Assembly (NCBI RefSeq): GCF_031179145.1
Contig: NZ_JAPSIB010000003.1
Coordinates: 124,001-188,000, forward strand
Direction: 5' to 3'
DNA length: 64,000 nt
Origin: Brevibacterium sp.
GTDB lineage: Bacteria; Actinomycetota; Actinomycetes; Actinomycetales; Brevibacteriaceae
In this document: positions 1-64,000 of the stretch, piece by piece
Numbering within the stretch: the first letter of the stretch is position 1
Layout of the letters: each line of letters opens with the position of its first letter
Notes under the pieces: model-generated
What the model was told of the DNA's origin: nothing
What the model saw: the letters and a program-made list of their open reading frames with translations, nothing else
Database searches by the model: none
Translations under genes and position numbers: made by a program

Positions 1-375
1 GGAGAACGACAGGGCGAAGCCGAGCAGAGCCAGGGTCCGCCAGTCACCGTCGAGGTCGGCGATTCCGATGGTGACCGCCAATGCGACGGTGACGCCGCCG
101 AGGATGACACTGGCGAACATATGGATCAGCGCAGTTCCGTACGCTTCCGGATGCAGCAGTGAGCGCAGGTCGAACTTGAGACCGATGGTGAACAGGAGAA
201 GGGTCACCCCGAGGTTGGCCAGTTCTTCCAATCCGGGGAAGAGCGCGACGTCCAGCGCGCCGAGGAGGAAGCCGGCACCGAGGAACCCGACGAGGGCGGG
301 CACTTTGATCTCGTGGGCAAGCACGCCGAAGACCGCGGCGACGACGATGGTCAGGACGATGTCATGCACGTGCAT
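1..375 (-). CDS. Partial CPA2-type cation:proton antiporter, N-terminal 125 residues
   Basis: The reverse-strand frame opens with ATG at 375 after a GAGGGG ribosome-binding site and stays open to the left edge, so the C-terminus is outside the window. The protein starts MHVHDIVLTIVVAAVFGVLA and continues with hydrophobic segments separated by short loops. The text KVPALVGFLGAGFLLG and LTLLLFTIGLKFDL-like wording are typical of the first helices of Kef/CPA2 monovalent cation:proton antiporters, which exchange K+ or Na+ for H+ at the membrane. Family membership rests on about a third of the usual length, so the cation, and whether a TrkA-N regulatory domain follows, cannot be stated. Confidence 0.75.
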   Translation of the reverse strand, partial: MHVHDIVLTIVVAAVFGVLAHEIKVPALVGFLGAGFLLGALDVALFPGLEELANLGVTLLLFTIGLKFDLRSLLHPEAYGTALIHMFASVILGGVTVALAVTIGIADLDGDWRTLALLGFALSFS

Positions 376-730
376 CCCCTCTTCCGCGACAGCGGCGATT
401 CGACCTCACGGCCGAACCGCGGGCAAGAGGTACTGGCTTCTCTCACCAAGCTACCGTGAGAAGCCGCTTCACGGGTCCATCTGTGCACAACGAATTGGGG
501 TCAATGATCCTGACGTCACTCGGGGCCCGAACCTCTGCGAGCTGATGTCGGAGGTTGAAGGGCATCTCGCGAGCCGCGGCTCATCCCGTACGTGGGAAGT
601 CACCATTCCGCCGCTCCACGGCTTCTCGCAGGTGGGACATGTTGGCATTCTCCTGGTGGCGGACTCGGTGAATGAACCACATCGACTGGAACCACCTCTC
701 CGCGCAGGGCCGACGCGGTGGACACGACGA
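376..730. other. Intergenic stretch without a convincing gene
   Basis: About 355 bases lie between the antiporter start and the tRNA-Ala terminator. The only candidate I can point to is a reverse-strand ORF of 33 codons (581-682, starting MWFIHRVRHQENANM). It has only a loose purine stretch upstream and no family I recognise, so I do not call it a gene. The antiporter promoter should lie just right of 375, but I see no clear -35/-10 pair. Confidence 0.4.
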
Positions 731-759
731 AGGCCTCGGACCAAATCGGTCCGAGGCCT
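731..759 (-). terminator. Perfect 12-bp hairpin downstream of tRNA-Ala copy 1
   Basis: AGGCCTCGGACC (731-742) and GGTCCGAGGCCT (748-759) pair perfectly around a 5-nt loop. The hairpin starts 33 nt past the 3' end of the tRNA on the reverse strand, the right place to end or process its transcript. There is no U-tract, which is common for actinobacterial terminators. Confidence 0.65.
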
Positions 760-791
760 GTGCCGCGAGTGCTGTCTCAATGCTTCTCGAG

Positions 792-864
792 TGGAGGTAA
801 GGGGACTCGAACCCCTAACCCCCTGCTTGCAAAGCAGGTGCGCTACCAATTGCGCCATACCCCC
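792..864 (-). tRNA. tRNA-Ala (anticodon TGC), copy 1
   Basis: Read on the reverse strand, the 73-nt sequence folds as a complete cloverleaf. The acceptor stem GGGGGTA pairs with TACCTCC (one G-U), with discriminator A. The anticodon stem-loop CTGCTTTGCAAGCAG gives anticodon TGC, and the T-arm carries GTTCGAGTC. The 3' CCA is not encoded (CT follows), so the CCA-adding enzyme at 39979-41490 must finish it. It is identical to the copy at 8372-8444. A 129-codon reverse ORF running through it (469-858) is a false gene. Confidence 0.97.
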
Positions 865-936
865 GGAGGCGACAGTGCATCGCTCCAGCAGTGTTCATCC
901 TACTCGCTCGGTCACTGAGGGGACAATCGCCGCCTC

Positions 937-2172
937 TCAGCCTGCGAAGGTCTCGTCCAGCGCGCAGGAGATGTCAGCGATGAGGTCAGCCGGATCCTCG
1001 AGGCCGACGGACAGACGCAAGTGGCCGAATCGACGGAATTCCTCGGGGTAGCTCTCAGATCCTCCGCGAGCGTCACCGCCGACATGGACGATGAGGCTCT
1101 CATCGTGTCCCAGTGAGAACGCCGAGGTGATGACGCGCAGGCGGGACACGAATCGGTTCTGAGTGTCCGTGTCGCCGGCGACGGCGAACGCCATCATCGC
1201 ACCGAATCCTCGAGCGCCGAACTGACGGAGGGCGAGATCGTGCTGCGGGTGGGACCTCAGTCCCGGGTAACGGACATAGGCAATGCGTGGATCCTGTTCG
1301 ATGAATCGTGCCACTGCCATCGCGGAATCCATGTGCTGGCGCAAGCGCAGCGGCAGAGTCACCGAGCCCCTCATGATCAGCCAGGCATTGAATGGGGAGA
1401 TCGTTCCACCGACATCGACCATCGCCTCCGACTTGAGCCTCGAGATCAGAGATGAGGCACCAATCACTGCTCCGCCCATGGAGTCTCCATGGCCGTTGAT
1501 GAATTTCGTCAGCGAATGGATGACGAGGTCGGCCCCATGGTCGAGCGGTCGGAACAGGGGCGGGGGCGTGAAAGTCGAATCGATCGACAGCAGAGCCCCC
1601 GCAGAGTGTGCGAGATCTGCGAGCGCCGAGATGTCGACGACTTTCGTGGTCGGATTGGCGATGGCCTCGGCGTGGATGAGCTGCGTGTTCGGCCGAATGG
1701 CCGCGCGCACGGCGTCCATATCGGTGAGATCGACGAAACTCGCCTCGATCCCGTACTTCCTCGGCAGCAGATCGGTCAGCAGCTTCCACACGGCTTCATA
1801 TGTGACGTCTCCGACGACGACGTGATCGCCCGAATTGAGGAAGGTGAAGAAGACGCTGTGGATCGCGGCCACTCCGCTGGCGAGCACAGCCGCCTCCTCG
1901 CCTCCCTCAAGAGCTGCGAGCTTCTTCTGCAGACCGATCTGGTTGAGTCCCGAGTTGCGGGTGTAGGCGAGCACCTCGGTACCCGACCAATCCATGTCGG
2001 AAGGATCCTCGGGCAAGCGGTAGGAATTGCCCATCACTATGGGAGTTCGGATGGCAGCCGTCCCGTCGGCCTCGTTTCCGCCGTGGACGGATTGGGTGGC
2101 GAAGGCGAGGGAGCCGGGATTGCGTTTGTCGGGGCGCCGCGATTCTTCGCGACCGGCGATGAGATTCTCCAA
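937..2172 (-). CDS. Cys/Met-metabolism PLP-dependent enzyme (cystathionine/methionine gamma-lyase-like)
   Basis: A 411-residue fold-type I PLP enzyme of the trans-sulfuration family, which makes or breaks C-S bonds at the beta or gamma carbon of cysteine, homocysteine or methionine derivatives. The N-terminal FATQSVHGG matches the family signature FATxxIHxG. The Y of AYTRNSGLNQ and the segment SIDSTFTPPPLFRPLDHGAD are also family features. The PLP Schiff-base lysine is K223 in HSLTKFINGHGD. Which reaction it performs cannot be decided by eye. The start appears to be TTG with a poor ribosome site, 7 bp after the aquaporin stop, so translation may be coupled to that gene; the true start lies before residue 20 because the family N-terminal motif begins there. 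Confidence 0.85.
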   Translation of the reverse strand: MENLIAGREESRRPDKRNPGSLAFATQSVHGGNEADGTAAIRTPIVMGNSYRLPEDPSDMDWSGTEVLAYTRNSGLNQIGLQKKLAALEGGEEAAVLASGVAAIHSVFFTFLNSGDHVVVGDVTYEAVWKLLTDLLPRKYGIEASFVDLTDMDAVRAAIRPNTQLIHAEAIANPTTKVVDISALADLAHSAGALLSIDSTFTPPPLFRPLDHGADLVIHSLTKFINGHGDSMGGAVIGASSLISRLKSEAMVDVGGTISPFNAWLIMRGSVTLPLRLRQHMDSAMAVARFIEQDPRIAYVRYPGLRSHPQHDLALRQFGARGFGAMMAFAVAGDTDTQNRFVSRLRVITSAFSLGHDESLIVHVGGDARGGSESYPEEFRRFGHLRLSVGLEDPADLIADISCALDETFAG

Positions 2173-2179
2173 CTGCGAC

Positions 2180-2914
2180 TCAGACGGTCTTGCGGATGCC
2201 GTCGAGCAGCGGCTTGAAGACCAATCCGCCGAGCAGCGCGCCGACGATTGGGAAGACCAGGAACGCCCACAGCTGGATGAGGGATTCGCTTCCGCCGTAG
2301 ATTGCGGCCGCGATCGAGCGGGCGGGGTTGACCGAAGTGTTCGATACGGGGATCGAGACGAGGTGGATCAGTGTCAGGCTGAGCCCGATCGTCAGGCCGG
2401 CGGCGGCGGGCGTCGACCGGGGTGCGGTGGCTCCGAGGATGACGATGACGAACACCGCGGTGAGAACGATCTCGACGAGGGCCACGGACAGCAGCCCATA
2501 GCCGTCGGGGGAAGCCGCCCCATAGCCGTTGGACGCGAAGTTCTTCAGGTCCGCACCATCGCGTCCGGTGGCGATGAGGAAGAGCAGGGTGCTCGCGATG
2601 AGGCCGCCGATGATCTGAGCGCCGATGTAACCGGGCACGTCTCTCCACGCGAACCGGCCGGCGGTGGCCAGGCCGACGGTGACGGCGGGGTTGAAGTGGC
2701 CGCCGGAGATCGGGCCGAAGGAATAGGCGCCGACGACCACTGTGAGTCCGAAGGCAAGGGCGACTCCGAGGAAGCCGACGTGCTCACCGGCGAGAACCGC
2801 GGTGCCGACACCTCCGAGGACCAGGAGGAATGTGCCCAGCGCCTCGGCGCCCCAACGGGCTCCCGTGCTCGGCAATTGCGATTCGATGTCCACTGCGTGT
2901 GCTTCGGTATCCAC
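2180..2914 (-). CDS. aqpZ: Aquaporin Z-type water channel
   Basis: A 244-residue MIP-family channel with six hydrophobic helices and both NPA loops: ISGGHFNPAVTVGL in the first half and NTSVNPARSIAAAI in the second. The His of LIHLVSIPVS, the Thr of NTSVNPAR and the Arg after the second NPA match the narrow selectivity filter of orthodox water channels rather than glycerol facilitators. Passive water flux across the plasma membrane during osmotic shifts is therefore the likely role. The GTG start is preceded by GAAGGA at good spacing. The PLP enzyme follows 7 bp later in the same direction, giving a two-gene unit with no obvious shared pathway. Confidence 0.93.
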   Translation of the reverse strand: MDTEAHAVDIESQLPSTGARWGAEALGTFLLVLGGVGTAVLAGEHVGFLGVALAFGLTVVVGAYSFGPISGGHFNPAVTVGLATAGRFAWRDVPGYIGAQIIGGLIASTLLFLIATGRDGADLKNFASNGYGAASPDGYGLLSVALVEIVLTAVFVIVILGATAPRSTPAAAGLTIGLSLTLIHLVSIPVSNTSVNPARSIAAAIYGGSESLIQLWAFLVFPIVGALLGGLVFKPLLDGIRKTV

Positions 2915-3080
2915 GTGTCTGTCCTTCTCAGAGGGGAGCAGTGAACGGACACCCTCACTCAGACCAAGGCACTCCGCTGTCCTGCAGGTTCACTTCAACG
3001 TAGCACCGAACTGACGCTTTCAGCGGCTCGTTCACCGGATATTTACAGAAACGTTCTTTGCGAGTGCTCGCACTCAGTGC

Positions 3081-3836
3081 TCATCTCTCCGTCTTCAGCG
3101 ATTGCGGATCCTCAGATCCGGGCGCCGCCTTCCCGCCGAGAGTCTCGATCTGCTGAGTCAGCGCCGCGATCGTGGCCTCGAGGGCATGGATGTGGGCGAC
3201 GGTGGCCGATTGGTTCTCCTCCGCATCCGTCGACACCTTCTCGACAATCCAGGACGCCAGCGTTCCGGTGACGACACCGAGGAGTGCGATTCCTCCCAGC
3301 ATCAGGCACACCGCGAGCATCCGCCCCACCCCGCTCACCGGTGCCATGTCCCCGTAGCCGACGGTGGTCACGGTGACGAAGGCCCACCAGATGGCGTCGC
3401 CGAACGTGTTGATCGCCGATTCGGTCCCGCGTTCGGCGTCGAGGACGGCAAGCGCTGCGGCATAGACGAGCAGTGCCGACGCCGAGGCGGTGTAGATGAG
3501 GATCCGACCGCGCACAGCTGTGCCGACGGTCCGGTTGAGGATGTGGATGACCGTGATCGCGCGCAGCACGCGCAGGGGCCGCAGCAGCGGCAGGACGATG
3601 ACGGCGAGGTCGAAGAGATGGTGACGGAACCACGCCCACCTGTCGTCGGCGAGATACAGGCTGACAACATAATCGGCGACGAAGACGAACCACGGGATGA
3701 TGACCAGGGCCACGGCGATGTCGGCACGCGTACTGGTCGGCTGTCCGATCACCTGCCAGCTGTAAGCGCCGAGGAAGATGAGCGCAGCCACCACAAGTGG
3801 CCATTCCATGATGTGCTGCCAACGGTCTGAGTTCAC
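3081..3836 (-). CDS. Voltage-gated-like potassium channel (six-TM VIC family)
   Basis: A 251-residue membrane protein with the K+ selectivity filter TVGYGD at about residues 158-163, preceded by the pore helix AIWWAFVTVT. Earlier helices include an arginine-bearing S4-like segment (LRPLRVLRAITVIHILNR, residues 85-102), so the fold is a small Kv-type channel rather than a two-TM channel. The last 45 residues (ATIAALTQQIETLGG region) look like a coiled coil that would help tetramer assembly; there is no cyclic-nucleotide or RCK domain. The start is GTG at 3836 without a clear ribosome site; ATG at 3809 is an alternative. Confidence 0.88.
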   Translation of the reverse strand: MNSDRWQHIMEWPLVVAALIFLGAYSWQVIGQPTSTRADIAVALVIIPWFVFVADYVVSLYLADDRWAWFRHHLFDLAVIVLPLLRPLRVLRAITVIHILNRTVGTAVRGRILIYTASASALLVYAAALAVLDAERGTESAINTFGDAIWWAFVTVTTVGYGDMAPVSGVGRMLAVCLMLGGIALLGVVTGTLASWIVEKVSTDAEENQSATVAHIHALEATIAALTQQIETLGGKAAPGSEDPQSLKTER

Positions 3837-3943
3837 GACGACGACTCTAGTTCAGTTCGCTCCGATCGAGGTCTCCATCACAGGTTCTGAAAATCTCTGC
3901 GCGATCCTGTCCGATTGCGGCTCAACTTTCATGTTAATACCCA

Positions 3944-3972
3944 TTGACACGAATACTCCGGGCTCCCATACT
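3944..3972 (+). promoter_or_regulatory. Consensus-like promoter of the TetR-glycosyltransferase operon
   Basis: TTGACA (3944-3949) is followed after exactly 17 bp by CATACT (3967-3972), one mismatch from TATACT. Transcription would start near 3979, on top of the ATG at 3980. This implies a leaderless mRNA and argues against the in-frame TTG at 3944, which is part of the -35 box. The TetR protein probably binds here to autoregulate; I see no clear palindrome for it. Confidence 0.7.
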
Positions 3973-3979
3973 GAGAAGC

Positions 3980-4552
3980 ATGACCAGCCGTGCCTACCGG
4001 ATGACCGCGCGAGCCGAGGCTGTGGAAAGCACTCGGCGCGGCATTCAGGATGCGTACGTGGAACTCACCTCCGAACGCCTGTTCGCCACGATCTCGCTCA
4101 ACGATGTTGCTCAGCGAGCAGGTGTCAGCGTGCAGACGATTCTGCGACACTTCGGGACCAAGGAACGACTGCGTGAGGAGACTGTCGCCTACATGGCCGC
4201 GGTTGTCACCTCCGAACGGAGAGCTTCCGACAGCACCATCGACGATGCTGTTGCTGTCCTCGTCGACCACTATGAGAAACGCGGGGCCATGATGCTGATG
4301 CTCCTCGCTCAGGAACGCACTGATGACTTCGCGGCCCAGATCGCGAAGACAGGACGTGATCTGCACCGGCGCTGGGTCAGAAACTCCTTGGCTCCCGACG
4401 ACGATGCAGATCTCCTCGACCTTCTCATCGTTGCCACTGACCTCTCCACGTGGAAACTGCTCCGCCATGATCATGGCCGGAGCGTCGAAGCCACCCAATC
4501 TCGGATCAAGCATCTGGTCACAGCGATCCTCGCCATGGCCGGGAAGGACTGA
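3980..4552 (+). CDS. TetR-family transcriptional repressor
   Basis: A 190-residue protein with a TetR N-terminal helix-turn-helix: ISLNDVAQRAGVSVQTILRH is followed by FGTKERL. The rest is the all-helical ligand-binding and dimer part, which is too variable to predict a ligand. I place the start at ATG 3980 because the promoter upstream predicts a transcript beginning at that codon. The stop is 2 bp before the ATG of a glycosyltransferase, so the two are co-transcribed and the repressor probably controls that enzyme in response to the compound it modifies. Confidence 0.88.
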   Translation: MTSRAYRMTARAEAVESTRRGIQDAYVELTSERLFATISLNDVAQRAGVSVQTILRHFGTKERLREETVAYMAAVVTSERRASDSTIDDAVAVLVDHYEKRGAMMLMLLAQERTDDFAAQIAKTGRDLHRRWVRNSLAPDDDADLLDLLIVATDLSTWKLLRHDHGRSVEATQSRIKHLVTAILAMAGKD

Positions 4553-4554
4553 CC

Positions 4555-5607
4555 ATGTCCAGCATCGTCTTCGTCACGTGGGATGGCGGAGGCAATCTGC
4601 CGCCCATGCTCGCTGTCGCCGGTGAGCTGTCGGCACGCGGGCACTTCATCACCTTCCTCGCCCATCCGGGGCAAGAGCGAACCATCAGAGATGCAGGCCT
4701 GGCGTTCTCCGCGTACTCCGAGGCGAACACCGGGCTCCGCGAGCTCAGTCTCTTCGCTGATCGCGGACATGGGACAGACGTCCTCCGGTGGGTCGAGCAG
4801 AACCGTCCCGATCTCGTCATCGTCGACTGCTTCCTCTTCGGCGTCATGGAGACGCTGATGAGCGCCGGCAGGCAATATGCCGTGTTCGTCCATCTCTTCG
4901 ACGGCTATCTCAGGCCGGCGCTGCGCGGGCCGTTCGGAATCGTCCTCCGTCTCAAAGGCGTTCGTGGACTTCGCGTTCTCAACTGGTCCATCGGGACGGT
5001 GGCGACGAGTTGGGAGCGCCTCGATCCCCAGCGCGACCATGTCGTCCACGTCGGTCCCGTCACCGGAGGCGTCCCGTCGATTCCGTCGAGCCCTCCGACT
5101 GTGCTCCTCAGCCTGAGCACCTATCCCTACAGACACCTCACTGACCTGTGGCAGGAGCTGTTCGATGCAGTCGAAGGCATGCCCATTCGAGCCATTGCCA
5201 CGCTCGGACCGCACGTGACACCGGAGCAGCTCACCATTCCGGACTCGGTGGAGGTCCATGAATGGCTGCCTCACCACGCCGTGATGCCGAGCGCGTCCCT
5301 GGTGGTCACACACGGCGGTCACGGCACAGCAATGACGGCGCTGGCCCATGGTGTTCCGGTTCTCATCCTGCCGCTGGACCTGCGCACGGACCAGTCCGCT
5401 GTGGGTCGGGCAATACAGGCAGCCGGAGCCGGTCGATTGATCAGCCGACGTTCGACTCCCGATCGGATCCGCCTCGCAATCACCGACCTCCTCACGGACG
5501 GTTTCGCACAGGCTGCGGCGAATCTGGGTGCAGAACTCCGAGCGCTCGACGGCCCCAGGGCAGGAGCAGACGCCTACGAGTCGATGCTCGATCCTTCTGT
5601 CCCCTGA
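4555..5607 (+). CDS. GT1-family glycosyltransferase, MGT/UGT-like
   Basis: A 350-residue GT-B glycosyltransferase. The N-terminal half begins with a Rossmann strand (SIVFVTWDGGGNLPPMLAVA), typical of enzymes that bind a small acceptor. The C-terminal half carries VVTHGGHGTAMTALAHGVPV followed by LILPL, the nucleotide-sugar signature of the macrolide glycosyltransferase/UGT group; the His-Gly-Gly and the following Asp-Gln (RTDQSAVGRAI) contact the donor. Likely role: transfer of a sugar from a UDP- or TDP-sugar to a small hydrophobic molecule, either as detoxification or a tailoring step. It is tightly coupled to the TetR gene upstream (2-bp gap), as in inducible resistance pairs. Acceptor unknown. 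Confidence 0.82.
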   Translation: MSSIVFVTWDGGGNLPPMLAVAGELSARGHFITFLAHPGQERTIRDAGLAFSAYSEANTGLRELSLFADRGHGTDVLRWVEQNRPDLVIVDCFLFGVMETLMSAGRQYAVFVHLFDGYLRPALRGPFGIVLRLKGVRGLRVLNWSIGTVATSWERLDPQRDHVVHVGPVTGGVPSIPSSPPTVLLSLSTYPYRHLTDLWQELFDAVEGMPIRAIATLGPHVTPEQLTIPDSVEVHEWLPHHAVMPSASLVVTHGGHGTAMTALAHGVPVLILPLDLRTDQSAVGRAIQAAGAGRLISRRSTPDRIRLAITDLLTDGFAQAAANLGAELRALDGPRAGADAYESMLDPSVP

Positions 5608-5619
5608 GCCTCGACAGGA

Positions 5620-6024
5620 TCACGGCATCGTCGCGAGCAGATCCCGGCAGGCCTGCTCGCAGGTCCGGCAGGCTTCGGCGCAGATGCGGCAGTGCTCATG
5701 GTGGTCCGCGTGTCGCTCACACTCATCGCCACAGGAGCGGCACGCCTGGACACAGGCCTCGAGCTGGGCACGGGCGACCTCGGCATTGTCACCGGTATGA
5801 CGGGACAGCACGCGAGCGGTGGTCGCGCAGATATCGGCGCAGTTGAGATCGGTCCGAATGCACTCTCCCATTCGGGCATCCTGCTCCTCGCCGCTCAGGC
5901 AGGCGTCTGCGCAGACGGTGCAGGCCTGCGCACAGGAAAGGAGAGCGTCGACCGTGCGCGTCAGGAGCTCTCGGTCAAGCCTGGTCTCGGACGGATGGGA
6001 GTTGAACATCTCGGCAGTCGTCAT
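5620..6024 (-). CDS. Cytosolic four-helix-bundle copper-binding protein (Csp/DUF326 type)
   Basis: A 134-residue protein with 16 cysteines, nearly all spaced CxxxC or CxxC along predicted helices (CAQACTVCADAC, CRSCGDEC, CRICAEACRTCEQAC). This matches Csp copper-storage proteins, which line the core of a four-helix bundle with thiolates and hold many Cu(I) ions. There is no signal peptide or twin-arginine motif, so it belongs to the cytosolic Csp3-like branch that buffers intracellular copper. The stop lies 12 bp from the convergent glycosyltransferase stop. No copper ATPase or CsoR regulator is adjacent. Confidence 0.88.
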   Translation of the reverse strand: MTTAEMFNSHPSETRLDRELLTRTVDALLSCAQACTVCADACLSGEEQDARMGECIRTDLNCADICATTARVLSRHTGDNAEVARAQLEACVQACRSCGDECERHADHHEHCRICAEACRTCEQACRDLLATMP

Positions 6025-6152
6025 GGCTACCTCCCTTGTCGGTCGGTGGCGACGCCGCGCTGACCGCGACGCCGCGGTTGCTGTTTCGATCGTTACGCAT
6101 CATGATCCGGAGCGCAACCGGTGCAGTCCATTCCCCGTGCTCTTCCGGTGCC

Positions 6153-6578
6153 TCACCGTTGCCCGACGTCGAGGCGCATCACGACTCGCCTGACTCCGCC
6201 CACCTCAGACAGGGTGTCCGCGACCTTCGTGAAGCCGGCTGCCTCGAACATAGACCGCAGTCCCGGGTAGGTGAAGATCGGGGGCATCTTCTCCGAGGTG
6301 TCGAGAGGGTAGCCTTCGACCACCTCGGCGCCGTTGTCACGGGCGAAGCCGATCGCCCCGCGCAGCAGCTCCCGGCCCATACCCCTGCGGCGGCGCCTGG
6401 CCCTGGCCCGCAGGCAGAGAATCGACCACGGCTCGATATCGTCGATCCGCGGGAATCGACCGGAGTCGGCCAGTTCGGCGAACTCGGACCGGGGCGCCAC
6501 GGCTGCCCAGCCGATCACCTCGTCGTCGAGGTAGCCGAGGACTCCGGGAGGTGGGGTGCGTGCACACAGCTCGCTCAT
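6153..6578 (-). CDS. GNAT-family N-acetyltransferase
   Basis: A 141-residue protein with GNAT hallmarks: the beta-strand LGYLDDEVIGWAAVAPR, then the acetyl-CoA pyrophosphate loop RRRRRGMGRELLRGAIGFAR (R/QxxGxG/A type), then GAEVVEGYPLDT and a C-terminal FEAAGFTKV strand. It would acetylate an amine with acetyl-CoA; the acceptor is not predictable. The ATG overlaps the stop of the sigma factor gene by 4 bp (ATGA), indicating translational coupling. At the usual 150 residues or so it may be complete, although the extreme N-terminal strand is short. Confidence 0.8.
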   Translation of the reverse strand: MSELCARTPPPGVLGYLDDEVIGWAAVAPRSEFAELADSGRFPRIDDIEPWSILCLRARARRRRRGMGRELLRGAIGFARDNGAEVVEGYPLDTSEKMPPIFTYPGLRSMFEAAGFTKVADTLSEVGGVRRVVMRLDVGQR

Positions 6579-7432
6579 GGTCTCGTCTTTTCCAGCTGTG
6601 AGAGGGAGGGGAGGCGAGTGGGATCGGCCAGCACGTCGAGGGAGACGATCGTCCCATCGACGATGGTGAACGCCATAACGGCGACCACCCGCGAGCTGTG
6701 GATCGCGGCAAGTCCGGGACGACCGTCGATGAGGACCGGGATCGACCGGGCGGCGAGGCTGCCCAGCATCACTGCCTGCGCCGCGATGTCGCCGGCACCG
6801 GCGATCACCTCGCTCCGTTCGCCGTAGTCGGCACGCAGAACCGCGTTGTCATCGAGCAGCTCGAGGAGGACGCGGAGATCCCCGTCCTCGACTGCGCGCC
6901 GCCAGGCGTGGACGAGGCGCATTCCGCGGCGGCTCTCCGCCTCCCTCGGTCCCTCATGCTCGCGGAGGCGACGCCTGGCGCGGGAGGCGAGCTGACGTGC
7001 GGCCTGCGGCGAACGGTCGACCACCTCGGCAATGGAATCGAAGGACTGGGCGAACACGTCGTGCAGGATGAAGGCGATTCTCTCCGCCGGCGACAGAGTG
7101 TCCAGGACCATGAGCAGGGCGACGCCGATCCGGTCGGCTTCGATGACGGCCTCGGCAGGATCCGGAGCGGGGTCGACCGGTTCTGTCCAGGACTCCACCT
7201 GCCACGAGCTCTCGCGGGTGCGCCGCGGCGCGCGCAGCAGATCGAGACAGACCCGGGAGGTCACCGTGGTCAGCCAAGCGTTCAGGTTCTCGATCGTCGA
7301 GGGGTCGCTGCGGGTCAGGCGCAGCCACGTCTCCTGGACGGCATCCTCGGCATCGACGGTCCCGCCGAGCAGCTGAACGGCAAGTGCGCGCAGCCGGGGC
7401 CGCTGCTCCTCGAACGTCTCCGCCAGTTCCAT
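6575..7432 (-). CDS. ECF RNA polymerase sigma factor with C-terminal SnoaL-like domain (SigJ/ECF41-like)
   Basis: A 285-residue sigma factor. Region 2 is at about residues 8-75 (AEDAVQETWLRLTRSDP, then LNAWLTTVTSRVCLDLLRA) and region 4 at about 110-160 (LSPAERIAFILHDVFAQSFD, EVVDRSPQAARQLASRARRR). The last 120 residues form a SnoaL/NTF2-like domain (AWRRAVEDGDLRVLLELLDD onward), as in SigJ-type or ECF41 factors where this domain modulates activity in place of a separate anti-sigma factor. ATG is preceded by GAGGAG. It reads divergently from the NmrA-like gene across 75 bp, so that oxidoreductase is a likely target, and it is coupled to the GNAT downstream. Confidence 0.88.
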   Translation of the reverse strand: MELAETFEEQRPRLRALAVQLLGGTVDAEDAVQETWLRLTRSDPSTIENLNAWLTTVTSRVCLDLLRAPRRTRESSWQVESWTEPVDPAPDPAEAVIEADRIGVALLMVLDTLSPAERIAFILHDVFAQSFDSIAEVVDRSPQAARQLASRARRRLREHEGPREAESRRGMRLVHAWRRAVEDGDLRVLLELLDDNAVLRADYGERSEVIAGAGDIAAQAVMLGSLAARSIPVLIDGRPGLAAIHSSRVVAVMAFTIVDGTIVSLDVLADPTRLPSLSQLEKTRP

Positions 7433-7507
7433 GTCACATCTCCTCGTCCTCGCTCGTCATGGTGATGACGGTCGAACAGGCCGTGGTGTGACGAAGGAAG
7501 GACGATC

Positions 7508-8284
7508 ATGACCAAACCGATTCTGGTGACCGGTGGCACGGGGAACATCGGCAGCCGCGTGGTGCGGATGCTGCGTGAGGCCGACCGTGAGGTACGCATC
7601 CTCACTCGTCGTCCCCACTCTAACTCTCCCGGCGTCGACTATGTGAGCGGCGACACAGTGAAGAACCGAGCCCTCGCCGAGGCGGTGGCGGGAGTGGACA
7701 CGATCATTCACCTCGCCGGTGGTCCCCGGGGAGACGAGGTGGCGGCCGCCAATCTCGTCGCTGCGGCGCAGGGTGCCGGGGTCGAGCACGTGGTGCTCAT
7801 CTCCGTCATCGGGGCCGATCGAATGCCCATCGGCTATTTCCGGCGCAAAGCCGAGGCTGAGGGCATCGTCATGGGCTCGGGGATGCCGTGGACGATACTT
7901 CGGGCCGCCCAACTCCACGACTTCGTCCTGCCGATCGTCCGGACCCTGTCGACTCTCCGTGTGGTCCCGCGCGATCTGCGGTTCGAGCCCGTCGACGGCG
8001 ACCAGGTGGCGGCCCGGCTGACCGCTCTCGCGCTGGGAGAACCTTCCGGGCATGTCCCGGACATCGCCGGTCCACACGTGGAAGAGGCGCGGGACCTGGT
8101 CAAGACCTACAACCAGGCCCAGGGTCGTCGGCGGCCGCTGCTGACAGTTCCCCTCATCGGCGTGATCGGTCGGGCGTATCGCAGTGGCGCCAACCTCGGC
8201 GATGCCTCCACCATGCGTGGAAGCCTCTCATGGGAGGAGTATCTGATGAGGCAGACCGGTGCTCTGCTCGCAGGACGTGATTGA
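7508..8284 (+). CDS. NmrA/NAD(P)-binding Rossmann protein (atypical SDR)
   Basis: A 258-residue protein beginning with the dinucleotide-binding motif ILVTGGTGNIGSRVVRML and the RILTRRP segment that contacts NADP phosphate. The region after it (ADTVK..., VDTIIHLAGGPRG, VVLISVIGADRMP, YFRRKAEAE) follows the atypical short-chain dehydrogenase/NmrA pattern. The YxxxK-type pair is only loosely kept (YFRRK), so it may be a redox sensor or a reductase with a hydrophobic substrate. GGAAGGA sits 8 nt before the ATG. It is divergent from an ECF sigma factor, an arrangement common among ECF41-type factors with an oxidoreductase as regulated partner. Confidence 0.8.
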   Translation: MTKPILVTGGTGNIGSRVVRMLREADREVRILTRRPHSNSPGVDYVSGDTVKNRALAEAVAGVDTIIHLAGGPRGDEVAAANLVAAAQGAGVEHVVLISVIGADRMPIGYFRRKAEAEGIVMGSGMPWTILRAAQLHDFVLPIVRTLSTLRVVPRDLRFEPVDGDQVAARLTALALGEPSGHVPDIAGPHVEEARDLVKTYNQAQGRRRPLLTVPLIGVIGRAYRSGANLGDASTMRGSLSWEEYLMRQTGALLAGRD

Positions 8285-8328
8285 TCAGCGGAAGACGGTT
8301 CCCGTTCCGCAGGCACAGACCCGGAGAC

Positions 8329-8362
8329 GAGAACTGCCCCGCCGGATGACGGGGCAGTTCTC
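8329..8362. terminator. Bidirectional 13-bp perfect hairpin between convergent NmrA-like gene and tRNA-Ala
   Basis: GAGAACTGCCCCG (8329-8341) pairs perfectly with CGGGGCAGTTCTC (8350-8362) around an 8-nt loop. It lies between the rightward oxidoreductase (stop 8284) and the leftward tRNA-Ala (8372-8444), so it can end both transcripts. Confidence 0.75.
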
Positions 8363-8371
8363 GATATTCTG

Positions 8372-8444
8372 TGGAGGTAAGGGGACTCGAACCCCTAACC
8401 CCCTGCTTGCAAAGCAGGTGCGCTACCAATTGCGCCATACCCCC
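8372..8444 (-). tRNA. tRNA-Ala (anticodon TGC), copy 2
   Basis: Base-for-base identical over 73 nt to the tRNA at 792-864, again without an encoded CCA. It forms a cluster with the tRNA-Ile at 8598-8671, separated by the DLW-39-like gene, as is usual downstream of gyrA in actinobacteria. This is therefore probably the ancestral copy and the one at 792 the duplicate. Confidence 0.97.
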
Positions 8445-8461
8445 TGAAACGGGCGATCACC

Positions 8462-8578
8462 CTACACCGAGTCGGTGTATTTGGACCATTCGGCCTGGGC
8501 ACTCTGGTTCCTGTGCCGCCACCGGAAGAACACTCCCAATCCCACCAAGGTGAGACTGCTGAGAATCCACTTCTTCAT
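8462..8578 (-). CDS. DLW-39-like small membrane protein, 38 residues
   Basis: The reverse strand between the two tRNAs has ATG at 8578 after a strong AGGAGG ribosome site (spacing 3-4 nt) and reads MKKWILSSLTLVGLGVFFRW to residue 20, then RHRNQSAQAEWSKYTDSV and TAG. A Lys-Lys start, one short hydrophobic helix, then a charged tail with an acidic-Trp motif (EW where the family has DLW) is the pattern of the DLW-39 proteins found at this place, beside tRNA-Ile/tRNA-Ala after gyrA, in many actinobacteria. Function is unknown. At 38 codons it falls below usual ORF length cut-offs. The assignment combines a visible start, ribosome site and position with recalled family features. Confidence 0.8.
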   Translation of the reverse strand: MKKWILSSLTLVGLGVFFRWRHRNQSAQAEWSKYTDSV

Positions 8579-8597
8579 GATCCTCCTCGAAAGGGTG

Positions 8598-8671
8598 TGG
8601 GCCTACCTGGACTTGAACCAGGGACCTCTTCGTTATCAGCGAAGCGCTCTAACCGCCTGAGCTATAGGCCC
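8598..8671 (-). tRNA. tRNA-Ile (anticodon GAT)
   Basis: A reverse-strand 74-nt cloverleaf: acceptor GGGCCTA pairs with TAGGCCC, D-arm AGCTCAGGCGGTTAGAGC, anticodon stem-loop CTTCGCTGATAACGAAG with anticodon GAT, T-arm GGTTCAAGTCC. CCA is not encoded. It is the first tRNA downstream of the gyrase operon. Confidence 0.97.
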
Positions 8672-8728
8672 TTTCGGGGGTGAACCCGAAGTAAAAATAT
8701 ACCGGTCGCGCCTCGGCAAACACAAATC

Positions 8729-8760
8729 CGGCGGCAGTGACTCCAGTCACAGGCCGCTGG
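8729..8760 (-). terminator. Hairpin ending the gyrB-gyrA-DUF3566 transcript
   Basis: On the reverse strand CCAGCGGC(CT)GTGACT and AGTCAC(T)GCCGCCGG pair around a two-base turn with a small internal bulge. A T-rich run (ATTTGTGTTT) follows, fitting an intrinsic terminator 22 bp past the DUF3566 stop and before tRNA-Ile. Confidence 0.65.
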
Positions 8761-8781
8761 ATCGGTGAGATCCGCAAGAGA

Positions 8782-9666
8782 TCAGTCGTCGGTGAGGGTC
8801 AGGTGGAAACCGCCGGCGATGAGCGAACCGATGTTGTAGAGGAACGCCGCCAGGGTCGACAGCGCGGTCAGCAGCACGATGTTGATGACGGCGATGATGA
8901 ACCCTGCGGCCACGACCCGGCCGAACGCGAAGATGCCGAGGAGCCTCTCGGCGGACTCAGCACCTGCCAGCTCGGTCATCGTGGCTTCCATCGAACTCAT
9001 CACACCGGTCGCCTGGAGCACGATCCAGAGGACGATGAAGGCGACGATCGTGGCGATGCCGATGGCCACGGAGATGAGGAAGGACATCTTCATCACCGAC
9101 CAGGGGTCGATGGCGGAGACGGTGAGGCGAACGGTCCGCGGACCCTTCTTCTTCTTGCCCTTACCGCTCTCGACCATGTTCTTGACGCCCATCTTGACGC
9201 CGCCGGAGCTGGCCCGCACGGTATTGGCCGCGGCGGCCATCTTCGAGGTGGCCGCGTTGCCGCCGGATCCGGTCTGCTGGCCTCCGCTCGGCTGTGAGCC
9301 GGTGGTCTGCGCACCGCCGCCAGTGGCTGAACCCGCACCTGTGGTCGGGCCGGAGCCGGTGGTCGAGCCCGAACCGGAGGCCGGGCCGGACCCGGACTGC
9401 GGTGCCGCTTTGGGCGCAGGAGGCGCGACGACCGTGGGAGGACCACTCGTCTTCGCGGACTTCGCCCCAGCAGAGGGGGTCGGGGACTGACCACCCGAGG
9501 ACTGACGCGGCGCCGGTGACTGCCGGGGTCCGGCAGGCTGGCCGTTGGGCGAACCTCCCGGGGTCTCCGGCTTGTCCTCAGTCGTCGCCGATCCCGCGGT
9601 CAAGCGAGTCGAGCCGCTCGAAGTCCTGATGATCTTGCCTGAGCCTGGCTTCTTGTTCTCGCTCAC
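8782..9666 (-). CDS. DUF3566 membrane protein with long disordered N-terminus
   Basis: A 294-residue protein. Residues 1 to about 165 are low-complexity (Pro/Gly/Ser/Thr/Gln-rich, with runs such as [20 protein letters not shown]) and probably disordered in the cytoplasm. Residues from about 180 form the DUF3566 domain: [20 protein letters not shown], a membrane helix ([20 protein letters not shown]), an amphipathic stretch, a second helix ([20 protein letters not shown]), and a [18 protein letters not shown] tail. The family nearly always follows gyrA in actinobacteria; its role is not established. The start overlaps the gyrA stop by 4 bp, so it is co-translated with gyrase. Confidence 0.9.
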
Positions 9667-12218
9667 TCTTCCACATCCTCGCTGCCGGCCTGAGGCACTG
9701 CGACCTCACCCTCCGGTACGTCGGCTTCGTCTTCAACTACGGTCTCGGGTCCACGGGTTACTGCGATGATACGGTCATTCTTCCCCGGCTTCGCGAACAC
9801 CACACCCATGGTGTTGCGTCCCTTCGCAGGAACTTCGTCGATATTCGACCGGACAACCTTACCGCGTTCCATCACGACCAGGACTTCTTCACCCTGTTCG
9901 ACGATGAGCCCGCCCACCAAGTCTCCGCGTTCCTCCGTGATCTTGGCAACTCGGATGCCGAGCCCGCCGCGGCCCTGCAGCCGGTATTCGTCGACCGGAG
10001 TCCGCTTGGCGTAGCCGCCCTCGGTGACGATGAAGACGTACCTGTCGGGCTGGACGACGTCCATCGTCAGCAGCTCATCGTCGTCACGGAACTTCATTCC
10101 CGTGACCCCCGAGGTGACGCGGCCGAGAGGCCGGATCGTCTCGTCGTCGGCGGCGAACCGGATCGACATGCCCTTGCGGGAGATGAGCAGCAGGTGGTCC
10201 TCGGGACCGACGATCCGCGCCGAGACCAGTTCGTCGGGCTGACCGTTGTACTCACGCAGGTTGATGGCGATGACGCCACCGGTGCGGTTCGAGTCGTACT
10301 CACTCAGGCGGGTCTTCTTCACGACGCCGGAGCGGGTGGCGAGGATGAGGAACTCGGCATCGTCGTAGTCGCGGATCGACAGCACCTTGGCAATCGTCTC
10401 ACCCGGCTGCAGAGCGAGGAGGTTCGCAACATGCTGGCCCTTGGCGTCGCGGGAACCCTCGGGGATCTCGTAGGCCTTGGCGCGGTAGACGCGACCGGTG
10501 TTGGTGAAGAACAGCAGCCAGTTGTGTGTGGAGGTGACGAAGAACTGTTCGACGACATCGTCACCGCGCAGCTGCGCCCCCCTGATTCCCTTGCCCCCAC
10601 GATGCTGGGCCCGGTAGAGCGAGGTCTGCGTGCGCTTGGCATAGCCGCCGCGGGTGATCGTGACCACGACCTCCTCCTCGGGGATGAGGTCCTCCATGGA
10701 GACGTCGCCGTCGAATCCGGCCAGGATCTTCGTCCGGCGGTCATCGCCGAAGCGTTCGACGACCTCGTCGAGCTCCTCGGACACGATCTCCCGCTGGCGG
10801 GCTGGAGTTTCGAGGATGTGCTTGTACTCGGCGATCTGCGTCTCGATCTTGTCGGCCTCTTCCTGGATCTTCAAGCGTTCCAGGGCGGCCAGACGACGCA
10901 GCTGCAGATCGAGGATCGCATTCGCCTGCAGCTCGTCGACGTCAAGCAGCTCCATCAGACCCGACCTCGCCTCATCGGAGGAGGGCGAGCGGCGGATCAG
11001 GGCGATGACGGCGTCGAGGGCGTCGAGGGCCTTGAGGTAGCCGCGCAGGATGTGGGCGCGTTCCTCGGCCTTGCGCAGCCGGAACTTGGTGCGCCGGACG
11101 ATGACTTCGATCTGATGCTTGACCCACAGGCGCAGGAACGAATCGAGGCTGAGCGTGCGCGGAACGTTGTCGACGAGCGCAAGCATGTTCGCGGAGAAGT
11201 TCTCCTGCAGCGAGGTGTGCTTGTAGAGGTTGTTGAGCACGACCTTCGCGACGGCGTCACGCTTGAGGACGATGACGAGGCGCTGGCCGGTGCGGCCCGA
11301 GGACTCGTCGCGCAGGTCGGCGATACCGGCCACCTTGCCGTCCTTGACGTAGGAGGCGATCTTCGCGGCGAGGGTGTCGGGGTTGACCATGTACGGCAGC
11401 TGGGTGACGACCAGGCAGGTGCGTCCCTGGATCTCCTCAACCTCGACGACGGCGCGCTGGGTGATGGAGCCGCGGCCCGTGCGGTAGGTGTCCTCGATGC
11501 CCTTGCGCCCGAGGATCGTGGCTCCCATGGGGAAGTCGGGACCCTTGACGAGACCGAGGAGCGCTTCGAGGGCCTCTTCCTTGCTCGCCTCGGGGTGGGA
11601 GAGCAGCCACTGGGCGCCGGCGGCGACCTCCCGCAGGTTGTGCGGCGGGATGTTCGTGGCCATGCCCACGGCGATGCCGGCGGAGCCGTTGACGAGAAGG
11701 TTGGGGAACCGCGAGGGCAGGACCACCGGCTCCTGGTTGCGGCCGTCGTAGTTGTCCTGGAAGTCGACGGTGTCTTCCTCGATGTCGCGGACCATCTCCA
11801 TGGCCAGAGGCGCCATCTTGCACTCGGTGTAACGAGGGGCGGCGGCGCCGTCGTCGCCGGGCGAACCGAAGTTGCCCTGACCGGAGATGAGCGGGTAGCG
11901 CATCGTCCACGGCTGCACCAGACGCACCAGCGCATCGTAGATCGCCGTGTCGCCGTGCGGGTGGTACTGACCCATGACGTCACCGACGACGCGGGAGCAC
12001 TTCGAGAAGTTGCGGTCCGGCCGGTAGCCGCCGTCGAACATCGCGTAGAGGACGCGACGGTGGACGGGTTTGAGACCGTCGCGCACGTCGGGCAGCGCGC
12101 GCCCGACGATGACGCTCATCGCATAGTCGAGGTACGACCTCTGCATCTCGAGATTGAGGTCGACCTGTTCGACCCGGTTGATCTCGGTTCCGGTTCCGGT
12201 TTCGTTCTCGTCAGCCAA
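9663..12218 (-). CDS. gyrA: DNA gyrase subunit A
   Basis: An 851-residue subunit that cuts and rejoins DNA during negative supercoiling. The catalytic tyrosine is Y130 ([17 protein letters not shown]). The quinolone-determining region reads [19 protein letters not shown], with Thr at the position of E. coli Ser83 and Asp at that of Asp87. The C-terminal beta-pinwheel carries the gyrase-specific GyrA box [11 protein letters not shown], marking it as gyrase rather than topoisomerase IV. The tail ends in acidic residues, as in other actinobacterial GyrA proteins. The start is TTG at 12218 with AGGAAAGAG upstream; gyrB lies 129 bp upstream in the same direction. Confidence 0.98.
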
Positions 12219-12347
12219 TCTGGGCTCTTTCCTTGCTTCTGCTCCGACGCAGCTCTCTCATCGGCAGCGGTTGAGTTCGTGAGGATTCGAATCACCCTCG
12301 CCGAGGCGGTCGCTGGGACTCGCGGTCACCTCGGCGGGGTGCGGGGA

Positions 12348-14387
<2,040 letters not shown>

Positions 14388-14599
14388 CCGCGCCGAGGCG
14401 TGAAATGCCCGTAAGCGGCCCCAGAGGGCCTATGTGCGGATATTTGGGCCGTCCGCAGTACCCCCGGACAGCAGAGGGTCGCGCTATCGCCGTTTAAGGC
14501 ATTCTGTCGTTTTCGCCGAGGTGGTCCGGACACCGGCCGATCCACCGCGGAGCTCGGGTGGAGAACTGGGACGCGGATTCGTCGTATCCGTCCGGCCGC

Positions 14600-15112
14600 T
14601 CAGCCGTAGGTGTCGCGCGGACCGCGCCCCGACACACTGCGCCGGCCCTTCTTGAAGCTGCGGCCCTGCGGCCCGCGGATTTCGATCTCGGTGATCGTCC
14701 GCGACCCCAGCCCCGCCTCGAGGGCGGAGAGGATCGTGGGCTTGAGGACGCGCAGCTGCGTCGCCCACGTCGTCGAATCCGCGGCGATGACCAGGAGGGG
14801 AGGAGAGAAGTCGACCGGCTTGCAGTGCATGGCGACCTGGGTGCCGACGAGCTCCGGCCAGCGACCGAGGACTTTGCCGATGTCGATCGACGAACTCCAC
14901 CCGCGTGAGGAGATGAGGTTGCCGAGCGCCGATGAGATCGTCGCCGGGTCCCGTTTGTCCTTGCCCGCCGAGGTGTAGGTGACGTCTCCGCGGATGCGGG
15001 TCCGGCGCCGGTGGGCGAAGATCCGCGCCTGGGTCACCTCCATCCGACGCACTCGGTCGAGGGCTTCGAGGGCGGCGACCGGAGTCGCCTCGTCGGGGAT
15101 GATCCCGCTCAT
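14600..15112 (-). CDS. DUF721/DciA-like protein
   Basis: A 170-residue protein starting ATG 15112 (MSGIIPDEATPVAALEALDR). It overlaps the recF stop by 4 bp (ATGA). The N-terminal third is basic, then comes the DUF721 core: LGNLISSRGWSSSIDIGKVL, GRWPELVGTQVAMHCKPVDF, PPLLVIAADSTTWATQLRVL, ending in the basic tail GRSFKKGRRSVSGRGPRD. DUF721 proteins are KH-like; DciA, a family member, helps load the replicative helicase in bacteria without DnaC or DnaI. The position just after recF, close to oriC, is conserved in actinobacteria. A longer ORF beginning at 15334 is only its frame extended upstream into recF. Confidence 0.88.
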   Translation of the reverse strand: MSGIIPDEATPVAALEALDRVRRMEVTQARIFAHRRRTRIRGDVTYTSAGKDKRDPATISSALGNLISSRGWSSSIDIGKVLGRWPELVGTQVAMHCKPVDFSPPLLVIAADSTTWATQLRVLKPTILSALEAGLGSRTITEIEIRGPQGRSFKKGRRSVSGRGPRDTYG

Positions 15113-16245
15113 GTCGACTCCACCGGGAGCAGACGGGACTGACCGATTCTGGTCCCCTCGAGACCGGAGGGAAGGTCGGCGTCGACGGCAGCGGTGATGA
15201 GGACCTGTTCGGCTTCGGTGATCCGGGCGGCCAGCCGGTTCCGCCGCCCGGTGTCGAGTTCCGCGAAGACGTCGTCGAGGATGAGGATCGGCTGCTCTGC
15301 GGTCGATCCCGCGTCGGAGCTGAGCAGGTCCCACCCGGCCAGCTGCATCGCCAGCGCCAATGACCAGGTCTCCCCGTGAGAGGCGTAGCCCTTCGCGGGG
15401 TGATCTCCGATGGTGAGTGCGAGATCATCGCGGCCGGGGCCGTGCAGGGTCAGCCCGCGGTCGATCTCGGTGCTGCGCCTGCGCTCGAGTGCGGCGAGGA
15501 GGAGCTCCTGGCACTCACCGGCGGAGTCGGCCTGCGCGTAGTCGATCCGGGAGTCGTAGCGGGCCTGGATCCCCTGTCGTTCCAGCCGGGCATCGGCGGC
15601 GATGTAGGCGAAGTTCTCCTGGAGTGGGGCGACGATGTCGGCGAGGACCTTGATCCGGCCGAACACCAGCTCCGCCGCAGCCTCCGCGTATGCGATGTTC
15701 CAGATGTCCAGGGTCGCCTCCAGGCCGGGGTCGCGCTCTTCCCGCAGGCGTTTGAGGAGGGCGTTGCGCTGTTTGAGAGCCCGTTCGAAGTCAGCGATGA
15801 CCGAGGCGTAGCGAGGATTCCGGGCGACGACCAGGGTGTCGATCCAGTTCCGGCGTTCGGCCGGCTCTCCGCGCACCAGGCTAAGGTCCTCGGGGGCGAA
15901 GACGACACAGGAGACGAGTCCGAGGATCTCCTTGAGCTTGACCGGAGACCGATTCACCCGCGCCCGGTTGGCTCCCTTCGCCTGGATCGACACGTCGACC
16001 ACGGCATGGCGCTGCCCGCGGTTGACCAGCGCTGAGATCGACGCCATCTGCGCATCCTCATGGACGAGCGGGGCGTCGAAGGCGACCCGATGAGAGCGCA
16101 GATGCGCGAGATAGCCGATCGCCTCGACGATGTTGGTCTTGCCCGTGCCGTTGTCGGCGACGAAGGTGGTGACCCCCGGCTCGAACTCGAGATCGAGCTC
16201 GCGGTACGAGCGATAGTCACGAAGTGAGAGGCGGGATATCCACAT
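15109..16245 (-). CDS. recF: DNA replication/repair protein RecF
   Basis: A 378-residue SMC-like ATPase that helps RecOR load RecA at gaps. The start MWISRLSLRDYRSYRELDLE is the usual RecF N-terminus. Walker A is ADNGTGKTNIVEAI, the ABC-type signature region is LTIGDHPAKGYASHGETWSL, and Walker B is PILILDDVFAELDTGRRNRL. The ATG directly abuts the dnaN stop, and the stop overlaps the DUF721 start, so the three genes form a tightly coupled unit. Confidence 0.97.
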   Translation of the reverse strand: MWISRLSLRDYRSYRELDLEFEPGVTTFVADNGTGKTNIVEAIGYLAHLRSHRVAFDAPLVHEDAQMASISALVNRGQRHAVVDVSIQAKGANRARVNRSPVKLKEILGLVSCVVFAPEDLSLVRGEPAERRNWIDTLVVARNPRYASVIADFERALKQRNALLKRLREERDPGLEATLDIWNIAYAEAAAELVFGRIKVLADIVAPLQENFAYIAADARLERQGIQARYDSRIDYAQADSAGECQELLLAALERRRSTEIDRGLTLHGPGRDDLALTIGDHPAKGYASHGETWSLALAMQLAGWDLLSSDAGSTAEQPILILDDVFAELDTGRRNRLAARITEAEQVLITAAVDADLPSGLEGTRIGQSRLLPVEST

Positions 16246-17385
16246 TCAGATACGGGTGGGCATGAGCAAGTACCGGTACGACTCGTCGGCGGGGGAATCG
16301 AGGTCCTTCTGCCCGGAGATGATGACCGGCTTCATCGGCTGCGTGAATGAGAAGTTCACGTATGGGCTCTCCACAGCTGCCAGACCCTCGGCGATGTAAT
16401 GCGGATTGAACCCGACGGTGATCGACTCACCCTGGAGAACCGCCTCGACGGCTTCCGACGCCTGCGCATCGTCGCCGGTTCCGGCGTGCAGCGTGAGCAG
16501 GCCGTCACTGACCTCGAAGCGCAGCGGAGTGTTGCGTTCGGCGACCAGGGACACACGACGCACGGCCTCACGCAGAACTCCGGTTTCGACGATCGCGTGG
16601 ATCGGCACGGAGTCGGGGAACAGCGAGCGGACCTTCGGGTATTCGCCTTCGACGAGCAGCGAGGTGGTGACCCGTCCGGCCGAGGTGAAGGAGATGAGGT
16701 CCTTGCCGGAGTCGGTGCTCAGTCCGATCGTGACGTCACCGCCGAGGGACTTCGAGACATCGGACAGTGTGCGACCGCGCAGCAGCGCCACTGCGGAGAC
16801 ATCGGGACGGCCGGGATTCCACGTGAACTCACGCACCGCCAGACGGTAGCGGTCCGTGGCCAGGAGGGTGACCTTCTCGCCCTCGATCTCGACCCGCACG
16901 CTGGTGAGAATCGGCAGGGTGTCGTCCTTCGACGTCGCGATCGTCACCTGGGAGACCGAGTTCTGGAATTCGCCGGCGGACACGGTTCCGGAAGCATCGG
17001 GAACCTGTGGGAGCGAAGGATACTCCGCAACGGGCATCGTCATCAGGGAGAACCGGGAGGATCCACAGGTGACTTCGACCTTGGAGCCGATCTGCTCGAG
17101 GGTCACCTCCTGGTTGGGCAGGGCCTTGGAGATGTCGGCGAGGAGACGACCGGAGACGAGCACAGTCCCCGCGGATGCGACATCGGCGGAGATGTCCACC
17201 CGGGAGGAGACTTCGTAGTCGAAGACAGCCAGGCGGACAGTGCCGCCGGCTTCGGCTGTGATGAGGATTCCGGTGAGGACCGGAGCGGATGGGCGATTGG
17301 GGAGAGTCTTCGTGGCCCAGGTGACAGCGTCAGCGAGGACATCACGGTTGACTTTGAACTTCAGGGGCGATGCTTCGGCGTTCAC
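16246..17385 (-). CDS. dnaN: DNA polymerase III beta subunit (sliding clamp)
   Basis: A 379-residue clamp made of three similar domains; two copies make the ring that tethers the polymerase. I choose GTG at 17385 (NAEASPLKFKVNRDVLADAV follows) because AAGGAG sits 4 nt upstream and the family begins at this beta-strand; an ORF extension to 17436 adds residues outside the family pattern. The segments SSRFSLMTMPVAEYPSLPQV and ATDRYRLAVREFTW, and the C-terminal RYLLMPTRI that lines the hydrophobic pocket, are diagnostic. recF starts right after the stop. Confidence 0.97.
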   Translation of the reverse strand: MNAEASPLKFKVNRDVLADAVTWATKTLPNRPSAPVLTGILITAEAGGTVRLAVFDYEVSSRVDISADVASAGTVLVSGRLLADISKALPNQEVTLEQIGSKVEVTCGSSRFSLMTMPVAEYPSLPQVPDASGTVSAGEFQNSVSQVTIATSKDDTLPILTSVRVEIEGEKVTLLATDRYRLAVREFTWNPGRPDVSAVALLRGRTLSDVSKSLGGDVTIGLSTDSGKDLISFTSAGRVTTSLLVEGEYPKVRSLFPDSVPIHAIVETGVLREAVRRVSLVAERNTPLRFEVSDGLLTLHAGTGDDAQASEAVEAVLQGESITVGFNPHYIAEGLAAVESPYVNFSFTQPMKPVIISGQKDLDSPADESYRYLLMPTRI

Positions 17386-17936
17386 TTTACTCCTTGGGGG
17401 TGTCCACCCGATGTACTCACGACTTCCCGGCTTCACGCTGCTCGGAAGACTCTACACAGCCTAGCCGAATTCCGGGTAACAGCGCAGGACAGGCCCGTTC
17501 CTCCCAGTTCCGCGTGAATCCGCCTCTGACAGCGATCGGCGGTGGGCAGATCTCGTATCCGAGAAACGCTCGTGACGTCATGTTCGAATATCCGGGACCC
17601 GCTCCAACCGCAGCTTGAGCGCTTTTCTCAGCTCCCCGAGGTTCTCCCCGGCAGTCGGTGGCGCCGACCCTCCTATGACATGAATTCACTCAGTAGAAGT
17701 ATCAGCACCTGTGGACACTGTGGACAACTCCCTCTTACGCGCCGGTAGCCAGGGCAGATGGACCTCTCCAGGGTGTGGACCACGTGTGCACCCGGAGCGG
17801 TGCCTCCGGGTCCGCCTGGGTAAGCACATGCATGTAGTTCACATCCGTCCACCCGATCGTCTTCACTTGTCCACCAGTTTATCCCCAGTGTGGTCCTGTT
17901 GTCCCCAACCTTATCCACAGCTGTGCATAGACGGTT
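17386..17936. other. oriC candidate: dnaN-dnaA intergenic region
   Basis: A 551-bp region without a gene between dnaA and dnaN, the usual site of oriC in actinobacteria. It holds DnaA boxes close to TTATCCACA: the reverse-strand TGTGGACAA at 17719-17727 and TGTGGACCA at 17774-17782, and a four-box cluster at 17867-17919 listed separately. No AT-rich unwinding element stands out clearly in the part I inspected. The gene direction flips here (leftward dnaA-dnaN-recF-gyr, rightward rpmH-parB beyond dnaA), as expected for a bidirectional origin. Confidence 0.8.
17867..17919 (+). promoter_or_regulatory. Cluster of four co-directional DnaA boxes in oriC
   Basis: TTGTCCACC (17867-17875), TTATCCCCA (17879-17887), TTGTCCCCA (17899-17907) and the perfect TTATCCACA (17911-17919) all point the same way, with start-to-start distances of 12, 20 and 12 bp. 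This is a plausible nucleus for a DnaA filament next to the dnaA stop. Confidence 0.75.
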
Positions 17937-19586
17937 CTATAGACGGTGCTGTTGTTTGATGCGGTTTGTTAATTCGGTGACCTGGGTATAGACAGCCCGA
18001 CGTTCGGCCATCTGGGTTCGAATCTTCTTGTTCGCATGCATGACTGTGGTGTGGTCGCGGCCGCCGAATGCCTGGCCGATCTTCGGCAGCGACAGATCGG
18101 TGAGTTCCCGGCACAGGTACATCGCGATCTGGCGTGCGGTGGTCAGAGTCCGCGAACGCGAGGTGCCGCACAGGTCGTCAAGGGTGAGGCTGAAGTAGGC
18201 CGCAGTCTGACCCATGATGTCGGCAGCCGTGATGGTCGGCGTCTCGTCCTGGGTGATGAAGTCCTTGAGGACGGTCTCGGCGAGGCTGACGTCGACGAGC
18301 TGGTCGTTGAGGTTGGCGAAGGCGGTGACGCGGATGAGTGCGCCTTCGAGCTCGCGGATGTTCGACGACACTCGCGAGGCGATGTATTCGAGGACGTCGT
18401 CGGGAACGTCGAGCTGTTCGCCGGCGGCCTTGCGCCGCAGGATGGCGAATCGGGTCTCCATGTCAGGAGGCTGGACGTCAGTGAGCAGACCCCATTCGAA
18501 ACGAGAGCGGAGCCGTTCCTCGAAGCCCTTGAGCATCTTCGGCGGCTGATCGGAGGTGATGACGACCTGTTTGGCCTCGTTGTGCAGAGCATTGAACGTG
18601 TGGAAGAACTCCTCGACGGTTGCGTCCTTGCCCTGGAGGAACTGGATGTCGTCGATCATCAGGATGTCGACCTCCCGGTAGCGGCGTTGGAAGGCCGGCC
18701 GGAGGGAGTTCGAAGTGCGCGACGAGCCGATCGTGTTGATGAAGTCGTTGACGAACTCTTCGCTCGAGACGTACTTGACCCGGATCTCCGGGAACAGCTG
18801 CGTCGCGTAGTAGCCGATCGCGTGGAGCAGGTGGGTCTTGCCCAGCCCGGAGTCCCCGTAGATGAAGAGGGGGTTGTAGGCCTTGGCCGGGGCTTCGGCC
18901 ACGGCGAAGGCGGCAGCATGGGCGAAGCGGTTGGAGGCGCCGATGACGAAGGTGTCGAAGGTGTACTTCGGGTTGAGCTGAGCCACGCCGGGGACTTCCG
19001 CGCTCGGAGCCTCCGGAGCGACCGCCTCGGTGGTCATGGTTCCTCCACCGAAGTTATCCACAGCTGTGGGAGAAGAGGCTGCAGCCGCGGGAGTGTGGCG
19101 TGAAGTGGGACGGATGGTGCGATCGCGCGTGATGTCCACAGGCTCGAACGCCGACGGCTGGGGACGATCCCACTCCTGTGGCTGACCCGGCGCATTCGAA
19201 CCGTTCTGCCCCGGACCGGGAGTCGGGGACGGCAGAGCCGCCGCTGGAGTCTCATGGCTGAGGGCGGAGTGGGGGGTGGGCTCCCCGATGAGCTCTTCGA
19301 ATCGAATGGGGACGTCGAGGTCCGGCTCGACGACGAACCCGAAGGTCACATCGAAACCTAACACTCGTGAGAACTCCCTGGTGAGAGGCTCACGTAAGCG
19401 AGTTTCGATGGTGCGGCGAGTGTGCTCGTCACGCACCGCAAGGAGGACGAGCGCGTTGTCGATGAGGGCTTTGGGGAGTGCGAGGAACAGGAATCCCTTC
19501 TGGTGGGCCGTCAGGCCGGCGTCCTGCTCCAGGGTCGAGACCACCGTCCGCCATTGGCTGATGAGCTCATTCTTGGAATTCGGCAA
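17937..19586 (-). CDS. dnaA: Chromosomal replication initiator DnaA
   Basis: A 549-residue initiator. Domain I is [20 protein letters not shown] onward, domain II is a long Pro/Gln/Ser-rich linker (about residues 110-200), domain III is AAA+ with Walker [13 protein letters not shown] and Walker [13 protein letters not shown], and domain IV is the DnaA-box reader ([20 protein letters not shown]). I take TTG at 19586 as the start because GGAGG lies 4 nt before it and [11 protein letters not shown] opens the family's domain I; GTG at 19613 is a second option. The ORF open to 19796 includes the DnaA-box region and is not all coding. Confidence 0.97.
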
Positions 19587-19649
19587 TCTTCCTCCACGTT
19601 CGCACTGCGTCACTGGTGCAATCCACACCTGTGCATGACATCCACATAG

Positions 19650-19748
19650 TTTTCCACAGTTTGTGGAACAGTGGCGAGCCGGCGCAGTGATGCTCCACAT
19701 ATCGTGGATAAGGATGTGGAAAACTACACTGTTGTGACTTGTGGACAC
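19650..19748. promoter_or_regulatory. DnaA boxes upstream of dnaA
   Basis: Several near-consensus boxes lie before the dnaA start: TTTTCCACA (19650-19658, forward), TGTGGAACA (19662-19670), CGTGGATAA (19703-19711, one mismatch to the reverse box), TGTGGAAAA (19715-19723) and TGTGGACAC (19740-19748), the last four on the reverse strand. They could autoregulate dnaA and form the second half of a bipartite origin. No gene lies between 19587 and 19999. Confidence 0.7.
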
Positions 19749-19829
19749 GGGAGCGTCGCCTCCCGACAGTTGTCCGGAAGACGTCCCGGCGGGCACTCCG
19801 ACGGGTGACCGGAGCCATGAGGCGACGGT

Positions 19830-19859
19830 TTGACCATCAACTTCGGCATTCGCTAAGAT
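19830..19859 (+). promoter_or_regulatory. rpmH promoter
   Basis: TTGACC (19830-19835), an 18-bp spacer, then TAAGAT (19854-19859). Both hexamers are close to the sigma-70/SigA consensus. Transcription would begin near 19866, leaving a leader of about 134 nt before the GTG of rpmH, and would drive the rpmH-rnpA-yidD series. Confidence 0.72.
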
Positions 19860-19920
19860 GGAGTGTCCTGTGTGCTGGGCTTCATTCGCTTCTCTTTAAG
19901 CTCTAATGCACAGGAGTGCT

Positions 19921-19950
19921 CGGCGGTCGAGACTCGTACCGCCGTTTTTT
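19921..19950 (+). terminator. Intrinsic terminator hairpin inside the rpmH leader (possible attenuator)
   Basis: CGGCGGT (19921-19927) pairs with ACCGCCG (19938-19944) and is followed directly by six T (19945-19950). This is a textbook intrinsic terminator, but it lies between the rpmH promoter and the rpmH start, 50 nt before the gene. It may attenuate L34 expression, or end an upstream short transcript. Confidence 0.6.
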
Positions 19951-19999
19951 GTGAGAACGCACTGTCGTTCACCGGCGACCTAGATATCGGAGACTTGAA

Positions 20000-20137
20000 G
20001 TGAGTAAGCGTACTTTCCAGCCCAACAACCGCAAGCGTGCCAAGAAGCACGGTTTCCGTCTGCGGATGCGCACCCGTGCCGGTCGCGCCATCCTGGCTTC
20101 GCGTCGTCGTAAGGGACGTACCGAAGTCTCGGCATAA
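20000..20137 (+). CDS. rpmH: 50S ribosomal protein L34
   Basis: A 45-residue basic protein starting at GTG 20000 and reading [20 protein letters not shown] after the initiator, then [20 protein letters not shown] and VSA. This is the full L34 pattern (KRTFQPxxRKR...HGFRxRMxTxxGR). L34 is a late-assembly protein of the large ribosomal subunit. The gene is too short for ordinary ORF cut-offs. rnpA starts 3 bp after the stop, so the two are co-transcribed. Confidence 0.97.
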
Positions 20138-20140
20138 GAC

Positions 20141-20506
20141 GTGATCCCCGCAGCGCATCGGATCAGGATCGGCGAGGACTTCAAGAGAGTCTTCAAAGCC
20201 GGAGTCCGTGTGCGCTCGGAGCACCTGATGGCGCATTGCCTGTCAGACACTGATGATTCCCACGCTGCTCGCGTGGGTTTCATCGTATCCAAGGCCGTTG
20301 GCAATGCCGTCAGGCGCAACCGTGTGAAGAGACGACTGCGGGAGATCATGCACAGCCGGCTCGAGGAGCTGGAACCTGGATGCCTGTTCGTCATCCGGGC
20401 TCAGCCGAACGCCACCGAGGCGGACTTCGCTCAGCTCGAATCCGAAGTGACCATGCTGCTGACCAAAGCGCGCAGAAAGCTCCTGGACCGTGGACGCCGA
20501 GCATGA
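20141..20506 (+). CDS. rnpA: Ribonuclease P protein component
   Basis: A 121-residue basic protein that binds RNase P RNA for 5' maturation of tRNAs. It starts with GTG (MIPAAHRIRIGEDFKRVFKA). The diagnostic RNR helix is AVGNAVRRNRVKRRLREIMH, and the earlier RVGFIVSKAVG strand is also conserved. It lies between rpmH and yidD as in nearly all bacteria, and its last 17 bp overlap yidD. Confidence 0.96.
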   Translation: MIPAAHRIRIGEDFKRVFKAGVRVRSEHLMAHCLSDTDDSHAARVGFIVSKAVGNAVRRNRVKRRLREIMHSRLEELEPGCLFVIRAQPNATEADFAQLESEVTMLLTKARRKLLDRGRRA

Positions 20507-20831
20507 TCTGAAACACGAATCGGAGGTCCCGCGCCGTCCGCATGGATTCTGGCCCAGCCTCTGGTGGTTGATCCGGATCGGTCCGCGGTTTCCGTTCGTC
20601 TGGTTCATCCGGGCCTACCGCAAAGTGATCTCGCCCCTCTATGGGCAGGTCTGCCGGTACTACCCGAGCTGCTCGATGTACGGCCTCGAGGCCTTCGAGA
20701 TACACGGAGTTCTCAAGGGGATGGTGTTGACTGGGTGGCGGATACTGCGGTGCAACCCCTTCTCACACGGCGGGGTGGACCATGTTCCCGGTTCGGCCCG
20801 TCAGGCACGGTCGGAGACGATGCGCTTCTGA
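20490..20831 (+). CDS. yidD: Membrane protein insertion efficiency factor YidD
   Basis: A 113-residue protein with the YidD core: IRAYRKVISPLYGQVCRYYP, SCSMYGLEAFEIHGVLKG and RCNPFSHGGVD, with the three conserved cysteines. An amphipathic N-terminal helix keeps it at the inner membrane, where it assists YidC and Sec insertion. The start is GTG at 20490 inside the end of rnpA; the N-terminal 15 residues are not conserved, so a slightly later start is possible. Confidence 0.93.
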   Translation: MDAEHDLKHESEVPRRPHGFWPSLWWLIRIGPRFPFVWFIRAYRKVISPLYGQVCRYYPSCSMYGLEAFEIHGVLKGMVLTGWRILRCNPFSHGGVDHVPGSARQARSETMRF

Positions 20832-21033
20832 ACGGGAATCCTCGCAGAGACCCGGTGAGAGGCTGCTTCTCTCTGGTCGGTGATGCGGTCGCTCGTCCCC
20901 GGCGGCATGCTTCGGATCGCGCTGAATTGCGGGGTCATCGGCGAAACCGGGTGCAGCGAACCGGTGTCGCAACGGACAGACAAGAATGGCAAAATGAACG
21001 ATCGTGAAGAATCGTTGTAACGAGGAGATCTGA

Positions 21034-21993
21034 ATGGACTGGTTTGACAAGCTGCTCTACCCCCTGCAGTGGGTGGTTGCTTGGATCCTCGCGATCTTCC
21101 ACGAGATCTTCACATCGATCGGTCTGCCGGCGGACAACGGGTGGACCTGGGTGCTCTCCATCGCGGGACTGACTCTCGTCATCCGCGCCGTGCTGATCCC
21201 TCTGTTCGTCTACCAGATCAAAGCTCAGCGCAAGATGCAGCTGCTCCAGCCGGAGATCCAGCGTCTGCAGGCCAAGTACAAGGGTAAGAAGGACCAGTAC
21301 TCGCGTCAGGCGATGGCCGAAGAGCAGATGGCCCTGTTCAAGGACAACAAGACGAGTCCGTGGGCTTCCTGTCTGCCGCTGCTCGTGCAGATGCCGATCT
21401 TCTTCTCGCTCTTCCGCGTCATCCACAACATGCCGAAGGTCGCCAACGGCGACATCGGAAACATCGGAGGCTTCACCCAGAACCTGGCGATCCAGGCTGA
21501 GCAGTCCTCGGTGTTCGGGATCTCCCTGTCGGCTGTCTTCACCGATCCCGGCATCGGCGTCAAGCTGCTCACCGGTGTCCTCATCGTCATCATGGCGGCC
21601 ACCATGTTCGTCACCCAGAAGCAGATGATGGCGAAGAACATGTCGGAAGCCGCGATGGCGAACCCGATGATGCAGTCGCAGAAGATGCTTCTCTACATCA
21701 TGCCGATCGTCTTCGGCGTCGGCGGCATCTACTTCCCGCTCGGTGTTCTCTTCTACTGGCTGGTCTCCAACACCTGGACCATGGTTCAGCAGCACATCGT
21801 CATCCGCAATATGCCGGCTCCCGGTTCCAAGGCTGAGAAGGAGATGCTCGAGCGCAAGGCGCGCAAGGGCAAGGCCATCAAGCAGCCTGAGGTCAACGGA
21901 TCTGTCGCGGAGAAGGCACCAGAGGTTACGAAGCCCACTGGGCAGCGGCCGCAGCCGGTGAGCAAGAATCGTAAGAAGAACAAGAAGCGCTGA
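21034..21993 (+). CDS. yidC: Membrane protein insertase YidC/Oxa1
   Basis: A 319-residue insertase. Helices are near residues 5-25 and 45-65 (SIAGLTLVIRAVLIPLFVYQ), the cytosolic coiled hairpin follows (IKAQRKMQLLQPEIQRLQAK), then three more helices including PLLVQMPIFFSLFRVIHNMP and GGIYFPLGVLFYWLVSNTWT. The large periplasmic domain of proteobacterial YidC is absent, as usual in Gram-positives. The C-tail is strongly basic (SKNRKKNKKR), which favours ribosome contact. GAGGAG precedes the ATG. The 202-bp gap before it holds no gene I can support. Confidence 0.96.
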   Translation: MDWFDKLLYPLQWVVAWILAIFHEIFTSIGLPADNGWTWVLSIAGLTLVIRAVLIPLFVYQIKAQRKMQLLQPEIQRLQAKYKGKKDQYSRQAMAEEQMALFKDNKTSPWASCLPLLVQMPIFFSLFRVIHNMPKVANGDIGNIGGFTQNLAIQAEQSSVFGISLSAVFTDPGIGVKLLTGVLIVIMAATMFVTQKQMMAKNMSEAAMANPMMQSQKMLLYIMPIVFGVGGIYFPLGVLFYWLVSNTWTMVQQHIVIRNMPAPGSKAEKEMLERKARKGKAIKQPEVNGSVAEKAPEVTKPTGQRPQPVSKNRKKNKKR

Positions 21994-22001
21994 GGAAGAA
22001 C

Positions 22002-22523
22002 ATGACTGAAGAGATCGTGGAAGACACGGCTGCGAAGCCGACCAGGGCGGAGCTCCTCGAAGAAGAGGGCGAGATCGCAGCGGACTACCTCGAAGAGTTG
22101 ATGGACCTCGCAGACATCGATGGTGACATCGACATCGACGTCGCTGACGGTCGCGCCCAGCTCTCGATCGTGTGCGAAGACCAGGACGACTCGAACCTGC
22201 GCACTCTCGTCGGGCGCGACGGCAAGACGTTGAGCGCGCTCCAGGAGCTCTGCCGTCTGGCCGTGCAGACCAGCACCGGCCAGCGGTCGTGGCTGATGCT
22301 CGACATCGACGGCTTCCGGTCCAGTCGCCGTGATGAGCTGATCAAGAAGGCTCAGAAGGCGATCGAGGATGTGAAGGAGACCGGCGAGACCTTCGTGTTC
22401 CCGCCGATGAACAGCTTCGAGCGGAAGATCATCCACGATCAGGTCGCACACTCGGGACTGATTTCCGAATCCGAAGGTGAAGGAGACGGTCGCCACGTGA
22501 TCGTCCGTTCCGCCGATGACTGA
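22002..22523 (+). CDS. Jag/KhpB RNA-binding protein (KH + R3H)
   Basis: A 173-residue single-stranded nucleic acid binder. After an acidic N-terminus comes a KH-like domain (VGRDGKTLSALQELCRLAVQ, with the GxDG loop), then an R3H domain (VFPPMNSFERKIIHDQVAHS with the conserved R-x3-H). The N-terminal Jag domain of Firmicutes is missing, as in other actinobacteria. It follows yidC by 8 bp, and its end overlaps rsmG by 8 bp. KhpB-type proteins influence cell division and small-RNA biology elsewhere; here the role is inferred from family only. Confidence 0.92.
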   Translation: MTEEIVEDTAAKPTRAELLEEEGEIAADYLEELMDLADIDGDIDIDVADGRAQLSIVCEDQDDSNLRTLVGRDGKTLSALQELCRLAVQTSTGQRSWLMLDIDGFRSSRRDELIKKAQKAIEDVKETGETFVFPPMNSFERKIIHDQVAHSGLISESEGEGDGRHVIVRSADD

Positions 22524-23157
22524 TTTGTCCGCGCTCGAGGTTCCTCCAAACGGAACGAAAGAGTACTTCGGGGATGCGTTCGGCAGGGCCGAGCGTTACG
22601 CCGAGCACCTTGCGACGACCGGGATCGAATGGGGTCTGATCGGTCCTCGCGAAGTCGACAGGCTGTGGACGAGGCACATTCTCAACTGCGCCGTCGTCGC
22701 CGAGTTCATCCACGATGGTGACGTCGTCGGGGATGTGGGCAGCGGCGCCGGACTACCGGGCATTCCCATTGCACTGCTTCGCCCTCAGGCGCAGGTCGTG
22801 CTGATCGAGCCCATGGAACGACGCGTCGAATGGCTGAAGATGGTCGTCGACGATCTTGGCCTGGACAATGTCCGCATCGTCCGCGCCAGGGTGGAAGAGC
22901 TCATCGACGAGGAGATGTTCACCGTCGTGACCGCTCGGGCTGTCAAGGCGATGACGACGCTGATCGAATGGACCCATGAGGTCGTGGGTCCTCAGGGCCG
23001 GATACTGGCGCTCAAGGGAGCGTCGGTGGAGGCTGAGCTGGCGAAGACGAAGAAGCTGCTGAAACGGTATCGTTTTGGTCAGCCGACGATCCATGTCGTG
23101 GATGGGGGCGGAATCCTTGATGTGCCGAGCCGCGTAGTGGAAATCGTAAAGAAATAG
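22516..23157 (+). CDS. rsmG: 16S rRNA (guanine-527-N7) methyltransferase RsmG
   Basis: A 213-residue class I methyltransferase. The SAM-binding loop is VGDVGSGAGLPGIPIALLRP, the acidic residue after strand 2 is in VLIEPMERRVEWLK, and VVTARAVKAMTTLIEW carries the conserved ARAV. N7 methylation of G527 in the 530 loop affects streptomycin sensitivity. The order jag-rsmG-parA-parB is conserved near the origin. Confidence 0.96.
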   Translation: MTDLSALEVPPNGTKEYFGDAFGRAERYAEHLATTGIEWGLIGPREVDRLWTRHILNCAVVAEFIHDGDVVGDVGSGAGLPGIPIALLRPQAQVVLIEPMERRVEWLKMVVDDLGLDNVRIVRARVEELIDEEMFTVVTARAVKAMTTLIEWTHEVVGPQGRILALKGASVEAELAKTKKLLKRYRFGQPTIHVVDGGGILDVPSRVVEIVKK

Positions 23158-23223
23158 ATCAAAGCAAATCTGGTTTAGGCTGAGTAGAGCTTTGTGAACC
23201 CAATGGATGATGGAGTGCGCCGA

Positions 23224-24120
23224 ATGCCGATCATGGACGAGTCGTCTCCCATAGGTGCTGCTATTGCGCGCGACAACCGCCGTGCCGACCGCCTGTCGCA
23301 GGTGGATTTTCCGAAGCCGGATACGACTCGAGTGTTCACGATCGCCAATCAGAAGGGCGGCGTCGGCAAGACCACTACCGCGGTGAACATCGCTGCCGCA
23401 CTGGCGAAGCAGAACCTCAACGTCCTGGTCATCGACATCGACCCGCAGGGAAACGCCAGCACTGCGTTGGGCATCGACCATTATTCGGAAGTCACCAGCA
23501 TCTACGACGTCATCATCGATGACGTGCCGATGTGTGAGGCCGTGGCGCAGTGTCCAGATTTCGAGTCCCTGAAATGTGTGCCCGCGACGATCGATCTGGC
23601 GGGCGCCGAGATCGAGCTGGTGTCGTTGGTAGCGCGCGAACAGCGCCTCCACCGGTCCCTGGGCCAATACCTCGATGAAGAGGCCGCGGACGGAGCTCGA
23701 GTGGACTATGTCATCATCGACTGCCCGCCCAGCCTCGGCCTGTTGACCGTCAACGCCTTCGTCGCGGCTCGAGAGGTGCTCATCCCCATCCAGTGCGAGT
23801 ACTACGCGCTGGAGGGCCTGAGCCAGCTGCTGAAGAACATCCAGCTGATCCAGAAGCACCTCAATCCGAGTCTGTCGATCTCGACGATCCTGTTGACGAT
23901 GTACGACGGCAGGACCAACCTGAGTGCGCAGGTCGCCGACGACGTCCGCACCCATTTCCCCGAACAGGTTCTGCGAACCTCCATCCCCCGATCGGTGCGA
24001 ATCTCCGAGGCTCCCAGCTATGGGCAGACCGTGATCTCGTACGATCCTCATTCCAGTGGCGCTTTGTCTTATCGGGAAGCTGCCGAAGAAATCGCTATTC
24101 GAGGAGTAAAGCGTGGCTGA
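23224..24120 (+). CDS. parA: Chromosome-partitioning ATPase ParA (Soj)
   Basis: A deviant-Walker ParA ATPase, 298 residues from the ATG at 23224, which has GGAG 8 nt upstream; GTG at 23194 and ATG at 23203 are in frame but lack a good ribosome site. The nucleotide loop is [20 protein letters not shown] with the signature Lys, followed by [16 protein letters not shown] and [17 protein letters not shown]. ParA-ATP coats the nucleoid and pulls ParB-parS complexes apart. Its 3' end overlaps parB by 8 bp. In this window its cargo would be the dense parS region just downstream. Confidence 0.96.
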
Positions 24121-26137
24121 ACGCAGGAAGCGCGGTCTGGGACGGGGTCTGGGCGCGTTGATCCCGGATGCGGCCGCGAGTGAACGTCCGGTGGACGTGT
24201 TCTTCTCCGGTGGTGAGGCAGAAGAGCCCAAAGCCGGCGCTGAAGACGCAAAACCGGCTCGCAGTGCGCGGACTGATCCAGCAGCGTCGATGCAGTCCTC
24301 GCGACGCCGGAAGGCCAAGAACGGCTCCAGCACCAAGGTGGCAGCCGGCGAGTCGACGACGAACAAGGCAGACTCCTCCAAAGAGACTTCCAAGGCAACC
24401 ACCTCCAAGACGACGACTTCGAAGTCATCGACTGCTGAGTCAGCTGGGGGGAAGTCGCGGAGCTCCAAGGCCGCTACTGGTCAATCCACGACGTCCAAGT
24501 CCTCCGGGACCAAGTCGAAGACGGGGACCGATGGCACCGAATCCAAGAAGCGACCGGCGACTGGCTCGGCACTGAATGCCGCATCCAGCGAGACGGCGGC
24601 CGACAAGGCCACGGCCGGCGAGACTGTGGCCGAAAACGCTATGACCGCCGAGGCTGCGGCCGGCGAGACTGTGAAGACGTCCTCAGGGGCGGCAACGAGT
24701 CCCGAGGTGTCTGACAGCTCAATATCAGCCCCGGAATCGGACAGAACTGATTCGACTGACGAGGGGGGCACCGCGAGCCGGAAGGACGCTTCTGAGCCTG
24801 GTGTCGAATCACCCGTGGCCGATACAGCTGTTGAGTCTGGTGACGGCGATGGGAAGCCTGGTGAAAGCGATGAACCCGCCACGACGTCGGCTCGCGAAGC
24901 CGATTTCGACGCTGAGGTTCTCGAGACTCATCCCGGCGTATACCGTTCGGCGTCGGAGGCCCCTACTCACGCAGCTACTGAAAATCGCGGTGGTACTACG
25001 GAAGTTGTACCACCTGCTGACTCGACCGACGACGTATCGGATCTCGGGTCGGCATCGGCAGACCCTGCCGACGGAGTTGCGGCCGCTGCCGACGGAGTTG
25101 CAGACGCTGCTGTTGCTTCTTCGAGAATCGAGTCCTCCCGCGGCAGCGCTGTGGACACCGAGGTTACGGGTGATGCAACGAACCCGGTGAGTTCGGAGTC
25201 GACGGAATTGGGTTCTGACTCCTCTCTGCAGTCTTCCGAGGACAGCAGCGACGATGGCGACGACGACGATGGCCACGGCGACGATGGGGAGGACGCCGAT
25301 GGCGACGACGATGGCGTCGCATCGATCGCAGACACTGAATACGGCGAAGTCGATGTCGAACTCATCGACCCGAACCCACGTCAGCCGCGTACGGTGTTCG
25401 ACGAGGACCAGCTGGCAGAACTCGTCCACAGCATCCGCGAAATCGGGGTGCTGCAGCCTGTCGTGGTACGTCAGAAGCCCGGAGAGTCTCCACGTTATGA
25501 GCTCATCATGGGTGAGCGGCGACTTCGAGCGACGAAAGAAGCCGGCCTCGCGACGATTCCCGCTATCATCCGGCATGTCGATGACACCGACCTCCTGCGG
25601 GATGCTCTCCTGGAGAACCTGCATCGAGCTGAACTGAATCCTTTGGAGGAGGCAGCGGCGTATGGTCAGCTGCTGGAAGACTTCGGATGTACACAGGAAG
25701 AACTGTCCGAGCGGATCGGACGTTCGCGCCCTCAGATCTCGAACACTCTGCGTCTCCTGCGTCTCCCACCTCTCGTGCAACGGCGAGTGGCTGCGGGAGT
25801 CATCTCCGCTGGTCACGCCCGCGCTATCCTCGGGCTCAAGAACCCGGAGCACATGGAAGTTCTTGCTCAGCGCATCGTGGCTGAGGGAATGTCTGTCAGG
25901 GCGTCCGAAGAGGCAGTGGTGCTTCTCAACCGTGGCGACGCCGTTAACGTTTCACGTGGAACGTCCCGGGTGGCGCCCGAGTTCATTGAAGTTGCAGAAC
26001 GCTTGGGCGACAGGCTGGAGACGAAGGTCAACATCACAGTGGGTAAGCGCAAGGGAAAGCTGAGCGTGGAATTCGCTAATCAGGAAGATTTGGACAGGAT
26101 CCTGTCCATCCTGGGAATCGATCACTCCGAACGCTGA
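24113..26137 (+). CDS. parB: Chromosome-partitioning protein ParB with a very long disordered linker
   Basis: A 674-residue ParB, about twice the usual 300-350. Residues 1-22 ([20 protein letters not shown]) are the ParA-stimulating N-terminus. From about residue 410 the normal core follows: [20 protein letters not shown], the CTP-binding [14 protein letters not shown] and [20 protein letters not shown], the helix-turn-helix [20 protein letters not shown], and a C-terminal dimer domain. In between lie about 385 low-complexity residues, Ser/Thr/Lys-rich first ([17 protein letters not shown]), then Ala/Glu, then strongly Asp-rich ([20 protein letters not shown]). The reading frame is intact, so it is an expansion and not a frameshift. 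GAGGAG precedes the GTG. A parS-like site lies inside the 3' part. Confidence 0.95.
25949..25962 (+). other. parS-like site inside parB
   Basis: GTTTCACGTGGAAC, one mismatch from the palindrome GTTTCACGTGAAAC and identical to the common actinobacterial parS variant. It lies in codons of the C-terminal part of parB. Confidence 0.88.
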
Positions 26138-26165
26138 CTCACGTCGTAGCGCTGCAGCTGCGGAT

Positions 26166-26198
26166 AGCCCCTTATCCTTGGCGGATGAGGGGCTTTTT
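26166..26198 (+). terminator. Intrinsic terminator after parB
   Basis: AGCCCCTTATCC (26166-26177) pairs with GGATGAGGGGCT (26183-26194) with one wobble and a 5-nt loop, followed by a T-run. It lies 28 bp past the parB stop and ends the rpmH-parB direction. Confidence 0.88.
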
Positions 26199-26335
26199 GC
26201 ACGCGTCTGGAACTCGCTTCCGCTTCGACGGCGAGAGTGCACGGATACATTTTCGAGCGCCTAAAAGGTCGACGTTGCTGCCTGCGGACCTGGCGCGCGT
26301 AGTTGTCGTTCCGGATTCTTGTATCTCCCGCTCCC

Positions 26336-26349
26336 GTTCCACGTGAAAC
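26336..26349 (+). other. parS-like site (1 mismatch)
   Basis: GTTCCACGTGAAAC, one mismatch from the perfect palindrome. Confidence 0.85.
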
Positions 26350-26749
26350 ATCGTGATCCGCTTCTCACTCCACCTAGTTCGACGAGGATGGTGATCGGAG
26401 GTGCGTTCCTATTCCTTCACCTGGCCACCTCGGCATTTTCTCGAAGGCCCCGGCCGTCATTTCCTCTGTCGCGCGTCTGCAAAACCGCATGCGGTATTTT
26501 CGGACGTGCGTCATCTCTGGCCTGACCGGTACGAATCTTCCTGCTGGTATCCGATTCCCACGACGTTCGATCACCGAACGGCGGCGTTAATCCGGATCCT
26601 TTAGACTCCATTCCACGGCCAGGCGTAGCATTGCAAATACGGGGTCCTAGTGCGCTTGCCCGTTTGTCTTCTGGATACCGAAGGAAGCGCGCGCACCGCT
26701 TCATTTGCAAGGGCCACCGAATGGAGGTTCACCAGACTCCAGACGCGCC

Positions 26750-26763
26750 GTTTCACGTGGAAC
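26750..26763 (+). other. parS-like site (1 mismatch)
   Basis: GTTTCACGTGGAAC, the intact copy within the 53-bp duplication. Confidence 0.88.
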
Positions 26764-26802
26764 ATGGACGTGCTTGGAGGTTCACCAGGCCCCCGGCGCG
26801 GC

Positions 26803-26816
26803 GTTCCAGGTGGAAC
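26803..26816 (+). other. Decayed parS-like site (3 mismatches)
   Basis: GTTCCAGGTGGAAC. It is the second copy of the 53-bp duplication; the C of the central CACG has become G, which probably abolishes ParB loading. Confidence 0.55.
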
Positions 26817-27034
26817 ATGGGGTTTCGCCATCTCGGCAAGGATTTTAGCTATTACCGGTGATTGTAGAGACCGGACGCTACGAGCCGCTTGAGTCGCGTT
26901 TTCGTTCTCAGCGATGCGGGTCCACTGGGCACTCCAAAAAGGAGAGAACGTCAGGCTCAATTGCGTCGCTTGAACGCTGATTCCCAAGCCTCCCTTCGCG
27001 TACCCCAATCGGCTCGTGGTCTTAGTTGCTACCG

Positions 27035-27048
27035 ATTTCACGTGTTAC
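27035..27048 (+). other. Degenerate parS-like site (3 mismatches)
   Basis: ATTTCACGTGTTAC. The left half-site and core are kept; the right half-site is altered. Confidence 0.4.
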
Positions 27049-27149
27049 ATGGACCACCCCCGATGCTCGGCTTAGTGGGCCAAATATGGCAACCCCTTCC
27101 GGTAGAGCGAGTTCGCTGCTTTTCCGCCCCGCCCGCCCCGTACTGGGCT

Positions 27150-27163
27150 GTTTCACGTGAAAC
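27150..27163 (+). other. Perfect parS site
   Basis: GTTTCACGTGAAAC with T and A flanks, which gives the full 16-bp consensus TGTTTCACGTGAAACA known from Bacillus. It is the best site in the window. Confidence 0.95.
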
Positions 27164-27459
27164 AAATGGGGGTTGCAGTCATGGCGACGCGGGCTCCGTT
27201 GGAGCTGGACGAAACGCCGTTGAACTAGCTGCTACGCTCTCCGTGGGCGCATCTGCGTCTGAGGAGTCCAGTTGGGTTTTTGTGGGGTCGGATGCGAACC
27301 CGGACTCGTTGCAGTCCCGGATGGTTCCTGTGGTGGCACTTGAATAGTATTTGGTCAACAGCGTGTAGATAATGCTGTGGACCTTACTGCTCGTGTTTCG
27401 CTATGTATTCTCTTGAATTTGAGCCGGTTAGACGTGGGCTAGTTCAACTAGCGCCCGGT

Positions 27460-27473
27460 GTTTCACGTGAAAC
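27460..27473 (+). other. Perfect parS site
   Basis: GTTTCACGTGAAAC, flanked by T on the left and G on the right. Confidence 0.95.
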
Positions 27474-27482
27474 GGCCGCCGT

Positions 27483-27496
27483 GTTTCACGCGAAGT
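27483..27496 (+). other. Degenerate parS-like site (3 mismatches)
   Basis: GTTTCACGCGAAGT, starting 23 bp after the perfect site at 27460. It shares the CACGCG core with the tandem array that follows. Confidence 0.5.
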
Positions 27497-27555
27497 TGTG
27501 GGGCCGAGGGCCAAATTGGCGCTCTGCTCTTGTTTCAACCAGGATACGCCGTCTC

Positions 27556-27641
27556 GGTTCACGCGAAACACTCGTTTCACGGGAAACCCCCGTTTCAAGC
27601 GAAAGACTCGCTTCACGCGCAACGCTCGCTTCACTCGAAAA
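27556..27641 (+). repeat. Five parS-like units in tandem at exactly 18-bp period
   Basis: Units start at 27556, 27574, 27592, 27610 and 27628: GGTTCACGCGAAAC, GTTTCACGGGAAAC, GTTTCAAGCGAAAG, GCTTCACGCGCAAC and GCTTCACTCGAAAA, with 2, 1, 3, 3 and 4 mismatches to the consensus. Spacers are 4 nt (ACTC, CCCC, ACTC, GCTC). All five have lost the T of CACGTG (C in four, G in one), which suggests one founder unit amplified after that change. Confidence 0.9.
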
Positions 27642-27863
27642 CTTGGGTCACGTTTATCGACAACGCCAACCGGCGCGTCTTCTACGGCACCCTGCCGGCG
27701 GGGAGACTAACTGGTAGGCCTGGGTTATCGTCAGCCAAATGATTCTACCGGGCGGCGACGGCTGTCTCCTGGCAGCTTTACTGAGTGCAACCGCCGCCCG
27801 GTGATCATTTCGTCCGTCCTGCGGGTTTGTCGCTTTGGGCATATTCTGAGCGCCGGCTAGGAA

Positions 27864-27877
27864 GTTTCACGTGGAAC
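27864..27877 (+). other. parS-like site (1 mismatch)
   Basis: GTTTCACGTGGAAC, the actinobacterial variant. Confidence 0.88.
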
Positions 27878-28397
27878 ATCCGATGGTATTGAGAAGCAGC
27901 TGCTACTGGATCTGGGTGGCCTATTCTCTCAACTGCGACCACGGCCCTGTTTAGGACGTCTGTTTCCCTGACTGATGGTGTCAATCGCCGGCGAGAGCGG
28001 ATACCGCCCGTCCCTAGCAAAGTTCGTGATTTGGTCAGCGAAGTTGGAATCTTGGCTCCTCCGTCCGCCGCGGTACCTCGTTACGCCTCGCTCGAGTTAT
28101 CAAAACGGACTTGACCCTTCCAGCTGATTGATTTCGTTTAAACACAGAGCTGTCATCGCCGACTCAAGGGTTCTGGCAACGGCATGCATCGACTTCTACA
28201 ACGATGGGTCGGCTGCTGGTCCTCTGGGGATGGGGATTTCCGGAACTAATACTATACCGCCACCCTCGCTTTCAACTTTCCAGTAGGTCTCTGCCACCTG
28301 TGAGCCGAGGCGTTACGTCTTCCTGTCAGCCATTCACCCTCTCGGACTTCTCGAACAATTCGTATAAACACCGATACCCCGGGTTCTCCCCGGCGGC

Positions 28398-28411
28398 GTT
28401 TCACGTGAAAC
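28398..28411 (+). other. Perfect parS site
   Basis: GTTTCACGTGAAAC. It begins a series of five sites with start-to-start distances of 242, 251, 267 and 271 bp. Confidence 0.95.
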
Positions 28412-28639
28412 ACTCACATCAGGGACAGGAAAGGAGGATTGAGTGGTTCGCGTTTGTTGCTGTAGGTTTATGAGACCGCAGTAGCTACATGTTGGTGTAT
28501 TTGACGGTTACGCGTAGGCTGACCGTCTTCCCTAATCGGGCCGGTGGTATCGAGCTCATTAGGACCTGTTATTGGTCTACTGCTGTGGGCAGTCGCGGAT
28601 CGGGCGAACTGGCTGCCGGAATTCCCATTACGGGGTGGC

Positions 28640-28653
28640 GCTTCACGTGAAAC
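28640..28653 (+). other. parS-like site (1 mismatch)
   Basis: GCTTCACGTGAAAC. The core and right half-site are perfect. Confidence 0.85.
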
Positions 28654-28890
28654 ACTGCTTTCAGAGGTGGACCTCTTCGCTGGTGGAGGCTTGCAGATAT
28701 ACCTGTCTCCGTGGGTTATAGGCATGTACTCCGGTACGGAGCTTGGGGAGGGGCGGCTGTTTGTGTTTCCGCGGCTGGCATGCGGCCCTGCGGTGCTCCT
28801 CCTGAGGTTGCAAGTCGTGAGCAGTGTTGGAGTACCACTTGGTCCTGTCGGTCCTGGGTAGCTGATCAAGTCAGTTTCGGCGTAGGTCGT

Positions 28891-28904
28891 GTTCCACGTG
28901 AAAC
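28891..28904 (+). other. parS-like site (1 mismatch)
   Basis: GTTCCACGTGAAAC, the same variant as at 26336. Confidence 0.85.
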
Positions 28905-29157
28905 GGGAAGACTCCTTCTCGTGGACGCGCCGCCAGACGGGTTCATACTGTGAGCGGCGGATAGCCGTTCCTCCTTGCCTACATCTCTCAGTTACCGGAC
29001 GCTTCCTTCGGAGTGTTAGTTGTCCTTAGGTATTCAGCTTGCGTCCTTACGTGAGCTCGGACCTCGTGCCAATTGGGTCGCTTTCGCTACTCGCTTGTAA
29101 TGCAGGATCCGGATCCGGCATTATCCAATCTGTGGAGCCTATGGCTGCTCAGCTTTT

Positions 29158-29171
29158 GTTTCACGTGAAAC
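29158..29171 (+). other. Perfect parS site
   Basis: GTTTCACGTGAAAC, preceded by T. Confidence 0.95.
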
Positions 29172-29428
29172 GGCTCCTGTCTCCTCTTCTGCGCCCGTCA
29201 ACGCGCGTAGCCGGTCACTCCGCGCAAGTGAGTCACGTAACCGTTGGTGCGTACGTGGGGTACTAGTTTCAGGACGTGGTGGTCATGCGCAGCGGAAGCT
29301 GATGAGGGCATCATGGTATGCGCCGTAGCTTAGCAGGATCTATAAGCGCGTGAGGCAACCCGCTGTTGGTGTGGATCGCGTGCCTCATGTCACGGTCGTA
29401 AGGCTAGTAGAGTTCCCCACTCGTCAGT

Positions 29429-29442
29429 GCTTCACGTGGAAC
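29429..29442 (+). other. parS-like site (2 mismatches)
   Basis: GCTTCACGTGGAAC. The CACGTG core is intact with one change in each half-site. Confidence 0.7.
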
Positions 29443-29981
29443 GTGGCAGCTCCGACGGCGCTGAAAAAAGGCAAATAGCGGCCTATACAACAACCCACTT
29501 CCGTAGCAGCGCGGCAGTAGGCCCTGTACTACTTCTCACAATTCTGAACTGGCTACAACGTGAACATCGGCTCTCTTAGTCGTTGTGGGTCTATTTCACA
29601 GCACCGGGCTCGCTGGCATCCGCTAATTGGTATTGCTGGGTGCCTGCCGCACGGCGCAGAGGAGAAACACGCATATCGGCGTGTACGGTTCTGGGGACCG
29701 CCAAGGGTTTGACGTGGCGCAGCTATACCTGCCGATCGGCGTGATCGACGTCGCAGCGATTCGCCCGTCTCGATTGTCAACGGGTGAGCGAAACCAGATG
29801 GAATGCCCCTGCGAGAGGGAGCAAGTTGCCTCTGACAAACCTTTGGGCGTTCTGCGACGAAGTATTATCGGAGCCCCAAGGTTGCGAGACTAACTGGTGT
29901 CGAGTTGGGAGTGCGTTCGTCGCGCATTCTGCGTTGCTACGGGATGGAACAGTGGGCTTCAGTGTGGCTCGTACTTAGTGC

Positions 29982-29995
29982 GTTTCACGTGAAAC
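29982..29995 (+). other. Perfect parS site
   Basis: GTTTCACGTGAAAC. It is paired with the next site 37 bp away. Confidence 0.95.
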
Positions 29996-30012
29996 GGTCG
30001 ATGCAGGACGAC

Positions 30013-30038
30013 CGTCCTGTTTCACGTGGAACAGGACG
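30013..30038 (+). other. parS site inside an extended 26-bp palindrome
   Basis: GTTTCACGTGGAAC (30019-30032) is flanked by CGTCCT on the left and AGGACG on the right, extending the inverted symmetry to 26 bp with a single mismatched pair. A further CAGGACG lies just upstream (30004-30010) and could pair with the left flank instead. Confidence 0.88.
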
Positions 30039-30168
30039 CGAACTAGTCACTAGCCCGCGCGGCCATCTGTGCCGCTGAGCGCTGGGCGCGAGTATTCAAC
30101 TGTGCCCGGCTCGAGGCCTGACTACAATGCGGTGGGTCCAGGCCGAACGGAGCCGGCGCACTCCACGC

Positions 30169-31278
30169 TCAGTTGTAGGCCTTGATCGCTTCAATGCTGA
30201 GCGTGCCGGTCTCCGGATCGGCATCTTCTTTGACGTGGAGCCGCTGCAGTGCCGCGGCGATTCCTACTGCCATCGCATCTCTGACCTGGGCGTCCTCAAG
30301 GTTCTGGAGATCATCCGGGTTAGTCAGGTAGCCCGCCACGACATGCACTTTTGGAGTCCTGAGTCGCTTCAATGAAGCCCAGGATCGTGCGTGTGTGCGG
30401 CAGTCTCGCATACCCGTCCGCACAGTGATCTCGCTCTGGATGAGCGAGGCCAGGCGCGCACCGATCGGTGAGTTCACGTTGGGGTGTTTCTCGTGCCCGA
30501 AGTAGAAGGAAGATACTCCATTGGCCTGCGGAGAGCGATTGACGTCGGCAGAAATCGTGATGACTGCCGAAGCACCGAGCTGATCAGCCTTGCTGACTTC
30601 AACAGATTTGCCGGAGACGACGATCGCTCCGGCACCGACGGCCTCCAAGCGGCCTGCCAATCGGCGGGCGATATCCTTGGTGATCTCCTCCTCCTTGGCC
30701 GACTGAGCCGGAGTCATCGGAAGAGCCACGAAATCTACAACTGTAGTTGCAGCTTCGATGACAAAGGTGCGTCCGACGAGCGATGTGCCTGAAGCAGCGA
30801 CTCGGGCGGCTTCTTCGAGTGCGAACAGGTTGCCGGTGTCCTGCTGCCTGTCAATGGCTGAGAGCCCGCGCAGCGTCTGTGGCCCTGCCACCCCGTCCGC
30901 CTTCGCGCCCAAACTCTTCTGAAGCTCTTTGACGGCCGCTTCGGTCACATTGCGATATTCGGCATCGATGAGTCCCGCGTAGAAGCCGAGAGCGGCGAGA
31001 CGCTGCTGAAGCTTCAGCACATCGTCGCCGGCGTACGGCTTGACGGGGTCGTAGCGGAGCACACGGTCTCCGAGCTGGTACCGGGCCCGTTCGAGTTCAG
31101 CGAATGTCTCTGAACCGAGCACGCCGTCACAGAGTATTCCCCGCATCTGCTGGAACTCCCGCAGGGCGAGCTCGAATTCTCTATCGAACGCTCCTGTTCC
31201 GGATTGGCCGACATTCAGACCCATGCGGGCCATCTGAGACTTGACGGTCGTCAGGACTTCAGAGGAATCGCCACGCAT
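30169..31278 (-). CDS. CwlM-like protein: two peptidoglycan-binding domains and a catalytically dead amidase_3 domain
   Basis: 369 residues from ATG 31278 (RGDSSEVLTTVKSQMARMGL); an in-frame TTG at 31305 is less likely. Two PG_binding_1 repeats come first (LALREFQQMRGILCDGVLG and AAVKELQKSLGAKADGVAGP). The rest aligns by order with N-acetylmuramoyl-L-alanine amidase (Amidase_3), but key zinc and catalytic residues are gone: DPGHGG is replaced by IEAATT, the SIHAN-type strand reads TISADVN, and the terminal VExGFLxNP reads VAGYLTNPDD. The gene sits beside trxA/trxB and parAB like mycobacterial CwlM, which regulates peptidoglycan precursor synthesis through MurA when phosphorylated. A regulatory rather than hydrolytic role is likely. 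No signal peptide is seen, so it should be cytoplasmic. Confidence 0.85.
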   Translation of the reverse strand: MRGDSSEVLTTVKSQMARMGLNVGQSGTGAFDREFELALREFQQMRGILCDGVLGSETFAELERARYQLGDRVLRYDPVKPYAGDDVLKLQQRLAALGFYAGLIDAEYRNVTEAAVKELQKSLGAKADGVAGPQTLRGLSAIDRQQDTGNLFALEEAARVAASGTSLVGRTFVIEAATTVVDFVALPMTPAQSAKEEEITKDIARRLAGRLEAVGAGAIVVSGKSVEVSKADQLGASAVITISADVNRSPQANGVSSFYFGHEKHPNVNSPIGARLASLIQSEITVRTGMRDCRTHARSWASLKRLRTPKVHVVAGYLTNPDDLQNLEDAQVRDAMAVGIAAALQRLHVKEDADPETGTLSIEAIKAYN

Positions 31279-31351
31279 CAGGTGAGGGTGAGGTCGGTGT
31301 GTCAATTGCTTGCCAATCTGCTGTTCTGATCAGGAGGTCCGAGAACGCGGA

Positions 31352-31381
31352 AGGCGCCTGTTGAAGGTACAACAGGCGCCT
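31352..31381 (-). terminator. Perfect 12-bp hairpin between trxA and the cwlM-like gene
   Basis: AGGCGCCTGTTG (31352-31363) and CAACAGGCGCCT (31370-31381) pair perfectly around a 6-nt loop, 10 bp past the trxA stop. No U-run follows on the reverse strand, so it may end trxB-trxA transcripts only partly, or stabilise their 3' end. Confidence 0.65.
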
Positions 31382-31391
31382 GAGCGTTGGA

Positions 31392-31709
31392 TCAGATGAA
31401 TTCGGAGAGTTCATCCTCGAGGGCGGGCTTCGGCCGAGCCCCGATGATGGTCTTGGCGACCTCACCGTTCTTGAAGACATAGAGCGCGGGAATCGAGGTG
31501 ATCCCGTAGGCGCTGGCGGTCTCCAGGTTCTCATCGGTGTTGACCTTGACGACTGTGAGCTTCTCAGCGTTCTCTTCAGCGATCTGGTCGACGATGGGGC
31601 TGACCATACGGCACGGTCCGCACCATGGGGCCCAGAAGTCGACCAGAACTGGCTTGTCGGACTTGAGCACGGTCTCTTCGAATGTGGCGTCGGTGACTTC
31701 GGTCGTCAT
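31392..31709 (-). CDS. trxA: Thioredoxin
   Basis: A 105-residue classical thioredoxin with the redox site FWAPWCGPCRMVSPIVDQIA and the cis-proline loop YGITSIPALYVFKNGE. It keeps cytosolic proteins reduced. The partner reductase gene trxB lies 66 bp upstream in the same direction, so the pair forms an NADPH-TrxB-TrxA system. Confidence 0.97.
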   Translation of the reverse strand: MTTEVTDATFEETVLKSDKPVLVDFWAPWCGPCRMVSPIVDQIAEENAEKLTVVKVNTDENLETASAYGITSIPALYVFKNGEVAKTIIGARPKPALEDELSEFI

Positions 31710-31775
31710 GGCCTACCTTTCTTCAATCAATGTTCCCCCAAGGGAACAGCTGCGGAAGGGGTTTCATTCCCTCGC

Positions 31776-32771
31776 TCAGGAGCCTACAGGCGCCGTGACT
31801 GCCGCGTCGGTGACGTCGGCAGCTTGAGACTGCTTGGCTGCCGACTCCAGGTCGGCGAGGTAGTGCTCTGCGTCCAATGCTGCGGCACAGCCGGAGCCGG
31901 CGGCAGTGATGGCCTGACGGTACACCGAATCGATGACGTCACCCGCAGCGAAGACACCTTCGATTGAGGTCTTCGAGCTGCGGCCTTCGACCTTGAGGTA
32001 TCCGTCGTCTCGCATGGGCAGCTGGTCAGCGAACAGGCTGGTGCGGGGATCGGAACCGATTGCCACGAACAGCCCGGTGACCGGAAGCTCGGAAGTCTCT
32101 CCGGTGACGGTGTTGCGAACCGTGATTCCGGTCAGTGACTCCTCACCATGGATCTCAGCCACCTCGCTGTCGAGGAGGAACTCAAGCTTCTCGTCGGCGC
32201 GGGCACGGTCCTGCATCGCCTGTGAAGCGCGCAGTTCCTGACGGCGGTGGATCAGTGTCACCTTGGAGGCGAAACGGGTGAGGAACGTGGCCTCCTCGAG
32301 TGCGGAGTCGCCGCCGCCGATCACAGCGATGTGCTGGTTGCGGAAGAAGAAGCCGTCGCAGGTGGCGCACCAGCTCACTCCGTGGCCGGAGAGCTTCTTC
32401 TCGTTGGGAAGGTTGAGCTCACGGTAGGCCGACCCTGTCGCGAGGATGACTGCCTTGGCCGTGTAGCGAGCCCCGAGCGCCGTTTCGATCTCGTGGGCAC
32501 CGGGATTGAGCTTGAGGGTCTCGACATCGTCGTAGACCACCTCGGCGCCGAACCTCTCGGCCTGGGCGCGCATGTTCTCCATGAGCTCAGGACCCTGCAC
32601 GCCTTCCGGGAACCCCGGGAAGTTCTCGACGTCGGTCGTGTTCATGAGCTCACCACCGGCAGTCACCGATCCGGCGATGATCACCGGTGAGAGATTGGCA
32701 CGGGCCGCGTAGACGGCGGCCGTGTAACCGGCCGGACCCGACCCGATGATCACCAATTGAGTTTCAGTCAT
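31776..32771 (-). CDS. trxB: Thioredoxin reductase (NADPH)
   Basis: A 331-residue flavoprotein: FAD-binding IIGSGPAGYTAAVYAARANL, the redox-active CxxC in WCATCDGFFFRNQ, NADPH-binding VIGGGDSALEEATFLTRFAS, and the C-terminal FAD contact GVFAAGDVIDSVYRQAITAA. The enzyme passes electrons from NADPH to thioredoxin TrxA encoded next. An extension of about 20 residues at the C-terminus is rich in Ala/Ser and not conserved. Confidence 0.97.
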   Translation of the reverse strand: MTETQLVIIGSGPAGYTAAVYAARANLSPVIIAGSVTAGGELMNTTDVENFPGFPEGVQGPELMENMRAQAERFGAEVVYDDVETLKLNPGAHEIETALGARYTAKAVILATGSAYRELNLPNEKKLSGHGVSWCATCDGFFFRNQHIAVIGGGDSALEEATFLTRFASKVTLIHRRQELRASQAMQDRARADEKLEFLLDSEVAEIHGEESLTGITVRNTVTGETSELPVTGLFVAIGSDPRTSLFADQLPMRDDGYLKVEGRSSKTSIEGVFAAGDVIDSVYRQAITAAGSGCAAALDAEHYLADLESAAKQSQAADVTDAAVTAPVGS

Positions 32772-32899
32772 GTGCAGATGTCCTGTTCAGCTTCGTTCTC
32801 GATGCGCCGCCGGCGGAGCGGACGCGGATTGTCTGTCGTATATCTAACCGCCGTGCGGGTGGGGCTATTCCTCACGCGCACAGCGGTGAACTTGTCCGA

Positions 32900-35335
32900 C
32901 TACTTGAATTCGACGGTGCTGATCGAGGCGCGGTAGCCACCCTCACCTTTTGGCAGCTTGGTGATCCAGAGGATCAGATTCTCCGTCTCCACACCATCGT
33001 CGAGCTCGACGGTGACTCCGTCCTTGTCGAATTCTCCCTCGCCCACCTTCTTGGCGTCCTCAGGGTCCGAGCCGTCGCGGATCTCGAAGGCACCGCCTGA
33101 CGAGGACGACTTCACCTCGACCTCCTTGACCGTGGTCTTGTCCTTGAGCTCAAAATGCAGGCCGAGCCCCGATTTCAGGTTTCCGAAATCGGCGCTGTTG
33201 TAACGGTCGGTGCGCCACGATCCCTTTTCACCCGGGACGACTTTGTCGGCATTGCCGTCATTCTCACTGTTGTCCCCCTCGGGATCAAGGGCGGAGACCT
33301 TGTCGATCTCCGGAGGCGCCGCCTGGGGTTCCTCGGCGGGCTGTTCGGTTTCCTGGTCCGCTGGCTGCGCCGGCGACGGGGAATCCGCGACTGTGCCCGA
33401 ATCGTCGCCCGAGTTCTGGTTGAACACGACGATCCCGATCACGAGCGCGGCGACGAGGATGACTGCCAGGAGGATCCACAGGAACGGCTTCTTCCGCCGC
33501 TCAGATGCGTCCGAGTCGGGTCCGGGTCCGCGCGTTCCGGTTCCTGCTGCACCGGGAGCTGCCCCGGTTCCTCCTGGGCCGGCACCAGCCGGAGTTGCAC
33601 CTGTCGCGGCTGCTCCGACCCCGACCGCCGTTGCGCCGACGCCTGCCGCACCGACCGCAGCGGCCACTCGGGGCCGAGTGTCGCCACTCTGCTGCTCGGC
33701 AGCTCCTTGTGTCGAGACAGGCTGCGTCGACGCTCCTTGCGTCGAGGCTTGTGAGCCGGCCGCCGTTCGGTTCGTCACCGGGGCCTGTGGGGACATGGGT
33801 GCGGTGGACACGTCGTCGATGTCGCCGGGAGAGAGCCTGCGGACCTGTTTCGGTGGGGTGTGAGCGGTCTCCGCTCGCTTGCCCGCCGAGGCTGCTTCGA
33901 GGGCGGCGATGCGACGTCGAGCTTCCTCCTCCTTGGCCCGGGCGATGCGTCGTTCGCGCTCGTACTCACGCAGCTGGTGCTCACGCTGCTGCTCGTAGGT
34001 TTCGAACATGCCTCCGAGGAACCACGAACCGTCGTCCTCGTCATCCATGATCACCCGCGTGTCATTGTCGTCGTCCTCGGCGACGATGTCGAGCGCCTGG
34101 GTGTCCGGATCATTGGGATCCTGGGCGTCACGGTTCATGATCGGGGTCGTCATGTTGTCGTCATACTCGCGGTCGGCATAGCCGGAGTAGTCGGAATACG
34201 TCTGCTCCGGCTCCCATTCGTCCCATTCCTGGGCGGCGTTGTCGATCTGCGAGGCGCCGACGGGGAAACTCGAGGCCTCACGCATCTGCATCCGGTCCGC
34301 GTAGCGTCCGGTGGTCCTGCCCACCACTCCTGCGGCCAGACCGCGGGTGCCGGGGCGGGTGATGCCGATCCGCACCAGCGCCGCTTTGACCTGGTCCTCG
34401 CTGGCTGTGGCCTGCGAGCCGACCTCACCGATGGATTTCGACCTCGGGGTGGGAAGCCGAGTCGCCTCGTCGAAGCTTCGCGGAGCCTGGTTGAACAGGT
34501 TCTCGTTCTCGCGCACAGGCGCGGTGCTGACGTAGCGCAGGATCTGGGGGTCCCACTCGGCGAGGTATCCCAGGACCTCGGCCACCGAGCCCGGGCCCGG
34601 ATCGACGCCGGTGAGGATCCCGGTGACGAAGTCGTCGACCGTTGTGGGCAGCGCCGGGTTGAGGGAACTCGCGCGGGCGATCCGCGAGTTCTCCCGGCCC
34701 GAGGGCGGAATCCCGCTGACCGCCTCGTCGCCGGGCCAATAGCCGGTCAGAGCCGCATAGAAGAGCCGGACCAGGTCAAGGGCGTCCTGCCGGGAGGCCT
34801 TCGTCGGAGTCCAGTCCTCGGCCTGGATCACTCCGGTGCCCAGCGCCAGGGCGGTGTCGATGCCAATGCCGGAGACGAGGACACTGCCCTTGGAGGTGAT
34901 GCCGACGGTGCTCGGGCGCAGGAACATATGGAACAGTCCGCGACGGGCAGCCGCGACGAGGACAGTGCCGATCTCACCGATCAGGGCTCGGGCGGCATCG
35001 AGGGACATCGGTGTGCGCGGGATGATCTCCCCGAGCGGTGCGGCCGCGATGCGTTCGACGACGACGTAGTCGAGGCCGTTGGCCTGTCCGACGTCGAGCG
35101 TCGGGGCGATGCGGTGATCGCCGAGGATCGACACCCGCCTGGCCGCATCGAGCATGTCTCCGGACTTCTCGGCATCGGCGACGTGGATGAGAACGGGCTC
35201 GTCGAGAATGGCGTCGAGCGCGGTGCAGACAGCACCTGCCTCCGGGGCTTCCTCAATCCATGGACGGTCGATCGTCGATACAACATAACGACCGGCCACG
35301 ACCATGCCGGGTTCGATATGGATCAGGGTGATCAC
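32900..35335 (-). CDS. MviN-type pseudokinase with a membrane helix and extracellular beta-sandwich domain
   Basis: 811 residues. The N-terminal 280 or so follow a Ser/Thr kinase fold (GRYVVSTIDRPW to about SVAEVLGYLAEW), but the catalytic loop HxDxKxxN is HMFLRPSTVGIT and DFG is VSGIG, so it is a pseudokinase. A Pro/Ala/Thr-rich and charged linker of about 350 residues follows, including an EYERERRIARAKEEEARRRI coiled coil, then a membrane helix (FLWILLAVILVAALVIGIVV) and an extracellular F5/8-like domain ending VEFK. In mycobacteria this module is fused to MurJ; here it is a separate gene 21 bp downstream of murJ. The start is uncertain: the apparent GTG at 35335 lies within a perfect ribosome-binding sequence GGAGGTGATCACC, so translation may begin a few codons later. 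Confidence 0.85.
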   Translation of the reverse strand: MITLIHIEPGMVVAGRYVVSTIDRPWIEEAPEAGAVCTALDAILDEPVLIHVADAEKSGDMLDAARRVSILGDHRIAPTLDVGQANGLDYVVVERIAAAPLGEIIPRTPMSLDAARALIGEIGTVLVAAARRGLFHMFLRPSTVGITSKGSVLVSGIGIDTALALGTGVIQAEDWTPTKASRQDALDLVRLFYAALTGYWPGDEAVSGIPPSGRENSRIARASSLNPALPTTVDDFVTGILTGVDPGPGSVAEVLGYLAEWDPQILRYVSTAPVRENENLFNQAPRSFDEATRLPTPRSKSIGEVGSQATASEDQVKAALVRIGITRPGTRGLAAGVVGRTTGRYADRMQMREASSFPVGASQIDNAAQEWDEWEPEQTYSDYSGYADREYDDNMTTPIMNRDAQDPNDPDTQALDIVAEDDDNDTRVIMDDEDDGSWFLGGMFETYEQQREHQLREYERERRIARAKEEEARRRIAALEAASAGKRAETAHTPPKQVRRLSPGDIDDVSTAPMSPQAPVTNRTAAGSQASTQGASTQPVSTQGAAEQQSGDTRPRVAAAVGAAGVGATAVGVGAAATGATPAGAGPGGTGAAPGAAGTGTRGPGPDSDASERRKKPFLWILLAVILVAALVIGIVVFNQNSGDDSGTVADSPSPAQPADQETEQPAEEPQAAPPEIDKVSALDPEGDNSENDGNADKVVPGEKGSWRTDRYNSADFGNLKSGLGLHFELKDKTTVKEVEVKSSSSGGAFEIRDGSDPEDAKKVGEGEFDKDGVTVELDDGVETENLILWITKLPKGEGGYRASISTVEFK

Positions 35336-35356
35336 CTCCGTGGGGACTGAGTGCGG

Positions 35357-36973
35357 CTATCGTCTTATTTTTCCAGCAACGACGCCAATAATCGAATGCA
35401 GTTCTCGCACCTTGAGCAGATAGCACACGCCGAGGTAGACGACGAGCATGACCAGACCAAGCACGAGGACCTCGAGCAGAGCCGCGATCCGTCCGACCGG
35501 GAACCAGTCATTGATGAGGTAGAGACCGAGGAATCCGATGACCATCGTCACCGCCCCGGCCGCCAGGTACTTGAGGTGGGCCTTGACGATGTTCGGGATG
35601 TCGATCCCGCCGAGGCGTCTGTGCAGGATCGAGAACGAGAGGATCATCGCGAGGAGGTAGCCGAGGCTCATCGCCGCTCCGATCGCCATGACCGTGAATT
35701 CCTTGGGAATGTACGCGACCGCCCACACGGCGAGGGATGTGAAGATCACCTGGGGCAGCTGGATGAGGAACGGGGTCTTCGCGTCCTCGTAGGCGTAGAA
35801 CACCCGTTGCGCCAGGTAGTTGGCGCTGAAGGGGATCAGCCCGATCACCATCGTCACGATGACCGCTCCGATCGCCTGCGCCTGCTCGACGTTGGCGTCA
35901 CCGGCGATCACCAATGCCACCTGGGTGGAGAGGACGAAGAAGGCGACGGTCGCGAAGAGGTTGATCATCCCCACCATCCGCACACCGGTGGAGAATCCCT
36001 CCCGCACTGCCGCGGTGTCCTGATTCGCGGCGTCCGTGCTCATCGAGGTGAACAGGGCCGTGGCCAGGGACACTGCGATGAGCGAGTGCGGAAGCATGAA
36101 GACGAGGTAGGCCATCGAGTACGCGGCGTTCGAGGCGTTGTCGGCCCCTTCGACCGAGGCTCCGGCAGCGACGCGGGAGATGACGAGGAAACCGAGCTGG
36201 CCGATCAGCATCGCCGCGAAGGTCCAGCTGGCGACCTTGCCCGCGGTGCCGAGTCCGACCCCGCGGAAGCCGAACGTGGGACGGTAGGAGAACCCGATCC
36301 GTTTGAGCGGCCAGATGAGGATGAGCGCCTGGGCGGCGACGCCGAGAGTGGCGGAGCCGCCCAGCAGGGCGATGCTCTGCGGCGTCCACGTCTCGATGGC
36401 ATGCGAGGTGGTCTTCTCGGCGCCGAACATGACGATGAAGATGACGAGTCCGATGATCGCCACGACGTTGTTGAGCACCGGGGCCCACATGTAGGGGCCG
36501 AACGAGGACTTCGCGTTGAGCACCTGTCCGAGCAGCGTGTAGAGGCCATAGAAGAACAGCTGCGGGAGGCACCAGTAGGCGAATGCGGTGGCCAGAGCCA
36601 TCTGCCCGGGACTCCACCCCGAGGAGTAGAGCCAGACGAGCACCGGCGCGGCGAGCGTCGCGACGACGCTGACCCCGGCCAGGATCAGGAAGGACAGGGT
36701 GAGCAGGCGGTTCGTGTAGTCCTTGCCCCCGTCTTTCATCTTCGCGGCCCGCACCAGCTGCGGCACGAGCACGGCGTTGACCACACCCCCGGCGAGCAGC
36801 ATGTACAGGGTGTTGGGGACCTTGTTGGCGACGTCGAACGCGTCGGCCTGGACCGCGGTCACGCCGATCGCAGCAGCCAGGAGGGCGGCTTTGACGAAGC
36901 CGAGGATGCGGGATGTGAACGTTCCGGCCGTCATCACGGCCGAGGATCTGGCCAGAGCTGTCAGCTTGGACAA
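35357..36973 (-). CDS. murJ: Lipid II flippase MurJ (MviN)
   Basis: A 538-residue polytopic protein of the MOP exporter superfamily with about 14 membrane helices. The start (SKLTALARSSAVMTAGTFTS, then RILGFVKAALLAAAIG) is the MviN signature region. Conserved pieces include LFFYGLYTLLGQVLNAKSSF, and FYAYEDAKTPF near the eighth helix. It moves lipid II across the membrane for peptidoglycan synthesis. It lacks the C-terminal pseudokinase domain found in mycobacterial MviN; that part is encoded by the next gene. The upstream DUF6049 gene ends 3 bp before the start. Confidence 0.94.
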   Translation of the reverse strand: MSKLTALARSSAVMTAGTFTSRILGFVKAALLAAAIGVTAVQADAFDVANKVPNTLYMLLAGGVVNAVLVPQLVRAAKMKDGGKDYTNRLLTLSFLILAGVSVVATLAAPVLVWLYSSGWSPGQMALATAFAYWCLPQLFFYGLYTLLGQVLNAKSSFGPYMWAPVLNNVVAIIGLVIFIVMFGAEKTTSHAIETWTPQSIALLGGSATLGVAAQALILIWPLKRIGFSYRPTFGFRGVGLGTAGKVASWTFAAMLIGQLGFLVISRVAAGASVEGADNASNAAYSMAYLVFMLPHSLIAVSLATALFTSMSTDAANQDTAAVREGFSTGVRMVGMINLFATVAFFVLSTQVALVIAGDANVEQAQAIGAVIVTMVIGLIPFSANYLAQRVFYAYEDAKTPFLIQLPQVIFTSLAVWAVAYIPKEFTVMAIGAAMSLGYLLAMILSFSILHRRLGGIDIPNIVKAHLKYLAAGAVTMVIGFLGLYLINDWFPVGRIAALLEVLVLGLVMLVVYLGVCYLLKVRELHSIIGVVAGKIRR

Positions 36974-36976
36974 GTC

Positions 36977-39310
36977 CTACCTCTTTTCCGGTTCGTCGTT
37001 CTGGGCGCGGGCGACCGCGGCGGCCAGCTGTTGTTCGGGGATCTTCCGGCGTCCGCGGGAGACGGACTTGATCAGGCCGATGATGAACACACCCGCCAGG
37101 CCGAGCCCGATCACCGCGGTCCCGATGTTCTCCCAATCAGCCCGGACTCTGACCAGCAGCGAGGTGTCCTGGGGCAGGACGACGTCGGAGGCGGTGACCA
37201 TCTCGATCGTGGTCGGAACGTCGGCATTGGCCAACCCTTCGACGGGCACGTCGACGCGCGTCGTCGCCTCCGGCGGCACCACGACGGTCTCGGTGGTCTG
37301 GGCCTTCAGCTGCGGGGTCTGCGGTCGCATGCGCACCCGCAGCTTCGCCTCGGCGATGGAGTCGTTGACGATCGTCACCGGGATCGTCGTCTTCTCCCCG
37401 GTGACGAGGAGGACCGAGGAGCCCTTCTCGAGGTGGATGCTGTCCATCTGTCCCCGGCTCGTCTCCCGCGCGTGCTCGAGGCATCTGTTGGCGTTGCCTC
37501 CCGTCGTCCACGCCACCGAGGTGCAGGTGAGCAGCGACCGGTCGAGCGTCGTGTTCGCCGCGGCCACATCGCTGTACACGGTGTTGAACCGGCTCTCGCT
37601 CCGGCGGACGTCGGCGATGCCTTCGAAGGTGCGCCGCGCGATGTGCTGGTGGTCGGTGTCGGTGCGCAGCGCGCCGCGGGGCGAGAGTTCGGCGGCGAGG
37701 AGATCGTCGAGGCTCGGGGTGTCGGTCCACGGGGCGCTGTCGACGGCACCGACGACCTTGCCCCAGTTCGGTGAGGCCGCCGATCGCGGCAGAGGCAGCA
37801 GCAGGTGACGCGTCCGGTAGGGGGCTTCGGCTTGGATGGCCGCAGTGACGGCGACGAGTTCGCTGATGCCGGCCGCAGATCGGTCGGATTCGATGGCGCT
37901 GCGGCTGAGCTCCGTGAGAGCTGAATCGGTGATGAGCGTCTCGATCGAGGAGTCGTCGTTCGCCGAGGTGCCGACCTGCGAATGAGCGCTGTCACGCGTG
38001 CCGGTTGTCGAGGGCTGCTGCCGGTCATCGAGGATCACCGTCTGCGTTCCCGACTCGGCCAATCCCCGCAGATCACTGCTTTCGGCGCTGCCGGCGATGG
38101 GCCAGGCGATCTCCGTCTTCGCGTTCGGCAGCGCCTGCTTGACCAGGTCCTTCTGCGATTCGGAGAAGGCGGAGAGCCCGCTCAGCTGATCCGATCGCAG
38201 TCCGATCTGATCGGGGTCGCCGTAGGGCAGCGCCACGACCGTGTGGGACTTGGCCTTGGTGATGAAGTCGCGGTACCAGGCTTCGAGCCGGTCCCGCTGC
38301 TCCTGCTGGGCCTGGGCGTCATCGCCCTCGGTGGGTGATTCGGGTTCGGTGTTGCGGGGATCGCTGCCGTCGGGCTCCGGGGCCTTCGTCGGCTCGTCCG
38401 TGGTGGGTGGGCTCGCCCCGTCAGTCGGGCTCGGCTCGGAATCCTGGTCCTGACCGTCCTCGACCGCCTCTCCCTCGGCGGGGGCCGCGGGTGCGGACAG
38501 CGCCTTGTCGAAGGAGGCGATGATCCGCGGATCGAGGGCGATGGCCACACCCGGGGTGTCGAGGATCTTGGAGATCGACGCCAGGGAGCCTCCCTCGCGG
38601 ATCGCGGCATCGAGTTCGTCGGAGCTGCTCAGCCCGTTCTCGGAGTATCCGGGCAGGGTGACGGGAGCGAGGAAAGTGATGGAGGTCTTGTCGAACTTCG
38701 GGTCGGGGTACCAGGTGGTGAATCCGATGCCGGAGGCGCGCAGACCGGTCGCGTCACGCAGCTGCACGGCCAATCCGCGCGGGCCCCAGGAGGAGACGGG
38801 TGAGGACTTCTGCAGGCCGAGGTCCTCGGCGGGGACGGTGATGGAGAATTCCTGTGAACTGCCCGGTGCGATCGTGTCGCCGAATTTCGTGTCGACGACC
38901 GGCTTCGGGTCGGACTTCTCATCGTCGTTGTCCTTCTCCGCCTTCTTCCGCGCCTCGGGACCATCGGTGTCGAGGTCGGCGATCGTGCGGTTCTGCGACT
39001 GGTCGCTCTTCCACGCGGCGATCCGGTGTTCGGCGTCGAGGTTCTGCGTCGACATCCGCAGCTCGAGGTCGGGGCGGCTCACCGCCTCGTCGGTGGAATT
39101 GGTGATCAGCCCCCGCACCGTCAGCGTGCCGTCGGGATCGACCCAGGGCGTCACCTCGTCGAGGGTGATGGCGACACCGGACGAATCGCGATCACCCTCC
39201 GCTGCCGGCGATGCCTGGGCGAGGACGGGGAATGCGAGAACCGACCCTGTGAGCAAGAGGGTCGAGCTCAGCAGGGCGAAGAGGAAACGCGCGCGGCTAA
39301 TGGGCTTCAC
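36977..39310 (-). CDS. DUF6049 family secreted, membrane-anchored protein
   Basis: 777 residues. A Sec signal peptide (ARFLFALLSSTLLLTGSVLA) is followed by a large extracellular part and a C-terminal membrane helix (VIGLGLAGVFIIGLIKSVSR) with a basic cytoplasmic tail. The first beta-rich domain (VAITLDEVTPWVDPDGTLTV) and the later PVTIVNDSIAEAKLRVRMRP domain look immunoglobulin-like. A Pro/Glu/Asp-rich linker lies near residues 270-340. Family members sit upstream of murJ in actinobacteria, pointing to an envelope role that is not defined. The stop is 3 bp from murJ, so the two are co-transcribed. Confidence 0.85.
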   Translation of the reverse strand: MKPISRARFLFALLSSTLLLTGSVLAFPVLAQASPAAEGDRDSSGVAITLDEVTPWVDPDGTLTVRGLITNSTDEAVSRPDLELRMSTQNLDAEHRIAAWKSDQSQNRTIADLDTDGPEARKKAEKDNDDEKSDPKPVVDTKFGDTIAPGSSQEFSITVPAEDLGLQKSSPVSSWGPRGLAVQLRDATGLRASGIGFTTWYPDPKFDKTSITFLAPVTLPGYSENGLSSSDELDAAIREGGSLASISKILDTPGVAIALDPRIIASFDKALSAPAAPAEGEAVEDGQDQDSEPSPTDGASPPTTDEPTKAPEPDGSDPRNTEPESPTEGDDAQAQQEQRDRLEAWYRDFITKAKSHTVVALPYGDPDQIGLRSDQLSGLSAFSESQKDLVKQALPNAKTEIAWPIAGSAESSDLRGLAESGTQTVILDDRQQPSTTGTRDSAHSQVGTSANDDSSIETLITDSALTELSRSAIESDRSAAGISELVAVTAAIQAEAPYRTRHLLLPLPRSAASPNWGKVVGAVDSAPWTDTPSLDDLLAAELSPRGALRTDTDHQHIARRTFEGIADVRRSESRFNTVYSDVAAANTTLDRSLLTCTSVAWTTGGNANRCLEHARETSRGQMDSIHLEKGSSVLLVTGEKTTIPVTIVNDSIAEAKLRVRMRPQTPQLKAQTTETVVVPPEATTRVDVPVEGLANADVPTTIEMVTASDVVLPQDTSLLVRVRADWENIGTAVIGLGLAGVFIIGLIKSVSRGRRKIPEQQLAAAVARAQNDEPEKR

Positions 39311-39354
39311 TGTTCCTTTTCGTCACTCGTCCTGGTCATCGCTGATCCGTCCGC

Positions 39355-39843
39355 TCACTGATCCTGCCGGATCACCATGGGTCGGGCAGCGGCGACGATA
39401 CGGCGTTCATTGGCGAACGACAACTTCGATCGCAGCTGATTGAACGGGATCCAAGCCGCTTCGATCGCCTCTTGGTCAGGATCATTATCCACCGTCAGGG
39501 TCCCCGATCGGGCACGCAGAAGGAAGTGGTGGACGAGTTTATGGACGCGGATGCCGGCGACCGTGAACCAGTAGTCGACCGTGCCCAACGGCCGGATGAC
39601 CTCACCGGAGATCCCGGTCTCCTCCTCCACCTCACGGCGAGCCGCCTCGGCAGGGGTCTCCGCTCCCTCCAGGTGGCCTTTCGGCAGACACCATTCGATC
39701 CGGCCCGCGCGGTTGAGCCGGGCGATCACGGCGACGGGCAGGTCTGACCTGGTGAAGTCGACGACGATGCCCCCGGCGGAAATCTCCTCAACCGTGGTGC
39801 GACGGGACGCTCTGGGTCCCGGCTTGGGCATCGGTGTGGTCAT
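39355..39843 (-). CDS. Nudix hydrolase (MutT-like)
   Basis: A 162-residue protein with a complete Nudix box GHLEGAETPAEAARREVEEE followed by TGI, whose glutamates hold Mg2+ for cleavage of a nucleoside-diphosphate-X bond. The text EWCLPKGHLEG and VHHFLLRARSGTL resemble the Nudix proteins that neighbour the CCA-adding enzyme in actinobacteria. The substrate may be an oxidised nucleotide or dinucleoside polyphosphate, but this is not determinable. It is divergent from the CCA enzyme across 135 bp. Confidence 0.9.
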   Translation of the reverse strand: MTTPMPKPGPRASRRTTVEEISAGGIVVDFTRSDLPVAVIARLNRAGRIEWCLPKGHLEGAETPAEAARREVEEETGISGEVIRPLGTVDYWFTVAGIRVHKLVHHFLLRARSGTLTVDNDPDQEAIEAAWIPFNQLRSKLSFANERRIVAAARPMVIRQDQ

Positions 39844-39978
39844 TCTCCTACCTTAATAGGCGATTCTTGGAAGTTTCGTCGAACCGCCCCCGGTAGGCTG
39901 GAGGACGCTCGACGAGCCGCCGGAGCGGCAAGCGACCGCAGGGATGAGCCCGCGGCCGCACGGATGAGAAGGAGTTCG

Positions 39979-41490
39979 GTGGATCCACAGAGTGCACAGG
40001 CCCGCCTGCACGACAAGCTCGAGGAGCTCGACCACATCCTCGGGCCGCTGGGACAGCGCTTCGCCGACGCGGGGTTCGAACTCGCGCTCGTCGGCGGATC
40101 GGTCCGGGACGCACTGCTGGGCAGACCGATGCCCGACCTCGATTTCACCACCGATGCCCGTCCCGATGACATCCTCGCGCTGATCTCCGGCTGGGTCGAC
40201 ACCCACTGGGACATCGGGCGCGAATTCGGAACGATCGGCGCGATGAAGTCCGGGGCGCAGATCGAGATCACGACTTACCGCGCCGAGGCCTACGACCCCG
40301 ATTCCCGCAAACCCGTCGTCTCCTTCGGCTCCGAACTCGACGCCGACCTCGTGCGCCGGGACTTCACGATCGGTGCGATGGCCGTCCGCCTGCCCTCGAA
40401 GACCTTCGTCGACCCGTTCGGCGGTTTCGCCGACCTCACCGAGGGTGCCATCCGGACCCCCGGGGCCGCCGCGGACTCCTTCTCCGACGATCCCCTGCGG
40501 ATGATGCGCGCCGCCCGCTTCACCTCCCAGCTCGGACTGCGCGCCGTCGCCGAGGTGGAGGCCGCGATGAGCGACATGGCCGATCGCATCGCCATCGTCT
40601 CCGCCGAGCGCGTGCAGGTCGAACTGCGCAAACTCATCACCGGGGTGGACCCCGCCGCCGGCATCGACCTCCTGGTCCGCACTTCGGTCGCCGACCACGT
40701 CCTGCCCGAGGTGGCAGGGCTGCGGCTCGAGACCGATGAGCATCACCGGCACAAGGACGTCTACCAGCACAGCCTGACCGTGCTGCGCCAGGCCGTCGAG
40801 CTCGAACACGATTACGCCGCGAAGCAGCGCGAGGCGGGACTGAGCCCCGAGGATCCGCAGCGGCTCGAGGAACCCGACTTCACCGTCCGCTTCGCAGCGC
40901 TCATGCACGATATCGGCAAGCCGGCGACCCGGAAGTTCCTGCCCGGCGGTGCGGTGACCTTCTATCACCACGACGCGGTCGGTGCGAAGCTGACCGCCAA
41001 GCGGATGAAAGCCCTGCGCTTCGACAAGGACACGACCAAAGCGGTCGCGCGCCTCGTCGAGCTGCATCTGCGGTTCTACGGATACGGCGACGCCGGCTGG
41101 ACCGACTCCGCCGTCCGTCGCTACATCACCGACGCCGGGCCCCTGCTGACCCGGCTGCACATTCTCACCCGCGCCGATGTCACGACTCGGAACAAGAAGA
41201 AGGCGGATCGGCTCGCCTTCGCCTACGACGATCTCGAGCAGCGCATCGAGAAGCTGGCCGAGCAGGAGGAGCTCGCCGCGATTCGACCGGACCTCGACGG
41301 TCGGCAGATCATGGCCATCCTCGACATCCCACCCTCGCCCTTGGTCGGCAAGGCCTACAAGTACCTGCTCGAGATGCGCCTCGAACACGGTCCGCTCGAA
41401 CCGGAACGCGCCGAAGAGCTGCTGCGGCAGTGGTGGGCTGAGAACGCCCCGAGCGAGTCCGCGGGAGACGAAGGCCCCGCCGCGGGCTGA
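39979..41490 (+). CDS. cca: CCA tRNA nucleotidyltransferase with HD domain
   Basis: 503 residues from GTG 39979 (DPQSAQARLHDKLEELDHIL), chosen because AAGGAG lies 4 nt upstream; ATG at 39964 is the alternative. The class II nucleotidyltransferase head carries ALVGGSVRDALLGRPMPDLD with the metal-binding DLDFTTD. The template and tail-binding parts follow (RRDFTIGAMAV, DDPLRMMRAARFTSQLGL). An HD domain (FAALMHDIGKPATRKF) sits in the second half. The enzyme adds or repairs the 3' CCA of tRNAs, which is needed here because none of the three tRNA genes in the window encodes it. Confidence 0.95.
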   Translation: MDPQSAQARLHDKLEELDHILGPLGQRFADAGFELALVGGSVRDALLGRPMPDLDFTTDARPDDILALISGWVDTHWDIGREFGTIGAMKSGAQIEITTYRAEAYDPDSRKPVVSFGSELDADLVRRDFTIGAMAVRLPSKTFVDPFGGFADLTEGAIRTPGAAADSFSDDPLRMMRAARFTSQLGLRAVAEVEAAMSDMADRIAIVSAERVQVELRKLITGVDPAAGIDLLVRTSVADHVLPEVAGLRLETDEHHRHKDVYQHSLTVLRQAVELEHDYAAKQREAGLSPEDPQRLEEPDFTVRFAALMHDIGKPATRKFLPGGAVTFYHHDAVGAKLTAKRMKALRFDKDTTKAVARLVELHLRFYGYGDAGWTDSAVRRYITDAGPLLTRLHILTRADVTTRNKKKADRLAFAYDDLEQRIEKLAEQEELAAIRPDLDGRQIMAILDIPPSPLVGKAYKYLLEMRLEHGPLEPERAEELLRQWWAENAPSESAGDEGPAAG

Positions 41491-41625
41491 CTTCACAGGG
41501 CTGTTCTCGAGAGAGGATCCACCCCCGCCTGCCGATCCACGTTGACCGGCTGGTAACTTCGTTGTCGTGGACAATGTGTTCGTCGTCACACGCTATGGTG
41601 CAGGCAACGATGTGAGGAGACCTCT

Positions 41626-43332
41626 ATGACCGTGACAGAAGAATTCCGTGCCGCCAGGGATCGTCTGATCGAACTGCGCAACGACCGGGAAACTGCGTGC
41701 GAGGCCTTCGAATGGCCCCGATTCACCCATTTCAACTTCGGCCTCGACTGGTTCGACCCGATCGCTGTCGGCAACGACGCCCCGGCGCTGTGGATCGTCG
41801 AGCAGGACGGCAGTGAGGGCAGGTGGAGCTTCGCCGAGCTCTCTCGCCGGTCCAACCAGGTGGCCAACTTCCTCCGCCGGGCCGGCGTCAGACGGGGCGA
41901 CCACGTGATGGTGATGCTCGGCAACCAGGTCGAGCTGTGGGAGACGATGCTCGCCGGCATCAAGCTCGGCGCTGTTCTCCTGCCCACGACAACCCAGTTG
42001 GGCCCCATCGACCTCACCGACCGGGTGGAGCGCGGACAGGCGCAGTTCGTCGTCGCCGGGCCGGCGGACGCGGCCAAGTTCGACGAGGTCGAGACCGAGG
42101 TCGTGCGCATCGTCGTCGGTGGCGAGTCGACCCGCGACCAGGACTACGACTACGCGGACGCCGCCGAGGAGAGCGTCGAGTTCGACCCCCAGGGCAGGTC
42201 CCGAGCCGACGACCTGCTGCTGCTCTACTTCACCTCGGGCACCACGTCGAAGGCGAAGATGGTCGCCCACTCCCACGTCTCCTACCCCGTCGGGCACCTG
42301 TCGACGATGTACTGGATGGGTCTGACCCCCGGCGACGTCCACCTCAACGTCGCCTCTCCCGGCTGGGCCAAGCATGCCTGGTCGAACATCTTCACCCCCT
42401 GGATCGCCGAGTCCTGCGTCTTCCTCTACAACTACACCCGCTTCGACGCGAACGCGCTGATGGAGACCATGGACCGGGTGGGAGTGACGAGCTTCTGCGC
42501 CCCACCCACCGTCTGGCGGATGCTCATCCAGGCCGACCTCGGTCATCTGCAGAATCCGCCGAGCAAGGCCCTGGGCGCCGGCGAACCGCTCAACCCCGAG
42601 GTCATCGATCAGGTGAAGAGGGACTGGGGCGTGCTCATCCGCGACGGCTACGGCCAGACGGAGACGACTCTGCAGATCGGGAACTCGCCCGGTCAGGAGC
42701 TCAGATCCGGTTCGATGGGCAAGCCCCTGCCCGGCTACGATGTGGTGCTCGTCGACCCCGCGACCGGCGAGGAGGGCAACGAGGGTGAGATCTGCCTCCG
42801 GCTCGACCCGCGACCGGTCGGTCTGACCAGCGGGTACTGGAACAACGAGGAGAAGACCGCCGAGGCGTTCGCCGACGGCATCTATCACACCGGTGACGTG
42901 GCCGAGAGGGACGCGGACGGCTACATCACCTACGTCGGCCGCGCCGACGACGTGTTCAAGGCCAGCGACTACCGCCTGTCCCCGTTCGAGCTCGAGAGCG
43001 TGCTCATCGAGCACGAAGCCGTCGCCGAGGCGGCGGTGGTCCCCTCGCCCGATCCCGTGCGTCTCGCGGTTCCCAAGGCCTATGTCGTCGTGGGCAACGG
43101 CTATGAGGCAAGCGCGGACACAGCCCGCGACATCCTCGCCTACTGCCGGAAGCATCTGGCACCGTACAAGCGCATCCGCAGGCTCGAATTCGCAGAGCTG
43201 CCCAAGACCATCTCCGGCAAGATCCGGCGGGTGGAGCTGCGGGCTCGCGAGAACGAGCTGCATCCCTTCACCGGGGAACCGCGGATCGAAGGTCAGGAGT
43301 ACGCGGACACGGACTTCGATCTCAAGGGGTGA
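41626..43332 (+). CDS. AMP-binding acyl-CoA synthetase (medium-chain type)
   Basis: A 568-residue ANL-superfamily ligase. Motif A3, the P-loop, is YFTSGTTSKAKMVAHSHVSY; motif A5 is RDGYGQTETTLQIGN; motif A7/A8 is YHTGDVAERDADGYITYVGR followed by DDVFKASDYRLSPFELES; the catalytic lysine motif A10 is LPKTISGKIRRVELR. The enzyme activates a carboxylic acid as acyl-AMP and loads it on CoA. The LNVASPGWAKHAWSN segment and overall length resemble medium-chain/benzoate-type acyl-CoA synthetases. No beta-oxidation neighbours are present, so the substrate is open. GAGGAG sits 7-8 nt before the ATG. Confidence 0.92.
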   Translation: MTVTEEFRAARDRLIELRNDRETACEAFEWPRFTHFNFGLDWFDPIAVGNDAPALWIVEQDGSEGRWSFAELSRRSNQVANFLRRAGVRRGDHVMVMLGNQVELWETMLAGIKLGAVLLPTTTQLGPIDLTDRVERGQAQFVVAGPADAAKFDEVETEVVRIVVGGESTRDQDYDYADAAEESVEFDPQGRSRADDLLLLYFTSGTTSKAKMVAHSHVSYPVGHLSTMYWMGLTPGDVHLNVASPGWAKHAWSNIFTPWIAESCVFLYNYTRFDANALMETMDRVGVTSFCAPPTVWRMLIQADLGHLQNPPSKALGAGEPLNPEVIDQVKRDWGVLIRDGYGQTETTLQIGNSPGQELRSGSMGKPLPGYDVVLVDPATGEEGNEGEICLRLDPRPVGLTSGYWNNEEKTAEAFADGIYHTGDVAERDADGYITYVGRADDVFKASDYRLSPFELESVLIEHEAVAEAAVVPSPDPVRLAVPKAYVVVGNGYEASADTARDILAYCRKHLAPYKRIRRLEFAELPKTISGKIRRVELRARENELHPFTGEPRIEGQEYADTDFDLKG

Positions 43333-43679
43333 GGTCACCTCGGCGCGGGTGCGCGGGTTCCCGGTGTTCGCCGCGGCGATCGCACGGGTTCCCGGCGATC
43401 GCACGGGCGCCTGCGCCCACCTCGGTGAGGGAATGTGAGCAACGACGCACCAGTTGCGGCGTGTTGAGTGGACATGGTGCATCAGTGCAGGTCAGTGGGA
43501 ATGTTCGGCGGCCGGGTTTCTTCTTCGCTCGAAGGTCCTGACCTGGGACGGGCCACCCGGCTCAGGCGTCTTTCACTATGTTCCAAAGATTGCGTGTCAC
43601 ACTGAAAATCACGTGTGACCTTTTTTCGAACCTCGTCGCCGACTCATTGCGGCAGGCTGACTGACCTGGAGGACCTTGG
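43333..43679. other. Intergenic region upstream of the PBP gene
   Basis: 347 bp without a supportable gene. It holds a short direct repeat (GCGATCGCACGGG at about 43375 and 43396) near the end of the acyl-CoA synthetase, and the terminator hairpin listed next. A promoter for the PBP operon should lie in the AT-richer part after 43570; I see no confident -35/-10 pair. Confidence 0.5.
43596..43626 (+). terminator. Intrinsic terminator ahead of the PBP gene
   Basis: GTCACAC (43596-43602) pairs with GTGTGAC (43613-43619) around a 10-nt loop, followed by C and six T. It probably ends read-through from the acyl-CoA synthetase transcript. Confidence 0.6.
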
Positions 43680-46013
43680 GTGGCTAAGGGACAATCCGTT
43701 TCCACGACCAGAGGAAACAGCATCAAGAACATACTCAACTACCCGCGCGCTGGAGTGAGCGGGTGGAAGCGTTTCCTCCCCAGCCTTCGCCTGATGGTCA
43801 CGGGCGGGTTGAGCCTCATCATCCTCGGCTGCATCGGATTCATCATCGGATATGCGGTGACGGACATTCCTGAGCCCAACATCGAGGCAACGGGTCAGAC
43901 GTCGACGGTCTACTACTCCGATGGCAAGACACCGATCGGGCAGTACAAGGTCGAGGACCGCAAATCTGTCCCGATCGACGAGATCTCCAAGCCGATGCAG
44001 CTGGCCGCCATCGCGGCGGAGGACACCACGTTCTATGAGAACCGCGGAATCTCGATCAAGGGTCTGTCCCGAGCGGTCGTGGGCGTGGCGACGAACAATT
44101 ACGCCGGTGGCGGATCGACGATCACGCAGCAGTACGTGAAGAACTTCTACCTCACGAACGAGCACTCCATGGGCCGCAAGGTCAAGGAGATGTTCATCGC
44201 CCTGAAGATCGATCAGGAGCAGAGCAAGGACGAGATCCTCGCCAACTACCTCAACACCATCTACCTCGGTCGCCGCTCCTACGGCATCGAGGTCGCCAGC
44301 GAGAACTACTTCGACAAGCCCGCGAAGGACCTCAACCTGAGCGAGTCCGCACTCCTGGCCGCGATGATCCAGCGTCCCGGTGCAGCTGATCCGGCGGACA
44401 ATCCGGAAGCCTACGAAGACCGCTTCAATTACGTCATCAAGTCGATGGTCGACGAGGGCTTCATCACCCAGGAGCAGGCCGATGAGGTCGAGATGCCGAA
44501 GGTGAAGGAGGCCAACAAGGAGAACTCCCTGTCCGGGCAGAAGGGCTACATGTGGGAGTTCGTCCGCCGCGAGGTGATGGCGAAGCTCAACATTGATGAA
44601 TCACAGCTCGACCGTGGCGGCTACGAGATCGTCACCACCTTCGACAAGGATCGGATGAAGGACGCCGAGAAGGCCATCGAGTCCTTGCCGAAGGACAAGC
44701 CGAAAGGTCTGCAGGCTGGGCTCGTCTCCATCAACCCCAAGTCCGGAGCGATCGAGGCATTCTACGGCGGCGAGGACTACCTGGACCAGGCTTTCAACGC
44801 CTCGACCCAGGCCGCCGCCCAGGCAGGATCGACATTCAAGCCCTTCGCCTTGGTCGCGGGTCTCGAGAACGGGGTCCGCCTGACGGACAGGTATGTCGGA
44901 AGCCCCACAACGCTGCAGCTGCCCGAAGGCGGGACGTGGAGGCCGAAGAACTTCGGCGGGGCGAGCTATGGCCCGGTGACTCTGCTCAAGGCGACTCAGA
45001 GTTCGATCAACACCGCATACGCCCAGCTCAACGTTCAGGTCGGCCCTGAGAAGACCGTCGATGTGGCCGAGCGGGCCGGTTTCCGTCCCGGCTGCACCAA
45101 GGAACAGGAAAAGCAGGGTGAGATCGCCGCGTGCACTCGGGGGCTCGAGGCGAATTCGGGTAACGTGCTCGGCACCGCCAGCCCGCGGGTCATCGACATG
45201 GCCACGGCCTATGCGACCTTCGCCTCGAACGGGGTCCGGCACGAGACCCACGCCATCGACCATGTCACCGACGCCGAAGGCACCGAGATCTACAAGGCGA
45301 AGAACAAGGGCAAGCGCGTCTTCGACAAGGCCGTGGCCGCAGAGACCTCCTACGCCCTGCGTCAGGTCGTCAACGGCGGGTCGGGAAGCTACGCTCAGAA
45401 CCTCGGGCGGCCGGCGGCCGGCAAGACCGGTACCTCGTCGGACAACTACTCCGCATGGTTCGCCGGCTACACCCCGAACCTGTCGACCGTCGTCGCTCTC
45501 TACCGCCAAGGCGAGAAGGGACCCGTGCCCATCGGGTCGTACGGTGGTCGCAGCGAAGTCACCGGTGGCTCGTTCCCCATCCAGGTGTGGACCGAGTACA
45601 TGCAGGACGCTCTCAAGGGTGAGCCGATCGAGAAGTTCCCCGAGCGCGGTCAACTGCCGCAGGTGAAGAAGCCCGTGAACCCGGGCGAGCCGGCGCCTCC
45701 GCGGCCGAGCAGGCAGCCGCGCGACAACGATGACAACGATCGTCCGAAGAAGACCAAGGCACCCATCGAGGAGCCCAAGGAGAAGCCGACCGAGGATCCC
45801 AAGGACAAGGACAAGGAGTCCGAGGGTGAGAAGGACGGTTCGAAGGACGCCAGGGAAGAGAAGGACGGCTCGAAGGACGGTGGGGACAAGAGCCCCGCGC
45901 CTGAGCCGAAGGACCCACCGAAGGAAGATCCTCCGCCAACGAAACCGCCGAAGAACGATAAAGACGCTGACGGAGGCGACGGCCTACTGGAAGGGGAAGT
46001 CCCAGCTCAATAG
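43680..46013 (+). CDS. ponA: Class A penicillin-binding protein (glycosyltransferase + transpeptidase)
   Basis: 777 residues, GTG start after GGAGG. A cytoplasmic tail and one membrane helix (LMVTGGLSLIILGCIGFIIG) come first. The GT51 domain has AAIAAEDTTFYENRGISIKG and GGGSTITQQYVKNFYLTNEH. The transpeptidase domain has the SxxK serine in AGSTFKPFALVAGL, SxN in SSINTAYAQLN, and KTG in GKTGTSSDNYSAWFAGYTP. The last 120 residues or so are a charged, Pro-rich tail with a repeated EKDGSKD element and no PASTA domain. The protein polymerises and cross-links peptidoglycan outside the membrane. The GT87-like gene follows 33 bp later. Confidence 0.95.
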   Translation: MAKGQSVSTTRGNSIKNILNYPRAGVSGWKRFLPSLRLMVTGGLSLIILGCIGFIIGYAVTDIPEPNIEATGQTSTVYYSDGKTPIGQYKVEDRKSVPIDEISKPMQLAAIAAEDTTFYENRGISIKGLSRAVVGVATNNYAGGGSTITQQYVKNFYLTNEHSMGRKVKEMFIALKIDQEQSKDEILANYLNTIYLGRRSYGIEVASENYFDKPAKDLNLSESALLAAMIQRPGAADPADNPEAYEDRFNYVIKSMVDEGFITQEQADEVEMPKVKEANKENSLSGQKGYMWEFVRREVMAKLNIDESQLDRGGYEIVTTFDKDRMKDAEKAIESLPKDKPKGLQAGLVSINPKSGAIEAFYGGEDYLDQAFNASTQAAAQAGSTFKPFALVAGLENGVRLTDRYVGSPTTLQLPEGGTWRPKNFGGASYGPVTLLKATQSSINTAYAQLNVQVGPEKTVDVAERAGFRPGCTKEQEKQGEIAACTRGLEANSGNVLGTASPRVIDMATAYATFASNGVRHETHAIDHVTDAEGTEIYKAKNKGKRVFDKAVAAETSYALRQVVNGGSGSYAQNLGRPAAGKTGTSSDNYSAWFAGYTPNLSTVVALYRQGEKGPVPIGSYGGRSEVTGGSFPIQVWTEYMQDALKGEPIEKFPERGQLPQVKKPVNPGEPAPPRPSRQPRDNDDNDRPKKTKAPIEEPKEKPTEDPKDKDKESEGEKDGSKDAREEKDGSKDGGDKSPAPEPKDPPKEDPPPTKPPKNDKDADGGDGLLEGEVPAQ

Positions 46014-46046
46014 GGTTTGCTTAGTCCCAACCGCTAACCTCTAGCC

Positions 46047-47336
46047 ATGCCTTCGAACTCCAGCACCCGGATCGCCGAGCCCCTGCTCGGCGGTCCGGGC
46101 GGCATTCATCTCGGTTTCGCCGGGGCACGCTTCCGGCGCTTCCAGGCCTACATCCTCACCTCCCTGCTCGGTGTCACGACGTTCCTCGCGCTCGCCCTGC
46201 AGGCTCCCTGCCTGAGCTCGGGCTACGCCCAGCCCTCCGCCTCGGCGAGGATGTGCGCCGGACCGCTGGCGACCGCATTCCTCGGCCAGCTCAATCCCGA
46301 CGTGCCGGGACGAGCCGGTGGAGGCGAAGCCGGGTTGTCCGTCCTCGACGCACGCCTGGTCACTGCGATGCAGGGCGTGACCGATGATGTGTCGGTCTTC
46401 ATGCCGTTCGTCCTCATCCTCAACGTCCTCGGCATCGCGGCGCTCGGAGTCGGACTCCTGGTCCTCGCCCGCGAGAGGGCGTGGCTGGTCGCCGTCTTCG
46501 CCTCGCCGGTCATCCTCTTCACTCTCGGTTCGACCCTCGATCCAGTCGCGGTGGCCCTGAGCGTTTGGGCTCTCATTCTGTTCATCGGCGCCCCGCCCGT
46601 CCGGTCGCGACCGTGGGCGTCCGGGATGCTGGTCGGGATCGCGACGTTCATCAACCCCCTCGCGCTGCTCGTCGGGCTCGCCCTGTGCTTGGCAGGGCCC
46701 CATCCGACCCGAGCCGCACCGCACCGGGATCCGCGGATGATGATCGCCGCGGCGGCGGTCACCTCGGCGCTCATCCTCATCCTCGACGGCAGCGCCGTCG
46801 ACCGGGTCATGCATTGGTTCTCCGACGCCGTCGACGGTGGTTCCTTCGCCTCGATCCTCGTCCTGGCGAGGATTGGCGACGCCGAGGTGTGGGGTCCGGT
46901 GTGGGCCACCGCGGCCCTCGGCGTAGTGGCGGCGGTGTCGATCGCGATGATTCTCGTGCGCAGGAACGGTCTCGACCCCGCGGTTGCGGCCTGTCTGCTC
47001 ATCGGCGGGTATCTTCTGCTCGCGCCGGGAATGATGACGTGGGACAGCCTGTGGCTGCTGCCCTTTCTGGTCCTCGCCGTCCACCGCTGGTGGGTGCTCA
47101 TCGTCTGGGCACTGGCGGAGGCGAGCTTCGCCGTGTCGATCCACCTCGGCGATGTCAGCGGCTACGACAGCGACCACGGACTCGAACCGGCATGGGTTGC
47201 CCTCTTCACCCTGCTGCGTCTGTTCGCACTCGTGGCGGCAATCATCTTCGCCGGCGAGAATCTCCACCGGCAGCGGATCAGGGCCCCACGGCGAATCACG
47301 GTGGCGGCTGCCGGGGTGCCGCCTCGGCGTGGCTGA
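46047..47336 (+). CDS. GT87/DUF2029-like polytopic membrane protein
   Basis: A 429-residue integral membrane protein with about ten hydrophobic helices (LTSLLGVTTFLALALQ, FVLILNVLGIAALGVGLLVL, AVFASPVILFTLGSTLDPVA, LLPFLVLAVHRWWVLIVWAL). The segment between helices 1 and 2 is a long outer loop (SSGYAQPSASARMCAGPLAT) with two cysteines. The pattern and the position between a class A PBP and rpsF match the actinobacterial glycosyltransferase family 87/DUF2029 proteins, which use polyprenyl-phosphate sugars in envelope glycan synthesis. The typical N-terminal Asp motif is not obvious, so the enzymatic call is tentative. Confidence 0.7.
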   Translation: MPSNSSTRIAEPLLGGPGGIHLGFAGARFRRFQAYILTSLLGVTTFLALALQAPCLSSGYAQPSASARMCAGPLATAFLGQLNPDVPGRAGGGEAGLSVLDARLVTAMQGVTDDVSVFMPFVLILNVLGIAALGVGLLVLARERAWLVAVFASPVILFTLGSTLDPVAVALSVWALILFIGAPPVRSRPWASGMLVGIATFINPLALLVGLALCLAGPHPTRAAPHRDPRMMIAAAAVTSALILILDGSAVDRVMHWFSDAVDGGSFASILVLARIGDAEVWGPVWATAALGVVAAVSIAMILVRRNGLDPAVAACLLIGGYLLLAPGMMTWDSLWLLPFLVLAVHRWWVLIVWALAEASFAVSIHLGDVSGYDSDHGLEPAWVALFTLLRLFALVAAIIFAGENLHRQRIRAPRRITVAAAGVPPRRG

Positions 47337-47353
47337 GGGCACTGTCCGCAAAC

Positions 47354-47383
47354 ATGACAGCGGTCGCCCGCGTCCTCTAGAAT
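47354..47383 (+). promoter_or_regulatory. Promoter of the rpsF-ssb-rpsR-rplI operon
   Basis: ATGACA (47354-47359), an 18-bp spacer, then TAGAAT (47378-47383); each hexamer is one base from consensus. The start site would be near 47390, giving a leader of about 107 nt. A perfect 7-bp hairpin GCCATGG/CCATGGC (47450-47468) in the leader might be a site for autogenous S6:S18 control, which is known for this operon in other bacteria, but I cannot confirm its conserved bases. Confidence 0.65.
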
Positions 47384-47496
47384 GGTGAGGTCTGTTCCCA
47401 ATTCGCGCCTATCGCGGAAGCCGGAACCGATATGCATAGATACCCTCCTGCCATGGAACGACCATGGCCGTGAAGACCAGAGGAGGTGGGTGACAC

Positions 47497-47787
47497 ATGC
47501 GTCATTACGAGCTCATGCTCATTCTTGACAACGAACTCGAAGAGCGGACGTTGGCTGACACCGTGGACAACTTGCTGAAGGTTGTTCCGGCTGAGAACGG
47601 AACCGTCGACAACGTGGACATCTGGGGACGCAGGCGCTTCGCCTACGAGATCCAGAAGAAGTCCGAAGGCTTCTACGTCGTGGTGGACTTCCACGCCGAG
47701 CCTGCAACGACCAAGGAACTCGATCGTCAGCTCGGACTCAACGAGTCCGTTCTGCGCACCAAGATCCTCCGCCCAGACGCCAAGTAA
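47497..47787 (+). CDS. rpsF: 30S ribosomal protein S6
   Basis: A 96-residue protein with the S6 pattern: [20 protein letters not shown], then [20 protein letters not shown] and [20 protein letters not shown]. It is the first gene of the operon with ssb, rpsR and rplI; AGGAGG lies upstream of the ATG. S6 pairs with S18, encoded two genes on, in the platform of the small subunit. Confidence 0.97.
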
Positions 47788-47819
47788 GCGTCAAGCTACC
47801 TCGCTTCAAGGAGCATTCA

Positions 47820-48461
47820 ATGGCAGGCGAAACAGTCATCACGGTTGTCGGGAATCTGACAAGTGATCCCGAATTGCGATTCACACCCAATGGTGCGGCC
47901 GTCGCAAACTTCACCGTGGCCTCGACGCCACGCGTCTTCGACCGCGCGTCCAATGAGTTCAAAGACGGAGAGACACTGTTCCTCCGTTGCTCAGTGTGGC
48001 GCGAAATGGGCGAGAACGTAGCCGAAAGCCTCCAGCGAGGGACTCGGGTCATCGTGCAGGGCCGGCTCAAGTCGCGTTCCTTCGAGACCAAAGAGGGCGA
48101 GAAGCGCACCGTCATGGAACTGGACGTCGACGAAGTCGGCCCCAGCCTGCGGCGCGCCACCGCTCAGGTGTCGAAGAACGAACGCAGCGGCGGCGGATTC
48201 TCCGGCGGTGGCAACCCCGGCGGCCAGCAGGGAGGCGCCCAGCAGGGCGGCTTCGGGCAGCAATCGGGATGGGGCAGCAACCCGCAGCAGGGCGCGCCCC
48301 AGGGCAATCCTGGCCAGGGCAACCCGCAGCAGGGTGGTCAGCGCCAGGGCGGCTACAGCCAGGGGAACAACGGACCGGCGAATGATCCATGGGCATCATC
48401 GAGTCCACAGGGCGGCAACGGCGGCTGGGGCAATCCGGGCGCCGATGAACCACCGTTCTAA
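47820..48461 (+). CDS. ssb: Single-stranded DNA-binding protein
   Basis: 213 residues. The OB fold occupies residues 1 to about 115 ([60 protein letters not shown]). A Gly/Gln/Asn-rich linker of about 90 residues follows with repeated [14 protein letters not shown] elements, and the acidic tip ends DEPPF, the peptide that recruits replication and repair partners (DDIPF in E. coli). Placement between rpsF and rpsR is standard. Confidence 0.97.
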
Positions 48462-48498
48462 CCACGTCTGACGACATTTCGTAAATCAGGAGATACTC

Positions 48499-48738
48499 AT
48501 GGCAAAGCCAGAGATCCGGAAGCCTATCAAGAAGAAGGCGAATCCGCTCAAAAAAGGCGAAGCGGCCAAGATCAACTACAAGGACACCGCTACGCTTCGT
48601 AAGTTCATTTCTGACCGTGGCAAGATCCGCGCACGTCGCGTCACCGGCGTGACCGTGCAGGAACAGCGCGTCATCGCGAAGGCCGTGAAGAACGCCCGCG
48701 AGATGGCACTTCTGCCCTACTCGAGCTCTGCTCGCTGA
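48499..48738 (+). CDS. rpsR: 30S ribosomal protein S18
   Basis: A 79-residue basic protein; [20 protein letters not shown] and [20 protein letters not shown] are the S18 signatures. No CxxC zinc motif is seen near the N-terminus, so it is the zinc-independent form. AGGAG precedes the ATG. Confidence 0.97.
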
Positions 48739-48753
48739 TCGGAGAGAAGAAAC

Positions 48754-49212
48754 ATGCCAAACCGCAAAGTGATTCTGAATCAGGAAGTCGACGGCCTCGG
48801 AGCCGCCGGCGACATCGTCGAGGTGCGTGCCGGTTACGCCCGTAACCTGCTCCTGCCTCGTGGCTGGGCAAGCGTCTGGAGCGAGGGCGCGGAGAAGCAC
48901 ATCGAGGCTCTCCGCAAGGCTCGCCAGTCGAAGCAGATCGCCGACCACGATGAAGCAGTCAAGGTCAAGGCACAGCTGGAAGCCTCCAGCGCTCGCATCG
49001 AGCTCAAGGCCGGAAAGAACGGTCGCCTCTTCGGCGCCGTCACCCCTGCCCTGGTGGCCGAAGCCCTGCAGGCTGCAACCGGACATGACTTCGACCGCCG
49101 TCAGGTTGCCCTGGCCGGTCACGTCAAGACCCCGGGCACCTACACGGCCACGGTGCGCGTCAACGACGCGATCACCGCCAACGCCAAGTTCGAGGTCGTC
49201 GGCAAGGCCTGA
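48754..49212 (+). CDS. rplI: 50S ribosomal protein L9
   Basis: 152 residues. The N-terminal RNA-binding lobe begins with KVILNQEVDGLGAAGDIVEV and RAGYARNLLLPRGWA, a long connecting helix follows, then the C-terminal lobe (GRLFGAVTPALVAEALQAAT). L9 sits at the base of the L1 stalk. It is the last gene of the operon and is followed by the large inverted repeat at 49265-49375. Confidence 0.97.
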   Translation: MPNRKVILNQEVDGLGAAGDIVEVRAGYARNLLLPRGWASVWSEGAEKHIEALRKARQSKQIADHDEAVKVKAQLEASSARIELKAGKNGRLFGAVTPALVAEALQAATGHDFDRRQVALAGHVKTPGTYTATVRVNDAITANAKFEVVGKA

Positions 49213-49264
49213 GACCAGGCCTGACCGCTGAGGTCGATTCTGTTCAGCGCGTCGTCAGGGCGCG

Positions 49265-49375
49265 CGGCCGTGAAGGTTCGCAGCAGACGATTTGGTGGTC
49301 ACAGACCCGAGGGAAACCACGATATTTCACGGTTTCCCCTCGGGTCTGTGACCACCAATTCTGCATTCACGGCCG
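49265..49375. repeat. Large nested inverted repeat between convergent rplI and oxidoreductase genes
   Basis: Outer arms CGGCCGTGAA (49265-49274) and TTCACGGCCG (49366-49375) are perfect. The inner arms 49292-49318 and 49331-49358 pair over 27 bp with one bulged base, around a 12-nt loop; the inner core reads GGTCACAGACCCGAGGG on the left. It probably ends transcription from both sides, but it is much longer than a normal terminator. Confidence 0.88.
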
Positions 49376-49406
49376 ACCGAGAGTGCGGTTACACGGGTGG
49401 TGCCTC

Positions 49407-50423
49407 TCAGGCGCGATCAGCTGGCTCTATCGGCGGCTCGACCTGGACGACGATCTTGCCGGACTGCTGATTCGACAGCATGTGCTCGTAGGCCCCTGCG
49501 AAGTCCGCGAACTCGAAGACCCGGTCCACCAGAGGCGAGAGCTGACCCCCATTCAGCGCGGCCGAGATTGCGGCGACGGCGCGTTCACGTTGGTGGGGAT
49601 CGCCGACATGGTTGTACATCGAGTACGGGTGGAAACGAGCCCGCACACGTGCCATTGCCGCGACCGGCACAACGGGTTGGGCATCGCTGAGCGTCCCGTA
49701 GCCGAGAACGATGGCATCCGGACCCAGTAGATGCGCGTAGTCGAAGAGCGAGTCCCCGGCGATCGGATCGAAGGAAGCCGCGAATCCGCGCCCGAGCGAA
49801 ATCTCCTGGCTGACGGCATCGAGATCGTCGACTCCGTCGATGACGACGGCATTGGCGCCGTGTTCGAGGACCAGGTCTCGTTTGGCGGCGGTGCGAATCG
49901 TCGCCACCGTCTTCAGTCCCAGCAACTGCGCGATCTGCAGGGCGCCGAGGCCGGCGCTGCTGGCCGCAGCCCTCACGAGGACGGTGTCACCCCACTTCAG
50001 GTCAGCCGCTTCGGTGAAGGCGAACCAGGCGGTGAGGTACTGCATCCAGATGGAAGTGCCGTGGATGAAGTCGATCCCGTCGGTAAGCGGCGCCAAGTAG
50101 TCCTCGGGAGTCACTGCAGTCCTGCCCTGGTTGCCGTGACACAACGTGTGAAACGGCAGCGCCGATACCCGGTCGCCGATCTGGAAGCGGCTCACTGCGC
50201 TGCCGACCTCGGTGACGACGCCGGCAGCCTCCTGCCCGATCCGGGTGGGGAACTGCGGGACCGTGTAGTGTTCGCCCGCCAGGAACATGAGATCCGCCCG
50301 ATTGAGGGCGAAGGCTCTGACTTCGTAGCGGACCTCGTCGGGCGCCAAGGGCGGGTCATCGACGTCGACGACCCGGAGGCGTTCGGGACCGCCGAACTCG
50401 CTGAACTGCAGGACTTCGGCCAT
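49407..50423 (-). CDS. Zinc-independent quinone oxidoreductase-like MDR enzyme
   Basis: 338 residues from ATG 50423 after AAGGG; the longer open frame up to 50876 is a shadow over the permease gene. The GroES-like N-terminus (MAEVLQFSEFGGPERLRVVD; ALNRADLMFLAGEHY; PTRIGQEAAGVVTEVGSAVS) and Rossmann domain (DTVLVRAAASSAGLGALQIA) follow the QOR pattern of medium-chain dehydrogenases. The zinc ligands Cys-His-Glu are absent, so it should be an NADPH-dependent reductase of quinones or enones. It lies 35 bp after the ABC permease gene and could belong to the transporter operon. Confidence 0.88.
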   Translation of the reverse strand: MAEVLQFSEFGGPERLRVVDVDDPPLAPDEVRYEVRAFALNRADLMFLAGEHYTVPQFPTRIGQEAAGVVTEVGSAVSRFQIGDRVSALPFHTLCHGNQGRTAVTPEDYLAPLTDGIDFIHGTSIWMQYLTAWFAFTEAADLKWGDTVLVRAAASSAGLGALQIAQLLGLKTVATIRTAAKRDLVLEHGANAVVIDGVDDLDAVSQEISLGRGFAASFDPIAGDSLFDYAHLLGPDAIVLGYGTLSDAQPVVPVAAMARVRARFHPYSMYNHVGDPHQRERAVAAISAALNGGQLSPLVDRVFEFADFAGAYEHMLSNQQSGKIVVQVEPPIEPADRA

Positions 50424-50458
50424 GATGTGCCCTTTCGATACGCGGTGGGTGGGCGGTG

Positions 50459-51436
50459 TCAGCGACGGACGCGGTCCGCTGCCGCCAAACCGACTGCCGC
50501 CAGGATGATGAAGCCGGTGACCAGGTCCTTCAGCTGCGGATTGAGGCTGAGCAGGTCGAAGCCATTGCCGATGAGTGCGATGAGGAAGACTCCGGCGACG
50601 GATCGCCAGACGGCTCCGACCCCTCCGTAGATGCTTGTGCCGCCCAGGATGACGGCGGCGATGGCCTGCAGCTCCATACCGGTCCCCGCCAAGGGCTGTC
50701 CTGAGGCGATGCGGGAGACTCCGATGGCGCCGGCAATGCCTGCGGCCAGACCGCTCAGCGCCATCACAGCCACTCTCACCCTGATCACCCGCACCCCCGA
50801 CATCTCGGCCGCCTCGGGGTTCCCACCGACGGCGAACACATGCCGGCCGAAGACCGATCTGCGCAGAACGAACCACAGGGCAGCGACCACGGCGATCATG
50901 ACGAACACGGAGATGAAGATCCCTCCGATCCTCTCTCGGCCGAGCGCCGAGAACCCTTCGGTGGTGACGGTGATGAGGCTTCCACCGGTGATCAGGACGG
51001 CGATGGTCGTGAAGATCATCGATGAGGCGAGAGTGGCGAGGAAGGAATGGACTCGGAGCCGAGTGATGACAAGCCCGTTGAAGGTGCCCAGCAGGATTCC
51101 GATGACGGGTGCGGCGAGCAGAGCGGGCCAGACGGTGTCGAAGGCCATGGAGATCGACGCCGCCAGCACACCTGCGAGGCTGTACATCGCGCCGGTGGAG
51201 AGGTCGAAGTTGCCCGAGATGATGACGAACGTTCCGGTGGCGGCGATGATGACGAGTGGAGCGTTCTGACTGAGGATGTTGACAAGGTTGCCGAAAGTGA
51301 AGAACGACGGGGACAGGATGGCGAGGGCGACGATGACGACGCCCAACAGGATGAGGACCGCGTATTCGATGGTCACCTGGCGGATCGATGGTCTGGTCCT
51401 GGCGGCCGGAACACGGTTGTTGAACAGCTGTTTCAT
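50459..51436 (-). CDS. Ribose-type ABC transporter permease
   Basis: A 325-residue BPD_transp_2 family permease with eight to ten helices (VTIEYAVLILLGVVIVALAI; LVIIAATGTFVIISGNFDLS; TGAMYSLAGVLAASISMAF; AGIAGAIGVSRIASGQPLAG; ILGGTSIYGGVGAVWRSVAG). The SGNFDLSTGAMYSLAG loop is the RbsC-like signature that contacts the ATPase. The ATG overlaps the ATPase stop by 4 bp. It forms the membrane channel of the importer; substrate unknown. Confidence 0.93.
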   Translation of the reverse strand: MKQLFNNRVPAARTRPSIRQVTIEYAVLILLGVVIVALAILSPSFFTFGNLVNILSQNAPLVIIAATGTFVIISGNFDLSTGAMYSLAGVLAASISMAFDTVWPALLAAPVIGILLGTFNGLVITRLRVHSFLATLASSMIFTTIAVLITGGSLITVTTEGFSALGRERIGGIFISVFVMIAVVAALWFVLRRSVFGRHVFAVGGNPEAAEMSGVRVIRVRVAVMALSGLAAGIAGAIGVSRIASGQPLAGTGMELQAIAAVILGGTSIYGGVGAVWRSVAGVFLIALIGNGFDLLSLNPQLKDLVTGFIILAAVGLAAADRVRR

Positions 51437-52962
51437 GCTGCGGGCTCCTCTCCGGAAGCGACGTGGAAGAGTCGGAACAGGACGTTCTCCATGGTCGACT
51501 CGCTCGGTTCGATGTGATCGATGGTGCGACCGCCTGCGACGAGATAGGCGCGGTGCGCCAATTCCATGATCTCCTCGTGTTCGGAGGAGATCAGGAGCAC
51601 CCCGTAGCCGTCGGCGGCGAGTCGGCTGATGAGGTCGTAGATCGTGCGTTTTGCACCGACGTCGACCCCACGGGTCGGCTCATCGAGGATGACCAGATCG
51701 GGTTTCGCGGCCAGCGCCTTGGCGAGCAGGGCCTTCTGCTGGTTGCCGCCGGAGAATTGCCCCACCGGGCGTTCGATGTCCAGGGGTCGGATCTCGAGCG
51801 AATCGGCGAGCTCGCGGGCTGTGCCGATCTCAGCGGACGTGCGCACGATCCCCGAGGTGGCGCGAGCTGCCAGGCTGGACAGGGCAATGTTCTCCCGGAC
51901 AGAGCGTTCGAGGACGAGTCCGTCCTTGTGCCGATCCTCCGGGACCAGGAAAACTCCTTCGGAGATCATCCGATGCGGAGGGGCCCCGGTCCGGTCGAAG
52001 CCTTTGACCTCCACGGTTCCGCCCGTGATCGCATCGACGCCGATCAACGCGCGCAGGCATTCGGAGCGACCGCTGCCGACGAGTCCGAGCAGGCCCACGA
52101 TCTCGCCGCGATGCACCTCGAAGGACATATCCTTGACCCCTGTGTCCGTTGCCAGGTTCGACACCTTGAGCAGAGGGACGTCGCCTGGTTCAGGTGCCTC
52201 GGTGCGGTCCGGAAACGCCTGATCCAGTTCACGGCCGAGCATGGCGGTGACCAGATCGCGTTTGCCGACATCCTCGGCGGGCACGGTCATGATGTGCCGG
52301 CCGTCGCGCATGACCGTGACGGTGTCGGAGACTCGCAGCACGGAGTCGAGGAAGTGCGACACGTAGATGATGCTGCAACCGCGTTCGGACAGACTGCGCA
52401 TGAGGGTCTCGAGCTGGCCCATCTCATGTGCGGTCAGCGAGGACGTCGGTTCATCCATGACGATGACGTTCGCATTGCGTGCCAGTGAGCGCAGGATCTC
52501 CGTCTTCTGCTGGTCCGCGATCCTGAGATCGCGGACCAGTGCTCGTGGGTTCAGGCCGAAGCCCACTTCCGCGTCGAGAGCGGCGAAGCGTTCGTTCAGC
52601 CCGCGTTTGAGGAACCCGAGTCGATGTCGTTCGGCCCCCAGGTACACGTTCTCGGCAACGGTGAGGTCCGGCACGAGGGCGAGTTCCTGGGCGATCATGG
52701 CGATTCCGGCGGTCTGGGCCGTGCCGGGGTTCCAGTGTCTGACCGGGTCCCCGTCGATGAGAAGGTCCCCGTCATCGGGAGAATAGACTCCGGCGATGAT
52801 CTTGCCGAGAGTTGACTTCCCGGCGCCGTTCTCGCCCACGATCGAATGAACCTGGCCGGGACGGATCGTCACGGACACGTCATCGAGAGCCTGGGTGGCG
52901 CCGAACCGCTTGCTGATGTGGCTCAGCTCGACCGGCAGTCGGTCCGCATCACTGTTCGACAT
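51433..52962 (-). CDS. Sugar-type ABC transporter ATPase with two nucleotide-binding domains
   Basis: A 509-residue RbsA/MglA-like tandem ATPase. The first half has Walker A VGENGAGKSTLGKIIAGVYS (about residues 42-61) and Walker B NVIVMDEPTSSLT. The second half has a degenerate Walker A GLVGSGRSECLRALIG, signature FSGGNQQKALLAKALA and Walker B LVILDEPTRGVDVGAKR. One active and one degenerate P-loop is normal for the family. It begins 3 bp after the binding-protein stop and overlaps the permease gene. Confidence 0.95.
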   Translation of the reverse strand: MSNSDADRLPVELSHISKRFGATQALDDVSVTIRPGQVHSIVGENGAGKSTLGKIIAGVYSPDDGDLLIDGDPVRHWNPGTAQTAGIAMIAQELALVPDLTVAENVYLGAERHRLGFLKRGLNERFAALDAEVGFGLNPRALVRDLRIADQQKTEILRSLARNANVIVMDEPTSSLTAHEMGQLETLMRSLSERGCSIIYVSHFLDSVLRVSDTVTVMRDGRHIMTVPAEDVGKRDLVTAMLGRELDQAFPDRTEAPEPGDVPLLKVSNLATDTGVKDMSFEVHRGEIVGLLGLVGSGRSECLRALIGVDAITGGTVEVKGFDRTGAPPHRMISEGVFLVPEDRHKDGLVLERSVRENIALSSLAARATSGIVRTSAEIGTARELADSLEIRPLDIERPVGQFSGGNQQKALLAKALAAKPDLVILDEPTRGVDVGAKRTIYDLISRLAADGYGVLLISSEHEEIMELAHRAYLVAGGRTIDHIEPSESTMENVLFRLFHVASGEEPAA

Positions 52963-52965
52963 GGC

Positions 52966-53988
52966 TCAGCCATTCCACTGACCGGTGAAGTCGGGATTCG
53001 CCTCGAGGTCTTCCTTGGTGGCGATGGGCCCGATGTCGAGGAGCGTGTCGGAGTCGATGACGGTCTCAACGGGTTCGTCCCGCACCGCATTGACCGCCTG
53101 CTCCACGGCTCTTTCGCCCATCGTGACGGGGAAGCTCATGAGATCGTTGGTCCACTTTCCCTCACGGACGGCTTTGATGGCCTCGGTGGTGCCGCCGCCT
53201 CCGTTGAGGAAGATGCTTGACGGTTCGATGCCGGCATTCTCCAGGGCGATCTGCGCTCCCATGGTCTGCTGATCGGCGATGCTGAGGATGCCGTTGATGT
53301 CCTTGTTCCCCTGCAGGAGATTGGCGACCGCGGTCAGCGACTTGTCGCGGTCGTAGCCGCCTTCGAGGGTGGCAACGATCTCGATGTTGTCATGCTCGCC
53401 GAGCACCTCCTTCCAGACCTTGACCCGCTCGATGTCCAGGGGTGAGTTGAGCAGGCCGGCCAGGAGGCCGATCTTGCACGGATCGATGTCGGCGCAGTAG
53501 TCGACCACCGTTTCGGCCTGCAGCTTCGCGCTGTTCTTCGGCGGGGACGCGACTGTTGAGACCACGCCTTCGACCTGGGGCTCCATCTTGTTGATGTCGG
53601 GGCCGATCGGGTTGAGCACGGCGACGACCGGGACGTCCTGTCCCAGGGGGAAGGCGGCGCCCAGCCCGGGTCCGTCATGCGGTTGGACGATGATGGAGTC
53701 GAACTGGCCGTTCGTCCCCGCGTTCTGCATCTGGGACAGTTGGGTGTTCGCGTCGAACTGTCCGTCCTGGATCTCGGTGGAGATCTCGACCCCGAGCTCC
53801 TCGGACAGTTCGGCCGCACGTCCTTCGATGCCTTCGTACACGGCTTGGTTGTAGCCGTTCTGCGACGAGGACGCGAGGAACACGAGTGAGAGCGAATCGT
53901 CGCCGGCTGTGGAGGAGCTGCAGGCGCTGAGGCCGGCGGTCAACGCCATGGTGCCGAGGACGGCGATGGTCTTGGTGACATGCTTCAT
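52966..53988 (-). CDS. Periplasmic-binding lipoprotein of the ABC importer (Peripla_BP_4)
   Basis: 340 residues from ATG 53988, which has AAGGA 8 nt upstream. The lipoprotein signal is KHVTKTIAVLGTMALTAGLS followed by the lipobox LSAC. The mature part has the LacI-like binding fold (LVFLASSSQNGYNQAVYEGI, DSIIVQPHDGPGLGAAFPLG, PVVAVLNPIG, DKSLTAVANLLQGNKDINGI). It would deliver a sugar-like or other polar ligand to the permease. Two cysteines (YCADIDPCK) may form a disulfide. The 207 bp upstream, before the MFS gene stop at 54196, should contain the promoter of the transporter operon. Confidence 0.93.
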   Translation of the reverse strand: MKHVTKTIAVLGTMALTAGLSACSSSTAGDDSLSLVFLASSSQNGYNQAVYEGIEGRAAELSEELGVEISTEIQDGQFDANTQLSQMQNAGTNGQFDSIIVQPHDGPGLGAAFPLGQDVPVVAVLNPIGPDINKMEPQVEGVVSTVASPPKNSAKLQAETVVDYCADIDPCKIGLLAGLLNSPLDIERVKVWKEVLGEHDNIEIVATLEGGYDRDKSLTAVANLLQGNKDINGILSIADQQTMGAQIALENAGIEPSSIFLNGGGGTTEAIKAVREGKWTNDLMSFPVTMGERAVEQAVNAVRDEPVETVIDSDTLLDIGPIATKEDLEANPDFTGQWNG

Positions 53989-54195
53989 TGCATTCATCCT
54001 TCTGTTCGGACCCGTCGTCGGTGGATCCGAGGACTTAGGTCGGTGGTGCAAGCCGAGTTGCGCGGTACTGCGTTCACCTCGGCGTGGGACGGAGGCCCTG
54101 CGGAGCCGGCATCTGTGTCGACGCCGCAGGAGCTGTGGGTCGTGGAGCTGCGGATCGTGGAAACTGCCGGCAGGTTCGGTCGGCGGCGAGTCTTC

Positions 54196-55530
54196 TCAGC
54201 GCAGAGCTCTGCCCTCCGTCTCCGGGATGCCGAAGGTGCCGATGACGGCGACGACCATGAAGACGGCGATCGATCCCACGACGGCGGCGGCCCCCATGCC
54301 CTGGTCCATCATCCAGCCGACGACCGGGACGGAGACGGCTTGGGCCGCCAGCAGCGAGGCGTTCGACAGTGAGTAGCCGGCGCCGCGGATCTTCGTCGGC
54401 ATGGCCTCACCGCGCCAGGTGTTCCAGATTCCCCACGATCCCAGGATGAAGAAGGCGAACATGAAGTTGCCGAGGTAGAGCTGGAAGGTGTCGGAGGCAT
54501 TGCCGAAGATCAGCCCGCCGATGCTGGCGCAGAGCGCGAAGATCACGAAGACCCAGCGGCGCCCGTAGCGGCGGGTCGCCCATGCCGCCAGCAGGTAGCC
54601 GGGGATGGCGACGACCTGGCTGATGGCGACGAAGCCGAGAGAGGTCGAGATGCTCAGGCCCTTGTCCTGCAGCAGCACGGGCAGCCAGGCCTGCAGTCCC
54701 CAGTAGGCCCAGTTGTAGGTGAAGGAGATGAAGATGATGAGCGTCATCAGCGGCAGGGTGCGCACCTTCTTGATCGAGGCGACGAGGTGGTTCTCACCCG
54801 TCTCGGGATCGAGGGTGAGATCGCAGTCAGGTCCGAGATCGAGCCCGAAGTCGCGGATGACGGCCTTCGCCTCCCCCGTCCGTCCCCGCTTGACGAGCCA
54901 GTACGGCGATTCGGGGACGAACTTCCAGATCGCGAACGCCCAGACAGCCGCGAAGGCGGCGATGATGGCGACGACCCTCCAGCTGATCTCACCGAAGAGC
55001 GCGCTGGTGCCGATGCACATGAGCACGCCGATGGGGAAGCCCATCGACAGGGCGACAGTCGCCTGACCGCGCCGCTTGGTGGGCAGCAGCTCCATGAAGT
55101 AGGGAACGGTGATCGCATAGACTCCGGCGAAGGCGATGCCGGAGACGAACCTCAGCGCCACGAAGAAGGTGAAGTTCGCGGCCAGGGCGGCGACCGTGGC
55201 GACCACTCCGTACAGGAGGAGGCTGATGATCGCGACGTTCTTCTTGCCCATCTTCTCGATCAGGGCCGCCCACATGATGGTGCCCGGGACCATGCCGAGG
55301 GCCACTGCTCCCAGGGCCGTGCCCACTTGGGCCATTCCGACTCCGAAGTCCTCGGAGAGGAGGTGGCTGACGTAGACCAGTCCCACCTGTTCCCAGGCGT
55401 CGATGACGAAGGTGATGAAGAGGACGGAGCCGACGAGGATGTGCGAGCGTTCGAGCTTCATCTCGCTGAATGCTTCGCCGACCGTCATGGTCTGCTGATT
55501 CCTCATCGTGTCCGAGTGTGATTGACTCAT
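54196..55530 (-). CDS. MFS transporter (organic acid/aromatic acid-type, SV2-like)
   Basis: 444 residues from ATG 55530 after GGAG; the ATG overlaps the stop of the M17 peptidase gene by 4 bp. Twelve helices are expected; the signature loop between helices 2 and 3 is WAALIEKMGKKNVAIISLLL, and PTKRRGQATVALSMGFPIGV follows helix 4. The central charged loop (KRGRTGEAKAVIRDFGLDLG) and the later RRYGRRWVFVIFALCASIGG also fit proton symporters of the AAHS/sugar-porter type. It probably imports the substrate hydrolysed by the neighbouring enzymes. Confidence 0.88.
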   Translation of the reverse strand: MSQSHSDTMRNQQTMTVGEAFSEMKLERSHILVGSVLFITFVIDAWEQVGLVYVSHLLSEDFGVGMAQVGTALGAVALGMVPGTIMWAALIEKMGKKNVAIISLLLYGVVATVAALAANFTFFVALRFVSGIAFAGVYAITVPYFMELLPTKRRGQATVALSMGFPIGVLMCIGTSALFGEISWRVVAIIAAFAAVWAFAIWKFVPESPYWLVKRGRTGEAKAVIRDFGLDLGPDCDLTLDPETGENHLVASIKKVRTLPLMTLIIFISFTYNWAYWGLQAWLPVLLQDKGLSISTSLGFVAISQVVAIPGYLLAAWATRRYGRRWVFVIFALCASIGGLIFGNASDTFQLYLGNFMFAFFILGSWGIWNTWRGEAMPTKIRGAGYSLSNASLLAAQAVSVPVVGWMMDQGMGAAAVVGSIAVFMVVAVIGTFGIPETEGRALR

Positions 55531-56948
55531 CGGTCTCTCCTGTTTCTCGAGTCGGTGAAATCGGTGGCGAGTTCGTGGACGGTGCGTACGCCCCACCCCG
55601 TCGCCTCAGGTCCGCCCCTGACGGTTCTGACCGCGGGTCCTGCGAAGTCGATGTGAGCGAAGGGGACCGTGTCCGCGACGAACTCCCCGAGCAGCAGGGC
55701 AGCGGTGATGGCGCGTCCGGTGTCGGTCCGCGGATGATTGCGCAGAGTGGCACCGGGTGCGTCGGACCGGATCTGGTCCGCGTACCGCTGGGCCCAGGGC
55801 AGCCGCCACATCTCCTCCCCGGTCGTCGCCGAGGTGGTGAGGAGCCGGTTTCCGAGTTCGTCGTCGCGGGCGAGCACGGCGGCGATCTCCGGACCCAGGG
55901 CGACCATCGCCTGGTAGGTCAGGGTGGCGAGAGTGACGACTGCGGCGGGTTCGTGTTCGCCGATGAGGGCGAGGGCGTCGGCGAGCACGACGCGTCCTTC
56001 GAAGTCCGTGTCGACGATCTCGAGGCCGGCCCCGCTGCGCATCGTCACGACGTCACCCGGCAGCACGGATTCCGGACCCGGAACGTTCTCCGCGAGGGGA
56101 AGTACGGCATGGATGGGGCAGGGGGAACCGGTCATGGCCAATGCCACCAGGCCCCCGAGCACCGCTGCCGCTCCGGCGCAGTCGGTGTGCATCGAATACA
56201 TCGCGTCAGGGGACTTCAGTGAGTGGCCGCCCGTGTCGAAGGTGATTCCCTTGCCGGCGAAGGCCAGGGCCCCCGTGGGCGGTGCGGCTGTCCCGGCGCT
56301 TTTCGCCGAGGTGTCGGCAGCGTCCGAAGTGTTGGCAGCCTCCGAGCCGCCCGGCAGCCAGAGCTCGACCAGTGCAGGGGGTCTCTTCGAGCCCTGGCCG
56401 ATGGCGATGATTCCGCCGAAGCCGCCTTCCTCGAGTTCAGGGGCGTCCCACACCCGGATGCCGAGTCCATGTTCGGCGGCGAGTTCCTCGGCGCGCCGGG
56501 CGAACTCCGCGGGTCCGAGCTGATTGGCGCGGGCGTTGGTGAGTTCGCGGGCGATCTCCGTTCCCCGGCGCAGAGCGAGCTCGATCTCGATGGCGCTCGT
56601 CACCTCGGCGGGGGTGAGCCCGGTCCCGGTGCCGAGGACGATGTCGATCGTTCCCAGAGGTTCGAGACCTCCGATGCCGTCGAGGATTCCCGCAAGCAGA
56701 GGACGCAGATCGCGCGACTCGATCGGATCGAGTCCGAGGAGCACGGAGGACTCCCCGACGGCTGTGAGGAGGTGGCCGAGGTCGCGTCCCCAGTCGATCA
56801 GCGATGAGGCTGCCCCTGAGGAGGGGAACGGTGAGAGCCGGAGGATGCGCGGAGAATCGGACGCGATCAGCGACCCATCCCATATCTCATCGGCGCCGAT
56901 GACCAGCCGAGGGTGTTCGGCTCGGTCGCGCACATCCAGGAACGGCAT
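55527..56948 (-). CDS. M17 leucyl-aminopeptidase-family metallopeptidase
   Basis: 473 residues from ATG 56948 (PFLDVRDRAEHPRLVIGADE), preceded by GGAG; the frame open to 57146 is not coding. The catalytic half keeps the two-metal site of PepA: GKGITFDTGGHSLKS (Lys, Asp, Lys), SMHTDCAGAAAV (Asp) and DTDFEGRVVLADAL (Asp, Glu, Arg). The usual NTDAEGR reads DTDFEGR, and MKxD reads MHTD, so the specificity pocket may differ from ordinary leucyl aminopeptidases. It is divergent from hyuA across 200 bp and coupled to the MFS gene, which suggests cleavage of a dipeptide-like or amide substrate in the same pathway. Confidence 0.88.
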   Translation of the reverse strand: MPFLDVRDRAEHPRLVIGADEIWDGSLIASDSPRILRLSPFPSSGAASSLIDWGRDLGHLLTAVGESSVLLGLDPIESRDLRPLLAGILDGIGGLEPLGTIDIVLGTGTGLTPAEVTSAIEIELALRRGTEIARELTNARANQLGPAEFARRAEELAAEHGLGIRVWDAPELEEGGFGGIIAIGQGSKRPPALVELWLPGGSEAANTSDAADTSAKSAGTAAPPTGALAFAGKGITFDTGGHSLKSPDAMYSMHTDCAGAAAVLGGLVALAMTGSPCPIHAVLPLAENVPGPESVLPGDVVTMRSGAGLEIVDTDFEGRVVLADALALIGEHEPAAVVTLATLTYQAMVALGPEIAAVLARDDELGNRLLTTSATTGEEMWRLPWAQRYADQIRSDAPGATLRNHPRTDTGRAITAALLLGEFVADTVPFAHIDFAGPAVRTVRGGPEATGWGVRTVHELATDFTDSRNRRDR

Positions 56949-57148
56949 CGTTCTGCTCCTCTCGGGAGTCTCAAGCGGTCGGCCACATCGGCGACCTCGG
57001 ACGAGAGAGAAGCTACCAGTGGCTGAGATCACAATGGGTTGCGATCTGCACATTGTCAGAGGGACGAATAGGCGATCTGCCCAAATTTTCGACGGCGGCT
57101 GTCTGTAGGTTGACCGCAACGATCCGAGACTGCCAAAGGAGGCCACTT

Positions 57149-59203
57149 GTGAGTTCGTACAAAGTGTCCATGGACATCGGTGGCACTTTCACCGATATCG
57201 TCACTTACGACAACCAGGCGAAGAGGTACCGCGCGACGAAATCCTCGACCACGCCGGGAGAGCTGAGCCGGGGCGTGATCTCCGGACTCGATTCCGTCAT
57301 CGATGACCTCTCCGACATCGACTTCACCGTCCATGGGACCACACAGGGCCTCAACGCGTTCCTCGAACGCCGAGGCGTCGGCGTCCTGCTGCTCGCCACC
57401 GACGGCGTCGAGGACAGCTACCACATCGCCCGCGGACCACGGCTCGAACTCTACAATGCCCAATACCGGAAACCGGAACCGCTCATCGAACGCAAGGACG
57501 TCGTCGGGATCCGGGGGCGCCTTGCCTATGACGGGTCCGAACTCGTTCCCCTCGACGAGGAGGCCGTCCGGGACGCTGCCCGTCGGGTGCGCGACGGCGG
57601 CTACGGTGCCGTGGCCGTGGCGTACCTCTTCAGCTACAAGAACCCGGACCACGAACGGCGGACCCGGGAGATCCTGCGCGAGGAACTCGGCTCCGATTTC
57701 ACGGTGGCCCTGTCCCACGAGTCGGCGAAGGAATGGCGAGAGTACGAACGCACCTCCTCGGCCGTCGTTGAAGCCTATACCGGCCCTGTGGTCAGGGACT
57801 ACCTGCGCAACCTCGAGGATGAGCTGAGCACCCGCGGGGTCGAGGCGCCGCTGCACATCATGCAGTCCTCAGGGGGCATCCTCACCGCCGCCTCGGCACG
57901 CGAACACCCTCTGCAGACCCTCTTCTCCGGACCGGTGGGTGGAGCGATCGGCGGGGCGAAGCTGGCCGAGTCGCTCGAGTCGGGCAACCTCATCGGCGTC
58001 GACATGGGTGGGACGTCGTTCGACGTGTCCCTGGTCATCGACGGAGTGCCGGATGTTTCCACCGAGGCGGTGCTCGAAGGCCAGCCGATGCTGATGAGCG
58101 TCGTCAACATCCACACGATCGGCGCCGGCGGAGGCTCCGTGGCCTGGATCGAAGCGGGAGGACTCCGTGTGGGGCCGCGCTCAGCCGGCGCCAGTCCGGG
58201 GCCCGCCTGCTATGGGCGCGACGGGACGGAGCCGACCGTCACGGATGCCAACCTCGCACTCGGCCGGGTGTCTGCGGAGGGCTTCGCGGCCGGGCACATG
58301 TCCCTCGACATCGAGGCGGCGAGGACGGCCCTCGCGACCGTCGGTGAACCGCTGGGACTCGGTCCGGTCGACATCGCCGAGGGGATCTGCGATGTCGCGA
58401 ACACCCAGATGGCGCAGGCGATCCGGACGATCACGATCTCGCGCGGGATCGAACCCCGCGACTTCACTCTCGTCGCCTTCGGCGGCGCCGGCCCGATGCA
58501 CGCGGTCTTCCTCGCCAAGGAGCTCGGCATCCCGGAGACCGTCGTCCCGCGCTTCCCCGGGGCATTCTCTGCCTGGGGCATGCTCCAGGGCGATGTCCGC
58601 AAGGACTTCACCCAGCCGTACTTCCACCTCGACGAGGACATCGACCCTGCGGACATGTCCCGGACCCTGCGTGGGATCGAGGCCGAGGCGCTCGCCTCGC
58701 TCGCCGAGGAGGGCGTGCCCGAGGACAAACGACATGCCCAGCACTCCGTTGACGTCCGCTATCAGCTCCAAGAGTTCTTCCTCACCGTGCCGCTGACCTC
58801 GGCGGACGAACCGCTCGACCCGGACTTCGGGCGGCGTCTGGCCGAGCGCTTCGCCCGCCAGTACGAAGATCGCTACGGTCACGCCAACCTCGGTGCCCCG
58901 ATCGAGATCGTCACTCTGCGGACCCGGGTGACCGGAGTCCTCGAGAGCGCTGAGGAACGACGCAGCGAACCCGCCGAGGGTGCAGACTTCCCGCACCGGA
59001 CGAAGCCCGTCGTCTTCGATCGGGAGCCCAGGGACACGATGATCGTCGAGCGAGACGATCTCCGGTCCGGTCACACCTTCGCCGGACCCGCCATCGTGCT
59101 CGAGGACACAGCGACGACCGTGGTTCCGCCGGGATTCTCGGTCCGGGTGGACGACCAGGGCGCACTCATCATCCGTAATCTCGAAGTCGAAGGGAATGAC
59201 TGA
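57149..59203 (+). CDS. hyuA: Hydantoinase/oxoprolinase subunit A (HyuA)
   Basis: 684 residues from GTG 57149, with AAAGGAGG 6 nt upstream. The N-terminal actin-like ATP fold begins YKVSMDIGGTFTDIVTYDNQ, and VHGTTQGLNAFLERRGVGVL and SHESAKEWREYERTSSAVVE are family text. The second ATPase half has LIGVDMGGTSFDVSLVIDG and FGGAGPMHAVFLAKELGIP. With HyuB it forms an ATP-dependent hydrolase opening cyclic amides such as N-methylhydantoin or 5-oxoproline; acetophenone-type carboxylases share the fold. hyuB overlaps its end by 8 bp. Confidence 0.93.
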   Translation: MSSYKVSMDIGGTFTDIVTYDNQAKRYRATKSSTTPGELSRGVISGLDSVIDDLSDIDFTVHGTTQGLNAFLERRGVGVLLLATDGVEDSYHIARGPRLELYNAQYRKPEPLIERKDVVGIRGRLAYDGSELVPLDEEAVRDAARRVRDGGYGAVAVAYLFSYKNPDHERRTREILREELGSDFTVALSHESAKEWREYERTSSAVVEAYTGPVVRDYLRNLEDELSTRGVEAPLHIMQSSGGILTAASAREHPLQTLFSGPVGGAIGGAKLAESLESGNLIGVDMGGTSFDVSLVIDGVPDVSTEAVLEGQPMLMSVVNIHTIGAGGGSVAWIEAGGLRVGPRSAGASPGPACYGRDGTEPTVTDANLALGRVSAEGFAAGHMSLDIEAARTALATVGEPLGLGPVDIAEGICDVANTQMAQAIRTITISRGIEPRDFTLVAFGGAGPMHAVFLAKELGIPETVVPRFPGAFSAWGMLQGDVRKDFTQPYFHLDEDIDPADMSRTLRGIEAEALASLAEEGVPEDKRHAQHSVDVRYQLQEFFLTVPLTSADEPLDPDFGRRLAERFARQYEDRYGHANLGAPIEIVTLRTRVTGVLESAEERRSEPAEGADFPHRTKPVVFDREPRDTMIVERDDLRSGHTFAGPAIVLEDTATTVVPPGFSVRVDDQGALIIRNLEVEGND

Positions 59204-60899
59204 CATGACTCTGCTCGATCATGCCGAACCACCCGTGCACCGGGCCGATCCGGTCACCGTCGAAATCATCCGCAACGCCCTGACCAGTGCGGCCAACGAC
59301 ATGAACGCGACGCTCATCCGCTCCGCCTACTCGCCGATCCTCTATGAGGGAGGGGACTGCGTCGTGGCCCTCCTCGACACGGATCACCAGGTGCTCGGCC
59401 AGTCCGCTGGTCTGCCCCTGTTCCTCGGGAACCTCGAAACCTGTTCGAAGGCCGTCGAGGAGAAGTACGGCAGTGAAGTCTGGCAGCCCGACGATGTCTG
59501 GATCCTCAACGACTCCTACCTCGGCGGGACCCACCTCAACGATGTGACGATCTTCGCCCCGGTCTTCGTCGACGGCACCCACGTCGGATTCTCAGCGACC
59601 CGCGCCCACTGGATGGATATGGGGTCGAAGGACGTGGGCGGGTCGATGGACTCCGTGGACATCTTCCAGGAGGGCCTGCGGATGGGGCCCGTCAAACTTC
59701 ACGAAGCGGGCAGAGAGACCTTCATCGTGGACATCATCTCGACGAACGTGCGATTTCCCTATCAGACGATCGGCGACATGAATGCGATGATCGCGGCGCT
59801 GCGGATGGGGACGATCCGGATGCAGGAGCTCGTCGCCCGCTATGGGATCGCGACGATCGAAGCCGCCCGGGACGAGATCTTCCGGCAGACCGAGGCGCTC
59901 GAGCGCAAGACCGTGGCGGACATCCCCGATGGGGTCTACGAGGCCGAAGGCGTACTCGACAATGACGGGATCGACCTCGACACCCCGATCCCGATCACGC
60001 TCAAGGTCACCGTCAGCGGCGACACCATCGACTTCGACGTCACGGGATCCGCCGATCAGACCCGGGGACCGGTGAACTGCGGTGTGGCTCAGGCCGTCTC
60101 GGCGCTGCGGGTCGGGTACAAGCTGCTCATCAGCCCCGAGACGAACTCGAACGGAGGATCCTTCCGGCCGCTGAGCACGCAGGTCCGCGAGGGTTCGGTC
60201 CTGGGCGCGGTGGCACCGGCGGCCTGCCAGTGGTACTTCTCCCACCTCGGCCTGCTCATCGACCTGGTGTCGAAGGCGCTCGCCCCTGCCCTGCCGGACC
60301 GTGTGGTCGCCGCCTCACACGGCGACTCGATGATCATCAACACCGCCGGCACGGATCCCCGCACCGGTCGTGACTGGGTGACCATGGAGGCGACCTTGGG
60401 CGGCTGGGGAGGCTGGGACGGATCAGACGGCGAATCGGCCCTCATCAACAGTGTCAACGGGTCGATCAAGGACCTGCCGATCGAAATGGTCGAGACGAAG
60501 TACCCCTTCCGGATCACCGCCTACCGGATCGAGAAGGACACCGGAGCGCCGGGCAGGTGGCGCGGCGGCAACGGGGCGACGCGGGAATACGAGTTCCTCG
60601 CCGACTGCGCCGTCGGACTGTGGTTCGAACGGTCGCGGACCAAGCCGTGGGGACTCTTCGGTGGCGAGACAGGCAGGGGCCCCGAGGTCATCATCAACCC
60701 GGGCCGGGACGACGAGGAGCGTCTGCTCAAGGCCAATGCGCGGCCGATGAAGGCCGGCGACGTGATCAGGTTGACCGCCAGCGGAGGCGGAGGCTACGGG
60801 AACGTCGCGGACCGGGATCCGCAGGCTGTCGCCTCCGACGTCGAGAACGGCTATGTCTCCGTCGACCATGCTCGCCGCCACTATGGCTACGAGGGCTGA
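59196..60899 (+). CDS. hyuB: Hydantoinase/oxoprolinase subunit B (HyuB)
   Basis: 567 residues. DPVTVEIIRNALTSAANDMN and RSAYSPILYEGGDCVVALLD open the family; NDSYLGGTHLNDVTIFAPVF, GWGGWDGSDGESALINSVNG and the Gly-rich C-terminus (LTASGGGGYGNVADRDP) complete it. It is the partner of HyuA and supplies much of the substrate-binding face. ATG at 59196 overlaps the hyuA end; ATG at 59205 is also possible and has better spacing to GAAGGG. Confidence 0.93.
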   Translation: MTDMTLLDHAEPPVHRADPVTVEIIRNALTSAANDMNATLIRSAYSPILYEGGDCVVALLDTDHQVLGQSAGLPLFLGNLETCSKAVEEKYGSEVWQPDDVWILNDSYLGGTHLNDVTIFAPVFVDGTHVGFSATRAHWMDMGSKDVGGSMDSVDIFQEGLRMGPVKLHEAGRETFIVDIISTNVRFPYQTIGDMNAMIAALRMGTIRMQELVARYGIATIEAARDEIFRQTEALERKTVADIPDGVYEAEGVLDNDGIDLDTPIPITLKVTVSGDTIDFDVTGSADQTRGPVNCGVAQAVSALRVGYKLLISPETNSNGGSFRPLSTQVREGSVLGAVAPAACQWYFSHLGLLIDLVSKALAPALPDRVVAASHGDSMIINTAGTDPRTGRDWVTMEATLGGWGGWDGSDGESALINSVNGSIKDLPIEMVETKYPFRITAYRIEKDTGAPGRWRGGNGATREYEFLADCAVGLWFERSRTKPWGLFGGETGRGPEVIINPGRDDEERLLKANARPMKAGDVIRLTASGGGGYGNVADRDPQAVASDVENGYVSVDHARRHYGYEG

Positions 60900-61050
60900 G
60901 TTCCCTGTTCACAGGGTCGATTAGGGAGGGATGAACTATCATCGCCTACGGGTCGACCCGGTGATCGGAGCCGATGCTCGACCAGTGGTGGGGCAGCGGT
61001 CCGGCGACATCACGCGGCGCCCAGCTCTCGAGACGACGGCGAGGTCAGAT

Positions 61051-62418
61051 ATGCGAATCGGGGTGTGCGTGCACAGCACCGAGATCCGTGCCGTCACTGT
61101 GCGAGACGATGGAGCCATCGCCTCCCACGTCGTTCCCCTCGCGGACGAAGCAGGCATCGGCGGATTCGCCCAAGCCCTCGAGCAGCTGCTCGACCTCGAG
61201 CGTCACGACGAGGCGGTCACCTCGGTGACTTTCGATGTCGGTGCGGTTCTCCGGCGGAAGGCGGCAGGGAGGACGACCTTCGTGCGAATCGCTCCGCGGG
61301 CACCTGTCGACATCGTCCATGAGCACCCCGCCGAGGCGGTGGATGGGGAGGACGTCGACATCGTCCACATCGCCGGCGGCCACTCCAATTCCGGTGAGGA
61401 GCTCGTGCCATTGGACGCCGAGGCGCTGGTCCGGTGGTGCTCCCAGGCTCCGCGCGGCAGTCGGTACGTGATCACGGCGGTCGGATCGCCGATCAACGAA
61501 TCTCACGAAGTGCGGGCCGGACAGATTCTCCTCGATCATGCTCACCCAGGAAGCGTCGAGTACTCGCACTCGTTCCACAGCAGTTCGGTGGCGGTGCGCG
61601 AGCGCACTGCCGCGGTCAACAGCTCCCTCATCGACAGCGCCGAGGAGATCGTGGGCGCTCTGCATCCGGTGCTCGGCCGGGCGGTGCCGGGCGCTCGTCT
61701 CTACGTGACGACGAACGAGGGCGGGTGCCACCCTTTGGCCCGGCTGGCGGTGATGCCGGTGCACTCCCTGTTCGCCGAGGCGAGCAGCGCTCTCGTCGGA
61801 GCGGCCGCCCTGGCCGCGTGCCGGGAAGGGTTCGTGGCCGTCCGGCGCGGCGAAGGCACCTTCATGGGCCAGTTCGTGCGGACCTGTCCGGCGGTGTTCC
61901 CCCAGTTCCGGACGAGTTCCGGGGCGGCGCTGGCAACCCAGGTGGCCAACCTCGTCGAGATCTCGCCGGAGGGCCACGGCCTTCCCGCCGCTGCGGTGAT
62001 CGTCGAGGAGACCGAACTCGGAGACGACGAAGCCGAGCCTGATCGCCCGGTGCTGCGGACGGCGCTGAGTCTGTGCGCCCTCGGTGCGGTCGTCACGCCC
62101 CTTGCGGACTGGGCACATCGGGTGGTCCCCGGCACGACCGAAGGCGAGGTCAATGCGTCGATCATCGCCCTCGAGTCTCGGGTCCGCGCCCGGCTGGTGT
62201 CATTCGGAGCGCACGACCGCCGGATCGACCTGCTCGAGTCCGGGGTGGAGGCCAGCAGCTATGACAACTCGAGCACAGTGACGGTTCGAGTCCGGGGAGT
62301 CTCCCTCGACCCCATCGCCCTCGACAGGGAGTCCGTGGTCGACCTCGTGCCCGCCCGGCCTCCGGGGCGCACATCCTCACGTGAGGGCAGGAGGAGCGAC
62401 CATGTACCTCGACTCTGA
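61051..62418 (+). CDS. Divergent, shortened HyuA-like protein (hydantoinase/oxoprolinase-type)
   Basis: 455 residues from ATG 61051 (RIGVCVHSTEIRAVTVRDDG), with GAGG upstream; the open frame back to 60931 adds a segment that does not look conserved. The order of motifs follows HyuA: the first beta-hairpin (but without IGGTFTD), then VITAVGSPINESHEVRAGQI and YSHSFHSSSVAVRERTAAVN, then a Gly/Ala-rich second half (AEASSALVGAAALAACREGF). It lacks the full ATP-binding loops of HyuA and about 230 residues. It could be a structural or regulatory subunit, or act with the DUF917 protein whose gene overlaps its end by 17 bp. Confidence 0.7.
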   Translation: MRIGVCVHSTEIRAVTVRDDGAIASHVVPLADEAGIGGFAQALEQLLDLERHDEAVTSVTFDVGAVLRRKAAGRTTFVRIAPRAPVDIVHEHPAEAVDGEDVDIVHIAGGHSNSGEELVPLDAEALVRWCSQAPRGSRYVITAVGSPINESHEVRAGQILLDHAHPGSVEYSHSFHSSSVAVRERTAAVNSSLIDSAEEIVGALHPVLGRAVPGARLYVTTNEGGCHPLARLAVMPVHSLFAEASSALVGAAALAACREGFVAVRRGEGTFMGQFVRTCPAVFPQFRTSSGAALATQVANLVEISPEGHGLPAAAVIVEETELGDDEAEPDRPVLRTALSLCALGAVVTPLADWAHRVVPGTTEGEVNASIIALESRVRARLVSFGAHDRRIDLLESGVEASSYDNSSTVTVRVRGVSLDPIALDRESVVDLVPARPPGRTSSREGRRSDHVPRL

Positions 62419-63469
62419 GGATGTGAGGAATCTCAGCGCCGGAGCGCTGTTCAATGCGTGCGCCGCGGAACCCGAATGGACAGAGGACGGGATGAGGCGG
62501 GTGCTCGCCCACATGGACATGACCGGGCTGCGACCCGAACTCAAACAGGTCACGGATCTCGATCCGGACGCGCTCGTCGTCTGCGTCGGCTTCGTCAACA
62601 ACGGGCTCTCCCTGTCCGAGCTAAGGCCCGTCGGCGACGAATTCATCGCAGCGATCGAGCTCATCGCCGAAGCCCACGGTCGTGAAGTCGCCGGTCTGAT
62701 TCCTCTTGCGGCGGGCAGCGCCAACGCCGTCGTGCCGTTCCTCGCCGGGATGCAGTGCGGAATCCCCGTCATCGACGCCGATCCGATGGGACGGATCTTC
62801 CCTCTCGTGTCCCAGACAGTCTTCGCCCTCAACTCCCTGCCGATCGGTCCGATCGCGGCGGTGAGCGCGCTCGGCGAGTCCGCGCTTCTGCGAGTGGACG
62901 AGCCTGCGCGCGGAGAGCGGCTGCTGCGGGCCCTGGCCGAGGAGTTCGGCGGTTGGGCGGCGACCGCGAGCTATCCGATGACGGCAGATGCCTTGGGCTC
63001 CGCCGGGATCCTCGGAAGTCTGTCGAATCTCATCGCGATCGGACGGGTCCTCGAATCGTCGCGGGGTACGGACCACAAGCACAGTGAGCTGCGGCGGTCC
63101 TGCGGAGTCCGGCAGATCGTGCGGGCTCGCGTGAGCGAGGACTCCTGGGTGGCCCGACCGTGGGCGCCGAGCAGAGTCGGGATCCCTGCCAGCGTCGTCC
63201 TCGAAGAGGAGGCGGGCGGGCAGATCATCCAGCTGGAGGTGCAGAGCGAGATCCTCATGATGCTCTCCGACGGCGCGGTCAGGGCGGTTTCGCCCGATAT
63301 CATCACGCTTCTGCGTCCTGCGGACTGCAGTGTGGCCTCTCTCGACGACCTGTGGACGGGGAATGTCCTCGACATCTGTGTCCTCCGGGCAGCGAGTGCC
63401 TGGTACACACCCGCTGGAAGGAAGCTGGGACGCCGGCCCTCGCTGGCGATGATGGAGGAGACCCGATGA
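62402..63469 (+). CDS. DUF917 family protein
   Basis: 355 residues from ATG 62402, with AGGAGG 7 nt upstream. The N-terminal domain has YLDSEDVRNLSAGALFNACA, EAHGREVAGLIPLAAGSANA and the family signature CGIPVIDADPMGRIFPLVSQ; the C-terminal part is a beta-rich domain (GGQIIQLEVQSEILMMLSDG, SPDIITLLRPAD). DUF917 proteins regularly lie next to hydantoinase-like genes, and some have been linked to desulfuration of thiohydantoins, but the reaction here is unknown. It is coupled by overlap to both neighbours. Confidence 0.88.
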   Translation: MYLDSEDVRNLSAGALFNACAAEPEWTEDGMRRVLAHMDMTGLRPELKQVTDLDPDALVVCVGFVNNGLSLSELRPVGDEFIAAIELIAEAHGREVAGLIPLAAGSANAVVPFLAGMQCGIPVIDADPMGRIFPLVSQTVFALNSLPIGPIAAVSALGESALLRVDEPARGERLLRALAEEFGGWAATASYPMTADALGSAGILGSLSNLIAIGRVLESSRGTDHKHSELRRSCGVRQIVRARVSEDSWVARPWAPSRVGIPASVVLEEEAGGQIIQLEVQSEILMMLSDGAVRAVSPDIITLLRPADCSVASLDDLWTGNVLDICVLRAASAWYTPAGRKLGRRPSLAMMEETR

Positions 63470-64000
63470 CCAAGGACACACGTCGGAGCCCGGGAGCGGG
63501 AGAGGTCAGACTGGCGGACTTCGTCTCTGCGTATGCGGCCGAGCTCACCCAGGTCCATCATCTCGCGCCTGTGGGGGGCGTGATCAGGGATCTGGCCCTG
63601 ATCTCCGACATCGAAGAGATCATCGGAGTCGGGCCCGACACCCTCGTCGTCCTCTCTGACACGGCTTCGCAGGGCGACTGGATGGTTTCGGCGGGACTGC
63701 GCTATGCCTGGGAACGTCGCGCCGCCGGGCTCGTGGTCCCGCACAGCTCGGTGACGAAGACGGCGGTGCGATTGGCCGAGCGCCTCGGCGTCTCCCTGTT
63801 GTCGACCGAATACGACGCCACCCGGACCGCGCTCGATCTCGCTCTGCGAATCGGACTCACTCGGTCGGGTCAGGTCGCCCGGCTGCAGCAGTTCACCTCT
63901 GCGGCTGCGCGGGCGAACGGCCTGCGGGAGCTCCTCGGCCTCGTCTCCACGGAGGTCGGCGGACGGCGGGTGCGGGTCGAAACCGCGGGATCGATCGTCT
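63466..64000 (+). CDS. PucR-family transcriptional regulator, N-terminal part (cut by window end)
   Basis: 178 complete codons are visible from ATG 63466, which overlaps the DUF917 stop by 4 bp (ATGA). The sequence (HHLAPVGGVIRDLALISDIE, GPDTLVVLSDTASQGDWMVS, AAGLVVPHSSVTKTAVRLAE) resembles the N-terminal purine-catabolism-regulator domain of PucR proteins, which sense a catabolite; the C-terminal helix-turn-helix is outside the window. A regulator as the last visible gene of the hyu operon suggests feedback by the substrate or a product. Confidence 0.72.
   Translation, partial: MTKDTRRSPGAGEVRLADFVSAYAAELTQVHHLAPVGGVIRDLALISDIEEIIGVGPDTLVVLSDTASQGDWMVSAGLRYAWERRAAGLVVPHSSVTKTAVRLAERLGVSLLSTEYDATRTALDLALRIGLTRSGQVARLQQFTSAAARANGLRELLGLVSTEVGGRRVRVETAGSIV

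Follow-up and report, generated by a model that had tools for sequence, protein, structure and literature searches.

A compact parS pad beside parB in Brevibacterium and fast divergence of the DNA around it

The window, the whole 64-kb stretch of Brevibacterium DNA that was analysed, contains a gap of about 4 kb between two converging genes, parB and a cwlM-like gene, in which parS sites are crowded. Is this gap the centromere of the chromosome, and how does such DNA evolve? In ParABS systems, ParB binds parS, loads as clamps and recruits ParA and SMC. Compact parS clusters are already known, and the surprise at this locus is its divergence. A literature search gave no paper combining 'parS sites' with Brevibacterium.

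parS sites and the parAB locus

A motif scan found exactly twelve 14-mers with at most one mismatch to GTTTCACGTGAAAC between 26336 and 30032, five of them perfect. This count is identical to that of an earlier sequence-only reading, whose two-mismatch sites at 29429 and in the tandem array, as well as the array itself, were also recovered (Table 1). A further one-mismatch site, absent from that reading, lies in the 3' end of parB; most other Brevibacterium loci carry a parS at -173 to -209 relative to the parB stop. The whole genome (3.83 Mb in 44 contigs, 99.76% complete) holds 15 parS with two or fewer mismatches, and all 15 lie within the 4.1 kb from 25949 to 30032, so that every genomic site falls within a few kb. 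The reversed parS pattern, used as a control, matched once genome-wide, and the rest of the window has no further parS with up to two mismatches. An equal density of sites nearby, which had been named as an outcome that would speak against a pad, was therefore not found.

Fourteen of the 15 sites are in the pad and the fifteenth is just within parB. The strip from 26138 to 30168 looks non-coding. A coding pad was rejected after seven ORFs within it gave no Pfam match above the curated cut-off, GemA and RodZ_C being weak and sub-threshold, and an Rfam search of 18000-34000 gave no match at gathering score. The hairpin after parB was not picked up by a terminator consensus scan. Plus-strand blastn of the pad against 43 other Brevibacterium strips gave nothing at E <= 1e-5. 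An origin by tandem duplication was also rejected, internal blastn repeats being present in just two of 44 pads (G035 and G043). The parS of this pad are a few hundred bp apart. Compared with randomly placed sites, the spacing is more even in 33 of the 43 pads (p < 0.05; p = 0.039 in the window's own pad). Strict periodicity was dropped, since three pads gave p > 0.3 and related genomes are not independent, and the spacing is therefore called even, not periodic.

Table 1. Features of the parS pad and its surroundings (window coordinates)
Feature	Position	Strand	Remarks
Candidate oriC side	17700..17936		DnaA-box matches beside dnaA: TTGTCCACA at 17719 (-), TTATCCACA at 17911 (+), plus near matches
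parA	23194..24120	+	Pfam AAA_31, CbiA, ParA; 90% identity to the B. sediminis and B. epidermidis proteins
parB	24113..26137	+	674 aa; N-terminal 10-residue motif, low-complexity linker of ~380 residues, then ParB_N (residues 412-504), HTH_ParB (507-602), ParB_C (622-667)
Putative fast-diverging zone	25100..31300		Approximate; pad plus ~1 kb each side, from the genus-wide profile
parS	25949..25962		1 mismatch, within parB
parS pad	26138..30168		4031-bp gap with no recognised gene; parB and the cwlM-like gene converge on it
Terminator-like hairpin, then T-run	26166..26194	+	Directly after parB stop; folding z -4.4
parS	26336..26349		1 mismatch
parS	26750..26763		1 mismatch
parS	27150..27163		Perfect
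parS	27460..27473		Perfect
18-bp tandem array	27553..27640		4.9 copies, degenerate parS-like units; parS at 27556 (2 mismatches) and 27574 (1 mismatch)
parS	27864..27877		1 mismatch
parS	28398..28411		Perfect
parS	28640..28653		1 mismatch
parS	28891..28904		1 mismatch
parS	29158..29171		Perfect
parS-like	29429..29442		2 mismatches
parS	29982..29995		Perfect
parS	30019..30032		1 mismatch
N-acetylmuramoyl-L-alanine amidase, presumably CwlM	30169..31305	-	CwlM-like, with peptidoglycan-binding domains; Amidase_3, PG_binding_1; right pad border

The locus has the make-up of a chromosomal ParABS system. A ParA-type ATPase gene lies beside parB, and ParB possesses N-terminal, HTH and C-terminal dimerisation domains and is related to ParB/Spo0J among solved structures (PDB comparison). 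HTH_ParB has a single match in the genome, which is the parB adjoining the pad. Consensus parS also lie near the putative replication origin, as placed by DnaA-box matches; these matches, to a motif that we take to be the DnaA box, are about 8-12 kb from the pad and mark the probable oriC side. A long ParB linker correlates with the pad (Spearman 0.47 across 50 genomes, in a count that ignores phylogeny). Because of this blindness to phylogeny, and because genome G008 has a pad though its ParB is only 383 aa, the coupling is kept as a lead.

All parS with one mismatch or none lie at the parAB locus in 50 of 57 Brevibacterium genomes, and a parB-side gap of 1.7-4.1 kb is present in 44 of the 57. 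Given this recurrence, the 14 of 15 sites in the gap and the sole HTH_ParB match adjoining it, the earlier proposal of a compact, centromere-like pad for ParB loading is well supported by the sequence, although the contrast that it drew with other actinobacteria was too strong (see below).

Divergence of the pad and its flanking genes

The most unusual property of the pad, fast divergence centred on parS, is invisible from a single sequence. One genome per species was compared, and the figures describe divergence, not polymorphism. The pair analysis excluded six of the 57 genomes: G012, G013, G034 and G038 (contig ends), G023 (no parB in the stretch first fetched) and G051 (no parB match). In nine close pairs, parS letters were 93-98% identical vs 55-73% for the spacer. 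All ten parS were kept in both G16-G17 (95% vs 73%) and G14-G36 (97% vs 55%). Spacer lengths were similar in close pairs, parS stayed in register and the DNA-binding part of ParB was nearly unchanged. Indels per substitution were 0.026-0.061 in five pad pairs vs 0.080-0.085 in control intergenic DNA; a constraint on spacer length is only suggestive, because the pad and control pairs differ.

Fast divergence at similar spacer length would also be expected if the spacer were under diversifying selection, perhaps as a means of separating the centromeres of different replicons or lineages, and centromere-drive ideas exist for eukaryotes. Against it, parS and the DNA-binding part of ParB hardly change and two unrelated flanking genes show the excess at their synonymous sites, and such selection is very improbable here.

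In all 18 disjoint pairs, fourfold sites less than 1 kb from parS mismatched more often than those over 4 kb away, with near/far ratios of 1.05-4.04. In pad pairs, the fourfold rate was 0.36-0.40 up to 1 kb from the nearest parS, 0.26 at 1-1.5 kb and 0.18 at 1.5-2 kb. Across 15 pad pairs, relative rates had medians of 2.81 for the C-terminal part of parB and 2.36 for cwlM, a median excess of 2.4-2.8 fold in the flanking genes, vs 0.95 for parA. Exceptions that did not exceed the reference were parB in two of 18 pairs (G2-G47 and G5-G45) and cwlM in one (G2-G47), and G29-G49 was also raised away from parS (rsmG 2.2, parA 1.6, trxA 2.4). These comparisons suggest that the strip and the adjoining gene ends diverge at several times the pace of the surrounding DNA. 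For the window's own lineage, the sole comparison was with a rather distant relative (G007).

An ordinary compact parS cluster could give a similar picture if the spacer were simply unconstrained and the flanks seemed fast through weak codon or GC selection. Unconstrained DNA is expected to change faster than constrained DNA, and codon bias depresses the baseline elsewhere. In parB and cwlM, the GC content of fourfold sites is reduced (0.62-0.67 near the pad vs 0.71-0.86 elsewhere), so that weaker codon/GC selection could account for part of the excess. However, in a 117-kb neighbourhood compared in two pairs, 11 and 12 other intergenic segments had median identities of 0.88 and 0.89, whereas the pad, at 0.46 and 0.44, was near the random level of 0.41-0.42. 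Spacer divergence exceeds that of synonymous sites and of other intergenic DNA, yardsticks whose own neutrality is uncertain. Also, all six mismatch types were up in the 13 of 18 pairs taken for the mismatch spectrum, including C-G mismatches (2.1-2.6 fold), which argues against a codon/GC effect.

Recombination was considered as well, since frequent import from divergent relatives would lift divergence between close species. The nearest neighbour switches for parB, cwlM or parA plus rsmG well below saturation in some pairs (such as G14-G26, G29-G49, G9-G39 and, for cwlM, G27-G36), and the nearest-neighbour test fails for some gene or direction in 11 of 18 pairs, some clearly; recombination therefore contributes. 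As the source of the hotspot it is unlikely, because in the other seven pairs (G16-G17, G35-G43, G19-G44, G3-G24, G18-G42, G4-G56 and G28-G50) the partner is the nearest neighbour both ways for parB and cwlM despite divergence raised to ~1.6-3x that of distant genes, and because the spacer has diverged to a fairly similar degree throughout the pad, where parS remain in register.

The substitution excess follows parS in three genera

In three genera, the excess follows the position of parS, not the gene. Three no-pad Brevibacterium pairs, in which parS lie inside parAB, served as a control and were the top three of 18 for parA rate. In Cellulomonas, where parS lie beside rsmG, rsmG was highest in four of the six pairs shown, joint highest in one and second in one. 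The parS neighbour on the other side, jag, was up relative to yidC in only one of four pairs; parA rose slightly, and parB, at least 1.5 kb from parS, was up in several pairs. Coding flanks in Arthrobacter were raised ~1.8-fold, and rsmG, parA and murJ were likewise above 1, an agreement weaker than that of Cellulomonas and the no-pad pairs. Ten Streptomyces pairs displayed a mild rise at parB (0.41, with 0.41 for the next gene, vs 0.36 for rsmG, 0.29 for parA, 0.28 for trxB, 0.25 for yidC and 0.24 for jag). ORFs judged to be in the wrong frame, from very low mismatch or overlap with known genes, were dropped from the relative-rate summary or replaced by named genes; these exclusions concern automatic gene calls, and the Arthrobacter by-distance figures were unused.

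These shifts also bear on the ordinary, unconstrained cluster. The operon partner of parB, parA, is not fast in pad genomes but is so in the three no-pad pairs, and the rise falls on rsmG in Cellulomonas. Such a cluster is accordingly a rather doubtful explanation, if a less remote one than recombination.

A mutational reading and known systems

In the reading preferred here, ParB would bind the parS of the pad, load there in the form of clamps that also cover a short distance past its ends, and recruit ParA and SMC to this DNA. The gap between the converging genes would stay gene-free, selection keeping parS as the intervening DNA drifts. The pad would also be a local mutation hotspot, with codon sites two to three times faster within about 1 kb of parS and a substitution rate within the pad about equal to that of flanking codon sites or higher. 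The ParB/SMC complex might raise mutation through, for example, hindered repair or disturbed replication, as proposed for yeast centromeric chromatin. Both the mutational cause of the excess and the role of ParB/SMC as that cause are what we infer from the pattern. Overall, the 4-kb gap is probably the chromosome's only ParB-loading centromere and, jointly, a ParB/SMC-loaded mutation hotspot akin to yeast CEN. On the broader idea that bacterial centromeres are intrinsically hypermutable, with ParB-clamp/SMC-loaded DNA changing two- to threefold faster or more to ~1 kb beyond the outermost parS, our judgement is evenly balanced. Among the papers listed in literature searches, which covered titles and abstract openings mostly outside the subscription journals, none dealt with parS as a hotspot of mutation or substitution.

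Why eukaryotic centromeres evolve fast despite a conserved task is an open question, for which meiotic drive is a frequent answer. If a bacterial centromere shared this property, it would mean that fast centromere evolution also arose without meiosis, and would favour a general cause in which tightly packed segregation complexes are mutagenic locally. Synonymous divergence would then be a fossil map of ParB occupancy, offering sequence-only mapping of ParB location in uncultured species and a caution against molecular clocks built on parS-adjacent genes. The idea of a hypermutable centromere is directly testable in engineerable bacteria.

The earlier statement that actinobacterial parS usually spread over tens to hundreds of kb was overstated. 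In Arthrobacter-group loci, the 1.8-6.6 kb separating parB from trxA are likewise rich in parS, with four to nine parS per stretch where trxA was found, and their spacer is fast in close pairs, as in Brevibacterium. Unlike the pad, these stretches are mostly longer, with sparser parS and a weaker effect on flanking codons, and no cwlM match was found at their border. The ten parS of C. glutamicum lie within 35 kb, and ParB binding around a lone parS is strongest within 2 kb, reaching 16 kb either side (PMC7083940). It shares with Brevibacterium the parS motif and many redundant ori-proximal sites, whereas the sites found in Brevibacterium occupy ~4 kb, almost entirely inside a single gene-free gap by parB. 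A B. subtilis SMC paper states that parS are clustered within 5-40 kb in most bacteria (PMC8357415). Myxococcus xanthus also has many parS beside parAB, a cluster of 24 upstream of these genes, but this cluster is on the other side of parAB and in another phylum (PMC3778016). Yeast point centromeres are reported to evolve ~3x faster than unconstrained DNA with a general spectrum (Bensasson, 2011; PMC3155921). They involve a CENH3 nucleosome and were studied with polymorphism data, in contrast to ParB/SMC and divergence data only in Brevibacterium, and what the two appear to share is fast centromere DNA whose mismatch spectrum is general rather than specific.

The parS-rich gap beside parB

The gene order at this locus is dnaA, rnpA, yidC, jag, rsmG, parA and parB, followed by the parS-rich gap (the pad) and then by an amidase gene (cwlM), trxA and trxB, which lie on the strand opposite to the parA/parB side. 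parA, parB and the CwlM-like amidase were identified by Pfam; the others we take, from their sequence, to be the genes named. The nearest named ParA proteins are those of Brevibacterium sediminis and B. epidermidis (90% identity), and the whole genome contains one HTH_ParB match. The sequence-only reading had described twelve parS sites with at most one mismatch to the consensus; these were confirmed, one more was found within parB, and a genome-wide scan allowing two mismatches returned sites at this locus only.

Features of the locus in the window
Feature	Position	Description
Low-complexity part of parB	24203-25345	about 380 residues linking an N-terminal motif to ParB_N
parS, at most two mismatches	25949-30032	15 of the 15 sites in the genome
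Pad	26138-30168	4031 bp
T excess, + strand	26250-29250	T above A throughout; AT skew -0.09 to -0.32
parS, at most one mismatch	26336-30032	twelve sites
Tandem array	27553-27640	18-bp units with parS or parS-like sequence

A hairpin and then a T-run stand directly 3' of parB, and no sigma-70-like promoter was found in 23000-32000 (2.2 expected in shuffled sequence); on these grounds the pad may be little transcribed. Its T excess may mean little, as AT skew in neighbouring windows runs from +0.36 to -0.36. Tandem units bearing parS or parS-like sequence also occur in the pads of genomes G035 (locus L173), offset by some 106 bp, and G043 (L181), offset by some 72 bp. Together with the array in the window, these suggest short tandem duplication as a source of new parS copies.

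Among 57 Brevibacterium genomes, 50 have all parS sites with at most one mismatch at the parAB locus. Of the exceptions, G001, G013, G025 and G032 have one parS each away from it; in G012 two sites either lie elsewhere or are missing through a contig break; G051, 87% complete, carries a single parS and lacks a parB match; and G023 has 16 parS over 13 contigs and a parB without a pad (L200). Although filed in the same genus, G023 thus contrasts naturally with the compact layout. The gap measures 1.7-4.1 kb in 44 of the 57 genomes and 54-840 bp in eight, which have 4-6 parS each, mostly inside parA or parB or close by. In a midpoint-rooted tree of five proteins, a large clade of pad genomes stands together, and the no-pad genomes form three groups in the other clade, scattered among pad genomes; pads were therefore lost or gained more than once.

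ParB has 375-464 residues in the eight no-pad genomes and mostly 500-690 in those with a pad (G008, with 383, is an exception; G033 was not parsed); its length correlates with gap length (Spearman 0.47, 50 genomes). Nesterenkonia (L080) shows another place for a dense cluster: the parA-parB junction, reckoned up to where parB is estimated to begin, holds six of its 10 identified parS.

Divergence near parS in Brevibacterium

Fourfold-degenerate third bases were compared in protein-guided alignments of 18 disjoint pairs (36 of 51 available genomes, 57 in total), 15 with pads and three without; distances are pairwise, and the pairs were chosen greedily, not all being true sisters. Mismatch within 1 kb of parS exceeded that beyond 4 kb in all 18 (ratio 1.05-4.04). 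Binned by distance to the nearest parS, pad pairs gave 0.36-0.40 for the first kilobase, 0.26 between 1 and 1.5 kb, 0.18 between 1.5 and 2 kb, and 0.13-0.20 at greater distances. Towards cwlM the mismatch began at 0.41 next to the pad, had dropped to 0.18 by 1.2-1.5 kb and was 0.14-0.26 farther out. Towards parB, sampled on either side of the linker, it was 0.32-0.41 over the final 0.9 kb and 0.19 at a distance of 1.8 kb. Saturation-corrected medians relative to distant genes in the pad pairs were 2.81 for the C-terminal part of parB, 2.36 for cwlM, 1.07 for rsmG, 0.95 for parA and 0.83 for trxA. Over all pairs the relative rate was above 1 for parB in 16 of 18 and for cwlM in 17 of 18, the exceptions being G2-G47 (both genes) and G5-G45 (parB). 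Alignment is not in doubt, since the C-terminal part of ParB is 93-100% identical in the aligned pad pairs. Against a distant relative (G007), mismatch in the window was 0.68 for parB, 0.61 for cwlM, 0.54 for trxB, 0.52 for jag, 0.45 for parA, 0.40 for trxA and 0.35 for yidC.

In two colinear pairs, examined over 117 kb, pad identity was 0.46 and 0.44. Other intergenic segments whose length is similar in the two genomes of a pair (11 and 12 of them, shorter than the pad and mostly under 600 bp) had median identities of 0.876 and 0.886 (minima 0.726 and 0.559). Among 55 conserved genes in each pair, trxA, parB and trxB ranked third, fifth and seventh in Arthrobacter, and cwlM, trxB and trxA second, third and sixth in Brevibacterium, where parB equalled cwlM (0.50) yet was dropped by the identity threshold on account of its linker. 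Both stretches hold further fast genes, in Arthrobacter mainly in one poorly conserved block.

Recombination probably adds to the excess in some pairs: at least one nearest-partner comparison fails in 11 of 18, about five of them only narrowly and near saturation; in the other seven the partner ranks first both ways for parB and cwlM. All six mismatch types, C-G included, rose 2.1-4.7 fold (raw values, 13 pairs with reference mismatch of at most 0.25), and the odds ratio stratified by pair and codon family was 3.0 over all 18. The main rival explanation is relaxed selection near parS. Fourfold GC is lower there (parB 0.62 and cwlM 0.67 vs 0.71-0.86 in other genes), which is compatible with weaker selection and with more mutation alike.

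Pads were aligned in 12 Brevibacterium pairs, not disjoint. In ten, parS letters were 93-98% identical, with from 7/9 up to all sites in register, and spacers 45-73% identical (55-73% in nine; 45% in G44-G19); shuffled sequence gave 41-42%. In G0-G7 and G35-G43 the spacer was at the random level and only 5/14 and 4/14 sites aligned. One-mismatch sites differ mainly at half-site positions 4 (T to C 80, T to G 35) and 7 (C to T 21); perfect sites number 308 in 51 loci, related genomes counted separately.

Excess and parS position

The substitution excess goes with the position of parS and not with one gene. In the three no-pad pairs, with parS inside parAB, parA relative to the reference reached 3.0, 2.1 and 1.6, which are the top three values of 18 (highest pad pair 1.61), and rsmG 3.4, 2.7 and 1.3, with the pad pair G29-G49 (2.2) falling between. 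In the Arthrobacter group (G431 has a ParA 100% identical to that of Pseudarthrobacter sulfonivorans), parB was raised in 12/12 pairs (median 1.79) and trxA in 8/10 (1.76), with slight rises for rsmG (1.28, 11/12), parA (1.15, 11/12) and murJ (1.32, 6/8). Its two closest pairs kept 9/9 and 8/8 parS with spacers 69% and 82% identical; in four others the spacer was at or near random (0.42-0.45), one at a synonymous mismatch of just 0.25, and 7/8, 6/10, 5/9 and 2/8 sites aligned.

In Cellulomonas (G343 has a ParA 100% identical to that of C. hominis), parS lies in the jag-rsmG and rsmG-parA gaps, and it was expected beforehand that rsmG and parA would be hot and trxA not. Of 59 genomes 10 gave a match, and six pairs, some of them overlapping, were compared. 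In four of these rsmG ranked first; in another it shared the top value with parA, and in the last it came just under parB. Both trxA and trxB stayed low save in the most diverged pair. parA rose only slightly, jag exceeded yidC in 1/4 pairs, and several pairs had a raised parB despite its lying at least 1.5 kb from the nearest parS. In one clade (L327-L329) the sites of this region are mostly changed, chiefly to the palindrome GTTCCACGTGGAAC, a doubly changed form that is the apparent parS of L327, L328 and L329. Open frames of parA in this group have 347-853 codons, against 296 in the ParA query, and may reflect N-terminal extensions or upstream DNA simply without stops.

Comparison with known centromeres

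From known ParABS biology it follows that the pad would be the chromosome's centromere, with ParB presumably bound there. Avoidance of SMC collisions, which has been considered as an explanation for parS clustering (PMC8357415), is a plausible reason for its compactness. In yeast, the rate of centromere evolution is about three times that of unconstrained DNA, and this has been ascribed to mutation being raised in general, perhaps through poor repair in special chromatin (PMC3155921). Bound protein can shield DNA or hinder repair, as stated in a study of E. coli nucleoid proteins (PMC3527292). By these analogies, a mutation excess linked to ParB/SMC is judged most likely. Around a lone parS in C. 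glutamicum, ParB binds most strongly in the first 2 kb and extends as far as 16 kb (PMC7083940); the footprint of about 1 kb found here is closer to the former figure than to the latter.
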